Virus record (IMG/VR): IMGVR_UViG_3300037104_000769
Coordinates: 1 to 42,159 of that record
Reading direction: 5' to 3' (one strand)
Length of the DNA stretch: 42,159 bases
Origin: a virus
Part shown: positions 1 to 42,159 of the stretch, piece after piece
How positions within the stretch are numbered: position 1 is the first letter of the stretch
How the letters are laid out: each line of letters begins with the position of its first letter
The notes under the pieces: generated by a model
What the model was told of the DNA's origin: nothing
Databases searched by the model: none
What the model saw: the letters and a program-made list of their open reading frames with translations, nothing else
Position numbers and translations under genes: made by a program

Positions 1-90
1 GATGACATCGGCTGGCTCAGCGGCGAAGACACCATTGTGGCGCAGGGCGGCATGGTGAGCAGGACCTTCGCGGTCATGAGTGCGTCGTGA
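1..90 (+). CDS. Partial: C-terminal end of glycine-rich tail protein (duplicate)
   Basis: Reading frame 1 encodes the last 29 residues of the glycine-rich tail protein whose full copy lies at 40909-42087. The protein sequence is identical although three codons differ. It is cut by the window edge and is not a separate gene. Its TGA overlaps the GTG of the next gene in a GTGA junction. Confidence 0.9.
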   Translation, partial: DDIGWLSGEDTIVAQGGMVSRTFAVMSAS

Positions 91-162
91 GCAACAACAT
101 CCGCAGCCTCGTGGTGCGCATGGGCGGCAAGATCAAGAGCGACGGCGGCACGACCGGACGTG
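1..162. repeat. Left copy of terminal redundancy
   Basis: Bases 1-162 match 41998-42159 at a constant offset of 41997. The only differences are at positions 3, 24 and 36; bases 37-162 are identical. All three differences fall in third codon positions of the glycine-rich tail gene and are synonymous. The overlap shows that the sequence closes into a circle of about 41,997 bp, or is terminally redundant. An assembly overlap from a mixed phage population would look the same. Confidence 0.95.
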
Positions 163-515
163 CAATTGACGTGGCGCACCTCACCAACTTCGACATCGAG
201 CTCGACGACCAGGGCGGACCGCTCTCGGCCGCGCTCACCATCGATGACGCGCTGGTGGTCGCCCCCGGCATGATGGGATTGCTGGACGTCGCCTACCTCG
301 GGCACCACCTCTTCGTGGGACGCCTCGAGACGCGCGCCTCCAAGGTCACTGCCAGCGCCCGTGGCTGGCGCCTCACCTACGGCCCCATCCTCGACGAGCT
401 CACCGACGACAAGGGCTTTCTGGCACCCTACGTGGACTCGGACCTCGGAAGCTGGCAGACCGACCAGGGGCCGCGCACCTCCCCCGATATCTTCAACATC
501 GCGACGATCCCATGA
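87..515 (+). CDS. Tail-tip protein, probable N-terminal part of a tail hub
   Basis: This 142-residue protein starts with GTG inside the stop of the glycine-rich gene, a GTGA overlap that suggests translational coupling. It opens with a beta-rich stretch (FDIELDDQGGPLSAALTID, about residues 34-52) and has a YVDSDLGSW motif near residue 115. As far as I recall, minor tail proteins of actinobacterial phages carry similar VD-DL-W segments inside much longer chains, where they precede the hub body. Here the chain stops at residue 142 and the next gene starts in the -1 frame. I infer a tail-tip or hub subunit, possibly one part of a split hub; the exact role is uncertain. Confidence 0.65.
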   Translation: MSNNIRSLVVRMGGKIKSDGGTTGRAIDVAHLTNFDIELDDQGGPLSAALTIDDALVVAPGMMGLLDVAYLGHHLFVGRLETRASKVTASARGWRLTYGPILDELTDDKGFLAPYVDSDLGSWQTDQGPRTSPDIFNIATIP

Positions 516-1621
516 GCATCGATCTCTCGGTGCCCGGCAACGGCAACAGCGGCAACGGCCTCGCGCAGCGGCACGATGACGCAATCACGCTCGCGATGGG
601 CCTGGTCTACCAGAACGACGCGGTCTTCGGGATCGCTGGAACCGAGGGGCGCGGCGGAGCGAGCGTGTACGTTGCGGCGTACCCGGTCGACAAGTCCGGC
701 GGCCTGCTCCCCGGCGAGACCATCCACGTCTTTCTCACCTCCGGATATCTTGTCTGCAGCGGTTCCCTCGCCACGGCCTCGGCGCTGCTCGTTGGTGGCG
801 GCGGCGCGGGCGGCGGCGGCGACAATGGCGGCGGCGGCGGCGCGGGCGGCTTCCTCTACAACGAACTCACGGTTGGTCTCTCGGGCACTATGCCGGTCAG
901 CGTCGGGGCTGGAGGACCGGGTGGGCTTGGCTCCGCAGGAATTGGCGGTCCATCTACTCTGGGGACCGAGTTACTGGTGAGCGGAGGTGGCAATGGCGCT
1001 GGTTCTGGAGTGATGATATCCGGTTACTTCTGGGACCCATATGTCTTCGACTACGCCGCCAGTGCGGGCGGCTCTGGCGGCGGCGGCATAGTCAGCAAGG
1101 TCGGCTACACCCATCCGGCGACTGGCTACTACACCCACCCCGGCATGGCAGGCATCCCTGGCGAGGGCCACGACGGTGGCGACGGCAACATGAACACCGT
1201 CTATGGCTACCCGAGGGGCGCGGGCGGCGGCGGCGGCGGCGCGGGTGAAGCCGGTGAGACCACGACCTCGGACAAAGGCGGCAAGGGTGGTGACGGCCTT
1301 CCCTGCGCCATCGGCGGTTCGACCGTCTGGTATGCGGGCGGAGGCGGCGGTTCTCTGGAGCCCAGCTCCTACACGGGGCCGGCCGGCTACGGCGGCGCTG
1401 GTGGCGGTGGCGGCGGCGGCTCGGCAGGCAGCGATGGACTCGGCGGCGGCGGCGGCGCGGGTTCAGGTCAGGAGGCCCCTCCTGGCTACAACGGAAACTC
1501 TCCGGGGTACTCCGGTGGCTCGGGCATCGTCGTTGTGCGCTATCACAACCACAGCGGCTTCAGCGCCACGGGCGGCGCGATGTTCGCGGTCGACGACGCC
1601 GGGACGGTGACGCCACTATGA
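512..1621 (+). CDS. Glycine-rich tail protein (copy 2)
   Basis: A 369-residue protein whose residues from about 90 to 345 form a very glycine-rich domain: long G runs interrupted by hydrophobic and aromatic residues. The opening (MSIDLSVPGNGNSGNGL) looks like the continuation of the previous protein rather than a usual start of a glycine-rich protein. The body is paralogous to the protein at 40909-42087: both have an LLVGGGG/LVVGGGG entry, an LSGTM-V-VGAGG segment and an exit of the form GSG-V-RY followed by FSA-GG. Glycine-rich domains of this kind occur in phage tail-tip and fibre proteins, where they can contact the host surface. ATGA overlaps join it to both neighbours. Confidence 0.75.
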   Translation: MSIDLSVPGNGNSGNGLAQRHDDAITLAMGLVYQNDAVFGIAGTEGRGGASVYVAAYPVDKSGGLLPGETIHVFLTSGYLVCSGSLATASALLVGGGGAGGGGDNGGGGGAGGFLYNELTVGLSGTMPVSVGAGGPGGLGSAGIGGPSTLGTELLVSGGGNGAGSGVMISGYFWDPYVFDYAASAGGSGGGGIVSKVGYTHPATGYYTHPGMAGIPGEGHDGGDGNMNTVYGYPRGAGGGGGGAGEAGETTTSDKGGKGGDGLPCAIGGSTVWYAGGGGGSLEPSSYTGPAGYGGAGGGGGGGSAGSDGLGGGGGAGSGQEAPPGYNGNSPGYSGGSGIVVVRYHNHSGFSATGGAMFAVDDAGTVTPL

Positions 1622-2910
1622 CGACGACGATCACTGACAGCCCCAAGGCCAACGCGCGCACCTACTACGCGCTGCTCGGCGGGATGCCACTGGTCGAGGC
1701 CAACAATGCCACGAACAACGCGGGCTGGGGCATCGTCGGCTACGACATACATCTCAAGGTCGGCGGCGCCAAGGCGACGGCGTATCCCTACTACCAGGTG
1801 AGCCTCTATGGTCGTCAGAGCCTGAACGCCGACGACGCCGTGGTGTTCTACCGCGAGAACTGTGACCCGGTAGAGCCTTCGCCGCACCGCCGCGGTCACG
1901 ACGCCACCTGGGCCGACGTGCACCTGACCGGCCTCACGAACGCGGTCGGCATCGGCTGCCTCGTGCTGCGCGTCGAGGGCGTCATCGAGGACTACACGCA
2001 GCCGCCCGCAGACACGATCGGCGTCAAGACCTTCCACGACCAGTTCGGCATGGCAGACCCGCCGCCGTGGGGCGTGCAGCTCATCTCCTACCGCGTCTTC
2101 GGCAGTCCCACGGTGAAGCGCAACACCACGGTCCACGCCATCCTCAAGGACATCATCAACGGGCAGGGGCCGCTGCAGGTCGACGAGCTGCCGAGCGAGA
2201 ACTTCCAGCTCGCGCAACTGGTCTTCGATCAGCTCCCCGGCACGCGCCTCGACGCCATCAACACGATCATGGCGATGACCGGCTGGGACTACGCCTGCTA
2301 CGACGGCGTCAACGTCAAGTTCACGAGCTCGGGCAGCGGCACCGTGCGCACCCTCGATGTGCGCGACTCCAGCACGCTCTGGGACTATGAGGAGGACGTC
2401 GCCGAGACCTTCAACGGCGTCAACGTCTGCTTCACCGGAGCTCACGGCGCGCCGCGCCTCGCACAGGCGATGTGCGACCCGGTGTTGCCGAGCACCAAGT
2501 ACGCAGGCATGGATCCGAACGAGACCAACACTGATCGCTTCGACACGATCACGGCGCCGGCCTCGGTGACCAGCCGCGCAGAGGCGCTGAAGCTGGGGCA
2601 CCGCTACCTGCGCGGCGGCCCCAACTCTGGCACGACTCCGAAGATCGGCAGCCACGGCAAGCTCTACGTGCAGGGCAGCGTCACCGTGGTCGGCGACGTG
2701 GGCCACGACGACGCCCTGCTCTTCCGCCCCGGCGACATCCTCAAGATGACCGGCCCTGCGCGGCGCATCTTCGGCAAGCAGAAGATCAGCAAGGTGACGT
2801 TGCACCCGCTCGAATGGAGTGCCGACCTGCAGTTCGGCGAGAACTCGAAACTGCTCGGGGCCTGGCTGGCGCGCCTGGCCGCGGGCGCGAAGTCCATCAA
2901 ACGAAGGTGA
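1618..2910 (+). CDS. Tail hub-like protein (Gp37-like / baseplate hub fold)
   Basis: A 430-residue protein with the look of siphovirus hub or 'Gp37-like' tail proteins: a central segment HAILKDIINGQ near residue 177, then LDAINTIMAMTGWDYACYDG (about residues 211-230), which in hub proteins forms the helix and strand before a C-terminal barrel. A late GDILKMTGPARRIFGKQKI stretch fits an OB-like or LysM-like end. It follows the glycine-rich gene by an ATGA overlap. Hubs cap the tail tube and may anchor fibres or cell-wall enzymes. The family assignment rests on pattern recall, not a search. Confidence 0.65.
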   Translation: MTTTITDSPKANARTYYALLGGMPLVEANNATNNAGWGIVGYDIHLKVGGAKATAYPYYQVSLYGRQSLNADDAVVFYRENCDPVEPSPHRRGHDATWADVHLTGLTNAVGIGCLVLRVEGVIEDYTQPPADTIGVKTFHDQFGMADPPPWGVQLISYRVFGSPTVKRNTTVHAILKDIINGQGPLQVDELPSENFQLAQLVFDQLPGTRLDAINTIMAMTGWDYACYDGVNVKFTSSGSGTVRTLDVRDSSTLWDYEEDVAETFNGVNVCFTGAHGAPRLAQAMCDPVLPSTKYAGMDPNETNTDRFDTITAPASVTSRAEALKLGHRYLRGGPNSGTTPKIGSHGKLYVQGSVTVVGDVGHDDALLFRPGDILKMTGPARRIFGKQKISKVTLHPLEWSADLQFGENSKLLGAWLARLAAGAKSIKRR

Positions 2911-2914
2911 CCCG

Positions 2915-3526
2915 ATGACAGACCACTTCGAGAAGACCATGGCCGACATCGCCGTCAAGCGCACCGGCAACGGTGGACCCAAGATCGAGGACGTGCTGGA
3001 GGCTTTGCGGGCGACGAACGAGGACGCCGACGAGACCGCTGAGAAGCTCGCCGCGAAGGTGGAGTCCACGCGGACGGATTTGTCGAAGAAGGTCGAGAAA
3101 CAGCACGTCGAAACGCTGAAGTGGCACGACAAGCTTCTCGGGATGCTTGCCGAACACGTCGGCGAGTCGAAAGTGCGTGACCGGCGCATCGCCGACCTCG
3201 AGATTGCCCAAGTCGACCGCCGCCAGAACTGCATCCCCGAGATGAAGCGTCTCATCGCCTCTGAGCACGACATCGTGCATACGAACTACGTCGCCTCGCT
3301 CGAGCCGGACAAGCGCTCGTTCGCGCAGATCCTCGCCGCCTGGAGCGCCGGGAAGAAGGTGATGGCCATCATCGCCACGGCGGTGATCATGGGCATCACC
3401 GGTATCGGCGTCACATACGTCGGCAGCTACTTCTCCGCGAACAAGACCGACCAGACGGTCATCCACGACGAGTCGACTCCGACGCCCACGCCGACCGTGA
3501 CGATCACGATTCTGCCGGCGCCATGA
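2915..3526 (+). CDS. Coiled-coil membrane protein, XhlA/holin-like candidate
   Basis: The start at ATG 2915 is preceded by GAAGGTG at good spacing; an upstream extension in the same frame would overlap the hub gene and looks non-coding. The 203-residue product has a charged, heptad-like helical region (residues 25-120), one hydrophobic segment (about 149-173) and a short Thr/Pro-rich tail ending in hydrophobic residues. A long N-terminal coiled coil followed by one membrane span recalls XhlA-type lysis accessory proteins, though this one is longer. It lies between the tail hub and two peptidase-like genes, which fits a lysis role. A DNA-injection membrane protein is an alternative. Confidence 0.6.
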   Translation: MTDHFEKTMADIAVKRTGNGGPKIEDVLEALRATNEDADETAEKLAAKVESTRTDLSKKVEKQHVETLKWHDKLLGMLAEHVGESKVRDRRIADLEIAQVDRRQNCIPEMKRLIASEHDIVHTNYVASLEPDKRSFAQILAAWSAGKKVMAIIATAVIMGITGIGVTYVGSYFSANKTDQTVIHDESTPTPTPTVTITILPAP

Positions 3527-3846
3527 CTGCCGCCCTCATCAACACGCTTCACGCAGCCGGCCTCTCCTGCCGCGAACTCGCGACGTGGTGCCGGTGCACA
3601 GATGACGGCGCTCACGACCACTGCGAGGGCTGCCACATTGGCGGGCCCGATCGCTGCGAGAGTCAGGTGATCAAGGCACTGGCGCGCAAGCTTGCAACCT
3701 GCGCCGAGCAGACAGACGAGGCGCTGCGGCAACGCGACCACTGGAAACAGCAGCGCGACCGCTGGAAGGGCATCGCCGACCGCCTTGCTGACAAGTTCAT
3801 GGAGGGCGAGAGCTGCCGCCCCTCCGTCCAGAAACGCCACAGGTAG
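3523..3846 (+). CDS. Small Cys-rich, helical protein of unknown function
   Basis: A 107-residue protein joined to the preceding membrane protein by an ATGA overlap. The N-terminal half has a cluster of cysteines and histidines (C16, C23, C25 and further Cys/His up to about residue 46) that could bind zinc. The C-terminal half is a charged helix rich in Arg, Lys and Gln. I do not recognise a family. The overlap suggests it is produced with the membrane protein, as lysis partners often are, but nothing else supports that role. Confidence 0.6.
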   Translation: MTAALINTLHAAGLSCRELATWCRCTDDGAHDHCEGCHIGGPDRCESQVIKALARKLATCAEQTDEALRQRDHWKQQRDRWKGIADRLADKFMEGESCRPSVQKRHR

Positions 3847-3855
3847 GAGCACCGC

Positions 3856-4791
3856 ATGAACTTTGGCTGGAACCCCGCCCCACCCGAGAAGCTGGCAAAG
3901 CGCCTGTGGCTGGCCGACTACATGGACTTCACCTTGCAGGCGCTGCCCGCGTCGGTCGACCACCGGCCTGTGGGCATGGACATCGGCATGCTCGGAAACG
4001 ATACCGTCGGCGACTGCGTCATTGCCGCTGGCGGCCACAGCGAAGAGGTCGCCGACTTCTACGGCCTCGCGAGGCCCGCGATTCAGGTCACGACGGATTC
4101 GACGCTGGCCTACTACTCGGCGATCACCGGCTACGACCCCAGCGACCCGAACAGTGACCAGGGGACGGACCTGCCGACATTCCTTTCCTACTGGCGCAAG
4201 CACGGCCTCTGGGGCGACGCGCTGTCGGCGTACACGGCCTTCGATCCGAAGAAGCCGGATGACTGGCGCGCGGTCATCGACTACTTCGGCGTCGCCTTCT
4301 TCGGCGCCTGGCTGCCGGCGAAGGTCGTTACGGCGCTCGAGAGCGGCAGCGTCGTGGACTGGAACACCACCAGCGACCCGCTCACCTACGACGCCGGGCA
4401 CGGCATCGCAGGCATGGGCTACGACGCCACCGGCGTCTGGGTCGCGACGTGGGGCCAGTTCATCCACATGACGTGGGCCTTCGCCGCCAAGTACGTCGAC
4501 GAGGCCTACGCGCCACTGCTCCCGAGCTGGGCCAGCGGCAAGGAGCCGAACGCGCTCAACGTGGCGCAGCTTGAGGCCGACGCTGCGACCATCGTCGCGG
4601 GCGGCACGGTTACGCCGCCCACGCCCACGCCTCCACCGGCCCCTCCTGCTCCTCCCGTACCGCCTGCGCCGGCGCCGGATCCGAAGGGTTGCCTCACCGC
4701 CGCTCTCGGACTGCTCGCGGCCATCCGCTTCCGCTCGAACAATCTCAAGGCTGCGATCGCCAAGCTCCGCGAACTGGAGGCCATGCTGTGA
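3856..4791 (+). CDS. Papain-like cysteine peptidase-fold protein with Pro-rich tail
   Basis: ATG 3856 has a TAGGAG ribosome-binding site seven bases upstream. The 311-residue protein carries a GNDTVGDC motif with Cys54 at the start of a helix, His182 in a GHGI strand, and a Trp-Gly-Gln (WGQ, 199-201) after it. That order (Cys, His, W-G) is typical of papain-like folds such as C1 and C39 peptidases. Residues about 254-278 are a Pro-rich linker, followed by a short helical tail. Its place beside a CHAP-like gene suggests a lysin or a peptidase carried by the virion. Catalytic activity is inferred, not shown. Confidence 0.6.
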   Translation: MNFGWNPAPPEKLAKRLWLADYMDFTLQALPASVDHRPVGMDIGMLGNDTVGDCVIAAGGHSEEVADFYGLARPAIQVTTDSTLAYYSAITGYDPSDPNSDQGTDLPTFLSYWRKHGLWGDALSAYTAFDPKKPDDWRAVIDYFGVAFFGAWLPAKVVTALESGSVVDWNTTSDPLTYDAGHGIAGMGYDATGVWVATWGQFIHMTWAFAAKYVDEAYAPLLPSWASGKEPNALNVAQLEADAATIVAGGTVTPPTPTPPPAPPAPPVPPAPAPDPKGCLTAALGLLAAIRFRSNNLKAAIAKLRELEAML

Positions 4792-5456
4792 TCAACGTCG
4801 TCAAGGTCAAGTGGGACCTGCGCAAGTACCTGCGCCGTCACCACATCCCCGAGGTCCCGAAGATGAACCCGGCGATCCCGCGCTGGGGCAAGAATGCGCA
4901 GCTGCTCAGCCTGAAGGTCTGCGGCTCACGCGATATCAAGGTCTGCGCTGCCAAGCTCGCTGAGGCGACGCCGGCCTCGCGTCTGCGCGCCGGGATCGTC
5001 CACGGTTACCAGACCATCATGGGCGCCAAGGAAGGCGGCGCGATCCAGCGCGCGATCGCGCGCTTCTGCGGCATCAGCACCCGTGAGCCCTGGTGCGCCG
5101 AAACGTTCTGGTACGTGGCGAAGAAGCTCGCGGGGTACGACGGCCCGGCGCCCGACAACATCGCCTTCGTGCCCGCCTGGGAGCTGTTCGCGAAGGCGCA
5201 CGACATCATCGTGGCGGCGCGCTACGCGCTGCCCGGTATGGGCTGCACGTTCGTCTGGTCTGGGACAAAGGGTGTCGGCAAGGGCATGCACATCGGCACG
5301 TTCGTCAAGACCGGCATCCTCAAGCACACGATTCGCTTCAACCCGCGGACGGACGAAGGCAACGCCGGCGGCGCCGGTGGCGACGCTGTGCGCGAAGTCG
5401 TGCGCTACTGGTGGCAGATCAACGTCGTGTTCGACATCGGGCAGCTGCAGAAGTAA
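4788..5456 (+). CDS. CHAP-like endolysin candidate
   Basis: GTG 4788 overlaps the stop of the preceding gene (GTGA). The 222-residue protein contains EPWCAETFW with Cys103 and a later GMHIGTFVKTG with His168, the spacing and context expected for the Cys and His of CHAP amidases/endopeptidases (PWCA-F and H-G-V patterns). No signal peptide is visible, so export would need a holin or virion delivery. The basic N-terminal 50 residues could bind the wall or a partner. Together with the neighbouring papain-like protein and the downstream transglycosylase it would attack peptidoglycan at both peptide and glycan bonds. Confidence 0.68.
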   Translation: MINVVKVKWDLRKYLRRHHIPEVPKMNPAIPRWGKNAQLLSLKVCGSRDIKVCAAKLAEATPASRLRAGIVHGYQTIMGAKEGGAIQRAIARFCGISTREPWCAETFWYVAKKLAGYDGPAPDNIAFVPAWELFAKAHDIIVAARYALPGMGCTFVWSGTKGVGKGMHIGTFVKTGILKHTIRFNPRTDEGNAGGAGGDAVREVVRYWWQINVVFDIGQLQK

Positions 5457-5492
5457 GCGAGGCTGCACCTTCCGCGGCGGCGGCCACAGTGA

Positions 5493-5498
5493 TAGCCT
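5493..5498 (+). promoter_or_regulatory. -10 element (TAGCCT) of a probable leaderless promoter
   Basis: TAGCCT sits six bases before the GTG of the methyltransferase gene, and no Shine-Dalgarno sequence is present. Actinobacterial leaderless transcripts typically have a TANNNT box about seven bases before the start codon. No convincing -35 box was seen. It would allow expression independent of the late operon. Confidence 0.5.
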
Positions 5499-5504
5499 CT
5501 CGCC

Positions 5505-7193
5505 GTGCCCGACAACACCCTCTACTACGGCGACAATCTCGACGTTCTCCGGCGCCACGTCGACCCCGAATCGGTCGACCTCGTGTACCTTGACCCCCCG
5601 TTCAACTCCAACGCGACGTACAACGTCCTGTTCGCCGAGGTGCACGGGGAGCGCGCAGCGAGCCAGGTGCAAGCCTTCGAGGATACGTGGACGTGGGACG
5701 AGTCGGCCGCGTGGAGCTACGCGCAGACGGTCGAAGCCGGCGGCAAGGTGTCCGACGCCCTCCAAGCCTTCCACACCTTGCTCGGCCCCTCGAATATGCT
5801 CGCGTACCTGGCCATGATGGCGCCGCGGCTCGTGGAGCTCCGGCGCGTGCTCAAACCGACCGGCTCCCTGTACCTGCACTGTGACCCGACAGCCGGTCAC
5901 TACCTCAAGCTCCTCCTCGACGCCGTGTTCGGGCCGGAGCAGTTCAGGAACGAGATCGTCTGGAAACGGACGCTCGCGCACGGCTCGGCGCGCCGCTACG
6001 CTCCCGTGCACGACTTGCTCCTGTTCTACTCGAAGGCCGCCGGCTACGCATGGGCAGACCTCCGCGTCCCGGTCGACGAGGCGTACATCGCGTCCCACTT
6101 TCGCAAGGTCGACCCGGCCACCGGCCGGCTGTTCCAGGACGTGGCATTGACCGGGCCGGGCGTCAGGAGCGGCGAGAGCGGCGCGCCGTGGCGCGGCATC
6201 AACCCGACAGACAAGGGCCGCCACTGGGCGCTACCGAGCGCCGTCCTCGAGCGCGCCGGCTTCACCATCGGGTCGACCGCCGACAAGCTCGAGGCGCTCG
6301 AGCAGGCCGGGCGCCTGTTCTGGCCGGCCAAGGAAGGCGGCGTGCCGCGGCTCAAGTGGTACGCCGACGAGATTCAAGGCCAGGCGCCGCCGGACTTGTG
6401 GACTGATATCCCGCCCATCAACTCGCAGGCCGCCGAGCGGCTCGGCTACCCGACGCAGAAGCCCGAAGCGCTCCTCGAGCGCATCATCGAGGCCAGCACC
6501 GACCCCGGCGACGTGGTGCTTGACCCGTTCTGCGGCTGCGGGACGGCGATCGCCGCGGCTCAGACGCTCGGCCGCCGTTGGGTCGGCGTCGACGTGACGC
6601 AGCTCGCCGTGACGCTCATAAAGACACGCCTCTTCGACGCCTTCAAGATCGAGGCCGGTAAGGACTACGCCGTGATCGGCGAGCCCGTTTCGGAGCCCGA
6701 CGCGGCAGCACTCGCCGCCGCCGACCCGTACCAGTTCCAATGGTGGGCGCTCGGCCTCGTGGGCGCCCGGCCGGTGGATCAGAAGAAAGGCGCCGACAAG
6801 GGCATTGACGGTCGACGGATATTCCACGATGAAGGTCCGATGAAGGCCAAGCAGGTCATCTTCAGCGTGAAAGCCGGCCAGAACGTTGGCGTGGGCATGG
6901 TGCGCGACCTAGGCCACGTCGTGCAGCGCGAGGGCGCCGCGATCGGCGCCCTCCTCACGATGCAGCCGCCCACGAAGCCGATGCGCGAAGAAGCCGCCGA
7001 GGCCGGGTTCTACGATTCGCCCTACGGCGGCCGCTACTCCCGGCTGCAAATCCTCACCGTCGGGGAACTCCTAACCGGCGCCGCCCGCTTGCAGTTCCCG
7101 CACGTCGAAGGCATGGACGCCACGTTCAAGCAGGCGCCGAAGGCCACGCCCGACGCGCCCGACGCGGCCTCGCTGTTCGACGAGGCCGAGTAA
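5505..7193 (+). CDS. DNA methyltransferase fused to a Mrr-like restriction endonuclease domain
   Basis: A 562-residue protein. The methyltransferase half has DPPF (residues 30-33, motif IV) near the start and DPFCGCGTA (340-348, motif I, SAM binding) near the end, the order of beta-class N6-adenine/N4-cytosine enzymes. After about residue 405 comes a second domain with GIDGR (433-437) and VIFSVKAG (451-458), followed by TKPMREEAAEAGFY. This matches a recurring C-terminal domain of fused methyltransferases that resembles Mrr-type PD-(D/E)xK nucleases, with D435 and K456 as likely catalytic residues and Ser replacing the usual acid or Gln before the lysine. The gene sits inside the lysis region with its own start signals, as a moron would. 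Specificity and nuclease activity are unknown. Confidence 0.85.
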   Translation: MPDNTLYYGDNLDVLRRHVDPESVDLVYLDPPFNSNATYNVLFAEVHGERAASQVQAFEDTWTWDESAAWSYAQTVEAGGKVSDALQAFHTLLGPSNMLAYLAMMAPRLVELRRVLKPTGSLYLHCDPTAGHYLKLLLDAVFGPEQFRNEIVWKRTLAHGSARRYAPVHDLLLFYSKAAGYAWADLRVPVDEAYIASHFRKVDPATGRLFQDVALTGPGVRSGESGAPWRGINPTDKGRHWALPSAVLERAGFTIGSTADKLEALEQAGRLFWPAKEGGVPRLKWYADEIQGQAPPDLWTDIPPINSQAAERLGYPTQKPEALLERIIEASTDPGDVVLDPFCGCGTAIAAAQTLGRRWVGVDVTQLAVTLIKTRLFDAFKIEAGKDYAVIGEPVSEPDAAALAAADPYQFQWWALGLVGARPVDQKKGADKGIDGRRIFHDEGPMKAKQVIFSVKAGQNVGVGMVRDLGHVVQREGAAIGALLTMQPPTKPMREEAAEAGFYDSPYGGRYSRLQILTVGELLTGAARLQFPHVEGMDATFKQAPKATPDAPDAASLFDEAE

Positions 7194-7398
7194 CCGCGCC
7201 TAGATAGATCCGCTGCGCCGCTCGGCGCGGCGCCTTAGACCTTCCCTCTGTCCCCTCCCAGACTCACGACATGGGTCGCGCGCCGCATCCGCTTCGCGTG
7301 TCGCCGGGCAGTCTGGGCCCCGGCGCCTCTCACGTTGCGCTCGTTCGCACGAGGTGCCGGCGCGCGGCCCTCCCTGTCGACCGACCGGGAGGTGCACA
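7194..7398. other. Intergenic region between methyltransferase and transglycosylase
   Basis: This 205-base gap has no credible gene. Near its start GCGCC (7215-7219) and GGCGC (7224-7228) can form a short hairpin with a four-base loop, without a T tract. The right end carries a very good ribosome-binding site, GGGAGGTG, four bases before the GTG at 7399. No clear promoter was seen. Confidence 0.5.
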
Positions 7399-8082
7399 GT
7401 GAGCAAGACGTTCGTTGCGATCGCGCTGGCTGTCACGATTGGCCTCATCCTTCTGATGGTCATCAGCGGGCGGGCGCAGGGAGACGTGCTGCCCTCGCCC
7501 GAGCCATCCGCGTCGCCAACCGCCACACCCTCACCAGTAGCTCCGCCCGAACTCGTCACCTGGGCACTCCGTATGAGAGGCCGCGCCCTGCGCGCTCGGA
7601 GGCCGCTGGCGCGCGCTGACCGCTGCCTGCGGCTCCACAGACCACCCGCAGTAGAGGCCGTCCCAGCGCGTTCCTGTGACGCGGCGACTTGGAAAGCTTA
7701 CGGCGCGGACTGTCAAGCCTTGGCCTCGCAATTCTGCAAGACGCTGAAGGCGCGCATCCACAAGATGTGCCACCCGGGAGGCCCGGCGTCGGGCGCCAAG
7801 TGGCTGCCGCTCGCCAAGTGGGTGGGCTGGCCACGCTCCACCTGGCACACGCTCGCCGGACTCATCATGAACGAGTCGACCGCGATGCCGTGGGCGCACA
7901 ACGACACCCCGCCGACCTTTTGCCGCGGGCTGCTGCAAGAGGCCCGCTGCTGGTACGCCGGCCGCTGGCGTTTCAACCCGTTCTCCGCGCTCAAGAACCT
8001 GTACTACGGCCTGAATATCTGGCTGCTGCAGCACCGCTCGTTCCTTCCGGCCTGGCAGGGCGATCCAGCCGTGGGGTACTGA
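7399..8082 (+). CDS. Exported/membrane-anchored lytic transglycosylase-like protein
   Basis: GTG 7399 is chosen because GGGAGGTG lies just upstream. The 227-residue product begins with a classic signal-anchor (residues 2-24), then a Pro/Ser/Thr linker (about 30-50). The C-terminal domain has IMNES with Glu159, CRGLLQ (175-180) and FNPFSALKNLYYGLNIW (192-208), matching the ES...GLLQ...NP pattern of soluble lytic transglycosylase folds, with Glu159 as the likely catalytic acid. Cysteines at 93, 105, 113 and 124 could form disulphides outside the cell. It would cleave the glycan strands of peptidoglycan, for lysis or for releasing virions. Confidence 0.72.
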   Translation: MSKTFVAIALAVTIGLILLMVISGRAQGDVLPSPEPSASPTATPSPVAPPELVTWALRMRGRALRARRPLARADRCLRLHRPPAVEAVPARSCDAATWKAYGADCQALASQFCKTLKARIHKMCHPGGPASGAKWLPLAKWVGWPRSTWHTLAGLIMNESTAMPWAHNDTPPTFCRGLLQEARCWYAGRWRFNPFSALKNLYYGLNIWLLQHRSFLPAWQGDPAVGY

Positions 8083-8083
8083 G

Positions 8084-8251
8084 GTGGATCCCTACTGGCG
8101 CCGCCGTCTCCCCCGCGGCTGGCACGTCTCGGAAGGCCGGCACCCGCTGACCGGCATCCCGATGGTGCGCCTGTTCTACTCCCCGAACCCGTGGGAGCGC
8201 ATCGTCATGCGGGCGCAGCGGGCGTGGAGACGGTGGAGGCGGCCGCGGTGA
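8084..8251 (+). CDS. Small basic protein, unknown function
   Basis: A 55-residue reading frame starting with GTG one base after the transglycosylase stop and ending in a GTGA overlap with the next gene. It is rich in Arg and Trp (five Trp, many Arg), with a WRRWRRPR C-terminus. Codon positions follow the G+C pattern of its neighbours. No family recognised; the composition suggests nucleic-acid or membrane contact. Confidence 0.55.
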   Translation: MDPYWRRRLPRGWHVSEGRHPLTGIPMVRLFYSPNPWERIVMRAQRAWRRWRRPR

Positions 8252-8568
8252 AAGACGTGAGCCGCTGGGCACTGGCCGTGGACTGCCTGCGCTACTACCC
8301 GCGCCATCATCGCTGGGCTGCCCTCTGCCGTGACCTGTGGGACGTGCTCGTGCGTGGCGAAAAGGGCGAGTCGTGCGAACTCTGCGGGCGCAGGTACGTC
8401 TGGTGGAGCGCGAGTGACTACCTGTATCAGGCTGTGGTCGGCAGCGATGGTGGCTTGTACTGTCCCGCGTGCTTCGACCGCATGGCAGAGCGGCATGGAC
8501 TCGTCCTGCGCTGGTCGCCGATAACGCGGGAGCAGTACATCGCCGAGACCTACGGGCGGCCGCGGTGA
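8248..8568 (+). CDS. Zinc-ribbon protein, unknown function
   Basis: GTG 8248 overlaps the previous stop (GTGA) and gives a 106-residue protein. Two CxxC pairs, C43-C46 (CELC) and C72-C75 (CPAC), form a plausible zinc ribbon separated by an aromatic-rich loop (VWWSASDYLY). The N-terminal 35 residues are helical and basic. It belongs to a run of tiny coupled genes, several with zinc ribbons. Confidence 0.62.
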   Translation: MKDVSRWALAVDCLRYYPRHHRWAALCRDLWDVLVRGEKGESCELCGRRYVWWSASDYLYQAVVGSDGGLYCPACFDRMAERHGLVLRWSPITREQYIAETYGRPR

Positions 8569-8735
8569 GCGAGCCTCTCGCCTGCCCGCACTGCGGTGCT
8601 ACGCGCCTCTTCGGCCCCGCGGTCATCGTCGACCAGCACGGAGTGGAGCACCGCTACTACGACTGCGCCTGCTGCCACATGATGCTGCTCGTCGATCCTG
8701 ACGGCACGCTGACGGCAAAGGCGGGGGCCTGGTGA
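8565..8735 (+). CDS. Mini zinc-ribbon protein
   Basis: A 56-residue protein from GTG 8565, coupled by GTGA overlaps on both sides. It consists of little more than a zinc ribbon: CPHC (C7, C10) and CACC (C34, C36, C37) around a short beta hairpin. No family recognised. Such minimal ribbons often bind nucleic acid or host polymerase subunits, but this is only inference. Confidence 0.6.
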   Translation: MSEPLACPHCGATRLFGPAVIVDQHGVEHRYYDCACCHMMLLVDPDGTLTAKAGAW

Positions 8736-9637
8736 GCTGCTACGGCGACCCCGGCGAGACCTGCCGCGTGGACGGCTGCGGCACCATCCTGCGCCAGAGC
8801 AACCCCTACGACGTGTGCAGCCGCTGCCTCGGGCGCGGCATCAAGGGCCGCAAGCGGCCGCCAAGGAGAGGCGGGGTGCCAGCCACGGCGTGCAGTGAGG
8901 CTGCACCGACAGCGTCGCTGGTACCCCGCCGCGTATCACAGGAGGCGATTGAATTGGCTGCTGAGGAGCGGCGCAAGTACGGCGAGGCGAAGGCGGCGAT
9001 CGTCGAACTCATGGACGACGGCGATTGGCGGTCATCGACGAAGGTCGCGAAGGACCTCGGCATCCCCGTCACCACCGCCAAGTACCACCTGCAGAGCATG
9101 ACGGAGAACGGCAAACTCGTGAGCGACGGCAAAGGCGGCAAGGGCTACCGCTGGCGTAAGTTCTTCGAGGGCGCCAAGGCCCTCGACCATGCCCTCGCAG
9201 AGTACGCGCGCGGAGCCGAAGAAGAGGCGATCGCTCAGGCCAACTCGTTCGTCGAAGAAGCGCCGACGGCCCCACCGGCGTCCGCTCAGGGACCGGACCC
9301 TGAGCCCCCTGCGAAAGCGGCGGCAGATCCTGGTCCCCACCACCTCCGGGAACTGCCGCCCTTCGCGGGACTGGCCACCATGGCGACGGAGTGGTTCGGG
9401 CCGCAGTCCATCGAGGTCCTGCGCAGTCACGAGATGCTGGCGCTGATGTACCTCGAGGAGATGGACGACGAGGCCCGCGATCGGATTCTCGACTACGCGG
9501 ACAACCGCTGGCCGCGCGAGCGCGACACCGCGACTCGCGTTGTGCACATGCACGGCACCCTCACCGACTCGGCACTGGCGCACCGGGTGCTGGACCTCAT
9601 CGATGGCTGGAACCGGACGCGGAGTCGGGGACTGTGA
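8732..9637 (+). CDS. Zinc-finger plus winged-helix DNA-binding protein
   Basis: A 301-residue protein starting at GTG 8732 (GTGA overlap). The N-terminus has four cysteines (C11, C16, C29, C32) spaced like a zinc finger. Residues about 85-142 are a winged-helix module: helix EAKAAIVELMDDGDW, recognition helix TTAKYHLQSMTENGKLV, and a wing ending KGGKGYRWRK. The rest is an acidic, Pro/Ala-rich linker and a helical C-terminal domain (about 215-300). The architecture suggests a transcription regulator, possibly of the late or lysis genes around it. No family name can be given. Confidence 0.65.
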   Translation: MSCYGDPGETCRVDGCGTILRQSNPYDVCSRCLGRGIKGRKRPPRRGGVPATACSEAAPTASLVPRRVSQEAIELAAEERRKYGEAKAAIVELMDDGDWRSSTKVAKDLGIPVTTAKYHLQSMTENGKLVSDGKGGKGYRWRKFFEGAKALDHALAEYARGAEEEAIAQANSFVEEAPTAPPASAQGPDPEPPAKAAADPGPHHLRELPPFAGLATMATEWFGPQSIEVLRSHEMLALMYLEEMDDEARDRILDYADNRWPRERDTATRVVHMHGTLTDSALAHRVLDLIDGWNRTRSRGL

Positions 9638-9792
9638 GCGGCCGGCGTGCCAAGCAACGCAGGCGCATGGTCCTCATGGCTGACGCCGGCGACTTCGTGG
9701 CGCAGCAGTGGTGCCTCGCCAGGATGACCGTCAGCCAGATTCAGCGCGCCTCGAGGCGCATGACGTTCGCGCGTGAGAGGCAGGCGACGTGA
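9634..9792 (+). CDS. Small basic helical protein
   Basis: A 52-residue protein beginning at GTG 9634, coupled to both neighbours by GTGA overlaps. It is highly basic, with RRAKQRRRM at the N-terminus and RASRRMTFARERQ near the C-terminus. It could bind nucleic acid. No family recognised. Confidence 0.5.
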   Translation: MSGRRAKQRRRMVLMADAGDFVAQQWCLARMTVSQIQRASRRMTFARERQAT

Positions 9793-9884
9793 GGCTCTAC
9801 GCGCTCGTCGTCTTCCTGCTCGTTGTCGGGCTGGCACTGCTCACGCTGCTGCCGGCGCTGATGATGCTGGGACACCTGAGGTGA
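9789..9884 (+). CDS. Single-span membrane micro-protein
   Basis: A 31-residue frame from GTG 9789 to TGA 9884, overlapping both neighbours by four bases. Nearly the entire chain (residues 4-27) is one hydrophobic helix, flanked by Arg at position 2 and at the C-terminus. It could act as a lysis regulator or pinholin-like accessory near the holin candidate at 10074, but it is short and support is only context and coupling. Confidence 0.45.
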   Translation: MRLYALVVFLLVVGLALLTLLPALMMLGHLR

Positions 9885-10069
9885 GCGCCCGGTTGCTGGG
9901 GCGCAGACGCAACCGCCTCTACCTCACCGTCACGGAGTACTGCGCAGCCACGAGCGCGAAACCGAACACCGTGCGCAGGCAGCTGCGTGAGAAGCGGCTG
10001 CAGGGGCGGAGATTCAAGACGGGCTGGCGGGTCAAGGCCAGCGAACTGCGGAAGACCGGGAGGAGGTGA
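9881..10069 (+). CDS. Excisionase-like HTH protein
   Basis: A 62-residue basic protein from GTG 9881. The sequence has the shape of small HTH_17/excisionase proteins: LTVTEYCAATSAKPNTVRRQ forms helix-turn-helix and GRRFKTGWRVKASEL a short wing ending in the usual strand and helix. It could be a recombination directionality factor for the integrase at 23081, or a local regulator. Its location far from the integrase and inside a lysis-side operon makes the role uncertain. Confidence 0.55.
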   Translation: MSARLLGRRRNRLYLTVTEYCAATSAKPNTVRRQLREKRLQGRRFKTGWRVKASELRKTGRR

Positions 10070-10073
10070 TTCA

Positions 10074-10409
10074 ATGAAGTCAACTACCGAGTGGATTCAG
10101 CTCGCGGCCCTGGTACTGATTGGCGGCGGCGGTCTCTCGTTCCTCGCCACGCAGCTCGTCAAGCAGGTCTCGTGGCCGAGCTGGACGAAGCTTGTGCTGT
10201 CGCTGGTGATGGCGCTCGTCTTCGGACTGCTCACGGCATGGCTCAACGCCGACGTGTGGAACATCGTCAAGGCGTGGGGCTCGCTCACCGCCTCCGACGT
10301 CATCACCTTCGGAGCGTTCGTCTGGGCGGCGTCGACGGGCTGGTACGTGATCGCGTTCAAGGGAGCCACCTGGGCGCAGAACCTCGCCGCCTTCGGAAGC
10401 AAGAAGTGA
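10074..10409 (+). CDS. Three-TM membrane protein, holin candidate
   Basis: ATG 10074 has an ideal AGGAGGTGA ribosome-binding site six bases upstream. The 111-residue protein has three hydrophobic helices, about residues 8-27, 38-56 and 74-92, separated by short polar loops, and a positively charged C-terminus ending SKK. Size and topology match class I holins. The gene ends the rightward lysis-side operon just before a terminator. Holins lack sequence signatures, so the call rests on topology and place. Confidence 0.6.
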   Translation: MKSTTEWIQLAALVLIGGGGLSFLATQLVKQVSWPSWTKLVLSLVMALVFGLLTAWLNADVWNIVKAWGSLTASDVITFGAFVWAASTGWYVIAFKGATWAQNLAAFGSKK

Positions 10410-10435
10410 CCGGGAGGTGATCCTCTCGTCTGCAT

Positions 10436-10470
10436 GCAGCCCGTCCCGCTGGCACGTGGGGGCGGGCTGC
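10436..10470. terminator. Bidirectional hairpin terminator between convergent genes
   Basis: GCAGCCCG (10436-10443) pairs with CGGGCTGC (10463-10470), and adjacent CCC/GGG can extend the stem. It lies between the stop of the rightward gene at 10409 and the stop of the leftward gene at 10478. No T tract follows, as in many high-G+C terminators. Confidence 0.6.
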
Positions 10471-10477
10471 GGTGCCT

Positions 10478-11041
10478 CTACTTCACGGAGACGTACTTCG
10501 CCTCGATCGCCGGGACGGTCATGTCAAAGTTGGCGACGGAAGTATAGGAGTACTGCCCGAGGCAGGTCCCCCAGACCGTGACGATGTCCTTCTCGTAGAC
10601 GTGCGCGAGGCGCCCCTCGTAGGCAACAGCGACGTTGTTGTCCCAGTAGCCGTAGCCCATGTTGGTCACCGACACCAGCATGCTTGTGCGCGGCTGCAAG
10701 GTCCCGTAGCCCTCGGCATATTTCCCGGGCCCAGCGTCTTGGATCTGGAAGACCTGGCCGGTGATGCGGATGCGCTTGCCGACCATCAGGTCGGCGTCCT
10801 TGTTCATCACCTTGTAGGCGACGTGCTTACAGGCCTTCTTGAAGGCGGCCTTGGAGGGCTGCGTCGGCGTCGCAGCGCCGGCTCCGGTGACGGAGCTGTC
10901 AGATGTAAGTGCCGGAGTCTCGGTTGCCGTGGGAGCGCCGGCTGAGCTCGACTGGAGCGCGTGCACCACGCCGATCGCGATCACTGCCACCAGCAACGCC
11001 AGCCCCGCGCCGATGAGAAAGCTGCGAACGGCGACTTTCAT
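10478..11041 (-). CDS. Envelope-anchored OB-like protein; lysogenic conversion or exclusion candidate
   Basis: This is the only convincing minus-strand gene. ATG 11041 is preceded (on its strand) by GGGAGGAG, so a longer upstream frame is rejected. The 187-residue product has a signal-anchor (residues 5-28), a Ser/Thr/Pro linker (30-62), then a domain with AYKVMNKDADLMVGKRIRIT (75-94), GQVFQIQD and IVTVWGTCLG. This resembles extracellular OB-fold 'tRNA_anti-like' domains of Gram-positive lipoproteins, in which a substance is held behind 'GK-i-itG-v' strands. Cys71 and Cys160 may pair. A leftward gene next to the switch region, with its own promoter, suggests expression in the lysogen, perhaps blocking superinfection. 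That function is inference. Confidence 0.7.
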   Translation of the reverse strand: MKVAVRSFLIGAGLALLVAVIAIGVVHALQSSSAGAPTATETPALTSDSSVTGAGAATPTQPSKAAFKKACKHVAYKVMNKDADLMVGKRIRITGQVFQIQDAGPGKYAEGYGTLQPRTSMLVSVTNMGYGYWDNNVAVAYEGRLAHVYEKDIVTVWGTCLGQYSYTSVANFDMTVPAIEAKYVSVK

Positions 11042-11071
11042 GGCTCCTCCCTGGTGGCTGCCCCTTCCAGG

Positions 11072-11100
11072 AGTATCTTCCTCCGCCGAGACGGACTCAA
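11072..11100 (-). promoter_or_regulatory. Leftward promoter for the envelope-anchored protein
   Basis: On the minus strand TTGAGT (11100-11095) and GATACT (11077-11072) are separated by exactly 17 bases, four of six matches to each sigma-70 consensus. The start codon is about 30 bases downstream with a good ribosome-binding site between. Confidence 0.5.
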
Positions 11101-11105
11101 GACCC

Positions 11106-11123
11106 CACGAACACCTGTTCGTG
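11106..11123. promoter_or_regulatory. LexA/SOS-type operator
   Basis: CACGAACACCTGTTCGTG is an 18-base inverted repeat, perfect except for its two central bases. It contains CGAAC-N4-GTTCG, the core of LexA boxes in Actinobacteria and Firmicutes. It lies in the divergent control region, five bases upstream of the leftward -35 box and overlapping a possible rightward -35 box, so a bound repressor could control both directions. Confidence 0.65.
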
Positions 11124-11147
11124 TCCGTCACCGCGCCATGCTACATT
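11118..11147 (+). promoter_or_regulatory. Possible rightward promoter overlapping the operator
   Basis: TACATT (11142-11147) is a fair -10 box; TTCGTG (11118-11123), 18 bases upstream, is a weak -35 match and lies in the right arm of the LexA-like box. If used, it would transcribe the MerR-like gene at 11261 under LexA control. Confidence 0.35.
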
Positions 11148-11260
11148 CGGCTCCCCGGGCCGGGGGAGTCGGACCTTCAAGTACAGCGTCAACTCTGCAG
11201 GCCCCAGCGGTGTAGTACCCGGCGCGCAAAGGTTGTAACGTCGGGGGACCGAAGGGGACC

Positions 11261-11479
11261 ATGGAGGGCACTTTGGCACCACGAAAGCACTACCCGTTCG
11301 AGAGGATTCCGGCTCGCAAGTACGGCTACGGGACGGCCGCAGCGGCAGACCTGCTGACGGACCGTGGCTACCCGGTTACGCCGAGGATGCTGCGCTCTGC
11401 TGCCGACGCTGGGGAGATCGTGGCGACAAGGACCCCGGGAGGACACCGAAGGTTCTCCAAGGAGGAGCGTGAAGGTTGA
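11261..11479 (+). CDS. BldC/MerR-like DNA-binding regulator
   Basis: A 72-residue protein that is a single MerR-type winged helix: YGTAAAADLLTDRGYPVTPR forms helix-turn-helix, MLRSAADAGEIVAT the second helix, and TPGGHRRFSKEE the wing and following helix. The GGHRRF signature is typical of BldC and other small actinobacterial MerR-like proteins. GAAGGGG precedes the ATG. It is the first gene to the right of the LexA-like box, and the next strong promoter starts inside its last codons. It may be a lysis-lysogeny switch protein or a regulator of the early promoter. It lacks the dimerisation region of full-length MerR proteins. Confidence 0.75.
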   Translation: MEGTLAPRKHYPFERIPARKYGYGTAAAADLLTDRGYPVTPRMLRSAADAGEIVATRTPGGHRRFSKEEREG

Positions 11480-11504
11480 CAAGTCTTCCCACGGGGCATA
11501 GCCT
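11476..11504 (+). promoter_or_regulatory. Strong early rightward promoter
   Basis: TTGACA (11476-11481) is a perfect -35 box, followed after exactly 17 bases by TAGCCT (11499-11504). It is the best sigma-70 promoter seen in the window. The -35 box overlaps the stop codon of the MerR-like gene, so that protein could regulate transcription initiated here. All genes from 11588 to 22902 run in the same direction with few gaps. Confidence 0.75.
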
Positions 11505-11587
11505 GCACGTGGCACCATAATGGCAACGTAAGGAGGTAGTGAGGCATACAGAAGTGACGTGAGAGGACTCCATCGAAGGAGAAAGTG

Positions 11588-12199
11588 ATGCCCAGCGAAA
11601 GCGGGCTGCAGGGGAGTGTGACCTCCCCCACAGCCCAGGTAACAGCGCCAAGAACCCCCGATCAAGGAAGTCAAGGCCGTCTGCATTGTAGAGCGCAAAC
11701 GCCCTTGCGTCACGTGGCAGGCTCGCCAGTGGAGCGTATCCCGCTCTCACGCGGGCTCTTTGCCACCGTCGACGCCTCCGACTTTGAGATGCTGTCGCAC
11801 TTCACTTGGTGCGTCAGCGGTAGCGGTGGGTACGCAGCACGGACCACTCGTGTCCGAGGCAAGAAGATCGGCGTCGCGATGCACCGCATGGTCGCGCTTC
11901 CTGGTCCCGACCAGGACGTCGACCACATCAACGGCGATCGGCTCGACAACCGCCGCTGCAATCTGCGCGTCTGCTCGCACGCCGAGAACCAAAGGAATCG
12001 GCGGACCCCCAGCCACAACACCTCGGGCTTCCGCGGTGTCGCCTGGCACAAGAAGGACCGCAAGTGGCAGGCCACCGCGGGTGACCGGCATATCGGCCAA
12101 TTCGCGAGTGCCATCGAGGCCGCATTGGCCTACGACCGTGTCGCTCGCGAGCTTCATGGCGAGTTCGCCCGCCTGAACTTCCCCGAGGTGACGGCATGA
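11588..12199 (+). CDS. HNH endonuclease with AP2 DNA-binding domain
   Basis: A 203-residue protein from ATG 11588 (AAGGAG six bases upstream). A module starting VERIPLSRGLFATVD is common at the N-terminus of this family. The HNH nuclease is MHRMVALPGPDQDVDHINGD followed by LDNRRCNLRVCSHAENQRNR; DH is the catalytic pair. The C-terminal AP2 domain (SGFRGVAWHKKDRKWQATAG ... AALAYDRVARELHG) binds DNA. Such proteins are free-standing homing endonucleases. Residues 1-47 look unlike the family and unlike local codon use, so GTG 11729 (156 residues) may be the true start, leaving a structured leader. Being first after the early promoter, it could be a recent insertion. Confidence 0.85.
   Translation: MPSESGLQGSVTSPTAQVTAPRTPDQGSQGRLHCRAQTPLRHVAGSPVERIPLSRGLFATVDASDFEMLSHFTWCVSGSGGYAARTTRVRGKKIGVAMHRMVALPGPDQDVDHINGDRLDNRRCNLRVCSHAENQRNRRTPSHNTSGFRGVAWHKKDRKWQATAGDRHIGQFASAIEAALAYDRVARELHGEFARLNFPEVTA
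11591..11636 (+). promoter_or_regulatory. Structured leader with two competing hairpins
   Basis: CCCAGCGAAAGCGGG (11591-11605) folds into a GNRA-capped hairpin with one bulged A. GGGCTG (11603-11608) with GGGGAG (11611-11616) pairs with CTCCCC (11623-11628) and CAGCCC (11631-11636), a two-part stem around a symmetric CA/CA internal loop. Both structures need the GGG at 11603-11605, so only one can form at a time. They lie about 90 bases after the early promoter. Confidence 0.45.
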
Positions 12200-12342
12200 A
12201 GCGCCTCACTCTCGCCTACCTGCCGTTCACCGCGGTCTTCTTCGCGGTCTTCGGCATCGGCATCATGCACGATCGGCCGCTCGTCGGCGCGCTCTCCATC
12301 GTCGCCTGTGCGGCCATGCTCATGATCGGCGGTGCGCGATGA
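12196..12342 (+). CDS. Small two-span membrane protein
   Basis: A 48-residue frame joined to the HNH gene by ATGA and to the next gene by ATGA. It has two hydrophobic stretches, about residues 5-23 and 30-46, separated by HDRP. The pair of tiny membrane proteins here (this and the next) is coupled to the early operon. They might act on the host membrane early in infection. No family recognised. Confidence 0.5.
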   Translation: MKRLTLAYLPFTAVFFAVFGIGIMHDRPLVGALSIVACAAMLMIGGAR

Positions 12343-12422
12343 CCGCCGCCGTGTTCGTCTTCGGATTCTTCGCTCTGTTCATCGTCGTCCTGCTCTTGGG
12401 ATTCATCTGGGCGAGCCGATGA
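12339..12422 (+). CDS. Single-span membrane micro-protein
   Basis: A 27-residue frame from ATG 12339 to TGA 12422 with four-base overlaps on both sides. Residues 3-24 form one hydrophobic helix with several Phe, ending in WASR. Support comes from perfect coupling and the local codon pattern; the function is unknown. Confidence 0.42.
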   Translation: MTAAVFVFGFFALFIVVLLLGFIWASR

Positions 12423-12583
12423 CCGCCCGCGACATCCTCACCGAACCCCGCACCGACGCCGTGCGGGCGAGCATCAAGGCATGCTCCGTCTGCGCGGACA
12501 CCGGCGTGGTCCACATGGACGGGCGCACGCTGCCTTGTCCGTACTGTCGGCAGGACGATGCGAGAGAGGCGGCGGGACGATGA
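12419..12583 (+). CDS. Mini zinc-finger protein (DnaJ-like CxxC pairs)
   Basis: A 54-residue protein from ATG 12419, overlapping both neighbours by ATGA. Two CxxC pairs, C22-C25 and C40-C43, flank a short hairpin (CSVCADTGVVHMDGRTLPC, then PYC), much like half of a DnaJ-type zinc finger. Early phage proteins of this size often bind host regulators, but the target here is unknown. Confidence 0.58.
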   Translation: MTARDILTEPRTDAVRASIKACSVCADTGVVHMDGRTLPCPYCRQDDAREAAGR

Positions 12584-12759
12584 GCACCGCCACTCAACAG
12601 CACAAGGCGCTCGTCGCCTATTGCGAAGACCACCATTGCGCCACTTGCCCGGTCTACGGCCCGGAGTTCGGGGCGCTCGATGATAGCGACTACTGCGTCG
12701 TCTCTCACGCGCTCGACAAGCTGAAGCCGCTCGCCGAGGCCGAGGGGGCGGTCGTATGA
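12580..12759 (+). CDS. Small protein, unknown function
   Basis: A 59-residue protein in an ATGA-coupled chain. Its C15, H18, H19, C20, C23 cluster (CEDHHCATC) could bind a metal ion. The C-terminal part is an acidic helix. No family recognised. Confidence 0.5.
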   Translation: MSTATQQHKALVAYCEDHHCATCPVYGPEFGALDDSDYCVVSHALDKLKPLAEAEGAVV

Positions 12760-12929
12760 CGCCCTTCACGCGCTTCCAGCCCGGCGCCGAGCTTGAATGC
12801 TCGACCTGTGAGTTCCGCTGCGCCGGCCGCTTCGACGAGCCTGCCTGCGTCATCGCGCTGGAGATCGCTATGACCGGCGAGGCCATGACGTCGGCCTGCT
12901 GCCCTGAGACCCAGGAGGCAGTGGCATGA
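12756..12929 (+). CDS. Small Cys-rich protein, unknown function
   Basis: A 57-residue frame from ATG 12756 to TGA 12929, ATGA-coupled at both ends. It has CSTCEFRC (C15, C18, C22) and further Cys at about 31, 47 and 48, suggesting a metal-binding fold. No family recognised. Confidence 0.5.
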   Translation: MTPFTRFQPGAELECSTCEFRCAGRFDEPACVIALEIAMTGEAMTSACCPETQEAVA

Positions 12930-13135
12930 GGGACCAGAAGCAGTCGATGTTCACACATCGCAAGAACCACCGGGCGATGCTCAAGGGCCATTCGATCTGC
13001 GCAACGGCGTACTCCGGCCCTGCGAGCATCGACGAACTCATCTTTGCCATCGAGAAATGGCCGCGGTCAACGAACACCAGGCTCGGGCCTCTGGAGAAGA
13101 CCGCCGGCAGACTGCGGCCCGGTGGTGTGGCATGA
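12926..13135 (+). CDS. Hypothetical protein
   Basis: A 69-residue protein joined by ATGA to both neighbours. The N-terminus is basic (about ten Lys, Arg and His in the first 25 residues), followed by a short helix around IDELIFAIEKW. There is no recognised domain. Position in the early operon is the only clue. Confidence 0.48.
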   Translation: MRDQKQSMFTHRKNHRAMLKGHSICATAYSGPASIDELIFAIEKWPRSTNTRLGPLEKTAGRLRPGGVA

Positions 13136-13401
13136 CCCTCCGCGACGACCGCAACTATCCGGACTTGATGACCAGAGAGGCCGAAGAGGAGATCGAAGAC
13201 CTTCCCTTCGGCCCGCCCTCGCCAGTCTCCGACGCGCTGCGCGAGTTCATGCGCGACATCTACGCCGCCCGTGCCATCGAGAAGGCCGCGGCCGGCCGGG
13301 GCGGCTACTACCTCCTGACCGCCGCCGGACGGCGCGCGGCCATCAAGGTCGACGACATGCAGCGGGCCCGGCTCGCTGAGACGAAGGGACATCACTCATG
13401 A
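13132..13401 (+). CDS. Hypothetical early protein
   Basis: An 89-residue acidic then basic protein from ATG 13132. It is mostly helical, with an acidic patch EAEEEIEDLPF near residue 16 and a basic C-terminal half (LLTAAGRRAAIKVDDMQRAR). It immediately precedes, by ATGA overlap, the recombination module. No family recognised. Confidence 0.5.
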   Translation: MTLRDDRNYPDLMTREAEEEIEDLPFGPPSPVSDALREFMRDIYAARAIEKAAAGRGGYYLLTAAGRRAAIKVDDMQRARLAETKGHHS

Positions 13402-14054
13402 CACCCACCGGACTGGAGCTCCAGCCCTACGACGTCGAGGGAGCCGAGCGCGAGCTCGTCGCCCAAGGGCACAAGGCCTCGGCCGAGGCGCTCGTCATCG
13501 TCGACGACGCGACCGACGCGGAAGCCAAGACCGTCCTCGCGATCATCACCAAGGACCTGAAGGAGGCCGAGGACCTGCGCGTCGCAACCAAGGCGCCGCA
13601 CCTCAAGGTCTGTCAGGACATCGACGCCGCCTTCAAGGAGGCCGTGACGACCTTCAAGGCCGCCAAGGACATCATCGCCAAGAAGACCGGCGCCTACTTC
13701 GCGGACAAGAAGAAGGCTGAAGACGAGAAGATCCTCGCGCGCGAGCGTGAGATGCGCGAGGCCGCCACGGCGAGAGCCAAGGCGGAGGCCGAAGCGGCCG
13801 CCGCTGGCGCTCCTCGGGCCCCCGAGGCGGTAGTGGCGCCGCCGGCGGCCGTCCCCGCCACGCAATCCGTCACGCGCACCGAGGCCGGCGACGTCGGCAT
13901 GGCCAAGCTGCGCGGCTTCAGGGTCGTCTACGAGGACCAGATCCCGCGCGAGTTCTGGACTCTCGACACAGCAGCAATCGGCAAGGTCTACCGCTCCGGC
14001 GGCGACGTGCCCGGCTGCGTCGAGGACATCACCTACGTTCCGAGGACGCGATGA
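13398..14054 (+). CDS. Coiled-coil protein of the recombination module
   Basis: A 218-residue protein. Residues about 20-135 are a long charged helix with heptad-like repeats, rich in Lys, Glu and Ala; 136-160 is a Pro/Ala linker; the C-terminus reads LRGFRVVYEDQIPREFWTLD then GDVPGCVEDITYV. Phage proteins with this coiled-coil body and a terminal 'P-e-y/f-...-d...i...G...pG' strand unit commonly sit beside RecT, Erf or RecA-like genes. Here the ATPase gene follows by an ATGA overlap. It is probably an accessory to single-strand annealing; direct evidence for its activity is absent. Confidence 0.6.
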   Translation: MTPTGLELQPYDVEGAERELVAQGHKASAEALVIVDDATDAEAKTVLAIITKDLKEAEDLRVATKAPHLKVCQDIDAAFKEAVTTFKAAKDIIAKKTGAYFADKKKAEDEKILAREREMREAATARAKAEAEAAAAGAPRAPEAVVAPPAAVPATQSVTRTEAGDVGMAKLRGFRVVYEDQIPREFWTLDTAAIGKVYRSGGDVPGCVEDITYVPRTR

Positions 14055-15484
14055 CACTCTTCAAGACAGCGCAACGCACCCAGGCGAAGCTGCGCCTGGC
14101 GATCGACGGCCCCAGCGGCAGCGGCAAGACGTACAGCGCCCTGCTTATCGCCAAGGGCCTCGCCGGCGGCGACCTCTCCAAGGTAGCCCTCATCGACACC
14201 GAGCGCGGCAGCGGCAGCCTCTACGCCGACCTCGGCCCCTACGCGACTCTCGTCTTCGAGCCGCCCTACTCGCCGCAACGCTACATGAAGGCGATCGCGG
14301 CGGCCGAGGAGGAGGGCTTCACGGTCATCGTCATCGATTCACTGACGCACGCCTGGTCTGGTGAGGGCGGCCTGCTCGACTACGTCGACTCGGTCGCCAA
14401 GGCCTCATCCAGCGGCAACAGCTTCGCCGCGTGGAAACAAGGCACACCGCTGCAGGCGCGCCTTGTCGACTCCATCACCGGCAGTGGTTGCCACGTCATC
14501 GTCACCATGCGCTCGAAAACCGAGTGGGTCATCGAGGAGAACGACCGCGGCAAGAAGGCGCCGCGCAAGGTCGGACTCGCGCCGGACCAGCGCAAGGACT
14601 TCGAGTACGAGATGACGCTCGTGATGGATCTCTCGCGCGAGCACATCGCCACGACATCGAAGGACCGCACCGGCCTCTTCGACGAACGCCTCGAGGTGCC
14701 GTCAGAGAAGATGGGCGTCGAGCTGGCGGCATGGCTCGGCTCCGCCGCCCCTGAGCCGCCGAAGCCCGCCCGGTCTGTCCAGCAGGACGCCCAGCGCGAG
14801 CAGGCCGCGACCGCAGAGAAAGCGCCAACCCCGGCGCCAACCCCGGCCAGCGCCGCCGGGAACGGCCTCATCACGGCAGCACAGGCAGAGCGGTTGCGCG
14901 CTGCGATCCATGCCAAGGGCCGCGACCGGGACTCGTTCCTCGGAGCGGCGGCCAAGAAGGCTGGCATCGGCGACGGTACGCTCGAGGGCGTACCGACCGA
15001 GCACTACGAGCACATGCTCGAGGTACTCGCTGAGCTGCCCGATCCGCCACTGGAGCCGGGTCCACATCCGTGGGAGGCTGCTTCTGAGCCGCCGGCGCCT
15101 GCCGCGGCCACGGAGCCGCCGGAGACACCCATCGCCGCCACAGAGGCAGCAGCGCCGCAGGACGAGGCCGACGAGATGCCTCCCGGCATGGACTACGAGG
15201 AGTACAAGGCATCTCGTGCTCCCGAGATCGGCAAGCGCAAGAAGGGTACCGTCACGCCCGAGCAGCTCACCATGCTGGCGGCGATCTGCGCCAAGCTCGA
15301 GCGGCTCGGCGTGCCCGAGGCCGAGTGGAGAGTGTTCTTGGCCGACGAGTTCAAGGTCGCCAGCCGCACTGAGTTGATGAAGTCCACCACGGCGCCCAGG
15401 GCCCGCGAGGCTCTGCAGCGCTGGGTTATCGACCTCGAGAGCGGCATCGCCGTCGCCGGGTCCGGCAGGCAGGCGGTGGCCTGA
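14051..15484 (+). CDS. Sak4-like RecA-fold ATPase (single-strand annealing/recombination)
   Basis: A 477-residue protein with a RecA-type ATPase core in residues 1-235: Walker A GPSGSGKT (20-27, counting G20), ALIDTERGSGS after it, and Walker B VIVIDS (92-97). Family features include SLTHAWSGEGGLLDYVD and a sensor-like VTMRSKTEWV. This matches phage Sak4/AAA_24 recombinases, which pair single strands with the help of SSB. The C-terminal half holds an Ala/Pro-rich linker and two copies of a helical module, about residues 275-335 and 395-465, both starting IT/VT-x-x-Q and containing an AK. It probably acts with the SSB at 19564 and RusA at 21963. Confidence 0.82.
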   Translation: MTLFKTAQRTQAKLRLAIDGPSGSGKTYSALLIAKGLAGGDLSKVALIDTERGSGSLYADLGPYATLVFEPPYSPQRYMKAIAAAEEEGFTVIVIDSLTHAWSGEGGLLDYVDSVAKASSSGNSFAAWKQGTPLQARLVDSITGSGCHVIVTMRSKTEWVIEENDRGKKAPRKVGLAPDQRKDFEYEMTLVMDLSREHIATTSKDRTGLFDERLEVPSEKMGVELAAWLGSAAPEPPKPARSVQQDAQREQAATAEKAPTPAPTPASAAGNGLITAAQAERLRAAIHAKGRDRDSFLGAAAKKAGIGDGTLEGVPTEHYEHMLEVLAELPDPPLEPGPHPWEAASEPPAPAAATEPPETPIAATEAAAPQDEADEMPPGMDYEEYKASRAPEIGKRKKGTVTPEQLTMLAAICAKLERLGVPEAEWRVFLADEFKVASRTELMKSTTAPRAREALQRWVIDLESGIAVAGSGRQAVA

Positions 15485-15494
15485 GGTGGCCGCC

Positions 15495-15821
15495 ATGACG
15501 ATCGCCCTCAAGCGCACCGCGTGGAAGGACGGGGTCGACCTCACGGCCCCACTCAAGGGGCAGCTGCCGGAGCCGTACATGAAGCCCTGGCACGCCGCCC
15601 ACGTCATGGGCGTGTCCGAGTCCACGGTGTACGACAGCGCCAAGCGCTTCGACGCTGCCATGCGCGCCGGCGACGTCGAAGCAGCGTCCCGCGAGGTCCC
15701 CTGCATCATCCTCGGCAGCACGCACAATATCCCGACGGAGGCCTTCCTCAAGTGGTGGGCCTCCGCCGGGCTCACGTCCCTTCGTGCGCTCGCGCGTCAA
15801 GAAGAAGAGGACGCGTCATGA
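15495..15821 (+). CDS. HTH DNA-binding protein
   Basis: ATG 15495 is preferred over GTG 15486 because GAGGTGG is well placed before it. The 108-residue protein contains MKPWHAAHVMGVSESTVYDS, a clear helix-turn-helix, then a basic helix and PCIILGSTHNIPTEAFLKWW, which looks like the wing and terminal strand of excisionase-type (HTH_17) folds. It could regulate the early genes or take part in recombination. Role inferred from the fold alone. Confidence 0.62.
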   Translation: MTIALKRTAWKDGVDLTAPLKGQLPEPYMKPWHAAHVMGVSESTVYDSAKRFDAAMRAGDVEAASREVPCIILGSTHNIPTEAFLKWWASAGLTSLRALARQEEEDAS

Positions 15822-16048
15822 CCCTCCTCTCCCACGTGAACCGGTCGATCGGCGCCGGGCGGATTGAGCTGCACTTCGAGGACGGGCGCTTCGAGACGCG
15901 CCTGCCCTTCGACGATGCCCTCACCGGCGAGACCCTCGTCTCGCGCGTGCCGCAGGACGCGGAGTCCGCGCGGCGCTGGTACGAGCTCGCCGAGGAGACC
16001 GGGGCCGTGCATGCCGAGTTCCCGTTCGAAGATGCGGTGGCGCCATGA
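15818..16048 (+). CDS. Hypothetical protein
   Basis: A 76-residue protein from ATG 15818, ATGA-coupled on both sides. It has a small beta-rich first half (RIELHFEDGRFETRLPFDD) and a helical, acidic second half. No family recognised. Confidence 0.5.
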   Translation: MTLLSHVNRSIGAGRIELHFEDGRFETRLPFDDALTGETLVSRVPQDAESARRWYELAEETGAVHAEFPFEDAVAP

Positions 16049-16440
16049 AGTCCGATGCGGAAATCTCCAAGAGAGACCTTCACGAACTATCCAGGACGCT
16101 GACCAAGGACCCGCTCGGGCTGCTCTGGGCAGGGCCCGAGAAGGCCGGGAAGCTACGGGCCGCGGCACGCAACACCGCAAAGTTCGGCCAGCTTGGACTT
16201 CTCCTCGGGGAGATTGATCCCACGGCTGAAGTGTTCGTCGTCGCCCTGCCGAAAGGGCCGCGGTACTGGCCCCTGTCACCTGACCTCGTCAACTACTTTC
16301 GCGAGGGTTGGGAGCGAACGCTGCGTCTCGGCCTCGGTCTCCCGTTCGACGCAGCGTGTGAGGCCTCCGGCTTCAGGCTGCCCGTCCCGGGTCATACGCT
16401 GGCCGACGTTGTCGCTGAGTCGCCGTCGGTGGCGCCATGA
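16045..16440 (+). CDS. Hypothetical protein
   Basis: A 131-residue protein in the ATGA-coupled early chain. It has a helical N-terminus, a hydrophobic segment around GQLGLLLGEIDPTAEVFVVALP, and a Trp/Arg-containing helix. No family or motif was recognised. Confidence 0.5.
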   Translation: MKSDAEISKRDLHELSRTLTKDPLGLLWAGPEKAGKLRAAARNTAKFGQLGLLLGEIDPTAEVFVVALPKGPRYWPLSPDLVNYFREGWERTLRLGLGLPFDAACEASGFRLPVPGHTLADVVAESPSVAP

Positions 16441-16673
16441 TCTCCCCGGAGCACTACGAGTACCTCCTCTTCGGCACCAAGACCTGCAGCAGCTGCGGGA
16501 CGCCGCTGCCGGCCAACCGCGACTTCTTCCAGCCCAGCACGTGCGCGAGCGGGCTCACGTCCAACTGCCGCGCCTGCCGGGCGAAGTCCAGCCGCGCGAG
16601 CTACGAGCGGCGGCGGGACAAGCGGATCGCCCAGATGCGCGAGTACTACGCGACTCGGCGGGTGAGGGCATGA
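16437..16673 (+). CDS. Small zinc-finger protein
   Basis: A 78-residue protein with two CxxC pairs (CSSC at 17-20 and CRAC at 44-47) separated by PLPANRDFFQPSTCASGLTS, then a strongly basic helix. The pattern 'C-x-x-C-G-x-x-L-P-...-FF-...-G-L-...-C-x-x-C' is the zinc-binding half of many phage HNH-type proteins, but the HNH nuclease half is missing. It may be a truncated nuclease or a stand-alone nucleic-acid binder. Confidence 0.6.
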   Translation: MISPEHYEYLLFGTKTCSSCGTPLPANRDFFQPSTCASGLTSNCRACRAKSSRASYERRRDKRIAQMREYYATRRVRA

Positions 16674-16993
16674 TCCTCTTCAGGCCCGAGCACGTCGCGC
16701 CCATCCTCGAGGGCCGCAAGACGCAGACGCGGCGCTTCGGCAAGCGCCGCTGGAACATCGGAGCCATTCACCAGTGCCGCACGCGGATGCTCGACGCCGA
16801 GAGCACGTTCGCCCGCGTGCGCATTCTCGACGTCACGCAGCAATGCCTTGGGTCGATGACGACCGAGGATGCCCGAGCAGAGGGCTACGACAACGTCGGC
16901 GCGTTCATCGATGAGTGGGAGAGCATCAACGGTGCAAACTGCTGGGCGCCACGTCTCACCGTCTGGGTCGTCACTTTCGAGGTGGCGCCGTGA
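16670..16993 (+). CDS. ASCH-domain protein
   Basis: ATG 16670 overlaps the previous stop (ATGA) and gives 107 residues. The chain is an ASCH domain: ILFRPEHVAPILEGRKTQTR at the N-terminus with the conserved G-x-K-x-x-T-R pattern, then VRILDVTQQCLGSMTTEDAR and a final WVVTFEV strand. ASCH proteins are small beta barrels related to PUA domains; known members bind RNA or modified nucleosides, and one type hydrolyses N4-acetylcytidine. The next gene, DUF5131, overlaps by a GTGA. The specific substrate cannot be read from sequence. Confidence 0.82.
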   Translation: MILFRPEHVAPILEGRKTQTRRFGKRRWNIGAIHQCRTRMLDAESTFARVRILDVTQQCLGSMTTEDARAEGYDNVGAFIDEWESINGANCWAPRLTVWVVTFEVAP

Positions 16994-17826
16994 GCGGCGC
17001 CTACTGGACCCAAGCCTGGAACCCGGTCACCGGCTGCACGCCCATGTCGCCTGGATGTGAGCACTGCTGGGCAGAGGCGATGAGCTGTCGGTTCAACCCA
17101 CGAATGGCGGCGACCGTGCGCAAGTACAAGCGGGGCGACGTGTCCCTCCCGATTCACACGGGAGAGGAGCTCGGCAACCCCTTCACGCCCACCTTCCACC
17201 CCGACCGCCTCGACGCCCCTCTCCACTGGCGCAAGCCACGCCGCGTGTTTGTCTGCAACATGGGCGACCTGTTCCACGAGGCGATCACGGACGAGCAGCT
17301 GGACGAGGTCTTCGGCGTGATGGCAGGTCTGGCCAGGCACCAATTCCTGCTGTTGACCAAGAGGCCGGCGAGGATGCGCGAGTACCTGTCGGTCGTCCAT
17401 GACGCATGGCAGACGCTCCCGAACGTGTGGCTCGGCGTCACCGTCTGCAACCAGGAAGAGGCCGATCGCAATATCCCGATCTTGCTGGCCACGCCGGCAG
17501 CGATGAGGTGGGTGTCGATCGAGCCGATGCTCGGACCTGTCGACCTCTTCGGGTGGGTGCCGGCGAAACCGGCCTACTTCCCGGGGCCGCAGAACCGCCC
17601 CGACCTCGACTGGGTGGTATTGGGCGGCGAGACCGGCCCCGGCTCCCGGCTGATGCGTCCTGAGTGGGCGCTGAACGTCTACCGGAGGTGCAAGGCGGCC
17701 GGGGTGCCGTTCTGGTTCAAGCAGGGCGGGACGGCCAAGGTGCCGCACGTCTCGCTTGAGATGCCCGAGGTCTTCGAAGTAGACGCGATGATGAAGACCC
17801 ACGAGCTGCCGGAGGTGGCGCCATGA
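16990..17826 (+). CDS. DUF5131 (phage Gp37/Gp68) three-cysteine protein
   Basis: A 278-residue protein from GTG 16990. The start WNPVTGCTPMSPGCEHCWAE carries three cysteines, C16, C23 and C26, in a CX6CX2C arrangement that resembles radical-SAM cluster sites. Other hallmarks are VFVCNMGDLFHE, FLLLTKRPARM, NVWLGVTV and WVSIEPMLGPVD, then VVLGGETGPGSR and FWFKQGG, all typical of this widespread phage family. Its reaction is unknown; a radical-SAM-like iron-sulphur chemistry is the leading idea. In other genomes a partner gene (TcmP) often lies beside it; here the neighbour is an ASCH gene. Confidence 0.88.
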   Translation: MSGAYWTQAWNPVTGCTPMSPGCEHCWAEAMSCRFNPRMAATVRKYKRGDVSLPIHTGEELGNPFTPTFHPDRLDAPLHWRKPRRVFVCNMGDLFHEAITDEQLDEVFGVMAGLARHQFLLLTKRPARMREYLSVVHDAWQTLPNVWLGVTVCNQEEADRNIPILLATPAAMRWVSIEPMLGPVDLFGWVPAKPAYFPGPQNRPDLDWVVLGGETGPGSRLMRPEWALNVYRRCKAAGVPFWFKQGGTAKVPHVSLEMPEVFEVDAMMKTHELPEVAP

Positions 17827-18011
17827 GCCGCCCGCTGACCGTCTACGAGGGCGACCTGCTGCTGCTCCGCAGGCAGGCCGAGGAGCGCACGTTCGGCAAG
17901 GAGGACGTGCGCCTGCAGCACTACATCAGGCACGGCTACCTGCTGGCCTTGGAAGAGCTGCAGGGCGTCGCTATACCGCAGGCAGCGAGCCCCCGCCATG
18001 ACGCCGCCTGA
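17823..18011 (+). CDS. Small helical protein
   Basis: A 62-residue protein from ATG 17823 (ATGA overlap), overlapping the helicase gene by 14 bases at its end. It is mostly helical and charged (LLLLRRQAEERTFGKEDVRLQ). No family recognised; it may be a helicase partner by position. Confidence 0.48.
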   Translation: MSRPLTVYEGDLLLLRRQAEERTFGKEDVRLQHYIRHGYLLALEELQGVAIPQAASPRHDAA

Positions 18012-19275
18012 CGTGCCCTCAGACGACGATCTCTTCGCCGACGAGCCGAAGCAGCCGGTCTTCGACGAGGCCGACTGGTCACGCCGCGTGCGCGAGGCCA
18101 TAGACACCGGCCATATGAACCTCGAGCGGGACCTACCGACGCAGGAGGATGTGCTGCGCAACTGGGCCCGCTTCACGGTCGTCATGCCCGAACTTGACCG
18201 TGAGATCGCGATCGCCAAGCAGCGCGCCGTGATGCTCGAGGAGAACGCCGGCGAGATGCTCAGGGCGGCGCTCATTGAGGCAGACCGCGAGCGGCGCGCG
18301 AACGGCAACGGCAAGGGCGGAGGTGAGGCCTGCCTCGTAGCCCACACGGTCGCCGAGCTGCGCGAGCGGCGGCCCGAGATAGCCGAGTGGATCTGCTACC
18401 CGTACATCGCCGAGGGCGACGTCGTCTCCTTCGAGAGCCCGCCGAAGGATGGCAAGACGACCTTCGTGCTCGGACTCGTGCATGCCGTCTCGGCAGGCTC
18501 GGTGTTCCTCGGCGAGAAGACCTGCGGAGGCCCGGTGCTCTACTGCACGGAAGAGCGCGTCGGCACGTTCCTCGGGGCTCTCGACCGCACAGGCAACCAC
18601 GATGGGGCCCCAATCCACGTGGTGCTCATCCACGAGCACGCCTGGAACATGAAGTGGCCCGAGGCTGCAGCGGAGATCGCTCGCCTGGCGGCGCAGGTGA
18701 AGGCAAAGCTCGTGGTGATCGACACGCTCAGCAAGTGGGCCGGCCTCATCGGTGACGACGAGTTCTCCGCCGGCGTCGCCATGGGCGTGATGACGCCCCT
18801 CCAACATCTCGCCAGTTGCGGCTGCGCCGTCGCCGTCATCCGCCACGAACGCAAGGCCGGCGGAGCGGTCGGGCAGGCTGGCCGCGGCTCGACCGCCTGG
18901 ACCGGCGAGATGGACGCCGTGATCGCTGTGCGGCGCATTGCCGGCGAGAAGACCCAGCGCCTGATCGCCGCGGTCGGGCGCCACGACGAGACGCCGGAGG
19001 AGCGCATCGTCGACTTCTCCGGCAGCGAATACCAGATGCTCGGAGACCCGGTAGACCTGCGACGCCTCGACGAGGAACGACAGGTCATCGACTCGCTCAA
19101 CTACGGTGAGGCCGGAGCCCTGCCGATCAACGAGCTGCGCGGCGAGATGAGCCGCCGCACCGCCGAGCGCATCCTCGGGCGGCTCATCCGCGAGGGCATC
19201 GTGCAGCACGGTCTGGGCGCCTCCCAGCGCGGCGGCAGGCCCCGTGTCTACTGGCTCAAGGGCGACGATGATTGA
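17998..19275 (+). CDS. RepA-like replicative helicase / AAA_25 ATPase
   Basis: A 425-residue protein. After a charged helical N-terminal region (1-115), the ATPase core has ESPPKDGKTTF (Walker A, about 146-155), VLYCTEER, LVVIDTLSKW (Walker B, 238-247) and RGSTAWTGEMD (296-306), the RGS motif that marks RepA/AAA_25 hexameric helicases related to plasmid RSF1010 RepA. Residues about 355-420 are a winged helix (VIDSLNYGEAGALPINELRG, GRLIREGIVQHGLG) that could bind origin DNA. It lies just upstream of the iteron array, as plasmid rep genes often do. No primase or polymerase was seen nearby, so the host machinery probably supplies them. Confidence 0.8.
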   Translation: MTPPDVPSDDDLFADEPKQPVFDEADWSRRVREAIDTGHMNLERDLPTQEDVLRNWARFTVVMPELDREIAIAKQRAVMLEENAGEMLRAALIEADRERRANGNGKGGGEACLVAHTVAELRERRPEIAEWICYPYIAEGDVVSFESPPKDGKTTFVLGLVHAVSAGSVFLGEKTCGGPVLYCTEERVGTFLGALDRTGNHDGAPIHVVLIHEHAWNMKWPEAAAEIARLAAQVKAKLVVIDTLSKWAGLIGDDEFSAGVAMGVMTPLQHLASCGCAVAVIRHERKAGGAVGQAGRGSTAWTGEMDAVIAVRRIAGEKTQRLIAAVGRHDETPEERIVDFSGSEYQMLGDPVDLRRLDEERQVIDSLNYGEAGALPINELRGEMSRRTAERILGRLIREGIVQHGLGASQRGGRPRVYWLKGDDD

Positions 19276-19292
19276 CGCAGCCCCGAGCCTAC

Positions 19293-19535
19293 GAAAGGTG
19301 CGCAGGGCAGTTTGCGCACCTTGCGCACCTTTCACTCCCTCCTATGCCGAAAGATGCGCAGCACCCTGTGCGCACCTTGCGCACCTTTCGGAGAATGCCT
19401 GCAAATCAGCACAATCAAGATGCGCAGCAGCCTGCGCACCTTTCTGCGCACCTTTCAGCACGGCACACAGCGAAAGATGCGCAGCAAGCCACACACAGCC
19501 CCCCTTTAGGGGGGCGTGTGGCCTGCGCACCTTTC
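19293..19535. repeat. Iteron array, candidate replication origin
   Basis: Eleven copies of a 10-12 base unit TGCGCACCTTTC. Direct copies start at 19313, 19322, 19369, 19378, 19433, 19445 and 19524. Inverted copies (GAAAGRTGCGCA) start at 19293, 19349 and 19472, with a shorter one (AAGATGCGCA) at 19417. They form four modules, each an inverted copy followed by direct copies. Modules one and two are spaced exactly 56 bases apart. The inverted and first direct copy can pair (10 bp, loop of 8 in module one). The array sits between the RepA-like helicase and SSB genes. It could instead be a regulatory region. Confidence 0.78.
19488..19522. terminator. Large hairpin inside the iteron array
   Basis: GCCACAC (19488-19494) pairs with GTGTGGC (19516-19522) and GCCCCCC (19498-19504) with GGGGGGC (19509-19515), around a TTTA loop, with one three-base bulge. 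It fills the gap between the inverted and direct repeats of the last module. It could stop transcription from the helicase gene or form an origin cruciform; no T tract follows. Confidence 0.55.
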
Positions 19536-19563
19536 AGCGCCCGCAATCGACAAGGAGATCCTC

Positions 19564-19986
19564 ATGAGCAAGTCCCTCAACAGCGTGTCCCTGACCGGCT
19601 ACCTCGGAGCCGATCCCAAGACTCACCAGTTCGACAACGGCGACCAGGTCGCTAACCTGCGCCTCGCCGTCGCTCGCCAGAAGAAGGTCGACGGAGAGTG
19701 GGTCGACGACACCGTGTGGGTCGACGTGAAGGCCTTCGGCAAGCAGGCCGAGTCGATCGAGGCCTACCTCACCAAGGGCAGCTTCATCGCCGTCACCGGC
19801 CAGCTGGCGCAGCCGCGGGAGTGGGAGGGCGAGGACGGCGCGAAGCGCTTCACGATGGTCGTTGACCACGCGCTCGTGACCTTCGGGCCACGCACTGACG
19901 GCAGCGCGCCGCCTGCTCAGCAGCAGCGCCAGGCCGCGCCGGCACAGCAGCAGGCGCCCGTGAGCGACGACGACATTCCATTTTGA
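19564..19986 (+). CDS. ssb: Single-stranded DNA-binding protein
   Basis: ATG 19564 follows AAGGAGATCCTC, a good ribosome-binding site; upstream frames run through the iterons and are rejected. The 140-residue protein has the OB fold (residues 1-110: SLNSVSLTGYLGADPKTHQF, NLRLAVARQ, WVDVKAFGKQAE, GSFIAVTGQL), a Gln/Ala/Pro linker and the acidic tip DDDIPF. The tip recruits partner proteins. It should coat single strands during replication and assist the Sak4-like ATPase. An SSB directly after a putative origin is a common phage arrangement. Confidence 0.95.
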   Translation: MSKSLNSVSLTGYLGADPKTHQFDNGDQVANLRLAVARQKKVDGEWVDDTVWVDVKAFGKQAESIEAYLTKGSFIAVTGQLAQPREWEGEDGAKRFTMVVDHALVTFGPRTDGSAPPAQQQRQAAPAQQQAPVSDDDIPF

Positions 19987-20056
19987 GCCTCGTAAGTGGC
20001 GACAACTGACGATTTCTAGACCGTGAGCACTCAAGTCCTCTTCAAGACCGACAAAA

Positions 20057-20085
20057 GCCCCGGCGCGGCGGACACCGCCCGGGGC
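20057..20085. terminator. Strong hairpin upstream of 20113; terminator-like on the minus strand
   Basis: GCCCCG (20057-20062) pairs with CGGGGC (20080-20085), and GGCGG (20067-20071) with CCGCC (20075-20079) around an ACA loop, with a four-base bulge. The preceding AAAA becomes a TTTT tract on the minus strand, so it could terminate leftward transcripts. On the plus strand it may modulate the following gene. Confidence 0.5.
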
Positions 20086-20112
20086 GTGGCAACCGCCCCT
20101 GGAGGCGATCGC

Positions 20113-20364
20113 ATGAACGACTCTACCAGCCCACCCCCGAGCGACGACGAGCTCTACGCAGCACTCATCAAGCCCGGCGACGCAGTGCAGACCCCCGACG
20201 AAGCGCTCTGGGTCGTCGAGGAGGCCGGCGCCACGCTCAAGCTCATCAGCGCCTACCGCGACCAGGCCGGCCAGATCTGCGCCGACCACATCGACCAGGT
20301 CCGCACCAGCGTGCCCGACGCGCTGGTCACCAAAGTAGCCGACGCCCGCCAGGTGCGCCGCTAA
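20113..20364 (+). CDS. Hypothetical early protein
   Basis: ATG 20113 is chosen because TGGAGG lies nine bases upstream; a GTG at 20023 lacks a ribosome-binding site and would make the hairpin part of the gene. The 83-residue product has a Pro/Ser-rich start, then helices (DDELYAALIKPGDAVQTPDE, GATLKLISAYRDQAGQICAD). No family recognised. It lies between SSB and another unknown early gene. Confidence 0.55.
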   Translation: MNDSTSPPPSDDELYAALIKPGDAVQTPDEALWVVEEAGATLKLISAYRDQAGQICADHIDQVRTSVPDALVTKVADARQVRR

Positions 20365-20378
20365 CCGAGAGGAGTGAG

Positions 20379-21230
20379 ATGACCACGCAAACCGACCAGA
20401 TCGAAGCCTTCCCAAAGACCGCCATCAACGTGCTTGAGGAGCTGAGTGTGTTGCATGCCTCCGCTCTCGAGAAGGCGCGCAACGCGCTGGACGCGCTGAG
20501 CGACGACGAGAAGATAGCTCGCGCCTACGAAAAGGCCGAGGACCGCGTGCACGAAGCGCAGCGGCTGCTGAAGGACATCACCACAGCGCTCAGCGATCTG
20601 CGTCCGCCGGCGACCGGCAAGATCTCGGTGCTCGCGGAGGTCGCCGAGATCGTGAACGGCGGCGCTCTCGACAGCGACGGGATCCTTGTGACCGCAGAGG
20701 TGACGCCCGGCAGCTTCACCGACGAGGTAGCCGCCGAGCTCGACGCTGCCGGCATCGTGCACCGCCGCGACCAGCCACTGCCGCTCTGCGTCGACCCGAT
20801 CACTGGCGAGGTGGAAGAGATGACCTCCAAGGATTTCCTCGCCGCCTGTGATGCCAAGGCACAGAAGGACGCCGCCGCTCGCGACGTCGAGCCCGCCACC
20901 TCCGTCGTCGTCGTGGTCTACCCGGGAGACGAGAACCCCGTCGTGACGAAGGTCGGCGAGAAGACCAGGTATGGCGAGCTCGTCGCCGACTACTTCACGG
21001 CCGCCGGGCTCACAGATCGTCAGGACGCCAAGGACTGGAAGGTCGTCGCAGAACGCGAGCTGGGCAGATCCAGCACCCACTACGGGCGCCGCAACCTGCG
21101 CGACATCATCAGCCACGACGACTACGGCAAGCGCCTCATCGTGGCCTCGGCCGACCAGGGCAGCGTGACGGGCGCCGACGTCGACCCCGACTACGAGGCC
21201 GCCAAGGACGCGGCGGAGAGCGCGGCGTGA
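20379..21230 (+). CDS. Hypothetical early protein with helical N-terminus
   Basis: A 283-residue protein with GAGAGGAGTGAG before its ATG. Residues 10-75 are helical and coiled-coil-like; the middle is mixed alpha/beta (TSVVVVVYPGDENPVVTKVG); the C-terminus is acidic. No catalytic motif was recognised. Place in the operon, between SSB and RusA, suggests a replication or recombination function. Confidence 0.55.
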   Translation: MTTQTDQIEAFPKTAINVLEELSVLHASALEKARNALDALSDDEKIARAYEKAEDRVHEAQRLLKDITTALSDLRPPATGKISVLAEVAEIVNGGALDSDGILVTAEVTPGSFTDEVAAELDAAGIVHRRDQPLPLCVDPITGEVEEMTSKDFLAACDAKAQKDAAARDVEPATSVVVVVYPGDENPVVTKVGEKTRYGELVADYFTAAGLTDRQDAKDWKVVAERELGRSSTHYGRRNLRDIISHDDYGKRLIVASADQGSVTGADVDPDYEAAKDAAESAA

Positions 21231-21970
21231 GCGACTACGACGACCTGATCCAGATGTCGGCGGCCGAGATACGAGCGGCTCTCGAGTATCAGTGCTGCCC
21301 ACTGTGTGGGCAAGGCCCGTGGAAGAGCCCGGCCGCGCATGTGTCCTTGGCGCACGGCGTTCACGCCGACGTACTCAGGGAGGTCGCGGGATTCAACCGG
21401 ACGCATCAGCTCATCGACGACGCCCTACACGAGAGCATGAGCGTGCGTGCTCATGGCAATGGCACCATTGACCACCTGGGCGAAAAACGGTGGGGGAAGG
21501 GGAGCGCGCAGGGTCTCCACTGGACGCGGCGTGCGGAGGCTCAAGACGCCCGGCGTGCCATCCAGACTACGCCTGACGCCAGGGCACGCTTCGCTGCACT
21601 CATGGGCAAGGTCGACCGCTCTGAGGTCAATCGCAAGACGTTTTCACGTCCAGAGCGCCGCGCCTTCAGCCGCGAGGTCTTCATGAAGGCCCGCGAGAAG
21701 TGGACGCCAGAGGAACGGGCCGAGTACGCGCGACGCGGCGCGCTCTCCCGCACCGCCAAGTATGCCGCCGACCCCGAGGCGCGGGCGACATGGCTGGCGA
21801 AGAAGTGGCGCACACCGACGCGCGATCGCCTTCAGCCGCTGCTCCCGGAGATACAAAGGCGGCGCGTGGCCGGCGAGACGCTGAAGACGCTTGCTGCGGC
21901 CTACAGCACTGACCGCAACACGCTGTCCGCCACTCTTCGCGACTTCACAGAGGAGACCACCGATGAGTGA
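21227..21970 (+). CDS. MucR/Ros-like zinc-finger DNA-binding protein
   Basis: A 247-residue protein from GTG 21227 (GTGA overlap). The N-terminus CCPLCGQGPWKSPAAHVSLA followed by HG has the C-x-x-C ... H-x4-H pattern of Ros/MucR zinc fingers, with an LREVAGF continuation familiar from phage versions. The middle is very basic and helical, and the C-terminus (LAAAYSTDRNTLSATLRDFT) looks like a second helix-turn-helix. A transcription factor or an HNH-like nuclease accessory is possible; no HNH motif was found. Confidence 0.65.
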   Translation: MSDYDDLIQMSAAEIRAALEYQCCPLCGQGPWKSPAAHVSLAHGVHADVLREVAGFNRTHQLIDDALHESMSVRAHGNGTIDHLGEKRWGKGSAQGLHWTRRAEAQDARRAIQTTPDARARFAALMGKVDRSEVNRKTFSRPERRAFSREVFMKAREKWTPEERAEYARRGALSRTAKYAADPEARATWLAKKWRTPTRDRLQPLLPEIQRRRVAGETLKTLAAAYSTDRNTLSATLRDFTEETTDE

Positions 21971-22325
21971 CGGGGTCGCGTTCATGGTCCCTGGCAAGCC
22001 GCAGAGCAAGCAGCGCCCGCGCCTCGGCAAGGGCGGGCGCGTCTACACGCCGACGCAGACGAAGCGCTACGAGTCGTTCGTCGCCGGCGCCTACCTGATC
22101 GCCTCGGGTGGGCGCCGGCGCGGCTCCTACCGCGGCCCGGTCGAGTTGTCCATCTCCTGCGTCTTCGGCGACCTGCGCCGGCGCGACCTCGACAACGTCG
22201 TGAAGGCGGTCTGTGATGGGCTCAACGGCGTCGCCTACGCCGACGACTGCCAGGTGACGCGCATCAGCGCCGAGCGCAGGCAGGGTTCGTCCGAGTGCAC
22301 CATCGTGAGAGTGGTCTATCCGTGA
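21963..22325 (+). CDS. RusA-family Holliday junction resolvase
   Basis: ATG 21963 is preferred (AGAGGAG upstream, eight-base overlap with the previous gene). The 120-residue protein has GKPQSKQRPRLGKGGRVYTP at the N-terminus, the RusA substrate loop, and DLDNVVKAVCDGLNGVAYAD followed by DCQVTRI, which carries the conserved D-x-D/N-N-x-x-K ... D ... N-G ... D-D acidic residues of RusA. Size matches the family (about 120). It would cut branched DNA from replication or recombination before packaging, working after the Sak4-like ATPase. Confidence 0.9.
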   Translation: MSDGVAFMVPGKPQSKQRPRLGKGGRVYTPTQTKRYESFVAGAYLIASGGRRRGSYRGPVELSISCVFGDLRRRDLDNVVKAVCDGLNGVAYADDCQVTRISAERRQGSSECTIVRVVYP

Positions 22326-22335
22326 GGGCCGCGGA

Positions 22336-22902
22336 TTGAGTCCTTCGGCGGCCCCCGCCCGCCAGCTCAGCGCCACCCCGTCGTTCGCCGGCATCACCGT
22401 CTGCGCGTCTCTCGGCTGCGGCGTCATCCTCAGCCGGTACAACACCGACCCGGATGGCCTCTGCGGCGCCTGCCGCCGGCGGGTGAGCCAGGAGCCAGAT
22501 CCACAGCCGTCCGGCGTCGACCTTGACCGCCTGGTAGCGGGGCTGCTTCTCACGCACGACGCCATGCACCCCGGCGAGCATGTCAATCTGGCGAGCGAGA
22601 TCGCGGCGCTCGGCATCGAGACCGACTGCTGGCAGATCCACGACGCCATGCGCCACGTCTCATCTCGGCACGGCATCATCGCCCGCGGCGTACGCGGCCG
22701 CCCGGGCTACGCGCTCATCGAGTGGCAGCGCCGCTACCAACCGGTCGTCGGCTTCGGTGGCATCGTCATGGACCGCGACCCGGACTCGGGTCGCTACGCC
22801 GGACCTGTTGCCCAGCTGTTGCCGCAGTCCGAAGGGCAGCGAGAGGTACCAGCCTCGCAGTCACCGCTGCCCGGCTTCGAGGGCACCGACAATGAGGGGT
22901 AG
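22336..22902 (+). CDS. Zinc-finger/winged-helix protein
   Basis: The only upstream start in frame is TTG 22336, with a weak GAGGG seven bases before. The 188-residue product has Cys pairs (C23, C28; CGAC at 43-46) and a winged-helix-like region (LASEIAALGIETDCWQIHDA, GIIARGVRGRPGYALIEW). It is the last gene of the early operon, before attP and a strong terminator. It may regulate the integration region; this is inference. Confidence 0.58.
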   Translation: MSPSAAPARQLSATPSFAGITVCASLGCGVILSRYNTDPDGLCGACRRRVSQEPDPQPSGVDLDRLVAGLLLTHDAMHPGEHVNLASEIAALGIETDCWQIHDAMRHVSSRHGIIARGVRGRPGYALIEWQRRYQPVVGFGGIVMDRDPDSGRYAGPVAQLLPQSEGQREVPASQSPLPGFEGTDNEG

Positions 22903-22928
22903 CGCAGGCACGGAGAGGTAAACTCTCG

Positions 22929-22977
22929 CTGCTTTACAAGCAGGGAGTCGCTGGTTCAAATCCAGCATCGCCCACCA
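22929..22977 (+). other. attP: Probable attP: 3' half of a tRNA-Val
   Basis: CTGC-TTTACAA-GCAG (22929-22943) is an anticodon stem-loop with anticodon TAC; GCTGG-TTCAAAT-CCAGC (22950-22966) is a perfect T arm; ATCGCCC, A and CCA (22967-22977) are the 3' acceptor strand, discriminator and tail. Upstream bases do not supply a matching 5' acceptor strand or a normal D arm, so this is not a functional tRNA. A tRNA 3' half next to an integrase gene is the classic attP core, restoring the host tRNA after integration. Confidence 0.75.
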
Positions 22978-22996
22978 GGCATATGCAGGTACTTCA

Positions 22997-23031
22997 CGGA
23001 GGCCACTCGCCGGGGTGGCCTCCGTTTTGTT
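22997..23031 (+). terminator. Rho-independent terminator
   Basis: CGGAGGCCAC (22997-23006) and GTGGCCTCCG (23015-23024) form a perfect 10-bp stem with an 8-base loop, followed by TTTTGTT. It is the clearest terminator in the window and separates the early operon and attP from the integrase gene. Confidence 0.9.
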
Positions 23032-23080
23032 GCCCACTGTTGCCCTCCGTCCCCACCGCGGCGTAGAGTCAGGCTCGCGA

Positions 23081-24319
23081 ATGAGCATCCGGAAACGTGG
23101 GGACAAGTGGCTTGTGACCGTGGAGCTTGGCCGTGATGAGACCGGCCGGCGCCAGCGTCACTGCTCTACCCACGACAGTGAGAAGGCGGCGATCGCCGCC
23201 GAGTCCATCGCCAAGGGTGAGATTGCCAAGGGCGAGTGGTTCGACGAGACCGACCTGCTCTGTGGCCCCTTCCTCGACGGCTGGCTCGAGCACAAGAGGC
23301 CGCACGTCGCGCCCTCGACGCACGCCATGTGGAGCGACTTCATCCGCTGCCACATGAAGCCCGCCTTCGGGCGCCTTCCGCTGGCCAAGCTGAGCGGCCT
23401 ACACATCGAGCACTACGAGGCGCGGCTGCTCTCACGCGGTCGCCGGCCACTCGACCGTCACGAGCTCAGGCGGGGCGAGACGCCGATCACGCCCGCGAAC
23501 GCTGGCCTCTCGGCGACCACCGTGCACAAGCACCGCGTGATGCTGCGCCAGGCGCTCACCTACGCCGTGCGCCACCGCCTCATCCGCACCAACCCGACCG
23601 ACGGCCTCGACCCGATCCCCGAAGACGACCACGAGATCCGCTGGCTCGAGCTGACCGAGCAGGACCGCCTGCTCACCGTTGCCCGTGCCCCGCGCTCAGT
23701 GAAGAACCCCGATCCGCATCGCCTCTACGTGCCCACGGTCACCGCGCTCGGCACCGGCATGCGCAAGGGCGAGATCCTCGCGCTGCGGCGCAGCGACGTG
23801 ATGTTCGGCACCAGTAAGATCGCCGTGCGCCGCGGCCTGCAGTGGCAGCCGGGCGGCACCTACGGCTACCGCAAGGGTGGCAAGAACGGCAAGGGCCGCG
23901 TCATCAGCGCGCCCGAGATGCTGCTCGAGCTGCTCGCCGAGCAGCTGCGCCGCCAGGAGGCGATGAAGGCGATCGCAGTAGAGGCGTGGGCCAATGAGGA
24001 CCTCGTCTTCTCCGGGCCCGACGGCCGGCCGCTCAACCGCGACGGCTTCAAGAGCAGCTGGGGTCGCCTCGTGACCAAGGCTGACCTGCCCGGCGTGCGC
24101 TTCCACGACCTGCGCCACACGCATGCCACTGAGCTGCTGCGCGCCGGCGTGCACCCGAAGATCGTCTCCGAGCGTCTCGGACACAGCTCGGTGAAGATCA
24201 CGCTCGACCGCTACAGCCACGCCATCCCCGACCTGCAGACCGAAGCCGCTGAGAAGACTGACGTGCTGCTGCGGGGGCTGCTGGGGCCGCGGCTTAGCGA
24301 CGAGGATGTGGAGAGGTAG
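23081..24319 (+). CDS. int: Tyrosine integrase
   Basis: ATG 23081 gives 412 residues; a frame extending upstream runs into the terminator and is rejected. A TAGAGT box (23064-23069) lies 11 bases before the start, suggesting a short leader. The N-terminal 60 residues form an AP2/arm-type DNA-binding unit (MSIRKRGDKWLVTVELG), followed by a core-binding SAM-like domain (about 62-170). The catalytic domain has R228 (TGMRKGE), H342-x-x-R345 (HDLRHTH), H368 (LGHSS) and the nucleophile Y378 (DRYSH). All key residues are present, so it should be active. Its target is probably the tRNA-Val gene mirrored at 22929-22977. Confidence 0.95.
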   Translation: MSIRKRGDKWLVTVELGRDETGRRQRHCSTHDSEKAAIAAESIAKGEIAKGEWFDETDLLCGPFLDGWLEHKRPHVAPSTHAMWSDFIRCHMKPAFGRLPLAKLSGLHIEHYEARLLSRGRRPLDRHELRRGETPITPANAGLSATTVHKHRVMLRQALTYAVRHRLIRTNPTDGLDPIPEDDHEIRWLELTEQDRLLTVARAPRSVKNPDPHRLYVPTVTALGTGMRKGEILALRRSDVMFGTSKIAVRRGLQWQPGGTYGYRKGGKNGKGRVISAPEMLLELLAEQLRRQEAMKAIAVEAWANEDLVFSGPDGRPLNRDGFKSSWGRLVTKADLPGVRFHDLRHTHATELLRAGVHPKIVSERLGHSSVKITLDRYSHAIPDLQTEAAEKTDVLLRGLLGPRLSDEDVER

Positions 24320-24322
24320 AAT
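24294..24322 (+). promoter_or_regulatory. Promoter after integrase
   Basis: TAGAAT (24317-24322) overlaps the integrase stop; TTAGCG (24294-24299) lies 17 bases upstream as a weak -35 box. The -10 box is seven bases before ATG 24330 and 22 before ATG 24345, so transcripts would be leaderless or have a very short leader. Confidence 0.5.
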
Positions 24323-24344
24323 GGGCGGCATGGAGGAGGCAGAC

Positions 24345-24695
24345 ATGGATGATCCCAGAGACATCTTGCGGGCGGCGGGCATCGAGGTGCCCGAAGAAGT
24401 GGAGAAGTACGCTGAGCACCGCGTCGAGCAGATACACGCCTTCTTAGGCGCGGGGCGCATGTCGCCCGACGACCCGCATGAGGCTGTCGCTTCGTCGGTG
24501 GTCGACCCGGCTATCGTCGCGCTCGCCCGTCTCGTCGTGATGTACCAGAACGCTGTACCGACTGTGCGCTATGAACCCCGCGACGGTCAGCACATTACGA
24601 TCGTGAACGGCGCACCAGGAAGCGGCGGTTGTGGGGGTGCTGGAGGCGGTTCCCGCGGCGACCCCGCGGCCTACGGCACGAACGGCAAGTCGTGA
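24345..24695 (+). CDS. Hypothetical protein with glycine-rich tail
   Basis: ATG 24345 has GGAGGAGG five bases upstream; a leaderless start at ATG 24330 is an alternative that adds five residues. The 116-residue protein starts with an acidic helical region (VPEEVEKYAEHRVEQIHAFL), a middle helix (VDPAIVALARLVVMYQN), and a C-terminal Gly/Ser-rich tail. No family recognised. As the first gene after integrase with its own promoter, it may be expressed in the lysogen. Confidence 0.6.
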   Translation: MDDPRDILRAAGIEVPEEVEKYAEHRVEQIHAFLGAGRMSPDDPHEAVASSVVDPAIVALARLVVMYQNAVPTVRYEPRDGQHITIVNGAPGSGGCGGAGGGSRGDPAAYGTNGKS

Positions 24696-24979
24696 GGACC
24701 CTGACGCTGGAGCAGGTGCGGGAGGCGGGGCTGTTCGCGTGGAGACCAGAGCCCAACGTGCTGGGAGCAGACGTATTTGTGCCTGACGTTGGTGTTATCT
24801 TGTTTGGCAAGGCCACCGCAGGCATCGACCGCGGGCGCTACTACACATCGGGTACTGACCTGCATGCGCAAGCCAGTCCACACGAGGTCGACCCCAGGGC
24901 CGCCAGAACAGACAATCCATTCATGGACGGCTGGCACCACCTCCCAGGCTGCGACTGCGAGTTCTGCACGGCGCCTTAG
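24692..24979 (+). CDS. Hypothetical protein
   Basis: GTG 24692 overlaps the previous stop (GTGA). The 95-residue protein ends in GCDCEFC, a Cys-rich motif that may bind metal, and contains DVFVPDVGVILFGKATAGID, probably two beta strands. No family recognised. Confidence 0.52.
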   Translation: MRTLTLEQVREAGLFAWRPEPNVLGADVFVPDVGVILFGKATAGIDRGRYYTSGTDLHAQASPHEVDPRAARTDNPFMDGWHHLPGCDCEFCTAP

Positions 24980-24992
24980 CCTCACCAGCGAA

Positions 24993-25022
24993 CGCCGCCG
25001 ATACTGGCGGCGATGGTAGGCT
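24993..25022 (+). promoter_or_regulatory. Hairpin and leaderless -10 box before 25029
   Basis: CGCCGCC (24993-24999) and GGCGGCG (25006-25012) form a 7-bp stem with a six-base loop. TAGGCT (25017-25022) lies six bases before ATG 25029, the same geometry as the boxes at 5493 and 24317. The hairpin could be the end of the previous operon or an operator. Confidence 0.5.
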
Positions 25023-25028
25023 CACCTC

Positions 25029-25223
25029 ATGCAGGACGACCAGCGCGACAGGCTTCTCGGCAAGGTTGCACGCGGCCAGAGTGCGCAGACGGCCATGGAG
25101 CAGTTGCACCTGACGACGCAGGACGTCCGCCGCGAGCTTCGCGTCGACCTGGCGTTCCGCATCGCCTTCGTGGCCGTCGCCGCGATCCGCGCCGAGGGAC
25201 TGCGCCAGTTCCGCAAGACGTAG
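25029..25223 (+). CDS. Small helical protein; probably the N-terminal part of a frameshifted gene
   Basis: A 64-residue protein from ATG 25029, without a ribosome-binding site but with a -10 box six bases upstream. It is helical (SAQTAMEQLHLTTQDVRREL looks like a small HTH). Coding-type codon use stops at the TAG (25221-25223) and continues in the -1 frame. The fused product would be about 155 residues. No slippery heptamer was seen, so a mutation or sequence error is as likely as programmed slippage. Confidence 0.55.
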   Translation: MQDDQRDRLLGKVARGQSAQTAMEQLHLTTQDVRRELRVDLAFRIAFVAVAAIRAEGLRQFRKT

Positions 25224-25306
25224 ACCAGCTCGTCGCGCTGCTCGAGAGCGACTGCGCCACCCGCGTTGAACTCGCCCGTTCCTTCCCCTCGTTCAACCTC
25301 TCCGAG

Positions 25307-25498
25307 TTGACCGACACACAGCTCGCCGTGCTCGAGATGCGCGTCTGCCACGGCTGCACCTGGCACGAGATCGCGGAGAAGCAGGGCTACCGCAGTCGCA
25401 ACGCCGGCCAGAGCATCATGCGCGGCGCCATGGTTAAGCTTCGCCGCCAAGCCGACACTGCTGGGCTGCGGCCTATGTGTACACGGCGCGCACACTGA
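25307..25498 (+). CDS. Sigma-region-4-like HTH protein (C-terminal part of frameshifted gene)
   Basis: This frame looks coding from about 25214 (DQLVALLESD) but has no start codon there; the first usable one is TTG 25307, giving 63 residues. TDTQLAVLEMRVCHGCTWHE then IAEKQGYRSRNAGQSIM resembles the HTH of sigma factor region 4 or terminase-small-like regulators. The most economical reading is that it is the second half of the gene starting at 25029. It ends just before the methyltransferase gene. Confidence 0.45.
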   Translation: MTDTQLAVLEMRVCHGCTWHEIAEKQGYRSRNAGQSIMRGAMVKLRRQADTAGLRPMCTRRAH

Positions 25499-25502
25499 GT
25501 CT

Positions 25503-26804
25503 ATGAGCATTGCCGTGGACGTCCAGATGTGGCCGATCTCCCGACCAATCCCGTACGCCCGGAATGCCCGTGTTTGCCCCGAGGAAGCGATCTCCAAGGT
25601 CGCCGGCTCCATCCACGAGTTTGGTTTCAAGAACCCCATCCTGGTCGACGGCGACGGCACGATCATCGCCGGACACACGCGCCTTCTCTCGGCCCAGCGA
25701 CTGGAGCTGTCCGAGGTACCGGTGATCGTCTGCGCCGACCTCTCGCCGGCGAAGGTCAAGGCGCTGCGCCTCGCCGACAACCGCACGGCGCAGGAGACGA
25801 GCTGGGACGACGAACTGCTCGCCATCGAGCTGGAGGAATTACTCGGCCTGGACGTCGACCTTGACCTGACTGGATTCGACCCCGAAGAGATTGCGGCGCA
25901 CCTTGCCGATCCGACCGAGGGGCTCACGGGCGAGGATGAACCCGGGCCCGTTCCCGAGATCCCCGCAACGCAGGCCGGCGACCTGTGGCTGCTCGGCAAG
26001 CACCGTCTGCTCTGCGGCGACTCGACCAGCGAGGACGACGTCAAGCGCTTGATGGACGGGCGCCTCGCCGTGCTCATGGCCACCGACCCGCCCTACCTCG
26101 TCGACTACACCGGCGGCAACCATCCTCAAACGTGGGCCAACGGCGGCAAGGCTCCCGGCGCTCCTCACGATGCCGGCACCAAGCATTGGGACGCCTATTC
26201 GGATCACGAGAGCTCCGTCGCCTTCTACCGCGACTTCCTGACCACGGCCATCGCCGACGCGCTCGCCTCGCACCCCTTCGTCTACCAGTGGTTCGGCATG
26301 ATGAAGGTCGACATCGTCATGGAGTCATGGCGCGCCGCGGGCCTGCTCCCACATCAGGTGCTGATCTGGAAGAAGAGCCGGCACGTGCTCACGCGCTGCG
26401 ACTTCATGTGGGACTACGAGCCGTTCATGTACGGGTGGGTGCAAGGCGATCGCCCCGAGTCCGACGTCAGGCCGCCGGCGAACGCCTGCGCCGTCTGGGA
26501 AGTCGAGAGTCGGATTGAGGACGACCCCGGCAGCATCCATCCGACGATGAAGCCCGTCGAGCTCATCCGCCGCCCGATCCTCTACCACACTAAACCCGGC
26601 GGCCTCATCTACGAGCCCTTCAGCGGCTCCGGCACAGCGATCATCGCCGCCGAGAACACAGGCCGCGCTTGCTGCGCCATGGAGCAGAGCCCCGCCTTCG
26701 TCGACGCCGCTGTGGCGCGCTGGGAGGCGTATACGGGCGAAGAAGCGACGCTCGAAGGTGACGGGCACACGTTCTCCGAGGTCGCGCAGGAGCGCCTCTC
26801 GTGA
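25503..26804 (+). CDS. ParB-like domain fused to DNA methyltransferase
   Basis: A 433-residue protein. Residues 10-100 are a ParB/Srx-type N-terminal domain: IPYARNARVCPEEAISKVAG, ILVDGDGTIIAGHTRLLSAQ (GHTR at 57-60), and LRLADNRTAQ. The methyltransferase follows: LLCGDSTSEDDVKRL, DPPY (195-198, motif IV) and YEPFSGSGTAI (370-380, motif I), again the beta-class order for N6-adenine or N4-cytosine. This fusion is common in phages, next to the terminase genes as here. It probably methylates phage DNA before packaging, so as to evade host restriction. Specificity cannot be read from the sequence. Confidence 0.92.
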   Translation: MSIAVDVQMWPISRPIPYARNARVCPEEAISKVAGSIHEFGFKNPILVDGDGTIIAGHTRLLSAQRLELSEVPVIVCADLSPAKVKALRLADNRTAQETSWDDELLAIELEELLGLDVDLDLTGFDPEEIAAHLADPTEGLTGEDEPGPVPEIPATQAGDLWLLGKHRLLCGDSTSEDDVKRLMDGRLAVLMATDPPYLVDYTGGNHPQTWANGGKAPGAPHDAGTKHWDAYSDHESSVAFYRDFLTTAIADALASHPFVYQWFGMMKVDIVMESWRAAGLLPHQVLIWKKSRHVLTRCDFMWDYEPFMYGWVQGDRPESDVRPPANACAVWEVESRIEDDPGSIHPTMKPVELIRRPILYHTKPGGLIYEPFSGSGTAIIAAENTGRACCAMEQSPAFVDAAVARWEAYTGEEATLEGDGHTFSEVAQERLS

Positions 26805-27241
26805 ACGCCGGTCCGTCCAGCAAGGTCACGATCAGATCCCGCGTCGGCATCGTCTACCGTCTGCTGCTCTTGGGCCTCGATCGCCAGCGCATCATCGATC
26901 ACGTGTGCTCCAAGTACCCCTCCTGGCCGAAGAGCGAGAGCACCATCGACCGCTACATCAAGCGCGCCAACGTGCTCCTCGAGCAGGCTGGAGTCACGGA
27001 GCGGCCGGTAGAGTTCGGGCGTTCGCTGGCGCGTAAGCACGACATCTTCGCCCGCTGCATGCAGGACAAGGACTACCGCGGCGCCCTGGCCGCCCAGAAG
27101 GAGATCGACGAGCTGCTCGGACTCAAGGCGCCGGTGAAGATCGACGTCGCCAGTGAACGTGAGCGCCTGGTCGAGTTCATGGTCGAGGACGTGATGCGTG
27201 AAGCCAGCAGAGCCACCGCGGAAGCTCAGAGCGGCGACTGA
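26801..27241 (+). CDS. terS: Terminase small subunit
   Basis: GTG 26801 overlaps the stop of the methyltransferase (GTGA). The 146-residue protein has an N-terminal HTH (VGIVYRLLLLGLDRQRIIDH, STIDRYIKRANVLLEQ) and a helical middle with HDIFARCMQDKDYRGALAAQ, the pattern of small terminase subunits in Mu-like and related phages, which recognise DNA for packaging. It precedes and overlaps the large subunit by 44 bases. Confidence 0.78.
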   Translation: MNAGPSSKVTIRSRVGIVYRLLLLGLDRQRIIDHVCSKYPSWPKSESTIDRYIKRANVLLEQAGVTERPVEFGRSLARKHDIFARCMQDKDYRGALAAQKEIDELLGLKAPVKIDVASERERLVEFMVEDVMREASRATAEAQSGD

Positions 27242-28691
27242 GCGCGTGGTCGCGCGCCTCTCCGCCGCCGAGGTCACTGCACAGATCGCCGAGTACGAGG
27301 CGCGCAGCGCCAGCGGCCTGATCACGCCCACCGAACTCTCCTTCATCGAGTCGCTCTCGATCGAGGACAAGCTCTCCGGCGGCCTCATCCCCTTCACGCT
27401 CTGGGACTGCCAGAAGGACTTCGTGGGGCGCATGAACGCGCACGAGCGCCTCTTCGCGCTCAAGTGCCGGCAGATCGGCATCACCTGGCTGGTCCTGGCG
27501 CACCTGCTCTACCTCTCGCAGTTCTGGGGCAACCGCCTCTTCCTCATCGCCAGCCAGTCGGGCTCAGATGCGATCGACGCGCTGCACCGCCTGCGCATCC
27601 TCTACAACTCGTTGCCCGAGAAGCCGAGCGCGCTCACCAAGGACAACACCGAGGAGATCGCCTTCGCCAACGGCTCGCGCTTCGAGTCCATGAAGGCGAC
27701 CAAGCGCGCCGGCCGCTCCAAGGCAGCGTTCGCCAGCTTCGCCGACGAGTTCGCCTTCTGGGACTGGCCCGAGGAGCAGTTGAACGCGCTCGACTCGGCC
27801 TCGCAGAGCCTCTTCGCGGTGAGCACCGGCAACGGGCCCGGGGACCTGGCGCACACCATCTGGGGCCAGGCGCAGCAGGGCATCGGACGCTGGGAGTCGG
27901 TCTTCTACCCGTGGAGCGCGCACCCAGGCCGCGACGAGGAATGGTATCGCCAGAACGTCACCGAGGCGCCCGAGCCACGCCTTGCCCGCCGCGAGCATGC
28001 GGCCACGCCGGCCGACGCCTTCGCCGCTCCGGGCGGCGCCTTCTTCGAGCGCTGGTCTGCGGACAACATCACCAAGCAGCGCGCCGAGCACAACTGGAAG
28101 ACCGTGCGCGCGGTCGACTTCGGGCGTCGTCACCCGGCCTGCCTGTGGATTCAGAAGACGCCCACCGGCCAGCCAATCGTGGTGGCCGAATTCACGCCGG
28201 CGCAGCGCGTCGTCTCGGCGGCGATGACCACGGCGGAGTTCGCCCAGAACATCAGGCGCATCGACGCCGAGCTGGGACTCTTCGAAGCGCCCGGGACCAC
28301 GTACTGCGATCCTGCTGGCAAGGCTGCCTCCGCTCAGACCGGCGAGTCCGAGTTCGACATCTTCGCGCGAGCTGGCCTGGCGCCGGTAGGCGAGCCTTCC
28401 GGCATCCGCGACGGCTGCGTGCGCCTCTTCAACCACATCTCGGACCCCGATCTGCCGCTGCTTGTCAGCGACGCTTGCCCATGGCTCATCGAGTGCATCA
28501 GCACCGTGCGCCCCGACAAGGCCAAGCCCGACCTTTACGACCAGAGCGAGTCGAGCCCGTACCAGCACGCCTTGGACGCGCTGAGGTATTGGGCGGTCAA
28601 CGATGTCGCCTTCGACTACGACGAGTGGGCGGACGAGGATGAGGAGCCGACCATCGGCGTCGCCAGCGGCATGTGGGGGAGGAAGTGGTGA
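27198..28691 (+). CDS. terL: Terminase large subunit
   Basis: A 497-residue protein from GTG 27198; GTG 27246 is a possible later start. The ATPase has KCRQIGITW (about residues 89-97), the deviant Walker A of this family, and FASFADEFAFWDW with the DE of Walker B. The nuclease domain has VRAVDFGRRH with the first Asp, YCDPAGKAA, and HALDALRYW with the last Asp. It cuts and pumps DNA into the procapsid. The sequence is of the Mu-like type, in keeping with the Mu-like head genes downstream. Confidence 0.92.
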   Translation: MKPAEPPRKLRAATERVVARLSAAEVTAQIAEYEARSASGLITPTELSFIESLSIEDKLSGGLIPFTLWDCQKDFVGRMNAHERLFALKCRQIGITWLVLAHLLYLSQFWGNRLFLIASQSGSDAIDALHRLRILYNSLPEKPSALTKDNTEEIAFANGSRFESMKATKRAGRSKAAFASFADEFAFWDWPEEQLNALDSASQSLFAVSTGNGPGDLAHTIWGQAQQGIGRWESVFYPWSAHPGRDEEWYRQNVTEAPEPRLARREHAATPADAFAAPGGAFFERWSADNITKQRAEHNWKTVRAVDFGRRHPACLWIQKTPTGQPIVVAEFTPAQRVVSAAMTTAEFAQNIRRIDAELGLFEAPGTTYCDPAGKAASAQTGESEFDIFARAGLAPVGEPSGIRDGCVRLFNHISDPDLPLLVSDACPWLIECISTVRPDKAKPDLYDQSESSPYQHALDALRYWAVNDVAFDYDEWADEDEEPTIGVASGMWGRKW

Positions 28692-28828
28692 TCCCGCCGC
28701 AGCACCTCATCGTCACTCCCGAGCCGGCCGCCGTCATCGCCGACTACTGGGAGCAGATGACGCAGGCGGTTCCCGACCTCTTCAACGCCTGGTTCGCTAT
28801 GGTGCCGGCGTGTGGGGCAAACGACTGA
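28688..28828 (+). CDS. Small protein after TerL
   Basis: A 46-residue frame, GTG 28688 to TGA 28828, GTGA-coupled to TerL. It contains a short amphipathic helix (DYWEQMTQAVPDLFNAWFAM). No family recognised. Support is coupling and codon pattern. Confidence 0.48.
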   Translation: MIPPQHLIVTPEPAAVIADYWEQMTQAVPDLFNAWFAMVPACGAND

Positions 28829-29036
28829 CCACGACTCTGTGTACACCCCTGCTACCGTAGATAGCGGATAAGGAAAGAGGGCCGGAATCCCCTGCCAGGG
28901 ACCCGGCCCGATGCATGTCCCCCAGTCATGAAGGAGCGTGCACGTCGAAGCCTAGCCTTGGTGGCGGTTCGCGTCAACATTCCACAGCCAGCGCCACGCC
29001 CGGCGCTGGCGTTGCCGTCTCACAGTGCAAGATTCC
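28829..29036. other. Intergenic region with two hairpins, no clear gene
   Basis: A 208-base gap between TerL and portal genes. GGGCCGG (28879-28885) pairs with CCGGCCC (28903-28909), with an inner CCC/GGG pairing. GCCAGCGCC (28987-28995) and GGCGCTGGC (29002-29010) form a perfect 9-bp stem. Between them lies one copy of the start-associated element (28919-28936) without a suitable start codon. A lost gene is likely. No strong promoter was seen. Confidence 0.55.
28919..28936 (+). promoter_or_regulatory. Start-associated element, orphan copy A
   Basis: CCCCCAGTCATGAAGGAG differs from the consensus at one base. It has a Shine-Dalgarno but the only nearby start codon (GTG 28938, one base after it) opens a five-codon frame. 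It probably marks a decayed gene. Confidence 0.55.
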
Positions 29037-29111
29037 ATGATCGCCTTCCTCGCCTGCTGGACCGCCTTGTTCATCCTCGTGATGTCGTTCTGGGCGAAGG
29101 CGTCCTGGTGA
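29037..29111 (+). CDS. Membrane micro-protein
   Basis: A 24-residue frame from ATG 29037 to TGA 29111, overlapping the next gene's GTG. It is almost one hydrophobic segment with several Trp and Phe (IAFLACWTALFILVMSFW). No ribosome-binding site is obvious, so support is limited to its GTGA overlap. Confidence 0.35.
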   Translation: MIAFLACWTALFILVMSFWAKASW

Positions 29112-29290
29112 GCACGGTCTTCGACGTCGGGGATCCCCGCGACAACGCACCCGACGTGGCGTACCGCCTGGTCGGTACGCGGCGACCGAACAACTGCATC
29201 ACAACCCCGCTCGAGAAGGTGCTGCCGGCCGAGCCCGGCGACTTCTCCACAGGGACCATTCTCCCGGACGACACCGAGCACGGCCGCTGA
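29108..29290 (+). CDS. Small protein before portal
   Basis: GTG 29108 gives 60 residues; longer readings extend into a region with weak coding character. The protein is beta-rich and polar (VFDVGDPRDNAPDVAYRLVG, LEKVLPAEPGDFSTGTIL). Its TGA shares the last base with the ATG of the portal gene. No family recognised; perhaps a small head protein. Confidence 0.52.
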   Translation: MSTVFDVGDPRDNAPDVAYRLVGTRRPNNCITTPLEKVLPAEPGDFSTGTILPDDTEHGR

Positions 29291-31569
29291 TGGGTGTGCT
29301 CGACCGCATCCGCCACCCCTTCGGCCTCGCTGAGGGCGCCGGAAAGCCCGACCTGCAGGAGCAGGGCGATACAGGCATGGGCTTCTGGGGGTTTACGGAG
29401 CCCGGAACAGCCCGCCGCATTCGCGACCTCGAGTACCTGCACGACCTGCAGGGCCAGCGCGCCTTCCCGATCTATGACCGCATGCGCCTCAGCGACCCCA
29501 AGGTCGACGGCCTGCTGTCCGTGCGCAAGTTGCCGCTGATGAAGGCCGAGTGGCGCATCGAGTCGTCTGACCCCAAGAGCGACGCCGCCAACAAGGTCGC
29601 CGACTTCGTGCGCGAGAACCTCTTCGAGCGCATGGCCTACCCGTGGCACTCGGTGCTCTGGGAGACGATGCTGCATAGCGACTACGGCTTTGCTCCCTTC
29701 GAGATCGTCTGGGCCGAACCGGACGGCAAGAACTACCGCGTCGACCGCCTCGCCCTGCGCCCGCCCTCAACCATCTGGTGGATCTGGGGCGCCAACGGAC
29801 GCATCGAGAAGGTCGAGCAGTCGGTCTTCGGCCACTGGCTCACCATCCCCGGCGAGAAACTCATGTGGTTCGTGAACCGCCGCGAGGGCGAGAACTGGCG
29901 CGGCCACGCTCTGCTGCGACCGATGCACAAGCCGTGGTACGCGAAGGAGCGCCTCGAGGTGCTCGAGATGATCCTCGCCGAGCGCGGCGGCGGCATCCCG
30001 GTCTTCAAGATGGGCACCAGTGCACAGGCCAACAAGGCGCTGCGCGCCAAGGTCGACTCGATGATCCGCAACTTCCGCGTTGGCGAGACCATGGGCATGC
30101 GCCTGCCGGCGGACGTCGAGTTCCTGCTTGAGACGCCCGCCTCGAGCCTCTCCGACATCCACGAGATGAAGGTCTACTACGATCAGCAGCTCAGCAACGT
30201 GGCGCTGGCGCAGGTGCTGGACCTCGGCAAGACCGCGACCGGCTCGCGCTCGCTCGGCCTGACCCTTGGGGACATGCTGATCGACGCCTGCGAGGCCGAG
30301 GCCAATGGCATCGAGGACACCTTCAACGCCCGCGAGGGCCTGATCTGGCAGATGGTGACCTACAACTTCGGCGAGGACCCGAACGTCATGCCGAAGCTGC
30401 GCGCAGGGAAGCTCGGCAAGGTCGACGCGCTCTCCTTCGGCCAGGGCCTCAACAACATGGCGCAAGCCGGACTGCGTTTCGACGACAAGCTCACAGTCAG
30501 CTACCTGCGCGACCTTCTGGGCCTGCCGGCGGTCGAGGACGAGGCGATAGACGAGCAGGCGAACGACTCCGCGAACCAGACGATTACGACGCCTGTGCCC
30601 ACGAGTGCCGTTCCGATGCTGCCGGCCGCTGCGGGCGGGCAGACGCTCAAGCAGCAGAGCATCGCCGCCGGACAGGCGGTGGGCGAGGTCAAGGCCGACG
30701 TGAGCAAGCCTTCCACGCCGCTTCTTCCGCAGCAGGTGCGCATCAAGGGCGCCGAGGGCAGCTACTGGCGCGAGCCGCGCGGCCCGGAGATGTTCGCCGA
30801 CCTGGCAGAGCTCGGAACAGCGCTCGACGACGGCAAGACTGCGGTGCGCACGGCGACGCAGGGCGTGCGCGAGAAGATGGTGCGCGAGCTCGTGACTCGC
30901 GGCCGTGAGGCGCAGGCGCAAGGCCGCATGGACTCGTTCCTGGCCGGCCGCCCGCCAATGGTCGATGCGTTGCAGGCCAAGGTCGAGGGCGTGCTCAGCG
31001 GCTTCTACGGCAAGGGCCGCAGCACGGTCGCCGATGAGCTCGCACGTCAGCACGCTGACAAGCCCGTTGTCGCACAGCAGCTCGAGCAGCGTGAGCAGGG
31101 CGCGATCGCAGCGGCCGAACCCTTCAAGCCCCTGGCCTCACTTGGCGCTGTCGTACAGGTCGTGCGCGACCATGCGCAGGCCATGGCGCGCAGCCTGGCG
31201 GACGTCGCCAAGCATGCCGTGACAGCGCAGCTGCTGCGTGCGCAGGGCGGCCCAGTGCCAGACGAGACAGTGATCGAGATGGCGATGCGCGACTCCGACG
31301 CCGCAGTTCTGCGCACCGCAGGCACCGTGACGCAGCTCTTCAGCGAGGGCCGCGCAGACGAGGCCGCAGCGCAGGCGCAGGACATCCGCGACGGGGTCTA
31401 CTCAGCGCTGCTCGATGCCGCCACGTGCGACGCCTGCGAGCCCATGGACGGCGAGACGACCACGGACCTCGACGAGGCCGCTAGCTGGACTCCGAACCCC
31501 GACTGCGAAGGCGGCGACCGCTGCCGGTGCCTCGTCTTCTACGAAATCTCCCAGGACCAAGGAGCCTGA
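29290..31569 (+). CDS. Portal protein (DUF935, Mu gp29-like) fused to Mu F-like head domain
   Basis: A 759-residue protein. Residues 1 to about 430 are a DUF935 portal: YDRMRLSDPKVDGLLSVRKL, WEIVWAEP-type strands, PWYAKERLEVLEMILAERGG, and VALAQVLDLGKTATGSRSLG. A Pro/Ala/Gln linker follows (about 430-500). The C-terminal 250 residues are helical and end in DGVYSALLDAATCDACEPMDG, then DCEGGDRCRCLVFYE, the cysteine-rich end of Mu F-like head morphogenesis proteins. In Mu these are two genes, gp29 and gp30. Here they are one chain, so each of the 12 portal subunits would carry a minor-head domain. It lies directly before the protease-scaffold gene. Confidence 0.88.
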   Translation: MGVLDRIRHPFGLAEGAGKPDLQEQGDTGMGFWGFTEPGTARRIRDLEYLHDLQGQRAFPIYDRMRLSDPKVDGLLSVRKLPLMKAEWRIESSDPKSDAANKVADFVRENLFERMAYPWHSVLWETMLHSDYGFAPFEIVWAEPDGKNYRVDRLALRPPSTIWWIWGANGRIEKVEQSVFGHWLTIPGEKLMWFVNRREGENWRGHALLRPMHKPWYAKERLEVLEMILAERGGGIPVFKMGTSAQANKALRAKVDSMIRNFRVGETMGMRLPADVEFLLETPASSLSDIHEMKVYYDQQLSNVALAQVLDLGKTATGSRSLGLTLGDMLIDACEAEANGIEDTFNAREGLIWQMVTYNFGEDPNVMPKLRAGKLGKVDALSFGQGLNNMAQAGLRFDDKLTVSYLRDLLGLPAVEDEAIDEQANDSANQTITTPVPTSAVPMLPAAAGGQTLKQQSIAAGQAVGEVKADVSKPSTPLLPQQVRIKGAEGSYWREPRGPEMFADLAELGTALDDGKTAVRTATQGVREKMVRELVTRGREAQAQGRMDSFLAGRPPMVDALQAKVEGVLSGFYGKGRSTVADELARQHADKPVVAQQLEQREQGAIAAAEPFKPLASLGAVVQVVRDHAQAMARSLADVAKHAVTAQLLRAQGGPVPDETVIEMAMRDSDAAVLRTAGTVTQLFSEGRADEAAAQAQDIRDGVYSALLDAATCDACEPMDGETTTDLDEAASWTPNPDCEGGDRCRCLVFYEISQDQGA

Positions 31570-31570
31570 C

Positions 31571-32953
31571 ATGTTGACTGCCGCACGCCTCTACCGCCTG
31601 CGCCTCGCTGAGACGATCGCTGCCGGCGACGTGACGCCGATGATGGTCTTCCCGATCGGCGAGTGGCACTCGGCGCGCTACCCGGACCTGCCGCTCACAG
31701 AGGACCTGGCGCACGAGCTGATCGCCAACTTCGAGGCTGGCATCCTCGGCACCGAGCCCGTCGTCGACTCTTCCGGCAAGCACGACACCAGTGCGCCTGC
31801 CGCCGGCTGGGTGAAGAAGGTCTACCTCGCGTCCTACGAGGAAGGGGAGGTCACCGGCATGGCCCTCTGGGCCGACGTCGAGTGGACCAGCCTCGGGGCC
31901 ACCCTGCTCAGCGACAACCAGTACAAGTACGGCTCCGTAGAGATCGGCCCCGTCACCATGAACGAGGGCGGCGACGAGGTGCCGAACGTGCTGCGCAGCC
32001 TCACGCTCACGAACACGCCCGTGCTGCGCATCATGCCTGGCGTCAAGAACGCGAAGGCCAAGCAGCGCGTCGTCGGCATGCTCAGCGAGATCGTGCTGAC
32101 GCTCTCCGAGCTGACCCTCGGCGGCACTCCCGACGAGGCCGCCGACGACGACGAGAATCAGGCCGACGTGGACGACCAGATCGGCACGCTGCTGGCCGGA
32201 CTCGGCGAACGCTACGCCGCCGGAGACGACCATGCCAAGGCCGTGATGCTGACCCACCTGACCGCGCTCTGCGATCAGTGGAAGACCTCCGAAGACCCCG
32301 GCCCCGCCAAGCCCGGCGCGAGCCGTTCCGAGCCCGATTCGCAGCAAAGCAAGACGGCTGCGAAGGGCGCACCGGAAGACACGCAAAGGCTCAGCGAGAG
32401 CCGAACCCAAGAAGGGAGTGATTCAGACATGGCAGATTTCAAGAACATCGCAGTCAGCCTCGGCCTGTCCGAGGAAGCGAGCGAGGAGATGGTCCTGGCC
32501 GAGGTGCAGAAGCGCACCGACGCCGCCGCCGAGTCGCAGAAAGCGGCCCGCAAGGTGGAGGCCACCGCCAAGCTCGATGAAGCGGTGCGCGAACGTCACA
32601 TCCTGCCGAGCCAGGTCGACGGCCTCATGGCGCTCTCAGAGAGCGTCCCTGAGGCGTTCGTCAAGTTCCTCGCGGACTCGGAGAAGGTCATCGTGGGCCC
32701 CCTCGCCGGCGAGATCGGCATGGGCAATCGCGAAGGCAAGAACGAGTCCGGTGACAGCGAGCTCGTCGGCGATCCCGCCAAGGCGCTCGCCGAGGCTCGC
32801 AAGGTCTACATGAGCGAGCACGGCCTCAAGGGTGCCAAGGGCATCGACGAGGCCGACCAGGCTCTGCGCATCGCCAAGCCGCAGCTCTACACGGAGTACG
32901 CGGCGCAGATCAGCAACCCCATCGGCGCGGCTGCGCCGGTCACCCAGCCCTAA
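31571..32953 (+). CDS. Mu I-like head maturation protease/scaffold
   Basis: ATG 31571 has AAGGAG upstream. The 460-residue protein starts with a protease-type beta domain (MMVFPIGEWHSARYPDLPLT, HELIANFEAG, AAGWVKKVYLA, LRSLTLTNTPVLRI) that resembles Mu gpI-like proteases. An acidic linker (about 195-285) precedes a helical scaffold-like C-terminus. The order protease, scaffold, decoration, major capsid is standard. The C-terminal half can also be made alone from an internal start (see 32429). The catalytic residues could not be assigned with certainty. Confidence 0.78.
   Translation: MLTAARLYRLRLAETIAAGDVTPMMVFPIGEWHSARYPDLPLTEDLAHELIANFEAGILGTEPVVDSSGKHDTSAPAAGWVKKVYLASYEEGEVTGMALWADVEWTSLGATLLSDNQYKYGSVEIGPVTMNEGGDEVPNVLRSLTLTNTPVLRIMPGVKNAKAKQRVVGMLSEIVLTLSELTLGGTPDEAADDDENQADVDDQIGTLLAGLGERYAAGDDHAKAVMLTHLTALCDQWKTSEDPGPAKPGASRSEPDSQQSKTAAKGAPEDTQRLSESRTQEGSDSDMADFKNIAVSLGLSEEASEEMVLAEVQKRTDAAAESQKAARKVEATAKLDEAVRERHILPSQVDGLMALSESVPEAFVKFLADSEKVIVGPLAGEIGMGNREGKNESGDSELVGDPAKALAEARKVYMSEHGLKGAKGIDEADQALRIAKPQLYTEYAAQISNPIGAAAPVTQP
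32429..32953 (+). CDS. Nested scaffold protein (internal start of the protease gene)
   Basis: ATG 32429 is in frame with the protease and is preceded by AGAAGGGAGTGA, the same sequence that stands before the decoration gene at 32997. It would give a 174-residue helical scaffold alone. Mu gpZ within gpI and lambda Nu3 within C are known precedents. The independent start is inferred from sequence only. Confidence 0.6.
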   Translation: MADFKNIAVSLGLSEEASEEMVLAEVQKRTDAAAESQKAARKVEATAKLDEAVRERHILPSQVDGLMALSESVPEAFVKFLADSEKVIVGPLAGEIGMGNREGKNESGDSELVGDPAKALAEARKVYMSEHGLKGAKGIDEADQALRIAKPQLYTEYAAQISNPIGAAAPVTQP

Positions 32954-32964
32954 CCACCCCACGA

Positions 32965-32986
32965 CCCCCAGTCACGCAGAAGGGAG
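32965..32986 (+). promoter_or_regulatory. Start-associated element, copy B
   Basis: CCCCCAGTCACGCAGAAGGG then AG: the conserved element with a four-base insertion, ending in a Shine-Dalgarno 10 bases before ATG 32997. Confidence 0.65.
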
Positions 32987-32996
32987 TGAATCGTAA

Positions 32997-33764
32997 ATGG
33001 CAAGTCAGTCACACGACATCTTCGCGGATGACGCAAGCTTCACCGCCGACACCGCGCTGAGCAAGCACCAGGCCGTGACCGTCGGCACCCTCAAGGGCCA
33101 CGTCACAGCCGTCACGGTGGCGGACACGGGCATCGGCGTCGCGGCCGCAAGCTGCGCCTCCGGTGACACCGTGCGCGTCATCTTGTTCGGCACCGCCATT
33201 CAAGTCCTTGCGGACGGCACGTCGGCAATCGCTGTCGGCGATCCGCTGCACGTCAACGCCAGCGGCAACTTCGTCAAGCAGACCGTGGGCCTCGCCTTCA
33301 CGGCGGTCGCCCTCGAAGACCTCGCCAGCGGCCTCGCCTACATCGAGGTCATGTCCATCAACGGCACCGCGGCAACGCAGTCGGCCATGCTCGCCATGAC
33401 CGTCGACACCGCCGCCGGCCTCGCCATCGGCGACCCCGTCATGCTCGGCACGCTTGCCGGGCACGTCGACCTCTACGCCGCCGCGTCCGAGAAGATCCTC
33501 TTCGGTCATGCACAGACCGCCGGCGCGCAGAACGCCAAGATCAACGTCATGCCCGTCGGTCCCATCGGCCTGGCCAAGGTCTACGGCACCGTTGCCGTGG
33601 GCGACACCCTCGCAGAGGGCAGCACCAACAGCTATCTGGTCGTCAGTGACGCCGTCACCGCTGGCGCCATCATGGCCATCGCCATGACGGGCCACACCGG
33701 CTCCACCGACACCACCGTCCTGACCGTCGAGTTCCTGGGCGTTGGTGCCCAGACCGCATCCTGA
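32997..33764 (+). CDS. Capsid decoration protein (DUF2190-like, two modules)
   Basis: A 255-residue protein that is almost entirely beta strands and small residues. Two similar modules are visible: residues about 20-95 (HQAVTVGTLKGHVTAVTVAD ... GVAAASCASGDTVRVILFGT ... AVGDPLHVNASGNF) and about 130-215 (AMTVDTAAGLAIGDPVMLGT ... ILFGHAQTAGAQNAKINVMP ... VAVGDTLAEGSTN). That is the DUF2190 capsid cement fold. It lies between scaffold and major capsid genes, the usual place. It probably binds to the outside of the expanded head. Confidence 0.8.
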   Translation: MASQSHDIFADDASFTADTALSKHQAVTVGTLKGHVTAVTVADTGIGVAAASCASGDTVRVILFGTAIQVLADGTSAIAVGDPLHVNASGNFVKQTVGLAFTAVALEDLASGLAYIEVMSINGTAATQSAMLAMTVDTAAGLAIGDPVMLGTLAGHVDLYAAASEKILFGHAQTAGAQNAKINVMPVGPIGLAKVYGTVAVGDTLAEGSTNSYLVVSDAVTAGAIMAIAMTGHTGSTDTTVLTVEFLGVGAQTAS

Positions 33765-33778
33765 AAGGGGGCTGAATC

Positions 33779-34777
33779 ATGGCAGTCGTAGCACACTCAA
33801 GCGATCTAGGTCTCTTCCACCACGACGAGGCTCTCACCGGCTACGCCCAGGGCTATGCCCAGGACGCGACCATGTTCATCGCCGACCAGATCGCTCCGCC
33901 GATCCCGGTCGAAAACAAGTCCGACACGTACTACGTCGGAAAGACCGAGCGGCTCCAGCGCCACAATGTGCGCCGCGCCCCCGGTGGCCTGTTCGCCCAG
34001 ATCGAGTGGGAGGTCAGCGAAGACGCCTACATCGCCAAGCCCTACGGCTGTGAAGTCACGGCCCCGTGGGAGTGGAGTAAGAACGCGGATGCCGCGATCG
34101 ACTTCGAGCAGCAGAACAGTGTGCTCGCGGTCGACGTGCTGATGCTCGACTACGAGGCCCGCGTCGCGGCCGCCGCGTCGAGCACGAGCAACTTCACCCA
34201 CAACGATGCGGCAGAGGAGTGGGACGAGGTTGCTACCGGTGTGTCGGTCAGCGATCCCTACAGCGACATCGAGACCGCCAAGGCGATTGTCATCGCCGCC
34301 ACGGGCCACGTGCCGAACACCGTCTGGATGAACTACCCGACCTACCGCGCGCTCGTGAACAACACCAACATGCGCGAGCGCGTGAAGTACACGGAGATGG
34401 GCTCGGCTGCTGTCATCACGCCGAACCTGCTCTGCCATGTGTTCGACATCGAGAAGCTGCTCGTCGGAAAGGCCGTCTATGACGCCTCTGTCCCGGGCTC
34501 CGGCGTCGATCCCGCGATGACGTGGGTGTGGCCGACCGGCACGGTCGGCGTGGCCTACATCGACAACCGCATCGCGACCTTGCGTGCGGCGATCCTGGCC
34601 CCGATGCGGACCTTCGTGTGGACGGCCATGGGCGGGCGCTTCAGCACCCGTTCCTACGTCTTCGATCCGCGCAACGCGAACGTCGTGCAGTGCGCCGACT
34701 ACGTGGACGAGAAGGTCACCTGCGCTGGCGCGCAGACCCTGATCACAGCCTGCGTGGCGGTCACCAGCGACGACTGA
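33779..34777 (+). CDS. Major capsid protein
   Basis: A 332-residue protein with AAAGGGGG before its ATG. Sequence features fit an HK97-fold capsid of the Mu T-like/GPO type: YAQGYAQDATMFIADQIAPP and IPVENKSDTYYVG at the N-arm, NSVLAVDVLMLDYEARVAAA as the long spine helix, PNTVWMNYPTYRALVNN and VWPTGTVGVAYID in the A and P domains. Length is typical. It forms the head shell. A perfect 11-bp hairpin follows the gene. Confidence 0.88.
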   Translation: MAVVAHSSDLGLFHHDEALTGYAQGYAQDATMFIADQIAPPIPVENKSDTYYVGKTERLQRHNVRRAPGGLFAQIEWEVSEDAYIAKPYGCEVTAPWEWSKNADAAIDFEQQNSVLAVDVLMLDYEARVAAAASSTSNFTHNDAAEEWDEVATGVSVSDPYSDIETAKAIVIAATGHVPNTVWMNYPTYRALVNNTNMRERVKYTEMGSAAVITPNLLCHVFDIEKLLVGKAVYDASVPGSGVDPAMTWVWPTGTVGVAYIDNRIATLRAAILAPMRTFVWTAMGGRFSTRSYVFDPRNANVVQCADYVDEKVTCAGAQTLITACVAVTSDD

Positions 34778-34791
34778 CGCTAAGAGCAGAC

Positions 34792-34826
34792 GGGGGCCGG
34801 GCTGACTGCCAAGAGGCCCGGCCCCC
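34792..34826. terminator. Hairpin after major capsid gene
   Basis: GGGGGCCGGGC (34792-34802) and GCCCGGCCCCC (34816-34826) make a perfect 11-bp stem with a 13-base loop, lacking a T tract. It may reduce read-through or protect the capsid message. It stands just before the start-associated element, as a similar hairpin does at 28879-28909. Confidence 0.6.
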
Positions 34827-34834
34827 GGATCAAT

Positions 34835-34852
34835 CCCCCAGTCACGAGGGAG
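34835..34852 (+). promoter_or_regulatory. Start-associated element, copy C
   Basis: CCCCCAGTCACGAGGGAG, one base from consensus, ending five bases before the GTG of the connector gene at 34858. Confidence 0.65.
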
Positions 34853-34857
34853 CGGGA

Positions 34858-35304
34858 GTGGCCACATATTGCACAGTCGATGACGTCCAGCAATGGCTGA
34901 CGGCTGGCCTGACAATCACCGATGCCTCGACGCCATCTATAAGCGCCGTGCAGTCCATGATCGTGAACGTTGGCGACGAGATCGATGCTCTGCTCGACTC
35001 CCGCGGCTACGCGCTGCCGATCGACCCGGAGACGACCGACGCTGCTCTGAAGCGCGTCCTCTCCATCCTTGAGACCGCGAACCTCTACGGTGCGCTCGCC
35101 CGCTTCTACAAGGTCAAGTACGCGAGCGGCGAGTCCGGACCGGGGTCGGACAAGGGCGCCTTCAAGGCGTGGAACGACATGTGGCTCCAGATTCGCAACG
35201 ACATCGAGACGCTGAAGATGGGCCTCGCCGATCCCCGCGAGGACGACATCAGCGGCTTCGACGACGACACCGACCCGTGGGTGGAACGCGAGAGCGTCTT
35301 CTAA
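34858..35304 (+). CDS. Head-tail connector protein
   Basis: GTG 34858 follows the element by five bases. The 148-residue protein begins MATYCTVDDVQQWL, like many head-tail connector proteins (gp6-like or DUF1320-type), and has the expected helical body (EIDALLDSRGYALPIDPETT, ALKRVLSILETANLYGALAR) and an acidic C-terminus. It would bind below the portal. The last base is shared with the ATG of the next gene. Confidence 0.68.
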   Translation: MATYCTVDDVQQWLTAGLTITDASTPSISAVQSMIVNVGDEIDALLDSRGYALPIDPETTDAALKRVLSILETANLYGALARFYKVKYASGESGPGSDKGAFKAWNDMWLQIRNDIETLKMGLADPREDDISGFDDDTDPWVERESVF

Positions 35305-35873
35305 TGGCAAAAGTCAACGCCACCGTCCAGTTCGACTGGGACCCGCCGCTGGCCGAGTTTCACGTGCAGATGAGCCGCTTCGGTGAGGACCTCTCCGACT
35401 TCACGGACCTGTTCGCGGTCATCGGCGGCTACTTCAAGCAGGAGATGGCGGCCGAGTTCGTGAGCGAGGGCGAGACCTCCGGAAGCCACTGGAAGGAGCT
35501 CTCCGACAATCCCGAGGGCCACGGCTACAAGTCATGGAAGGAACGCAAGTTCCCCGGCCGCGGCATCGGATTCCTCAGCGGCGCGCTGATCGAGTCGCTG
35601 ACCGGCGGCGCCGGCTACACCGAGATCATCACGCCGCTCACGGCCGAGTTCGGCCAGGCCGACGGCGCCACGGCCGCCGCTTACGGCGAGTACTTCGCCG
35701 AGGAACGTCCTGTGCTGCGCTTCACGCCGCAGCAGGGCGAGGTGTGGCAGAAGGCGACGCACCGCTGGGTCATCGATGCGATGCACCACGTCGGCGGCGC
35801 GGGTGCGCTCTCAAGCGTCGCCAACGCGCCACTCTCTGACCTGTCGTACTCCGAGACGCTGCCGAGCACGTGA
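35304..35873 (+). CDS. Tail completion / virion morphogenesis protein (Mu G-like)
   Basis: A 189-residue protein beginning at ATG 35304 (TAATG overlap). It has the N-terminal helix and the WKELSDNPEGHGYKSWKERK segment typical of phage virion morphogenesis (Mu gpG-like) proteins, followed by LSGALIESLTGG and EYFAEERPVLRFTPQQ. The 'L-x-x-G-x-L-x-x-S' strand is a hallmark. It joins the tail to the head. Confidence 0.72.
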   Translation: MAKVNATVQFDWDPPLAEFHVQMSRFGEDLSDFTDLFAVIGGYFKQEMAAEFVSEGETSGSHWKELSDNPEGHGYKSWKERKFPGRGIGFLSGALIESLTGGAGYTEIITPLTAEFGQADGATAAAYGEYFAEERPVLRFTPQQGEVWQKATHRWVIDAMHHVGGAGALSSVANAPLSDLSYSETLPST

Positions 35874-36412
35874 CGTCCTTCAACACGCAACCCGGACCGC
35901 GTATCGGCATCCTCACCGTGCTCCTGGAGGCGTACACCGCGCTACGCGGTGGGCTCCCCGCTCAGGTCGCCGCCATCAACGCCTGGGCGGCGGCGCAGGG
36001 CAGCCCCTACCAGATCGCCGAGCCCGACGTCATCTACTGCTACCTGACCTACCCCAAGTTCGTCAACGCCTACCCGGCGATCATGCTCGTGCCCGCCGAG
36101 ACGCGCTTCGGCATCCACGCGATCAGCGCCCCGCACCAGGACGAGTACCAGGTGCAGCGCTCGTGGATCTGCGACGTGCTCGACACCGGCGACGACTGGG
36201 CCGAGGTCACGGCCAAGCTCGGCCTCTGGGAGCTTGTCCTGATGGAGATCCTCGGCGACACCGACTGCCTCGACTGCGGCCACACGACCATCCAGGCGTC
36301 GTCGTTCACGCAGCCGCGCCTCACGAGCCGCACCAGCGGCGACCTGCTGCAGGACCTGCCCCTGCTCTTCGTCACCCAGACCTTTGAGTACACCGACCCC
36401 ACCGATGCCTAA
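35870..36412 (+). CDS. Tail terminator-like protein
   Basis: GTG 35870 overlaps the previous stop (GTGA). The 180-residue protein is alpha/beta with YAAINAWAAAQG-type helix, then IMLVPAETRFGIHAISAPHQ and beta strands. By length and position between the completion protein and the tube, it fits a tail terminator (neck) protein. Sequence alone is not decisive. Confidence 0.55.
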   Translation: MTSFNTQPGPRIGILTVLLEAYTALRGGLPAQVAAINAWAAAQGSPYQIAEPDVIYCYLTYPKFVNAYPAIMLVPAETRFGIHAISAPHQDEYQVQRSWICDVLDTGDDWAEVTAKLGLWELVLMEILGDTDCLDCGHTTIQASSFTQPRLTSRTSGDLLQDLPLLFVTQTFEYTDPTDA

Positions 36413-36420
36413 CCACCTAT

Positions 36421-36438
36421 CCCCCAGTCACGAAGGAG
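36421..36438 (+). promoter_or_regulatory. Start-associated element, copy D
   Basis: CCCCCAGTCACGAAGGAG, the consensus copy, ending 10 bases before ATG 36449. Confidence 0.65.
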
Positions 36439-36448
36439 TGATGCAGCC

Positions 36449-36598
36449 ATGCCGTTCGCAGTAGCCGGCGTGCCCGGCGTGTTCGCCACCGAAGCGGACG
36501 CGCAGGCAGCCATCAACGCGGCCAATGAGCCGCCCAAAACCGAGAAGAAGCCGGCGCCCAAGGCCGAGTCCAAGGACGATGAGGGAGGCGAGGCATGA
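36449..36598 (+). CDS. Small acidic/Lys-rich protein before tail tube
   Basis: A 49-residue protein from ATG 36449 to TGA 36598, after element copy D and ATGA-coupled to the tube gene. It has a VFATEADAQAAINAANE helix, then a Lys/Glu/Pro-rich charged tail. A short ATG at 36441 would yield only seven codons. No family recognised. Confidence 0.55.
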   Translation: MPFAVAGVPGVFATEADAQAAINAANEPPKTEKKPAPKAESKDDEGGEA

Positions 36599-37629
36599 GC
36601 GCCATCGGCCCCTACCTGCAGCTCGCGCTCGAGCAGGCCCCGAACTACGAAGGCGGCTCAAGCGCCGTCAGCAGCAACGTCTTCTACCCGCCGCTGGAGA
36701 CCATCAAGGACGACGACAAGCCGACGATGCTCGAGGAGCAGAACGTCATCCGCGGTTTCCTCGCGCGCATGCCGCACCTCGGTGTCGCCGAGTACAACCC
36801 TGACTGGCAGTTCGGCAAGATCCACGCGCGCCCGTCGCATCTCGGATTCTTCCTCGCCGCCATGCTCGGTTCGTGGACGACCACGGCCGGAAACGGCACG
36901 ACGGTCACGGACCCCGACGCGGTCGCCGTCCCCACCGGTGCCTACAAGCACGTCTTCACGTTCCGCTTCGCGACCGAGCCGCAGACGCTTCAGGCCATCG
37001 CCTGCAGCGGCGACGGCAAGCACCGCAAGGCCACCGGCGTAGCGCTCAATGACCTCGCCTTCTCCTGGCAGAACGGCGCCATGGTGCTCGACCCAACGGC
37101 GCTGGCGCTCTACACCGGCGACATTGCCGATCCCTCTGTCACGCCCGTCGTCGACCTGACGATGCCATTCCGCCAGGGTGACATGACCCTCACCTGGCTC
37201 GGCTCCTCTGCTCTCACGCGCGCCTTCGACTTCAAGTTCAACGCTCCGCTGGAGACCGTGCGCAGCCCCGTGCACGCCAGCCTCTACCCGACTGACGTCT
37301 GGTACAAGAACGGCGAGCTGCCCTACGTCTCCGGCAAGATCAGCAAGGCCACGCTGGAGGCTGCCGACCTCGCCGCGCTGTACGCCGGAGGCCAGTTCGC
37401 GGCCATGATCAAGATCGTGCACCGGCAGCAGATCGGCTCGACCGGCTACATGCCCAAGATGTGGGTCGACATGCCCGGCTGCGAGCTCGTGGGCATCACC
37501 CGTGACGACATCAAGGCAGAGCGCCGGCGCGAGGGTAGCTACACGTGGGAGAGCCGCTTCGACCACACGACCGGCAATCTCGTGACCGTCACACTGGTCA
37601 ACGACACCGCGGCCTACGCGACCTTCTGA
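36595..37629 (+). CDS. Major tail (tube) protein
   Basis: A 344-residue, beta-rich protein after the terminator-like gene and before chaperone-like genes. It includes DWQFGKIHARPSHLGFFLAA, GAYKHVFTFRF, FSWQNGAMVLDPTALALYTG, and a C-terminal SYTWESRFDHTTGNLVTVTL. These long alternating strands fit a siphovirus tail tube protein, and the size is in the usual range for tubes with an added domain. It should stack as hexamers along the tape measure. Confidence 0.72.
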   Translation: MSAIGPYLQLALEQAPNYEGGSSAVSSNVFYPPLETIKDDDKPTMLEEQNVIRGFLARMPHLGVAEYNPDWQFGKIHARPSHLGFFLAAMLGSWTTTAGNGTTVTDPDAVAVPTGAYKHVFTFRFATEPQTLQAIACSGDGKHRKATGVALNDLAFSWQNGAMVLDPTALALYTGDIADPSVTPVVDLTMPFRQGDMTLTWLGSSALTRAFDFKFNAPLETVRSPVHASLYPTDVWYKNGELPYVSGKISKATLEAADLAALYAGGQFAAMIKIVHRQQIGSTGYMPKMWVDMPGCELVGITRDDIKAERRREGSYTWESRFDHTTGNLVTVTLVNDTAAYATF

Positions 37630-37631
37630 CG

Positions 37632-38006
37632 GTGAACGTCAAGCTTCCCAGCGGCAAGGTCGCACCGCTCGAGCCGCCAACCCTCGACGCGCTGCTCTCC
37701 GGCGGCGGCAACGCCCTCGCGCTTGCCGCTGTCGTCTGGGCGTACCCCGAGGTCGACGTGACGACCCTGGGCCCGGCCGACGTGCTCTTCGTCGCCGGCT
37801 GGGCCCTCGGCCAGTTCTGTGCCAGCCCCGAGTGCGTCGAGTTTGCGACCGTGCTGCTTGACTTCGGCCAGATCCCGTCACAGCGCCTGGGAGTCAGCGA
37901 CCGCTCGCTCGCCTACGCGCTCGACCGCAGCTGTCACCTGGCAGTGCAGGCGGCGCGCACCCCGGCGCCAGAACCCGTTCAGTTCAACGGAGGGCTCGAT
38001 GAGTGA
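37632..38006 (+). CDS. Tail assembly chaperone-like protein 1
   Basis: GTG 37632 follows the tube stop. The 124-residue protein begins VKLPSGKVAPLEPPTLDALL, matching the 'LPSGxVAxL' start of the next protein. The two adjacent related proteins lie between tube and tape measure, where siphoviruses encode two chaperones. Usually the second is a frameshift product of the first; here each has a start, with an eight-base overlap. Confidence 0.62.
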   Translation: MNVKLPSGKVAPLEPPTLDALLSGGGNALALAAVVWAYPEVDVTTLGPADVLFVAGWALGQFCASPECVEFATVLLDFGQIPSQRLGVSDRSLAYALDRSCHLAVQAARTPAPEPVQFNGGLDE

Positions 38007-38388
38007 TCCCATCAAGGAAGCCCTGATAGCGACCCTCGAGGAGCTTGTCCCGACTCCCGCAGACCAGTGGGAGGAGGACGTGGACAAGGTCATCACGCTG
38101 CCGAGCGGTAACGTCGCCAAGCTGCGAGAGCCGGCGTTCCAGATGCACGTGCTGCTCAACACCTTCCCGCCGCACCTGCGCGCCATCACAGAGAAGCACA
38201 TCGCAGACAAGAAGGAGTGGGGGCAAGCCGAGAACCAGCAGCTCCTTGACTGGCTCATCTGCGAGTCGTTCGTCGAGCCTCGCGTGTCGCTGGCGAAGAA
38301 GACCGGCTGCCTGCACATCTCGCGGATCTCTGACCGCGACAAGGGTGCGGTCGTCTTCGCGCTCAATCTCCAGAGGTACGTGCGCTGA
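37999..38388 (+). CDS. Tail assembly chaperone-like protein 2
   Basis: A 129-residue protein from ATG 37999. It contains KVITLPSGNVAKLREPAFQM, the motif shared with the preceding protein, and a helical C-terminus with LLDWLICESFVEPRVSL. It overlaps the previous gene by eight bases and ends on the ATG of the tape measure. Position argues for a tail assembly chaperone. Confidence 0.62.
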   Translation: MSDPIKEALIATLEELVPTPADQWEEDVDKVITLPSGNVAKLREPAFQMHVLLNTFPPHLRAITEKHIADKKEWGQAENQQLLDWLICESFVEPRVSLAKKTGCLHISRISDRDKGAVVFALNLQRYVR

Positions 38389-40067
38389 TGGCGTCCGACG
38401 CTGTAGCTGTCCTGCGCCTCCTCCTCACCGGCGATTCGGCCGGTGCGGTCGCTGCGATCAAGGAAGTCGACGCAGCGACCCAGGTCAGCGCGGCTAAGAC
38501 CATCTCCGCTGAGGATGCGCAGTTCGCGGCGCAGAAGAAGAACGTCACCGCGGGTCGCGCCGGCATGGCGCTCATGGCCGGCGGCATCGGCCTGGTCGCC
38601 GCCGCCGTCTACGAGACCGGCAAGCAGTACAAGACCTTCGCCGAGGCCGTCGTCACCACCGAGCGCGTCACCAATCTCGGCGCAGAGGGCGCTTCGCGGC
38701 TCGTCGGAGAGTGGCAGACGATGGGTCTCAACGTCGAGTCCATGGGCCGCATCGTCGCGCGCTTCTCCAAGAACTACGAGACCGCGATCGACCCGACGAC
38801 GAAGAGCACGAACGCCGCCGTGGCCGCCTTCAAGGCTCTCGGCCTTGCGCCGGATCAACTGAAGAAGCTGGGCGCCGACCAGACGCTCGAGCTGGTGCGC
38901 TCCAAGCTCTCCGGCATGGCCGACCACGCAGAGCGCGCCAAGGTGGAGCTGGCGCTGTTCAGCGGCAGGTCCATGAGCCCCGAGCTCATGCGCTGGCTCG
39001 ACGCCAGCAACGCCGGCCTGGCGAAGATCGACGCGCAGCTCAAGAGCGCTGGCCTCATCTGGAACGAGGACCAGGTGAAGCAGGCAGAGCAGTTTGGTGG
39101 CGAGCTGCGCGCCGTCGAGGAGGAGTTCAAGGCAGTCGGCGTGTCCATCTTCCAGACGCTTGTGCCGGCGTTCTCTGACCTGCTCAAGGTGGGGCTCCCG
39201 GTGATGGGCGCCTTCAACCACCTGCCGGGGATCTTCAAAGACATCCTCGTCTTCGCGCCGGGCGTTGCCATGTTCGCGATCGGGCTCAACAAGTTCGCGG
39301 GGGCGCTGCAGGCAAGCTGGAAGAACGGCGTCGAGACCGTGAAGTTCATCAAGCAGCTCATCGGTGCAGAGAAGGTCGAGAAGATCGTGACCACAGAGGC
39401 CACCGTGGCCACGGAGGCGCAGACCACCGCCACCGTTGCTGGGACCGGCGCCATGAAGGCTGGCATCGTGACCATGGGGCTCTACGCCGCTGTGCTCGCC
39501 GGAATCGTCGCCGACATCTATCTGCTCGTGAAGGCGTACCAGGCGTGGCAGAGCGCCGAGGCAGCGATCCAGCAGGAGATGCAGCAGGCCAAGGGTGAGT
39601 CGGCCACTGCGAATACTGCTCAAGCGAAGATCGACGCTTGGAAGACCGCGCACCCTGGCCAGGCGCTGCCCGCCGACTACCAGGCGTTGCAGCAGAGTGT
39701 GACCACAGCGCAGACCGAGGCTCAGGGCAATGTCGGGCGTCAGGTGCTCAAGAATGCGCCGAGCAAGCTTCTCCTGGGCTCAGGATACAAGGCGCTGCTC
39801 GGATTGGCGGAGGGCATCGACACGGTGGTCAACACACCGACTCCCTTCGTTGCCGGCGAGGGCGCATATCCCGAGCGACTCACGGTCACGCCTTTGAAGG
39901 GCGGACGCGGCAGCGCCAGTGACCGTCAGGTCGTGCTGCAGATGCACTTCGCGGGCGCCAACTTCAACGGCGCCCCCGACGCGGCCACGGCGCGGCGCTG
40001 GGCGGGGCCAATCGGCGACGCGCTGATGGGCAAAGTGCGCGGCCACCTGACGGGCCAGAATGCCTAG
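38388..40067 (+). CDS. Tape measure protein
   Basis: A 559-residue protein with the longest helical stretch in the window. Hydrophobic segments are near residues 57-75, 285-300 and 365-383; charged helices (EMQQAKGESATANTAQAKID, QSVTTAQTEAQGNVG) fill the rest. Glycine/alanine-rich membrane-like stretches and the location after chaperones are typical. By the usual 1.5 angstrom per residue, the tail would be about 80 nm. Its ATG overlaps the previous TGA. Confidence 0.85.
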   Translation: MASDAVAVLRLLLTGDSAGAVAAIKEVDAATQVSAAKTISAEDAQFAAQKKNVTAGRAGMALMAGGIGLVAAAVYETGKQYKTFAEAVVTTERVTNLGAEGASRLVGEWQTMGLNVESMGRIVARFSKNYETAIDPTTKSTNAAVAAFKALGLAPDQLKKLGADQTLELVRSKLSGMADHAERAKVELALFSGRSMSPELMRWLDASNAGLAKIDAQLKSAGLIWNEDQVKQAEQFGGELRAVEEEFKAVGVSIFQTLVPAFSDLLKVGLPVMGAFNHLPGIFKDILVFAPGVAMFAIGLNKFAGALQASWKNGVETVKFIKQLIGAEKVEKIVTTEATVATEAQTTATVAGTGAMKAGIVTMGLYAAVLAGIVADIYLLVKAYQAWQSAEAAIQQEMQQAKGESATANTAQAKIDAWKTAHPGQALPADYQALQQSVTTAQTEAQGNVGRQVLKNAPSKLLLGSGYKALLGLAEGIDTVVNTPTPFVAGEGAYPERLTVTPLKGGRGSASDRQVVLQMHFAGANFNGAPDAATARRWAGPIGDALMGKVRGHLTGQNA

Positions 40068-40497
40068 CCTGTGGGCAGACTGCCAGCTCGGCGCGTTCCT
40101 CTTCACCGGCAACAACGGCGCCGCCATCACCGGACCCATCAAGATCGGCGCCAAGCCGCGCACGATCCCCGCGCTCTCGAACGCCCTCAGCGTGAAGCCC
40201 GTACAGGGTCCCGACTTTCAGCCCGACTTCCGGCAGATAGAGATCGTGTCATTTTCGCTCTGGGGCATCGAGTCGCAGTCCGAGACGGCCGCCAACCACC
40301 TCAAGCGCCTGCTCACGAACCTGAAGACCGAGGTGGGAAGGGCCACGAACAAGTTGACGATCTCGTGGTGGGGGCTCCGCGTGCCCTACGTGTACACCGT
40401 CGTCAAGAACCAGGACTTCCCCTATCAGATCGAGGCGCTTACGCAGACACGCAAGCGCCTCGACAACCTCTCGCTCACCTTGTCCGTGAAGGAGTAG
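40060..40497 (+). CDS. Tail protein, distal tail candidate
   Basis: A 145-residue protein with an eight-base overlap with the tape measure gene. It is beta-rich with FSLWGIESQSETAANHLKRL and WWGLRVPYVYTVVKN. Being the first gene after the tape measure suggests a distal tail protein, but the chain is shorter than usual Dit proteins. Exact role uncertain. Confidence 0.5.
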   Translation: MPSLWADCQLGAFLFTGNNGAAITGPIKIGAKPRTIPALSNALSVKPVQGPDFQPDFRQIEIVSFSLWGIESQSETAANHLKRLLTNLKTEVGRATNKLTISWWGLRVPYVYTVVKNQDFPYQIEALTQTRKRLDNLSLTLSVKE

Positions 40498-40499
40498 CC

Positions 40500-40898
40500 A
40501 TGCCTGTTAGCACCTACGAAGCGAACCTGATCGCCACAGCCAAGGCGCACGGGACGGCCTACCAGGCTCCCGCGACGCTCTACCTGAAGCTGGTCACCAC
40601 GCAGACCACGGCCGACACGCCGGGCACGGAGGTGACGCTCGGCTCCTACGTGCCCCACACCTTCGCGCAGTCGGGCTGGACCAACGACGCCGCCGGGAAC
40701 CTGGCGCTCACGGCAGACATCTCCTACCCGCTGGCGACGGCCGACTACGACGGCGACGTGCTCTGCGTCGAGGCGTGGGACACGGCAGACGACTCGGGGC
40801 ACATGCGCGAGTGGTACGACCTCGCTTCGCCGCTCACAGTGATCGCCGGACAGACGCCCACCATCCTTGCCAGCGACCTGACCTATGGCGTGAGCTAA
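40500..40898 (+). CDS. Tail fibre-like / minor tail protein
   Basis: ATG 40500, preceded by AAGGAG, gives 132 residues. YLKLVTTQTTADTPGTEVTL and PHTFAQSGWTNDAAGNLALT are characteristic of the small 'tail fibre' proteins common in actinobacteriophages, beta-rich and likely trimeric. It lies directly before the first glycine-rich tail protein. Confidence 0.6.
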   Translation: MPVSTYEANLIATAKAHGTAYQAPATLYLKLVTTQTTADTPGTEVTLGSYVPHTFAQSGWTNDAAGNLALTADISYPLATADYDGDVLCVEAWDTADDSGHMREWYDLASPLTVIAGQTPTILASDLTYGVS

Positions 40899-40908
40899 GG
40901 GCTCTCCC

Positions 40909-42087
40909 GTGACCTACAACGGCGAGACTCCGTACACCGACGGTGCCTACACCGTCGTCGAGTTCCTGACGACGGGCGAGTTCGTCACGCCCACAGGCGT
41001 CACCGAGGCAGACGTTCTCGTGGTGGGTGGCGGCGGCGGCGGTTCGGCGGGCGGCGGCGGCGCGGGCGGGTTGCTCGACCTGAGCGGAGTCACGCTTTCA
41101 GGGACCATGGCTGTGGTCGTTGGCGCGGGCGGCGCGGGGCATCAGGCCGAATATATGGGCAACGTCTACCCTGAGGCTCCCGGGGACACAGGTGGAAACT
41201 CGACCTTTGCCGGATACACGGCCTACGGCGGCGGCGGCGGAGGCGAGGTTCACGACTCGATGATACCCGGCAACGGGCAGCCCGGCGGGTCCGGCGGCGG
41301 CGCCGGCCTCTCCAGCGTCGTTACCCACGACGGCGGCGCAGGGACCAGCGGGCAGGGCCACGACGGCGGCAGCGCCGGGTCACACTCCTACGGCTACCCC
41401 GGCGGCGGCGGCGGCGGCGCGGGCGCTGTAGGCGGCGCAGGCGCGACGAATCAGGGCGGCGCGGGCGGCGCGGGCGTGACGTGGCACGGCACGCTCTACG
41501 CTGAGGGCGGTGGCGGCGGCTGCTACAACAACGGCGCGGGCGGCGCGACTAGCGGCTGCGGAGGCGCAGGCCGCGTCGGCGGCGGGACTACGGTCGGCTA
41601 CGCGGGCGCGACCAACCGCGGCGGTGGCGGTGGCGGCGTTGGTCAGATGTCGAGCGTCGGCGGCGCGGGCGGCAGCGGCGTCGTCATCATCCGCTACCTC
41701 ACGCCGGGAAGTTCCTCCTACTTTTCGGCTGCCGGTGGCCTCCTGGTCAGCACGAGCGTCACGGTCGTGGTTCCCGAGGAGCGCGACTTCGTAGCCCACG
41801 GCGGTCTCACAGTCTCTGCAACCGTCGACCTCGCAAGCAAGACCTACGTCAAGGCCGCGGGCGGCGTCTCCTGCGCGCAGGACCCCTGCTGGATTGACGT
41901 GAGCGGCCTCTACAGCGGGCAGGTGCAGGCGGCCGGCGGAGTGCAGATCGTCACTACCATCGTGCGCATCAGCGTCGGCGAGGACCTGCCCCCAACCGAC
42001 GACATCGGCTGGCTCAGCGGTGAAGACACCATCGTGGCGCAGGGCGGCATGGTGAGCAGGACCTTCGCGGTCATGAGTGCGTCGTGA
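40909..42087 (+). CDS. Glycine-rich tail protein (copy 1)
   Basis: GTG 40909 gives 392 residues. The N-terminus (NGETPYTDGAYTVVEFLTTG) leads into a Gly-rich domain from about residue 40 to 255, with clusters of G around VVGGGGGGSAGGGGAGGLLD and closing strands GSGVVIIRYLTPGSSSYFSA. A repetitive C-terminus has SAAGGLL, AHGGLTV and KAAGGVS, i.e. several 'A-x-GG' strands. It is paralogous to 512-1621. Glycine-rich tail proteins are often attached to fibres and help adhesion. The end of this gene is repeated at window positions 1-90. Confidence 0.8.
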   Translation: MTYNGETPYTDGAYTVVEFLTTGEFVTPTGVTEADVLVVGGGGGGSAGGGGAGGLLDLSGVTLSGTMAVVVGAGGAGHQAEYMGNVYPEAPGDTGGNSTFAGYTAYGGGGGGEVHDSMIPGNGQPGGSGGGAGLSSVVTHDGGAGTSGQGHDGGSAGSHSYGYPGGGGGGAGAVGGAGATNQGGAGGAGVTWHGTLYAEGGGGGCYNNGAGGATSGCGGAGRVGGGTTVGYAGATNRGGGGGGVGQMSSVGGAGGSGVVIIRYLTPGSSSYFSAAGGLLVSTSVTVVVPEERDFVAHGGLTVSATVDLASKTYVKAAGGVSCAQDPCWIDVSGLYSGQVQAAGGVQIVTTIVRISVGEDLPPTDDIGWLSGEDTIVAQGGMVSRTFAVMSAS

Positions 42088-42159
42088 GCAACAACATCCG
42101 CAGCCTCGTGGTGCGCATGGGCGGCAAGATCAAGAGCGACGGCGGCACGACCGGACGTG
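41998..42159. repeat. Right copy of terminal redundancy
   Basis: Matches 1-162; three synonymous differences at 42000, 42021 and 42033. See the left copy. Confidence 0.95.
42084..42159 (+). CDS. Partial: start of the tail-tip gene at 87 (duplicate)
   Basis: The first 25 codons of the gene at 87-515 are repeated here and cut by the window end. It overlaps the stop of the glycine-rich gene by GTGA. It is the same gene after circular closure. Confidence 0.9.
   Translation, partial: MSNNIRSLVVRMGGKIKSDGGTTGR

Follow-up and report, generated by a model that had tools for sequence, protein, structure and literature searches.

A bi-oriented iteron array behind an AAA_25 helicase gene as a probable replication origin of a temperate phage

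The iteron array and its neighboring helicase gene

For most actinobacteriophages, origins and initiators have yet to be mapped, and a study of mycobacteriophage origins found no repeated motifs beside its RepA genes (PMC7157519). The locus analyzed here raises the question of whether a dense cluster of short repeats next to a RepA-like helicase gene is such an origin, and of which protein would read it. The window, i.e., the whole stretch of DNA that was analyzed, corresponds to one virus record, 42,159 bp in length. It has genes for an integrase, a terminase, a portal protein, a major capsid protein, and a tape-measure protein, as well as an early region, and this gene set points to a near-complete temperate siphophage of a GC-rich host. 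Both ends of the contig share a repeat (Table 1), which suggests a circularly permuted genome or a cyclic assembly across strain variants.

The array spans 243 bp (19293-19535) and contains eleven copies of a 10-12 bp site, TGCGCANCTT(TC), with the core TGCGCA, in both orientations. Modules 1 to 3 are made of one inverted iteron followed by two direct ones, and module 4 of one inverted iteron, a nested hairpin, and one direct iteron. As 12-mers, six copies are exact and four have one mismatch; the eleventh, the inverted copy of module 3, matches only as TGCGCATCTT. Outside the array, we found no site with 0-1 mismatch in the whole 42 kb window, and none of 20 first-order Markov sequences had more than one such site. 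The TGCGCA core occurs 11 times in the array and 28 times in the remaining 41.9 kb (Poisson P = 4e-17). The copy number, the two orientations, and the four inverted-then-direct modules proposed by the first-pass annotation are thus all confirmed, as is its placement of the array between a RepA-like helicase gene and an SSB gene, both of which have Pfam matches in the window. Measured between their inverted cores, modules 1 and 2 are, as it had stated, exactly 56 bp apart, and the next two spacings are 66 and 57 bp. The 30-bp stretch starting at 19392, between the two iteron sets, has 40% GC and ranks within the lowest five for stretches of this length in the window, without being unique; the box that it covers is a candidate unwinding or host-factor element. 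No DnaA box within one mismatch was found in or near the array. The GC skew, which had been put forward as a check of the origin, has no turn or origin signal at 19.4 kb and is uninformative.

Table 1. Positions of the array, its parts, and other features of the window
Feature	Position	Strand	Details
End repeat	4-162 and 42001-42159		~159-160 bp shared by both contig ends; about two mismatches
N6_N4_Mtase fused to C-terminal Mrr-like restriction nuclease domain	5505-7193		
RepA-like helicase, 425 aa	17998..19275	+	Pfam AAA_25 9e-20
TGCGCA cores	19299, 19313, 19322 / 19355, 19369, 19378 / 19421, 19433, 19445 / 19478, 19524		Four modules
Module 1	19293..19333	+	Inverted iteron 19293-19304, direct 19313-19324, 19322-19333; conserved in L007, L010
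Module 2	19349..19389	+	Inverted iteron 19349-19360, direct 19369-19380, 19378-19389
Non-iteron box between iteron sets	19392..19416	+	Includes GCCTGCAAATCAGCACAATCAA; conserved
Module 3	19417..19456	+	Inverted iteron 19417-19426 (TGCGCATCTT), direct 19433-19444, 19445-19456
GGCACACAG box ahead of module 4	19462..19470	+	Conserved between lineages
Module 4	19472..19535	+	Inverted iteron 19472-19483, nested hairpin ~19487-19521 (GCCACACACAGCCCCCC-TTTA-GGGGGGCGTGTGGC), direct iteron 19524-19535
SSB gene	19564..19986	+	Pfam SSB 4e-22; adjoins the array only in the window phage
Conserved gene 20379	20379..21230	+	Homologue directly after the array in L010 and L193
Second N6_N4 methyltransferase, ParB_N domain ahead of it	25503-26801		

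As single-stranded DNA, the array folds 8.7 standard deviations better than dinucleotide shuffles. Its strongest element is module 4, which alone has a DNA fold of -29 kcal/mol (z -7.2 vs shuffles) and an inner stem GCCCCCC-TTTA-GGGGGGC. A hairpin had been expected in each module: this holds for module 4, but the hairpin of module 3 is not significantly strong in the window (z -1.8). The G6/C6 hairpin described in the last module is present, but is part of a longer nested structure, at roughly 19470-19538.

Located between two co-directional genes, the array could instead control transcription, as repressor operators or sites of RepA autoregulation, with a terminator hairpin separating repA from the following gene. 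Its core is palindromic, as for dimeric repressors, and it ends in a strong GC hairpin. However, there is no sigma-70-like promoter in the scanned region, no T-run follows the hairpin on the + strand, and sites elsewhere in the genome, as dispersed stoperators would have, are absent. Scans for Rfam families and tRNAs also gave no match.

The helicase has a variable N-terminal part (~1-110), an AAA_25/RecA-fold core (~117-345), and a predicted C-terminal winged helix (351-420). Its AlphaFold model has a moderate mean confidence (69), with the N-terminal 110 residues modelled poorly; the C-terminal blocks (351-420) have pLDDT values of 73-91 and the H-H-H-E-E order of a winged helix. A model of the isolated C-terminal 76 aa, made without an alignment, had low confidence and was discarded. 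Foldseek matched the protein to the RecA-type hexameric helicases Twinkle, T7 gp4, RadA, and RSF1010 RepA, the latter being the best by target-normalised TM-score among the matches listed (TMt 0.70-0.71; 1olo/1g8y). No primase domain was found in the helicase protein. We propose the winged helix as the reader of the iterons.

Conservation and exchange of the array

Two more lineages in IMG/VR carry the array, L007 (identical to L008 from a different metagenome) and L010, with the same four modules directly 3' of a RepA homologue. The arrays are 81% (L007) and 71% (L010) identical to that of the window, vs 58% and 57% for the helicase third codon positions, which we used as a rough neutral yardstick. 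The spacings between inverted cores are 56/66/57 bp in the window, 45/67/56 in L007, and 55/67/57 in L010, i.e., the second and third are constant to 1 bp and the first differs by about one helical turn. Hence, the 56-bp spacing of the first two modules is a trait of the window and not a conserved one (56/45/55). The array was also considered as a peptide-coding repeat; this was rejected because the first spacing differs by 11 bp between L007 and the window and no frame is kept. Three boxes are common to the three lineages: RCCTGCAAA...CAG before module 3, GGCACACAG before module 4, and GCGCCC after it. The counterparts of the box at 19392..19416 are GTACCTGCAAAACAG in L007, GTACCTGCAAACAGG in L010, and ACTACCTGGAAACGA in L193, a sister phage described below.

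Module 4 varies in an informative way. The sequence of its inner stem changes across the three lineages with pairing always retained, and its outer arms have the same A.C mismatch in all three (TGCGCATCTT vs TGCGCACCTT). Hence, selection seems to have acted on the outer arms as duplex sites and on the inner stem as a structure, and the hairpin may be a functional sub-part of the array. One could go further and regard the four hairpins, not the duplex sites, as the functional element, in the form of a structured RNA or a single-strand signal (ssi-like primer sites, regulatory RNA). The very low folding energies and the retained pairing of the terminal inner stem would fit. Yet a mismatch kept in three lineages is what one expects of a binding site, whereas a stem under selection would not be expected to keep it. 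In addition, the fold of module 3 is poor in the window, no Rfam family matches, and the identity of the iterons is kept in both orientations, and together these points leave the explanation with hardly any weight.

The gene that follows the array is the SSB gene in the window, a GIY-YIG nuclease gene in L007, and a homologue of gene 20379 in L010, and in both relatives the SSB gene is upstream of repA. This indicates that the array belongs to repA and not to SSB, which loses the role of defining neighbor given to it in the first-pass annotation. A downstream gene that varies next to a constant array also speaks against transcription control. The GIY-YIG nuclease gene of L007 (6241-6885) begins right after the origin-like array, and may be compared with Odn, the origin-directed nuclease of ICP1 (PMC8263062).

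A pattern search in the GTDB genomes and IMG/VR retrieved the bi-oriented array only in these three lineages, the other matches being coding repeats or chance. Two planctomycete genomes (L087, 371-480; L135, 7256-7294) have AAGGTGCGCA ... TGCGCACCTTGCGCACCTT in inverted and direct orientation, like one module of the window, possibly by chance. The window RepA had no match at E 1e-8 in isolated phages and plasmids, and its weak matches (23-31%) were primase-helicases and RepA-like helicases of Gordonia and Mycobacterium. We found no convincing array at the helicase locus of Ligma, Hashim76, NHagos, and Arthrobacter ArV2. A GTDB scan with the RepA alignment, using narrow peptide patterns, gave no match.

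Natural exchanges of helicase domains tell which part of the protein goes with the iterons. The N-termini of the helicases of the window, L007, and L010 are dissimilar (that of L007 is a DnaB N-terminal domain; DnaB_N, 7e-12), and the core, the winged helix, and the iterons are common to all three. By searching with the gene neighboring the array, we found L193-L195, which have the L010 RepA N-terminus nearly unchanged over ~112 residues, followed by a different AAA_25 core and C-terminus. They retain the upstream SSB gene and the same following gene as L010. The TGCGCACC array is not present at their helicase locus. Instead, the 3' end of the L193 helicase gene has seven direct GGGAAC copies, five of them GGGGAAC, beside a ACTACCTGGAAACG box (ACCTGSAAA, similar to the box of the window), and a terminal C/G hairpin of which the last iteron is an outer arm. 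Since L193 keeps the N-terminus of L010 and has other iterons, the iterons follow the core/C-terminal part of the helicase and not its N-terminus. Elsewhere in L193, unrelated to the helicase, there is a twelve-copy tandem repeat (8006-8137) with a unit of about GATCCTGATGAGATC.

Repeats clustered in both orientations are also a feature of parS-like, pac, and attP arm sites. The array could accordingly serve in partition (as a centromere-like site), packaging, or recombination, with a segregation protein, the terminase, or the integrase as its binding partner. But the array is ~3.5 kb from the integrase gene and ~8 kb from the terminase gene. The scanned genes include no ParA, and their sole ParB-like domain is in a methyltransferase. 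Moreover, the repeats stay beside the helicase gene and change with its C-terminal half, which makes a site of this type very unlikely. As judged from these sequence comparisons, the conservation of the array, its linkage to the helicase gene, and the joint exchange of the iterons with the C-terminal part of the helicase are established.

Iterons and C-terminal domains in Streptomyces and other elements

The L193 helicase led us to that of the Streptomyces phage mu1/6 (DQ372923, helicase gp21). At its 3' end, the mu1/6 gene has eight non-overlapping ACCTGCCC copies, which run in both orientations, along with a nested CCCTCTCTAAAGAGAGGG hairpin. The mu1/6 core and, in a second step, the HTH served as queries against ~396 Streptomycetaceae genomes; the core alone was used because the full-length helicase matched host DnaB-like N-terminal domains. 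This revealed eleven further Streptomycetaceae helicase genes with arrays (12 including mu1/6). Two of the arrays, in L215 and L223, are weaker by exact 8-mer count (three copies in the scored interval), with CCTCCCC repeats, box, and hairpin present. The 12 helicases have two unrelated cores, about 27% identical, and iterons of the types CCTCCCC, CCTG[CT]CC, GGTTCCC, or CGTT[TC]CC.

Across these 12 helicases, the iteron class tracks not the core but a ~50-residue HTH that immediately precedes the array. For pairs with different cores, HTH identity is 0.63 when the iteron class is the same vs 0.40 when it is different (permutation p = 0.00075, with HTH boundaries and iteron classes fixed from the sequences ahead of the test), and core identity is equal (0.28/0.27). 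For example, mu1/6 and L207 are 85% identical in the core and only 40% in the HTH, and their iterons differ; mu1/6 and L213 are 28% identical in the core and 57% in the HTH, and their iterons are of the same class. The proposed pairs of domain type and iteron are WGRD with CCTGNCC, WG[SG]P with CCTCCCC, AGNP with GGTTCCC, and AGNR with CGTTYCC. This HTH is a different domain from the winged helix of the window, and the HTH-iteron statistics are those of the Streptomyces set.

A box AAAMCC[GC]CAGGTCAAAC is present with small changes in 12 of the 12 loci. It is found in at least two reading frames and is noncoding in L227, and hence is conserved as DNA. The resemblance of its reverse complement, TTTGACCTG[CG]GG, to the RCCTGCAAA box of the window clade is suggestive of a shared box, which we do not claim as homology. 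The hairpin tips are pyrimidine-loop-purine in all 16 arrays examined. At its 3' end, the coding sequence of the helicase encloses the array in L193 and in almost every Streptomyces relative, and among the latter the iterons co-vary with the HTH of the helicase itself. Both observations argue against transcription control, which we consider unlikely.

In a wider survey, bi-oriented clusters (at least four 8-mers) were found at 18 of 32 AAA_25 helicase 3' ends vs 3 of 240 control intervals of the same loci (Fisher 9e-17), the former not being an estimate of frequency because the survey was partly chosen by similarity to array-bearing members. The other 14 lack such a cluster, hence the array is not obligatory in the wider AAA_25 family. 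Relatives that retain the helicase and SSB without the array had been named as a potential refutation: all relatives with a helicase at least 58% identical to that of the window have it, but those with 33-38% identity (L015, L018, and L019, among the 14) do not have the sequence, and in one sister phage another array takes its place. A profile search of 397 genomes retrieved distant RepA homologues (L228-L233), with bi-oriented clusters unlike that of the window in L228 (CGGCAGAA) and L232 (AGACTACA). Along with L205 (CGAAGGGA) and L206 (CTGGGACA), these two are bacterial AAA_25 loci outside the Streptomyces set with bi-oriented clusters at the 3' end. L016 has three GGCAGAAA copies, which resemble the iteron of L228.

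On balance, we favor the existence of a general origin class in actinobacterial phages and integrated elements. AAA_25 helicases would be their own initiators, with an exchangeable C-terminal reader whose type predicts the iteron, and each array would combine its iterons with a pyrimidine-loop-purine hairpin and a fixed box. The TGCGCACC array of the window, with its winged helix, would be one more 'address' of this class.

Proposed initiation and comparison with known systems

In our assessment, this temperate phage very probably starts its replication at the 243-bp array, which immediately follows the gene of the helicase that would act as initiator. The comparison of the three lineages, the exchange in L193, and the tracking of iterons by the HTH lend strong support to the earlier suggestion of an origin bound by the helicase. 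Points against it are the silent GC skew, the absence of a DnaA box, the shortness of the AT-richer box, the presence of the exact array in only three lineages, the 14 surveyed AAA_25 helicases that lack a bi-oriented cluster, and the difference between the winged helix of the window and the Streptomyces HTH for which the coupling was measured.

Initiation might proceed as follows. The AAA_25 helicase would bind the TGCGCACCTT iterons as double-stranded DNA by its C-terminal winged helix. The opposed iterons, at nearly fixed spacing, would place the subunits such that hexamers assemble on either side of the lower-GC central box, which would then open. The helicase would unwind outward, with SSB coating the single strands. 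Priming and copying would be left to host enzymes, since a scan of window genes that took in part of the small ORFs revealed neither a primase nor a DNA polymerase. The terminal nested hairpin probably extrudes, or forms in the opened strand, and may then aid priming or loading; alternatively, it may delimit the origin.

Two parts of such an origin have, by analogy, separate experimental precedents: iteron reading in SaPI and SCCmec elements, and the stem-loop of pRN1. In SaPI Rep and SCCmec Cch2, the C-terminal domain binds iterons directly downstream of its own gene (PMC7581432). The array is likewise directly downstream of the helicase gene in the window, L007, and L010, and a C-terminal DNA reader is a candidate further likeness, from the predicted winged helix and, indirectly, from the domain swap and the HTH-iteron coupling. 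However, the helicases of SaPI and SCCmec are AAA+ (MCM/SF3-like), and that of the window is AAA_25 with RecA-fold matches. Their iterons are others, and a nested terminal hairpin of the window type was not described for them in the literature searched. They have oppositely oriented iteron sets flanking an AT-rich region; the window has iterons of both orientations and a lower-GC box between modules 2 and 3, but its modules mix orientations.

The replication protein of pRN1 has a C-terminal winged helix, and the plasmid cannot replicate without a stem-loop 3' of the gene for this protein. In the origins of the pRN1 family and of Bordetella phage BIP-1, the stem-loop is variable in sequence and conserved in fold, and its authors noted a similar arrangement in some phages (PMC4234260). 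The inner stem of module 4 is similarly 3' of the rep gene, with pairing kept and sequence variable. In contrast, the pRN1 protein combines prim-pol and SF3 helicase where the window protein has an AAA_25 core, and its ~100-nt stem-loop lacks iterons, whereas the window has eleven and a nested short-loop hairpin. In its proposed working, the array resembles these systems, but it is not a SaPI/SCC member, given the helicase fold, and not of the pRN1 type, given the iterons and RecA-fold core.

RSF1010 shares with the window an iteron origin and, according to the structural matches, a RecA-fold helicase RepA. In RSF1010, a separate RepC binds direct iterons, whereas iteron reading and helicase would be in one protein in the window phage; no RepC-type iteron-binding protein or RepB primase family was found in the scanned subset of window ORFs. 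If true, one protein would be both initiator and RecA-fold replicative helicase, roles that RSF1010 divides between RepC and RepA. Classical iteron plasmids differ by having only direct iterons, along with DnaA boxes, and the window has mixed orientations and no DnaA box.

Another of the closest known systems is mu1/6, which has an AAA_25 helicase whose gene carries, at the 3' end, bi-oriented iterons together with a terminal hairpin and a fixed box. It differs in the iteron (ACCTGCCC), the location of the array within the coding end, the core subfamily, and the HTH. No published origin mapping for mu1/6 was found in the open-access literature searched. Neither was a description of the combination of iteron array, RecA-fold initiator helicase, and hairpin, subscription papers being outside the scope of the search.

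In the PLE satellites of Vibrio cholerae, the DNA-binding domain of the initiator RepA and the iteron origin are exchanged jointly among related elements (PMC8263062). As in the window group, reader and iterons change jointly, but the PLE initiator is of the RepA_N type and not an AAA_25 helicase, and its origin has three semi-palindromic ~30-bp iterons. With the domain/iteron pairs described here, protein-DNA recognition and the evolution of initiators can be tested directly by swapping domains, in the way already used for PLE. If our interpretation is correct, many phage and prophage origins could be read from sequence as an array behind an AAA_25 helicase gene, and compact replicons and compatibility groups could be derived for Streptomyces and related bacteria.

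Finally, the window carries two methyltransferase genes (Table 1). The product of the first, at 5505-7193, is a single-protein modification/restriction-like gene product carried by the phage. An ORF of L193 (8662-10056) is laid out like the second.

Follow-up and report, generated by a model that had tools for sequence, protein, structure and literature searches.

Cluster K mycobacteriophages carry start-associated sequences (SAS), short asymmetric repeats that include a Shine-Dalgarno (SD) sequence and lie in one orientation just 5' of start codons (Pope 2011, PMC3203893; PMC12699233; PMC11373665). SAS have a 13-bp consensus (GGGATAGGAGCCC) with up to 2 mismatches, occur in 11-19 copies that are confined to the genome's non-structural half, are preceded by an inverted repeat at about half of the sites and are undetected in the related subcluster K8 (PMC3203893; PMC12699233; PMC11373665). 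The ESAS, which are tied to SAS, are inverted repeats of 17 bp, imperfect but with a consensus in common (PMC3203893; PMC12699233; PMC11373665) and hold putative SigA-like promoters (PMC11373665). Although phage repeats of this start-associated kind have been on record since 2011, their function has gone without a test, and that of the cluster K SAS still awaits experimental verification (PMC12699233). A second described system is that of the PeSL cassettes of T4-type phages, repeated junction cassettes with a stem-loop which, as summarized in a later paper, are thought to act in genome shuffling as well (Arbiol 2010, via PMC3950731).

The window analysed here is the whole stretch of DNA, a virus record of 42,159 bases with ~67% GC. 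A terminal direct repeat of 162 nt with 98% identity (1-162 and 41998-42159) makes it probable that the record is close to a whole genome. Its late structural operon has the order terminase, portal, Mu-like protease with a nested scaffold, cement protein, major capsid, Gp36-like connector, further genes and tail tube. An element composed of CCCCCAGTCAYG and an SD sequence is present in this operon in four copies (28919, 32965, 34835 and 36421), each of them intergenic and on the + strand, exactly where the original prediction had placed them. The copies and the features around them are as follows.

28879..28909, + strand: hairpin in the gap between the terminase module and the portal gene (z -1.87); the relative L019 has a hairpin at the same place, with a different sequence
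28919..28936, + strand: element copy 1, CCCCCAGTCATGAAGGAG, 9 nt 3' of the hairpin, with a credible start absent for ~100 nt
32410..32421, + strand: AGAAGGGAGTGA at the nested scaffold start, common only to copy 2
32949..32958, + strand: CCTAACCACC block including the upstream gene's stop codon, junction 2
32965..32986, + strand: element copy 2, CCCCCAGTCACGCAGAAGGGAG, putative SD for the cement gene (start 32997)
32997..33764, + strand: cement/decoration protein (PF09956), 3' of copy 2
34791..34827, + strand: post-capsid hairpin (z -4.62), found in relatives at the same position, usually with a different sequence
34835..34852, + strand: element copy 3, CCCCCAGTCACGAGGGAG, 7 nt 3' of the post-capsid hairpin, putative SD for the Gp36-like connector gene (GTG 34858)
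34858..35304, + strand: head-tail connector with a weak match to Mu Gp36 (PF07030), 3' of copy 3
36408..36417, + strand: CCTAACCACC block including the upstream gene's stop codon, junction 4
36421..36438, + strand: element copy 4, CCCCCAGTCACGAAGGAG, putative SD for a 49-aa gene (ATG 36449)
36449..36598, + strand: 49-aa gene, 3' of copy 4, overlapping the start of the tail tube gene

A credible start codon lies 5-14 nt past the end of three of the four copies (2, 3 and 4), and for these the description of the element as start-associated holds. It fails for copy 1, where the GTG found 1 nt after the SD (AAGGAG, 28931-28936) opens a frame of only five codons and the next credible start, at 29037, is ~100 nt away. 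The frame at 29037-29111 encodes a putative membrane peptide of 24 codons, shares 4 nt with the gene that follows and has a similar tiny counterpart at the same place in L028. The copies fall into two subtypes. Copies 2 and 4 have in common the block CCTAACCACC, which is confined to junctions 2 and 4 within the window, while copies 1 and 3 have in common GGCCGG/CCCGGCC hairpin arms, their spacing and GAGCG. A related sequence had also been noted at the nested scaffold start; this is AGAAGGGAGTGA, which is exact at two sites in the window only, copy 2 and the scaffold start itself. These longer matches, which link the sites in different pairs, resemble the product of copying between junctions.

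The recurrence of the element is not due to chance. When CCCCCAGTCACGAAGGAG was searched for with up to 3 mismatches, four matches were found in the window (1, 2, 1 and 0 mismatches over 18 nt for copies 1 to 4), all between genes and on the + strand, with 0.04 expected from shuffles and none of 100 shuffles reaching four copies. The decamer CCCCCAGTCA is invariant in all four copies and exact nowhere else in the window. Four occurrences of a decamer are by themselves unremarkable in a 67% GC genome (~66-105 such decamers under Markov nulls), and a stricter count was made of decamers present at four or more places whose 8 following bases matched too (up to 2 mismatches). By this count, the element is the only family of at least four copies in the window, GGC/GCG repeats aside, and any such family arose in only 1 of 100 order-5 Markov genomes. 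A random-window k-mer test was set aside because it was dominated by GGC repeats. Between the terminase and tail tube genes, every gap longer than 20 nt contains one copy and the other gaps contain none. The element had no match in an Rfam search, nor did its region in a blastn search against isolated phages. A search of all viral contigs for the element pattern returned five stretches, three of which are one repeated locus; none was recurrent in its own locus or had the layout of the element.

Relatives were gathered by protein-alignment scans of viral contigs, and about a dozen distinct ones have largely the same head and tail genes (terminase 37-72%, capsid 28-64% identity). The gene order is nearly the same in L019 (and the near-identical L014-L017), L021, L026, L032, L023, L030 and L034; between the window and these seven, capsid identity is 43-64% and tail tube identity 57-65%, where covered. 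The original prediction had named relatives with the same genes and no element as evidence against it, and such relatives are what was found: there is no exact CCCCCAGTCA on either strand in 291 kb of relative loci, and the motif is absent from L019, L021, L023, L026, L030 and L034 (genes in nearly the same order, roughly 37-72% protein identity). Across twelve fuller relative records there is a single exact CCCCCAGTCACG, opposite an open coding frame. The window also has extra length at three junctions. Junction 4 measures 36 nt in the window and 11-14 nt in L019, L026, L023 and L030, in which it reads stop-GAGGAG-spacer-start; junction 2 measures 43 nt versus 22-29 nt in L019, L026 and L023; and the post-capsid hairpin is ~30 nt from the next start versus 14-21 nt in relatives. 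Because junction 2 of L030 is 47 nt long and lacks the element, gap length alone is weak proof. The element is thus a lineage-private addition of ~16-25 nt directly 5' of the SD. The contigs searched included no strain that is nearly identical to this phage, and no relatives were found with the capsid protein as the lone query or in two genome-collection scans.

L019 (11814-12790), L021, L026 and L032 have two tandem cement-protein paralogues versus one in the window, and L023 (900-1500) and L030 (9430-9940) share a long near-identical terminase-portal stretch while these relatives are otherwise diverged. A 46-aa gene (28688-28828) lies 3' of the terminase gene in the window, whereas its homologue is 5' of terminase in L010 (89% identical DNA) and L013; as it is on opposite sides of terminase, this gene has moved.

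G+C-rich hairpins were correctly predicted upstream of copies 1 and 3. Neither is followed by a T-run, and a terminator scan of the + strand did not list either one. The window shares a GC-rich post-capsid hairpin with L019, L021, L026, L032, L023, L018, L024, L025 and L034 (z -2.2 to -4.2 for the six folded from relatives). Most of these differ in sequence, but the hairpins of L021, L026 and L032 have the same arms as that at copy 3 (GGGGGCCGGG/CCCGGCCCCC), although the element is absent. The hairpin and element were thus ruled out as a single unit, since hairpins are found across the group without the element. The hairpin is therefore conserved on the 3' side of the capsid gene and is separate from the element.

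The explanation that we favor, with moderate confidence, is that the element is a lineage-private junction and ribosome-binding repeat which was spread by copying and whose SD has an ordinary function. One intergenic stretch, consisting of a stop-codon spacer, CCCCCAGTCACG and an SD, would have been copied into further junctions of the late operon, and it would now give an SD to the next gene at three of them (cement, connector and the small gene preceding the tail tube). The invariance upstream of the SD would then stem mainly from recent copying, with likeness kept by recombination, instead of from translational need, and the two hairpins would be older and separate features of this phage group. 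Copying may have proceeded by recombination at short homologies, a route that fits the presence of phage genes for a Sak4-like annealing protein, an exonuclease-like protein and an SSB. The retention of the element at copy 1 without an adjoining start is counted in favor of copying. Several points count against it. Given how far even the closest relatives have diverged, a lineage-specific regulator that arrived with the element would look alike; the evidence for recombination was obtained on another repeat, one carried by a relative; and strict confinement to the late structural operon fits regulation equally well. The most probable view of the element is that of a gene joint which is specific to this lineage and was copied recently, and not that of a control switch on which the phage depends, although the distance to the closest relatives is too great for telling "recent" from "lineage-specific but functional".

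A different repeat in three of the relatives suggests how such junctions may behave. The sequence CGCCCGCCGCACGGAAGGGGAG, which is unrelated to the window element, is found in about five copies in L014, L016 and L019 among the small genes upstream of terminase, and each copy overlaps the end of one small gene (e.g. ..ARRTEGEK*) as well as the SD and start of the next. Over 12 kb, L014 and L019 show 99% identity, and their single large indel is a 184-nt gene segment. This block is present in L019 and absent in L014 and L016; two CGCCCGCCGCACGGAAGGGGAG copies bound it exactly in L019 (2123-2342), whereas L014 (4687-4711) and L016 have a single hybrid copy at the indel. These sequences provide direct evidence that start-junction repeats in this phage group recombine. 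The two repeats are alike in that they are private, belong to the same phage group and sit at start junctions with an SD at the end; CGCCCGCCGCACGGAAGGGGAG differs in sequence, in lying partly within the C-termini of upstream genes and in its location 5' of terminase. The same count revealed no repeat family of at least four copies in L022, L024, L030, L036 or L039. We offer only as a speculation, and one with fairly long chances against it, that each lineage of this uncultured group evolves its own private start-junction repeat ending in an SD, through which the phage's own annealing recombination would gain, lose and swap genes while leaving translation intact, the window element being the late-operon version.

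The window has a second repeated start junction, in which an identical GTGGCGCCATGA occurs at 16037-16048, 16429-16440 and 17815-17826; at each site the preceding frame terminates in -VAP* and the ATG opens the gene that follows. Other features of the window include a single protein with an N6/N4 DNA methylase and a C-terminal Mrr-type restriction endonuclease domain (5505-7193), and repeated inverted sequences, GAAAGGTGCGCA..TGCGCACCTTTC, located 5' of the SSB gene (19292-19389), which could be an operator or replication origin. A ParB-like/DNA methylase fusion (25503-26804) is 82% identical in L039 while the terminase is only 37% identical, marking a sharp mosaic boundary.

The best-surviving alternative to copying, though an unlikely one, is a start-associated regulatory site at which a phage or host protein or an RNA would bind CCCCCAGTCA in the mRNA or DNA and adjust the late structural genes, as proposed for the cluster K SAS. 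The invariant decamer 5' of the SD, the single orientation, the restriction to one late operon and the inverted repeats upstream of two sites agree with regulation. However, a role tied to these genes is unsupported because all of the same-gene relatives lack the element, the hairpins are separate from it and copy 1 is away from any start. A lineage-specific role is possible. The RNA fold of the element is no better than that of shuffles (z 0.04 to 1.2), and antisense matches of at least 9/10 in the genome are the copies' own complements and one 9/10 site at 12006; as there is no good complementary site, a phage-encoded antisense RNA was ruled out. An SD-sequestering hairpin (CCCC with GGG) was also ruled out, being no better than shuffles. 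CCCCAGTCA is presumably complementary to a helix 44 stretch of 16S rRNA in some bacteria, but such pairing was rejected because this sequence and the SD stand in the wrong order for an extended duplex and no host has been assigned.

It is more doubtful that the copies are late promoters or mRNA-processing sites marking 5' ends within the late operon, with hairpins that end or protect the upstream transcript. Their position on one strand of one operon and the succession of hairpin and element at two junctions are consistent with this arrangement, for which the SigA-like promoters of ESAS are a parallel (PMC11373665). Against it, no sigma-70-like promoters were found in 27000-38500 versus 0.8 expected (sigma-70 may not be the host's type), the motif abuts the SD such that almost no leader is left, and an RNA polymerase was absent among the subset of genes scanned.

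The chances are slim that the copies are remnants of a small mobile or duplicated block (hairpin, element and SD) inserted at junctions. The extra 16-25 nt at three junctions and the arms, spacing and GAGCG common to copies 1 and 3 would fit, but arms of the copy 3 type occur in L021, L026 and L032 without the element, and neither a target-site duplication nor an encoded mover was recognized. Independent origin of similar strong ribosome-binding contexts at four junctions, by selection or chance, is already disfavored and very improbable: at this base composition chance suffices for the four decamer copies taken by themselves, and the SD part is expected, but the 18-nt match statistics, the rarity of any such family in null genomes, the paired longer flanks and the absence of the element from 291 kb of relatives of similar GC speak against it.

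The resemblance to cluster K SAS that had been proposed is fair as regards layout. Like SAS, the element is asymmetric, contains the SD, has a single orientation, is conserved beyond the SD, follows an inverted repeat at half of its sites and is missing in related phages. The inverted repeats, however, are not part of the element: unlike ESAS, they are GC hairpins at two of the four copies that are common to element-free relatives. The sequence is unrelated, as had been anticipated; GGGATAGGAGCCC is not enriched in the window, with no exact match, two matches with 2 mismatches and eight with up to 3 mismatches, which is fewer than chance. There are four copies versus 11-19, one of them off any start, and all four are between structural genes of the late operon, whereas SAS occupy the non-structural half. 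An early promoter is part of the PeSLs. As far as their summarized description goes, the element resembles them as a repeated junction cassette with a stem-loop at some copies; PeSLs are found among early genes, whereas the element is among late genes and has no recognized sigma-70-like promoter. The PeSL trait of copies bordering gene gain or loss was not seen for the element but appears in the CGCCCGCCGCACGGAAGGGGAG repeat of L014 and L019, and by the same description PeSLs are an earlier case of junction repeats that are tied to the shuffling of genes. With the same genes available with and without the element, and a sister group whose different repeat has an indel exactly between copies, recombination as an explanation of such repeats can be tested against regulation. 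The element is a modest new example of start-junction repeats and a member of neither the cluster K SAS nor the PeSLs.
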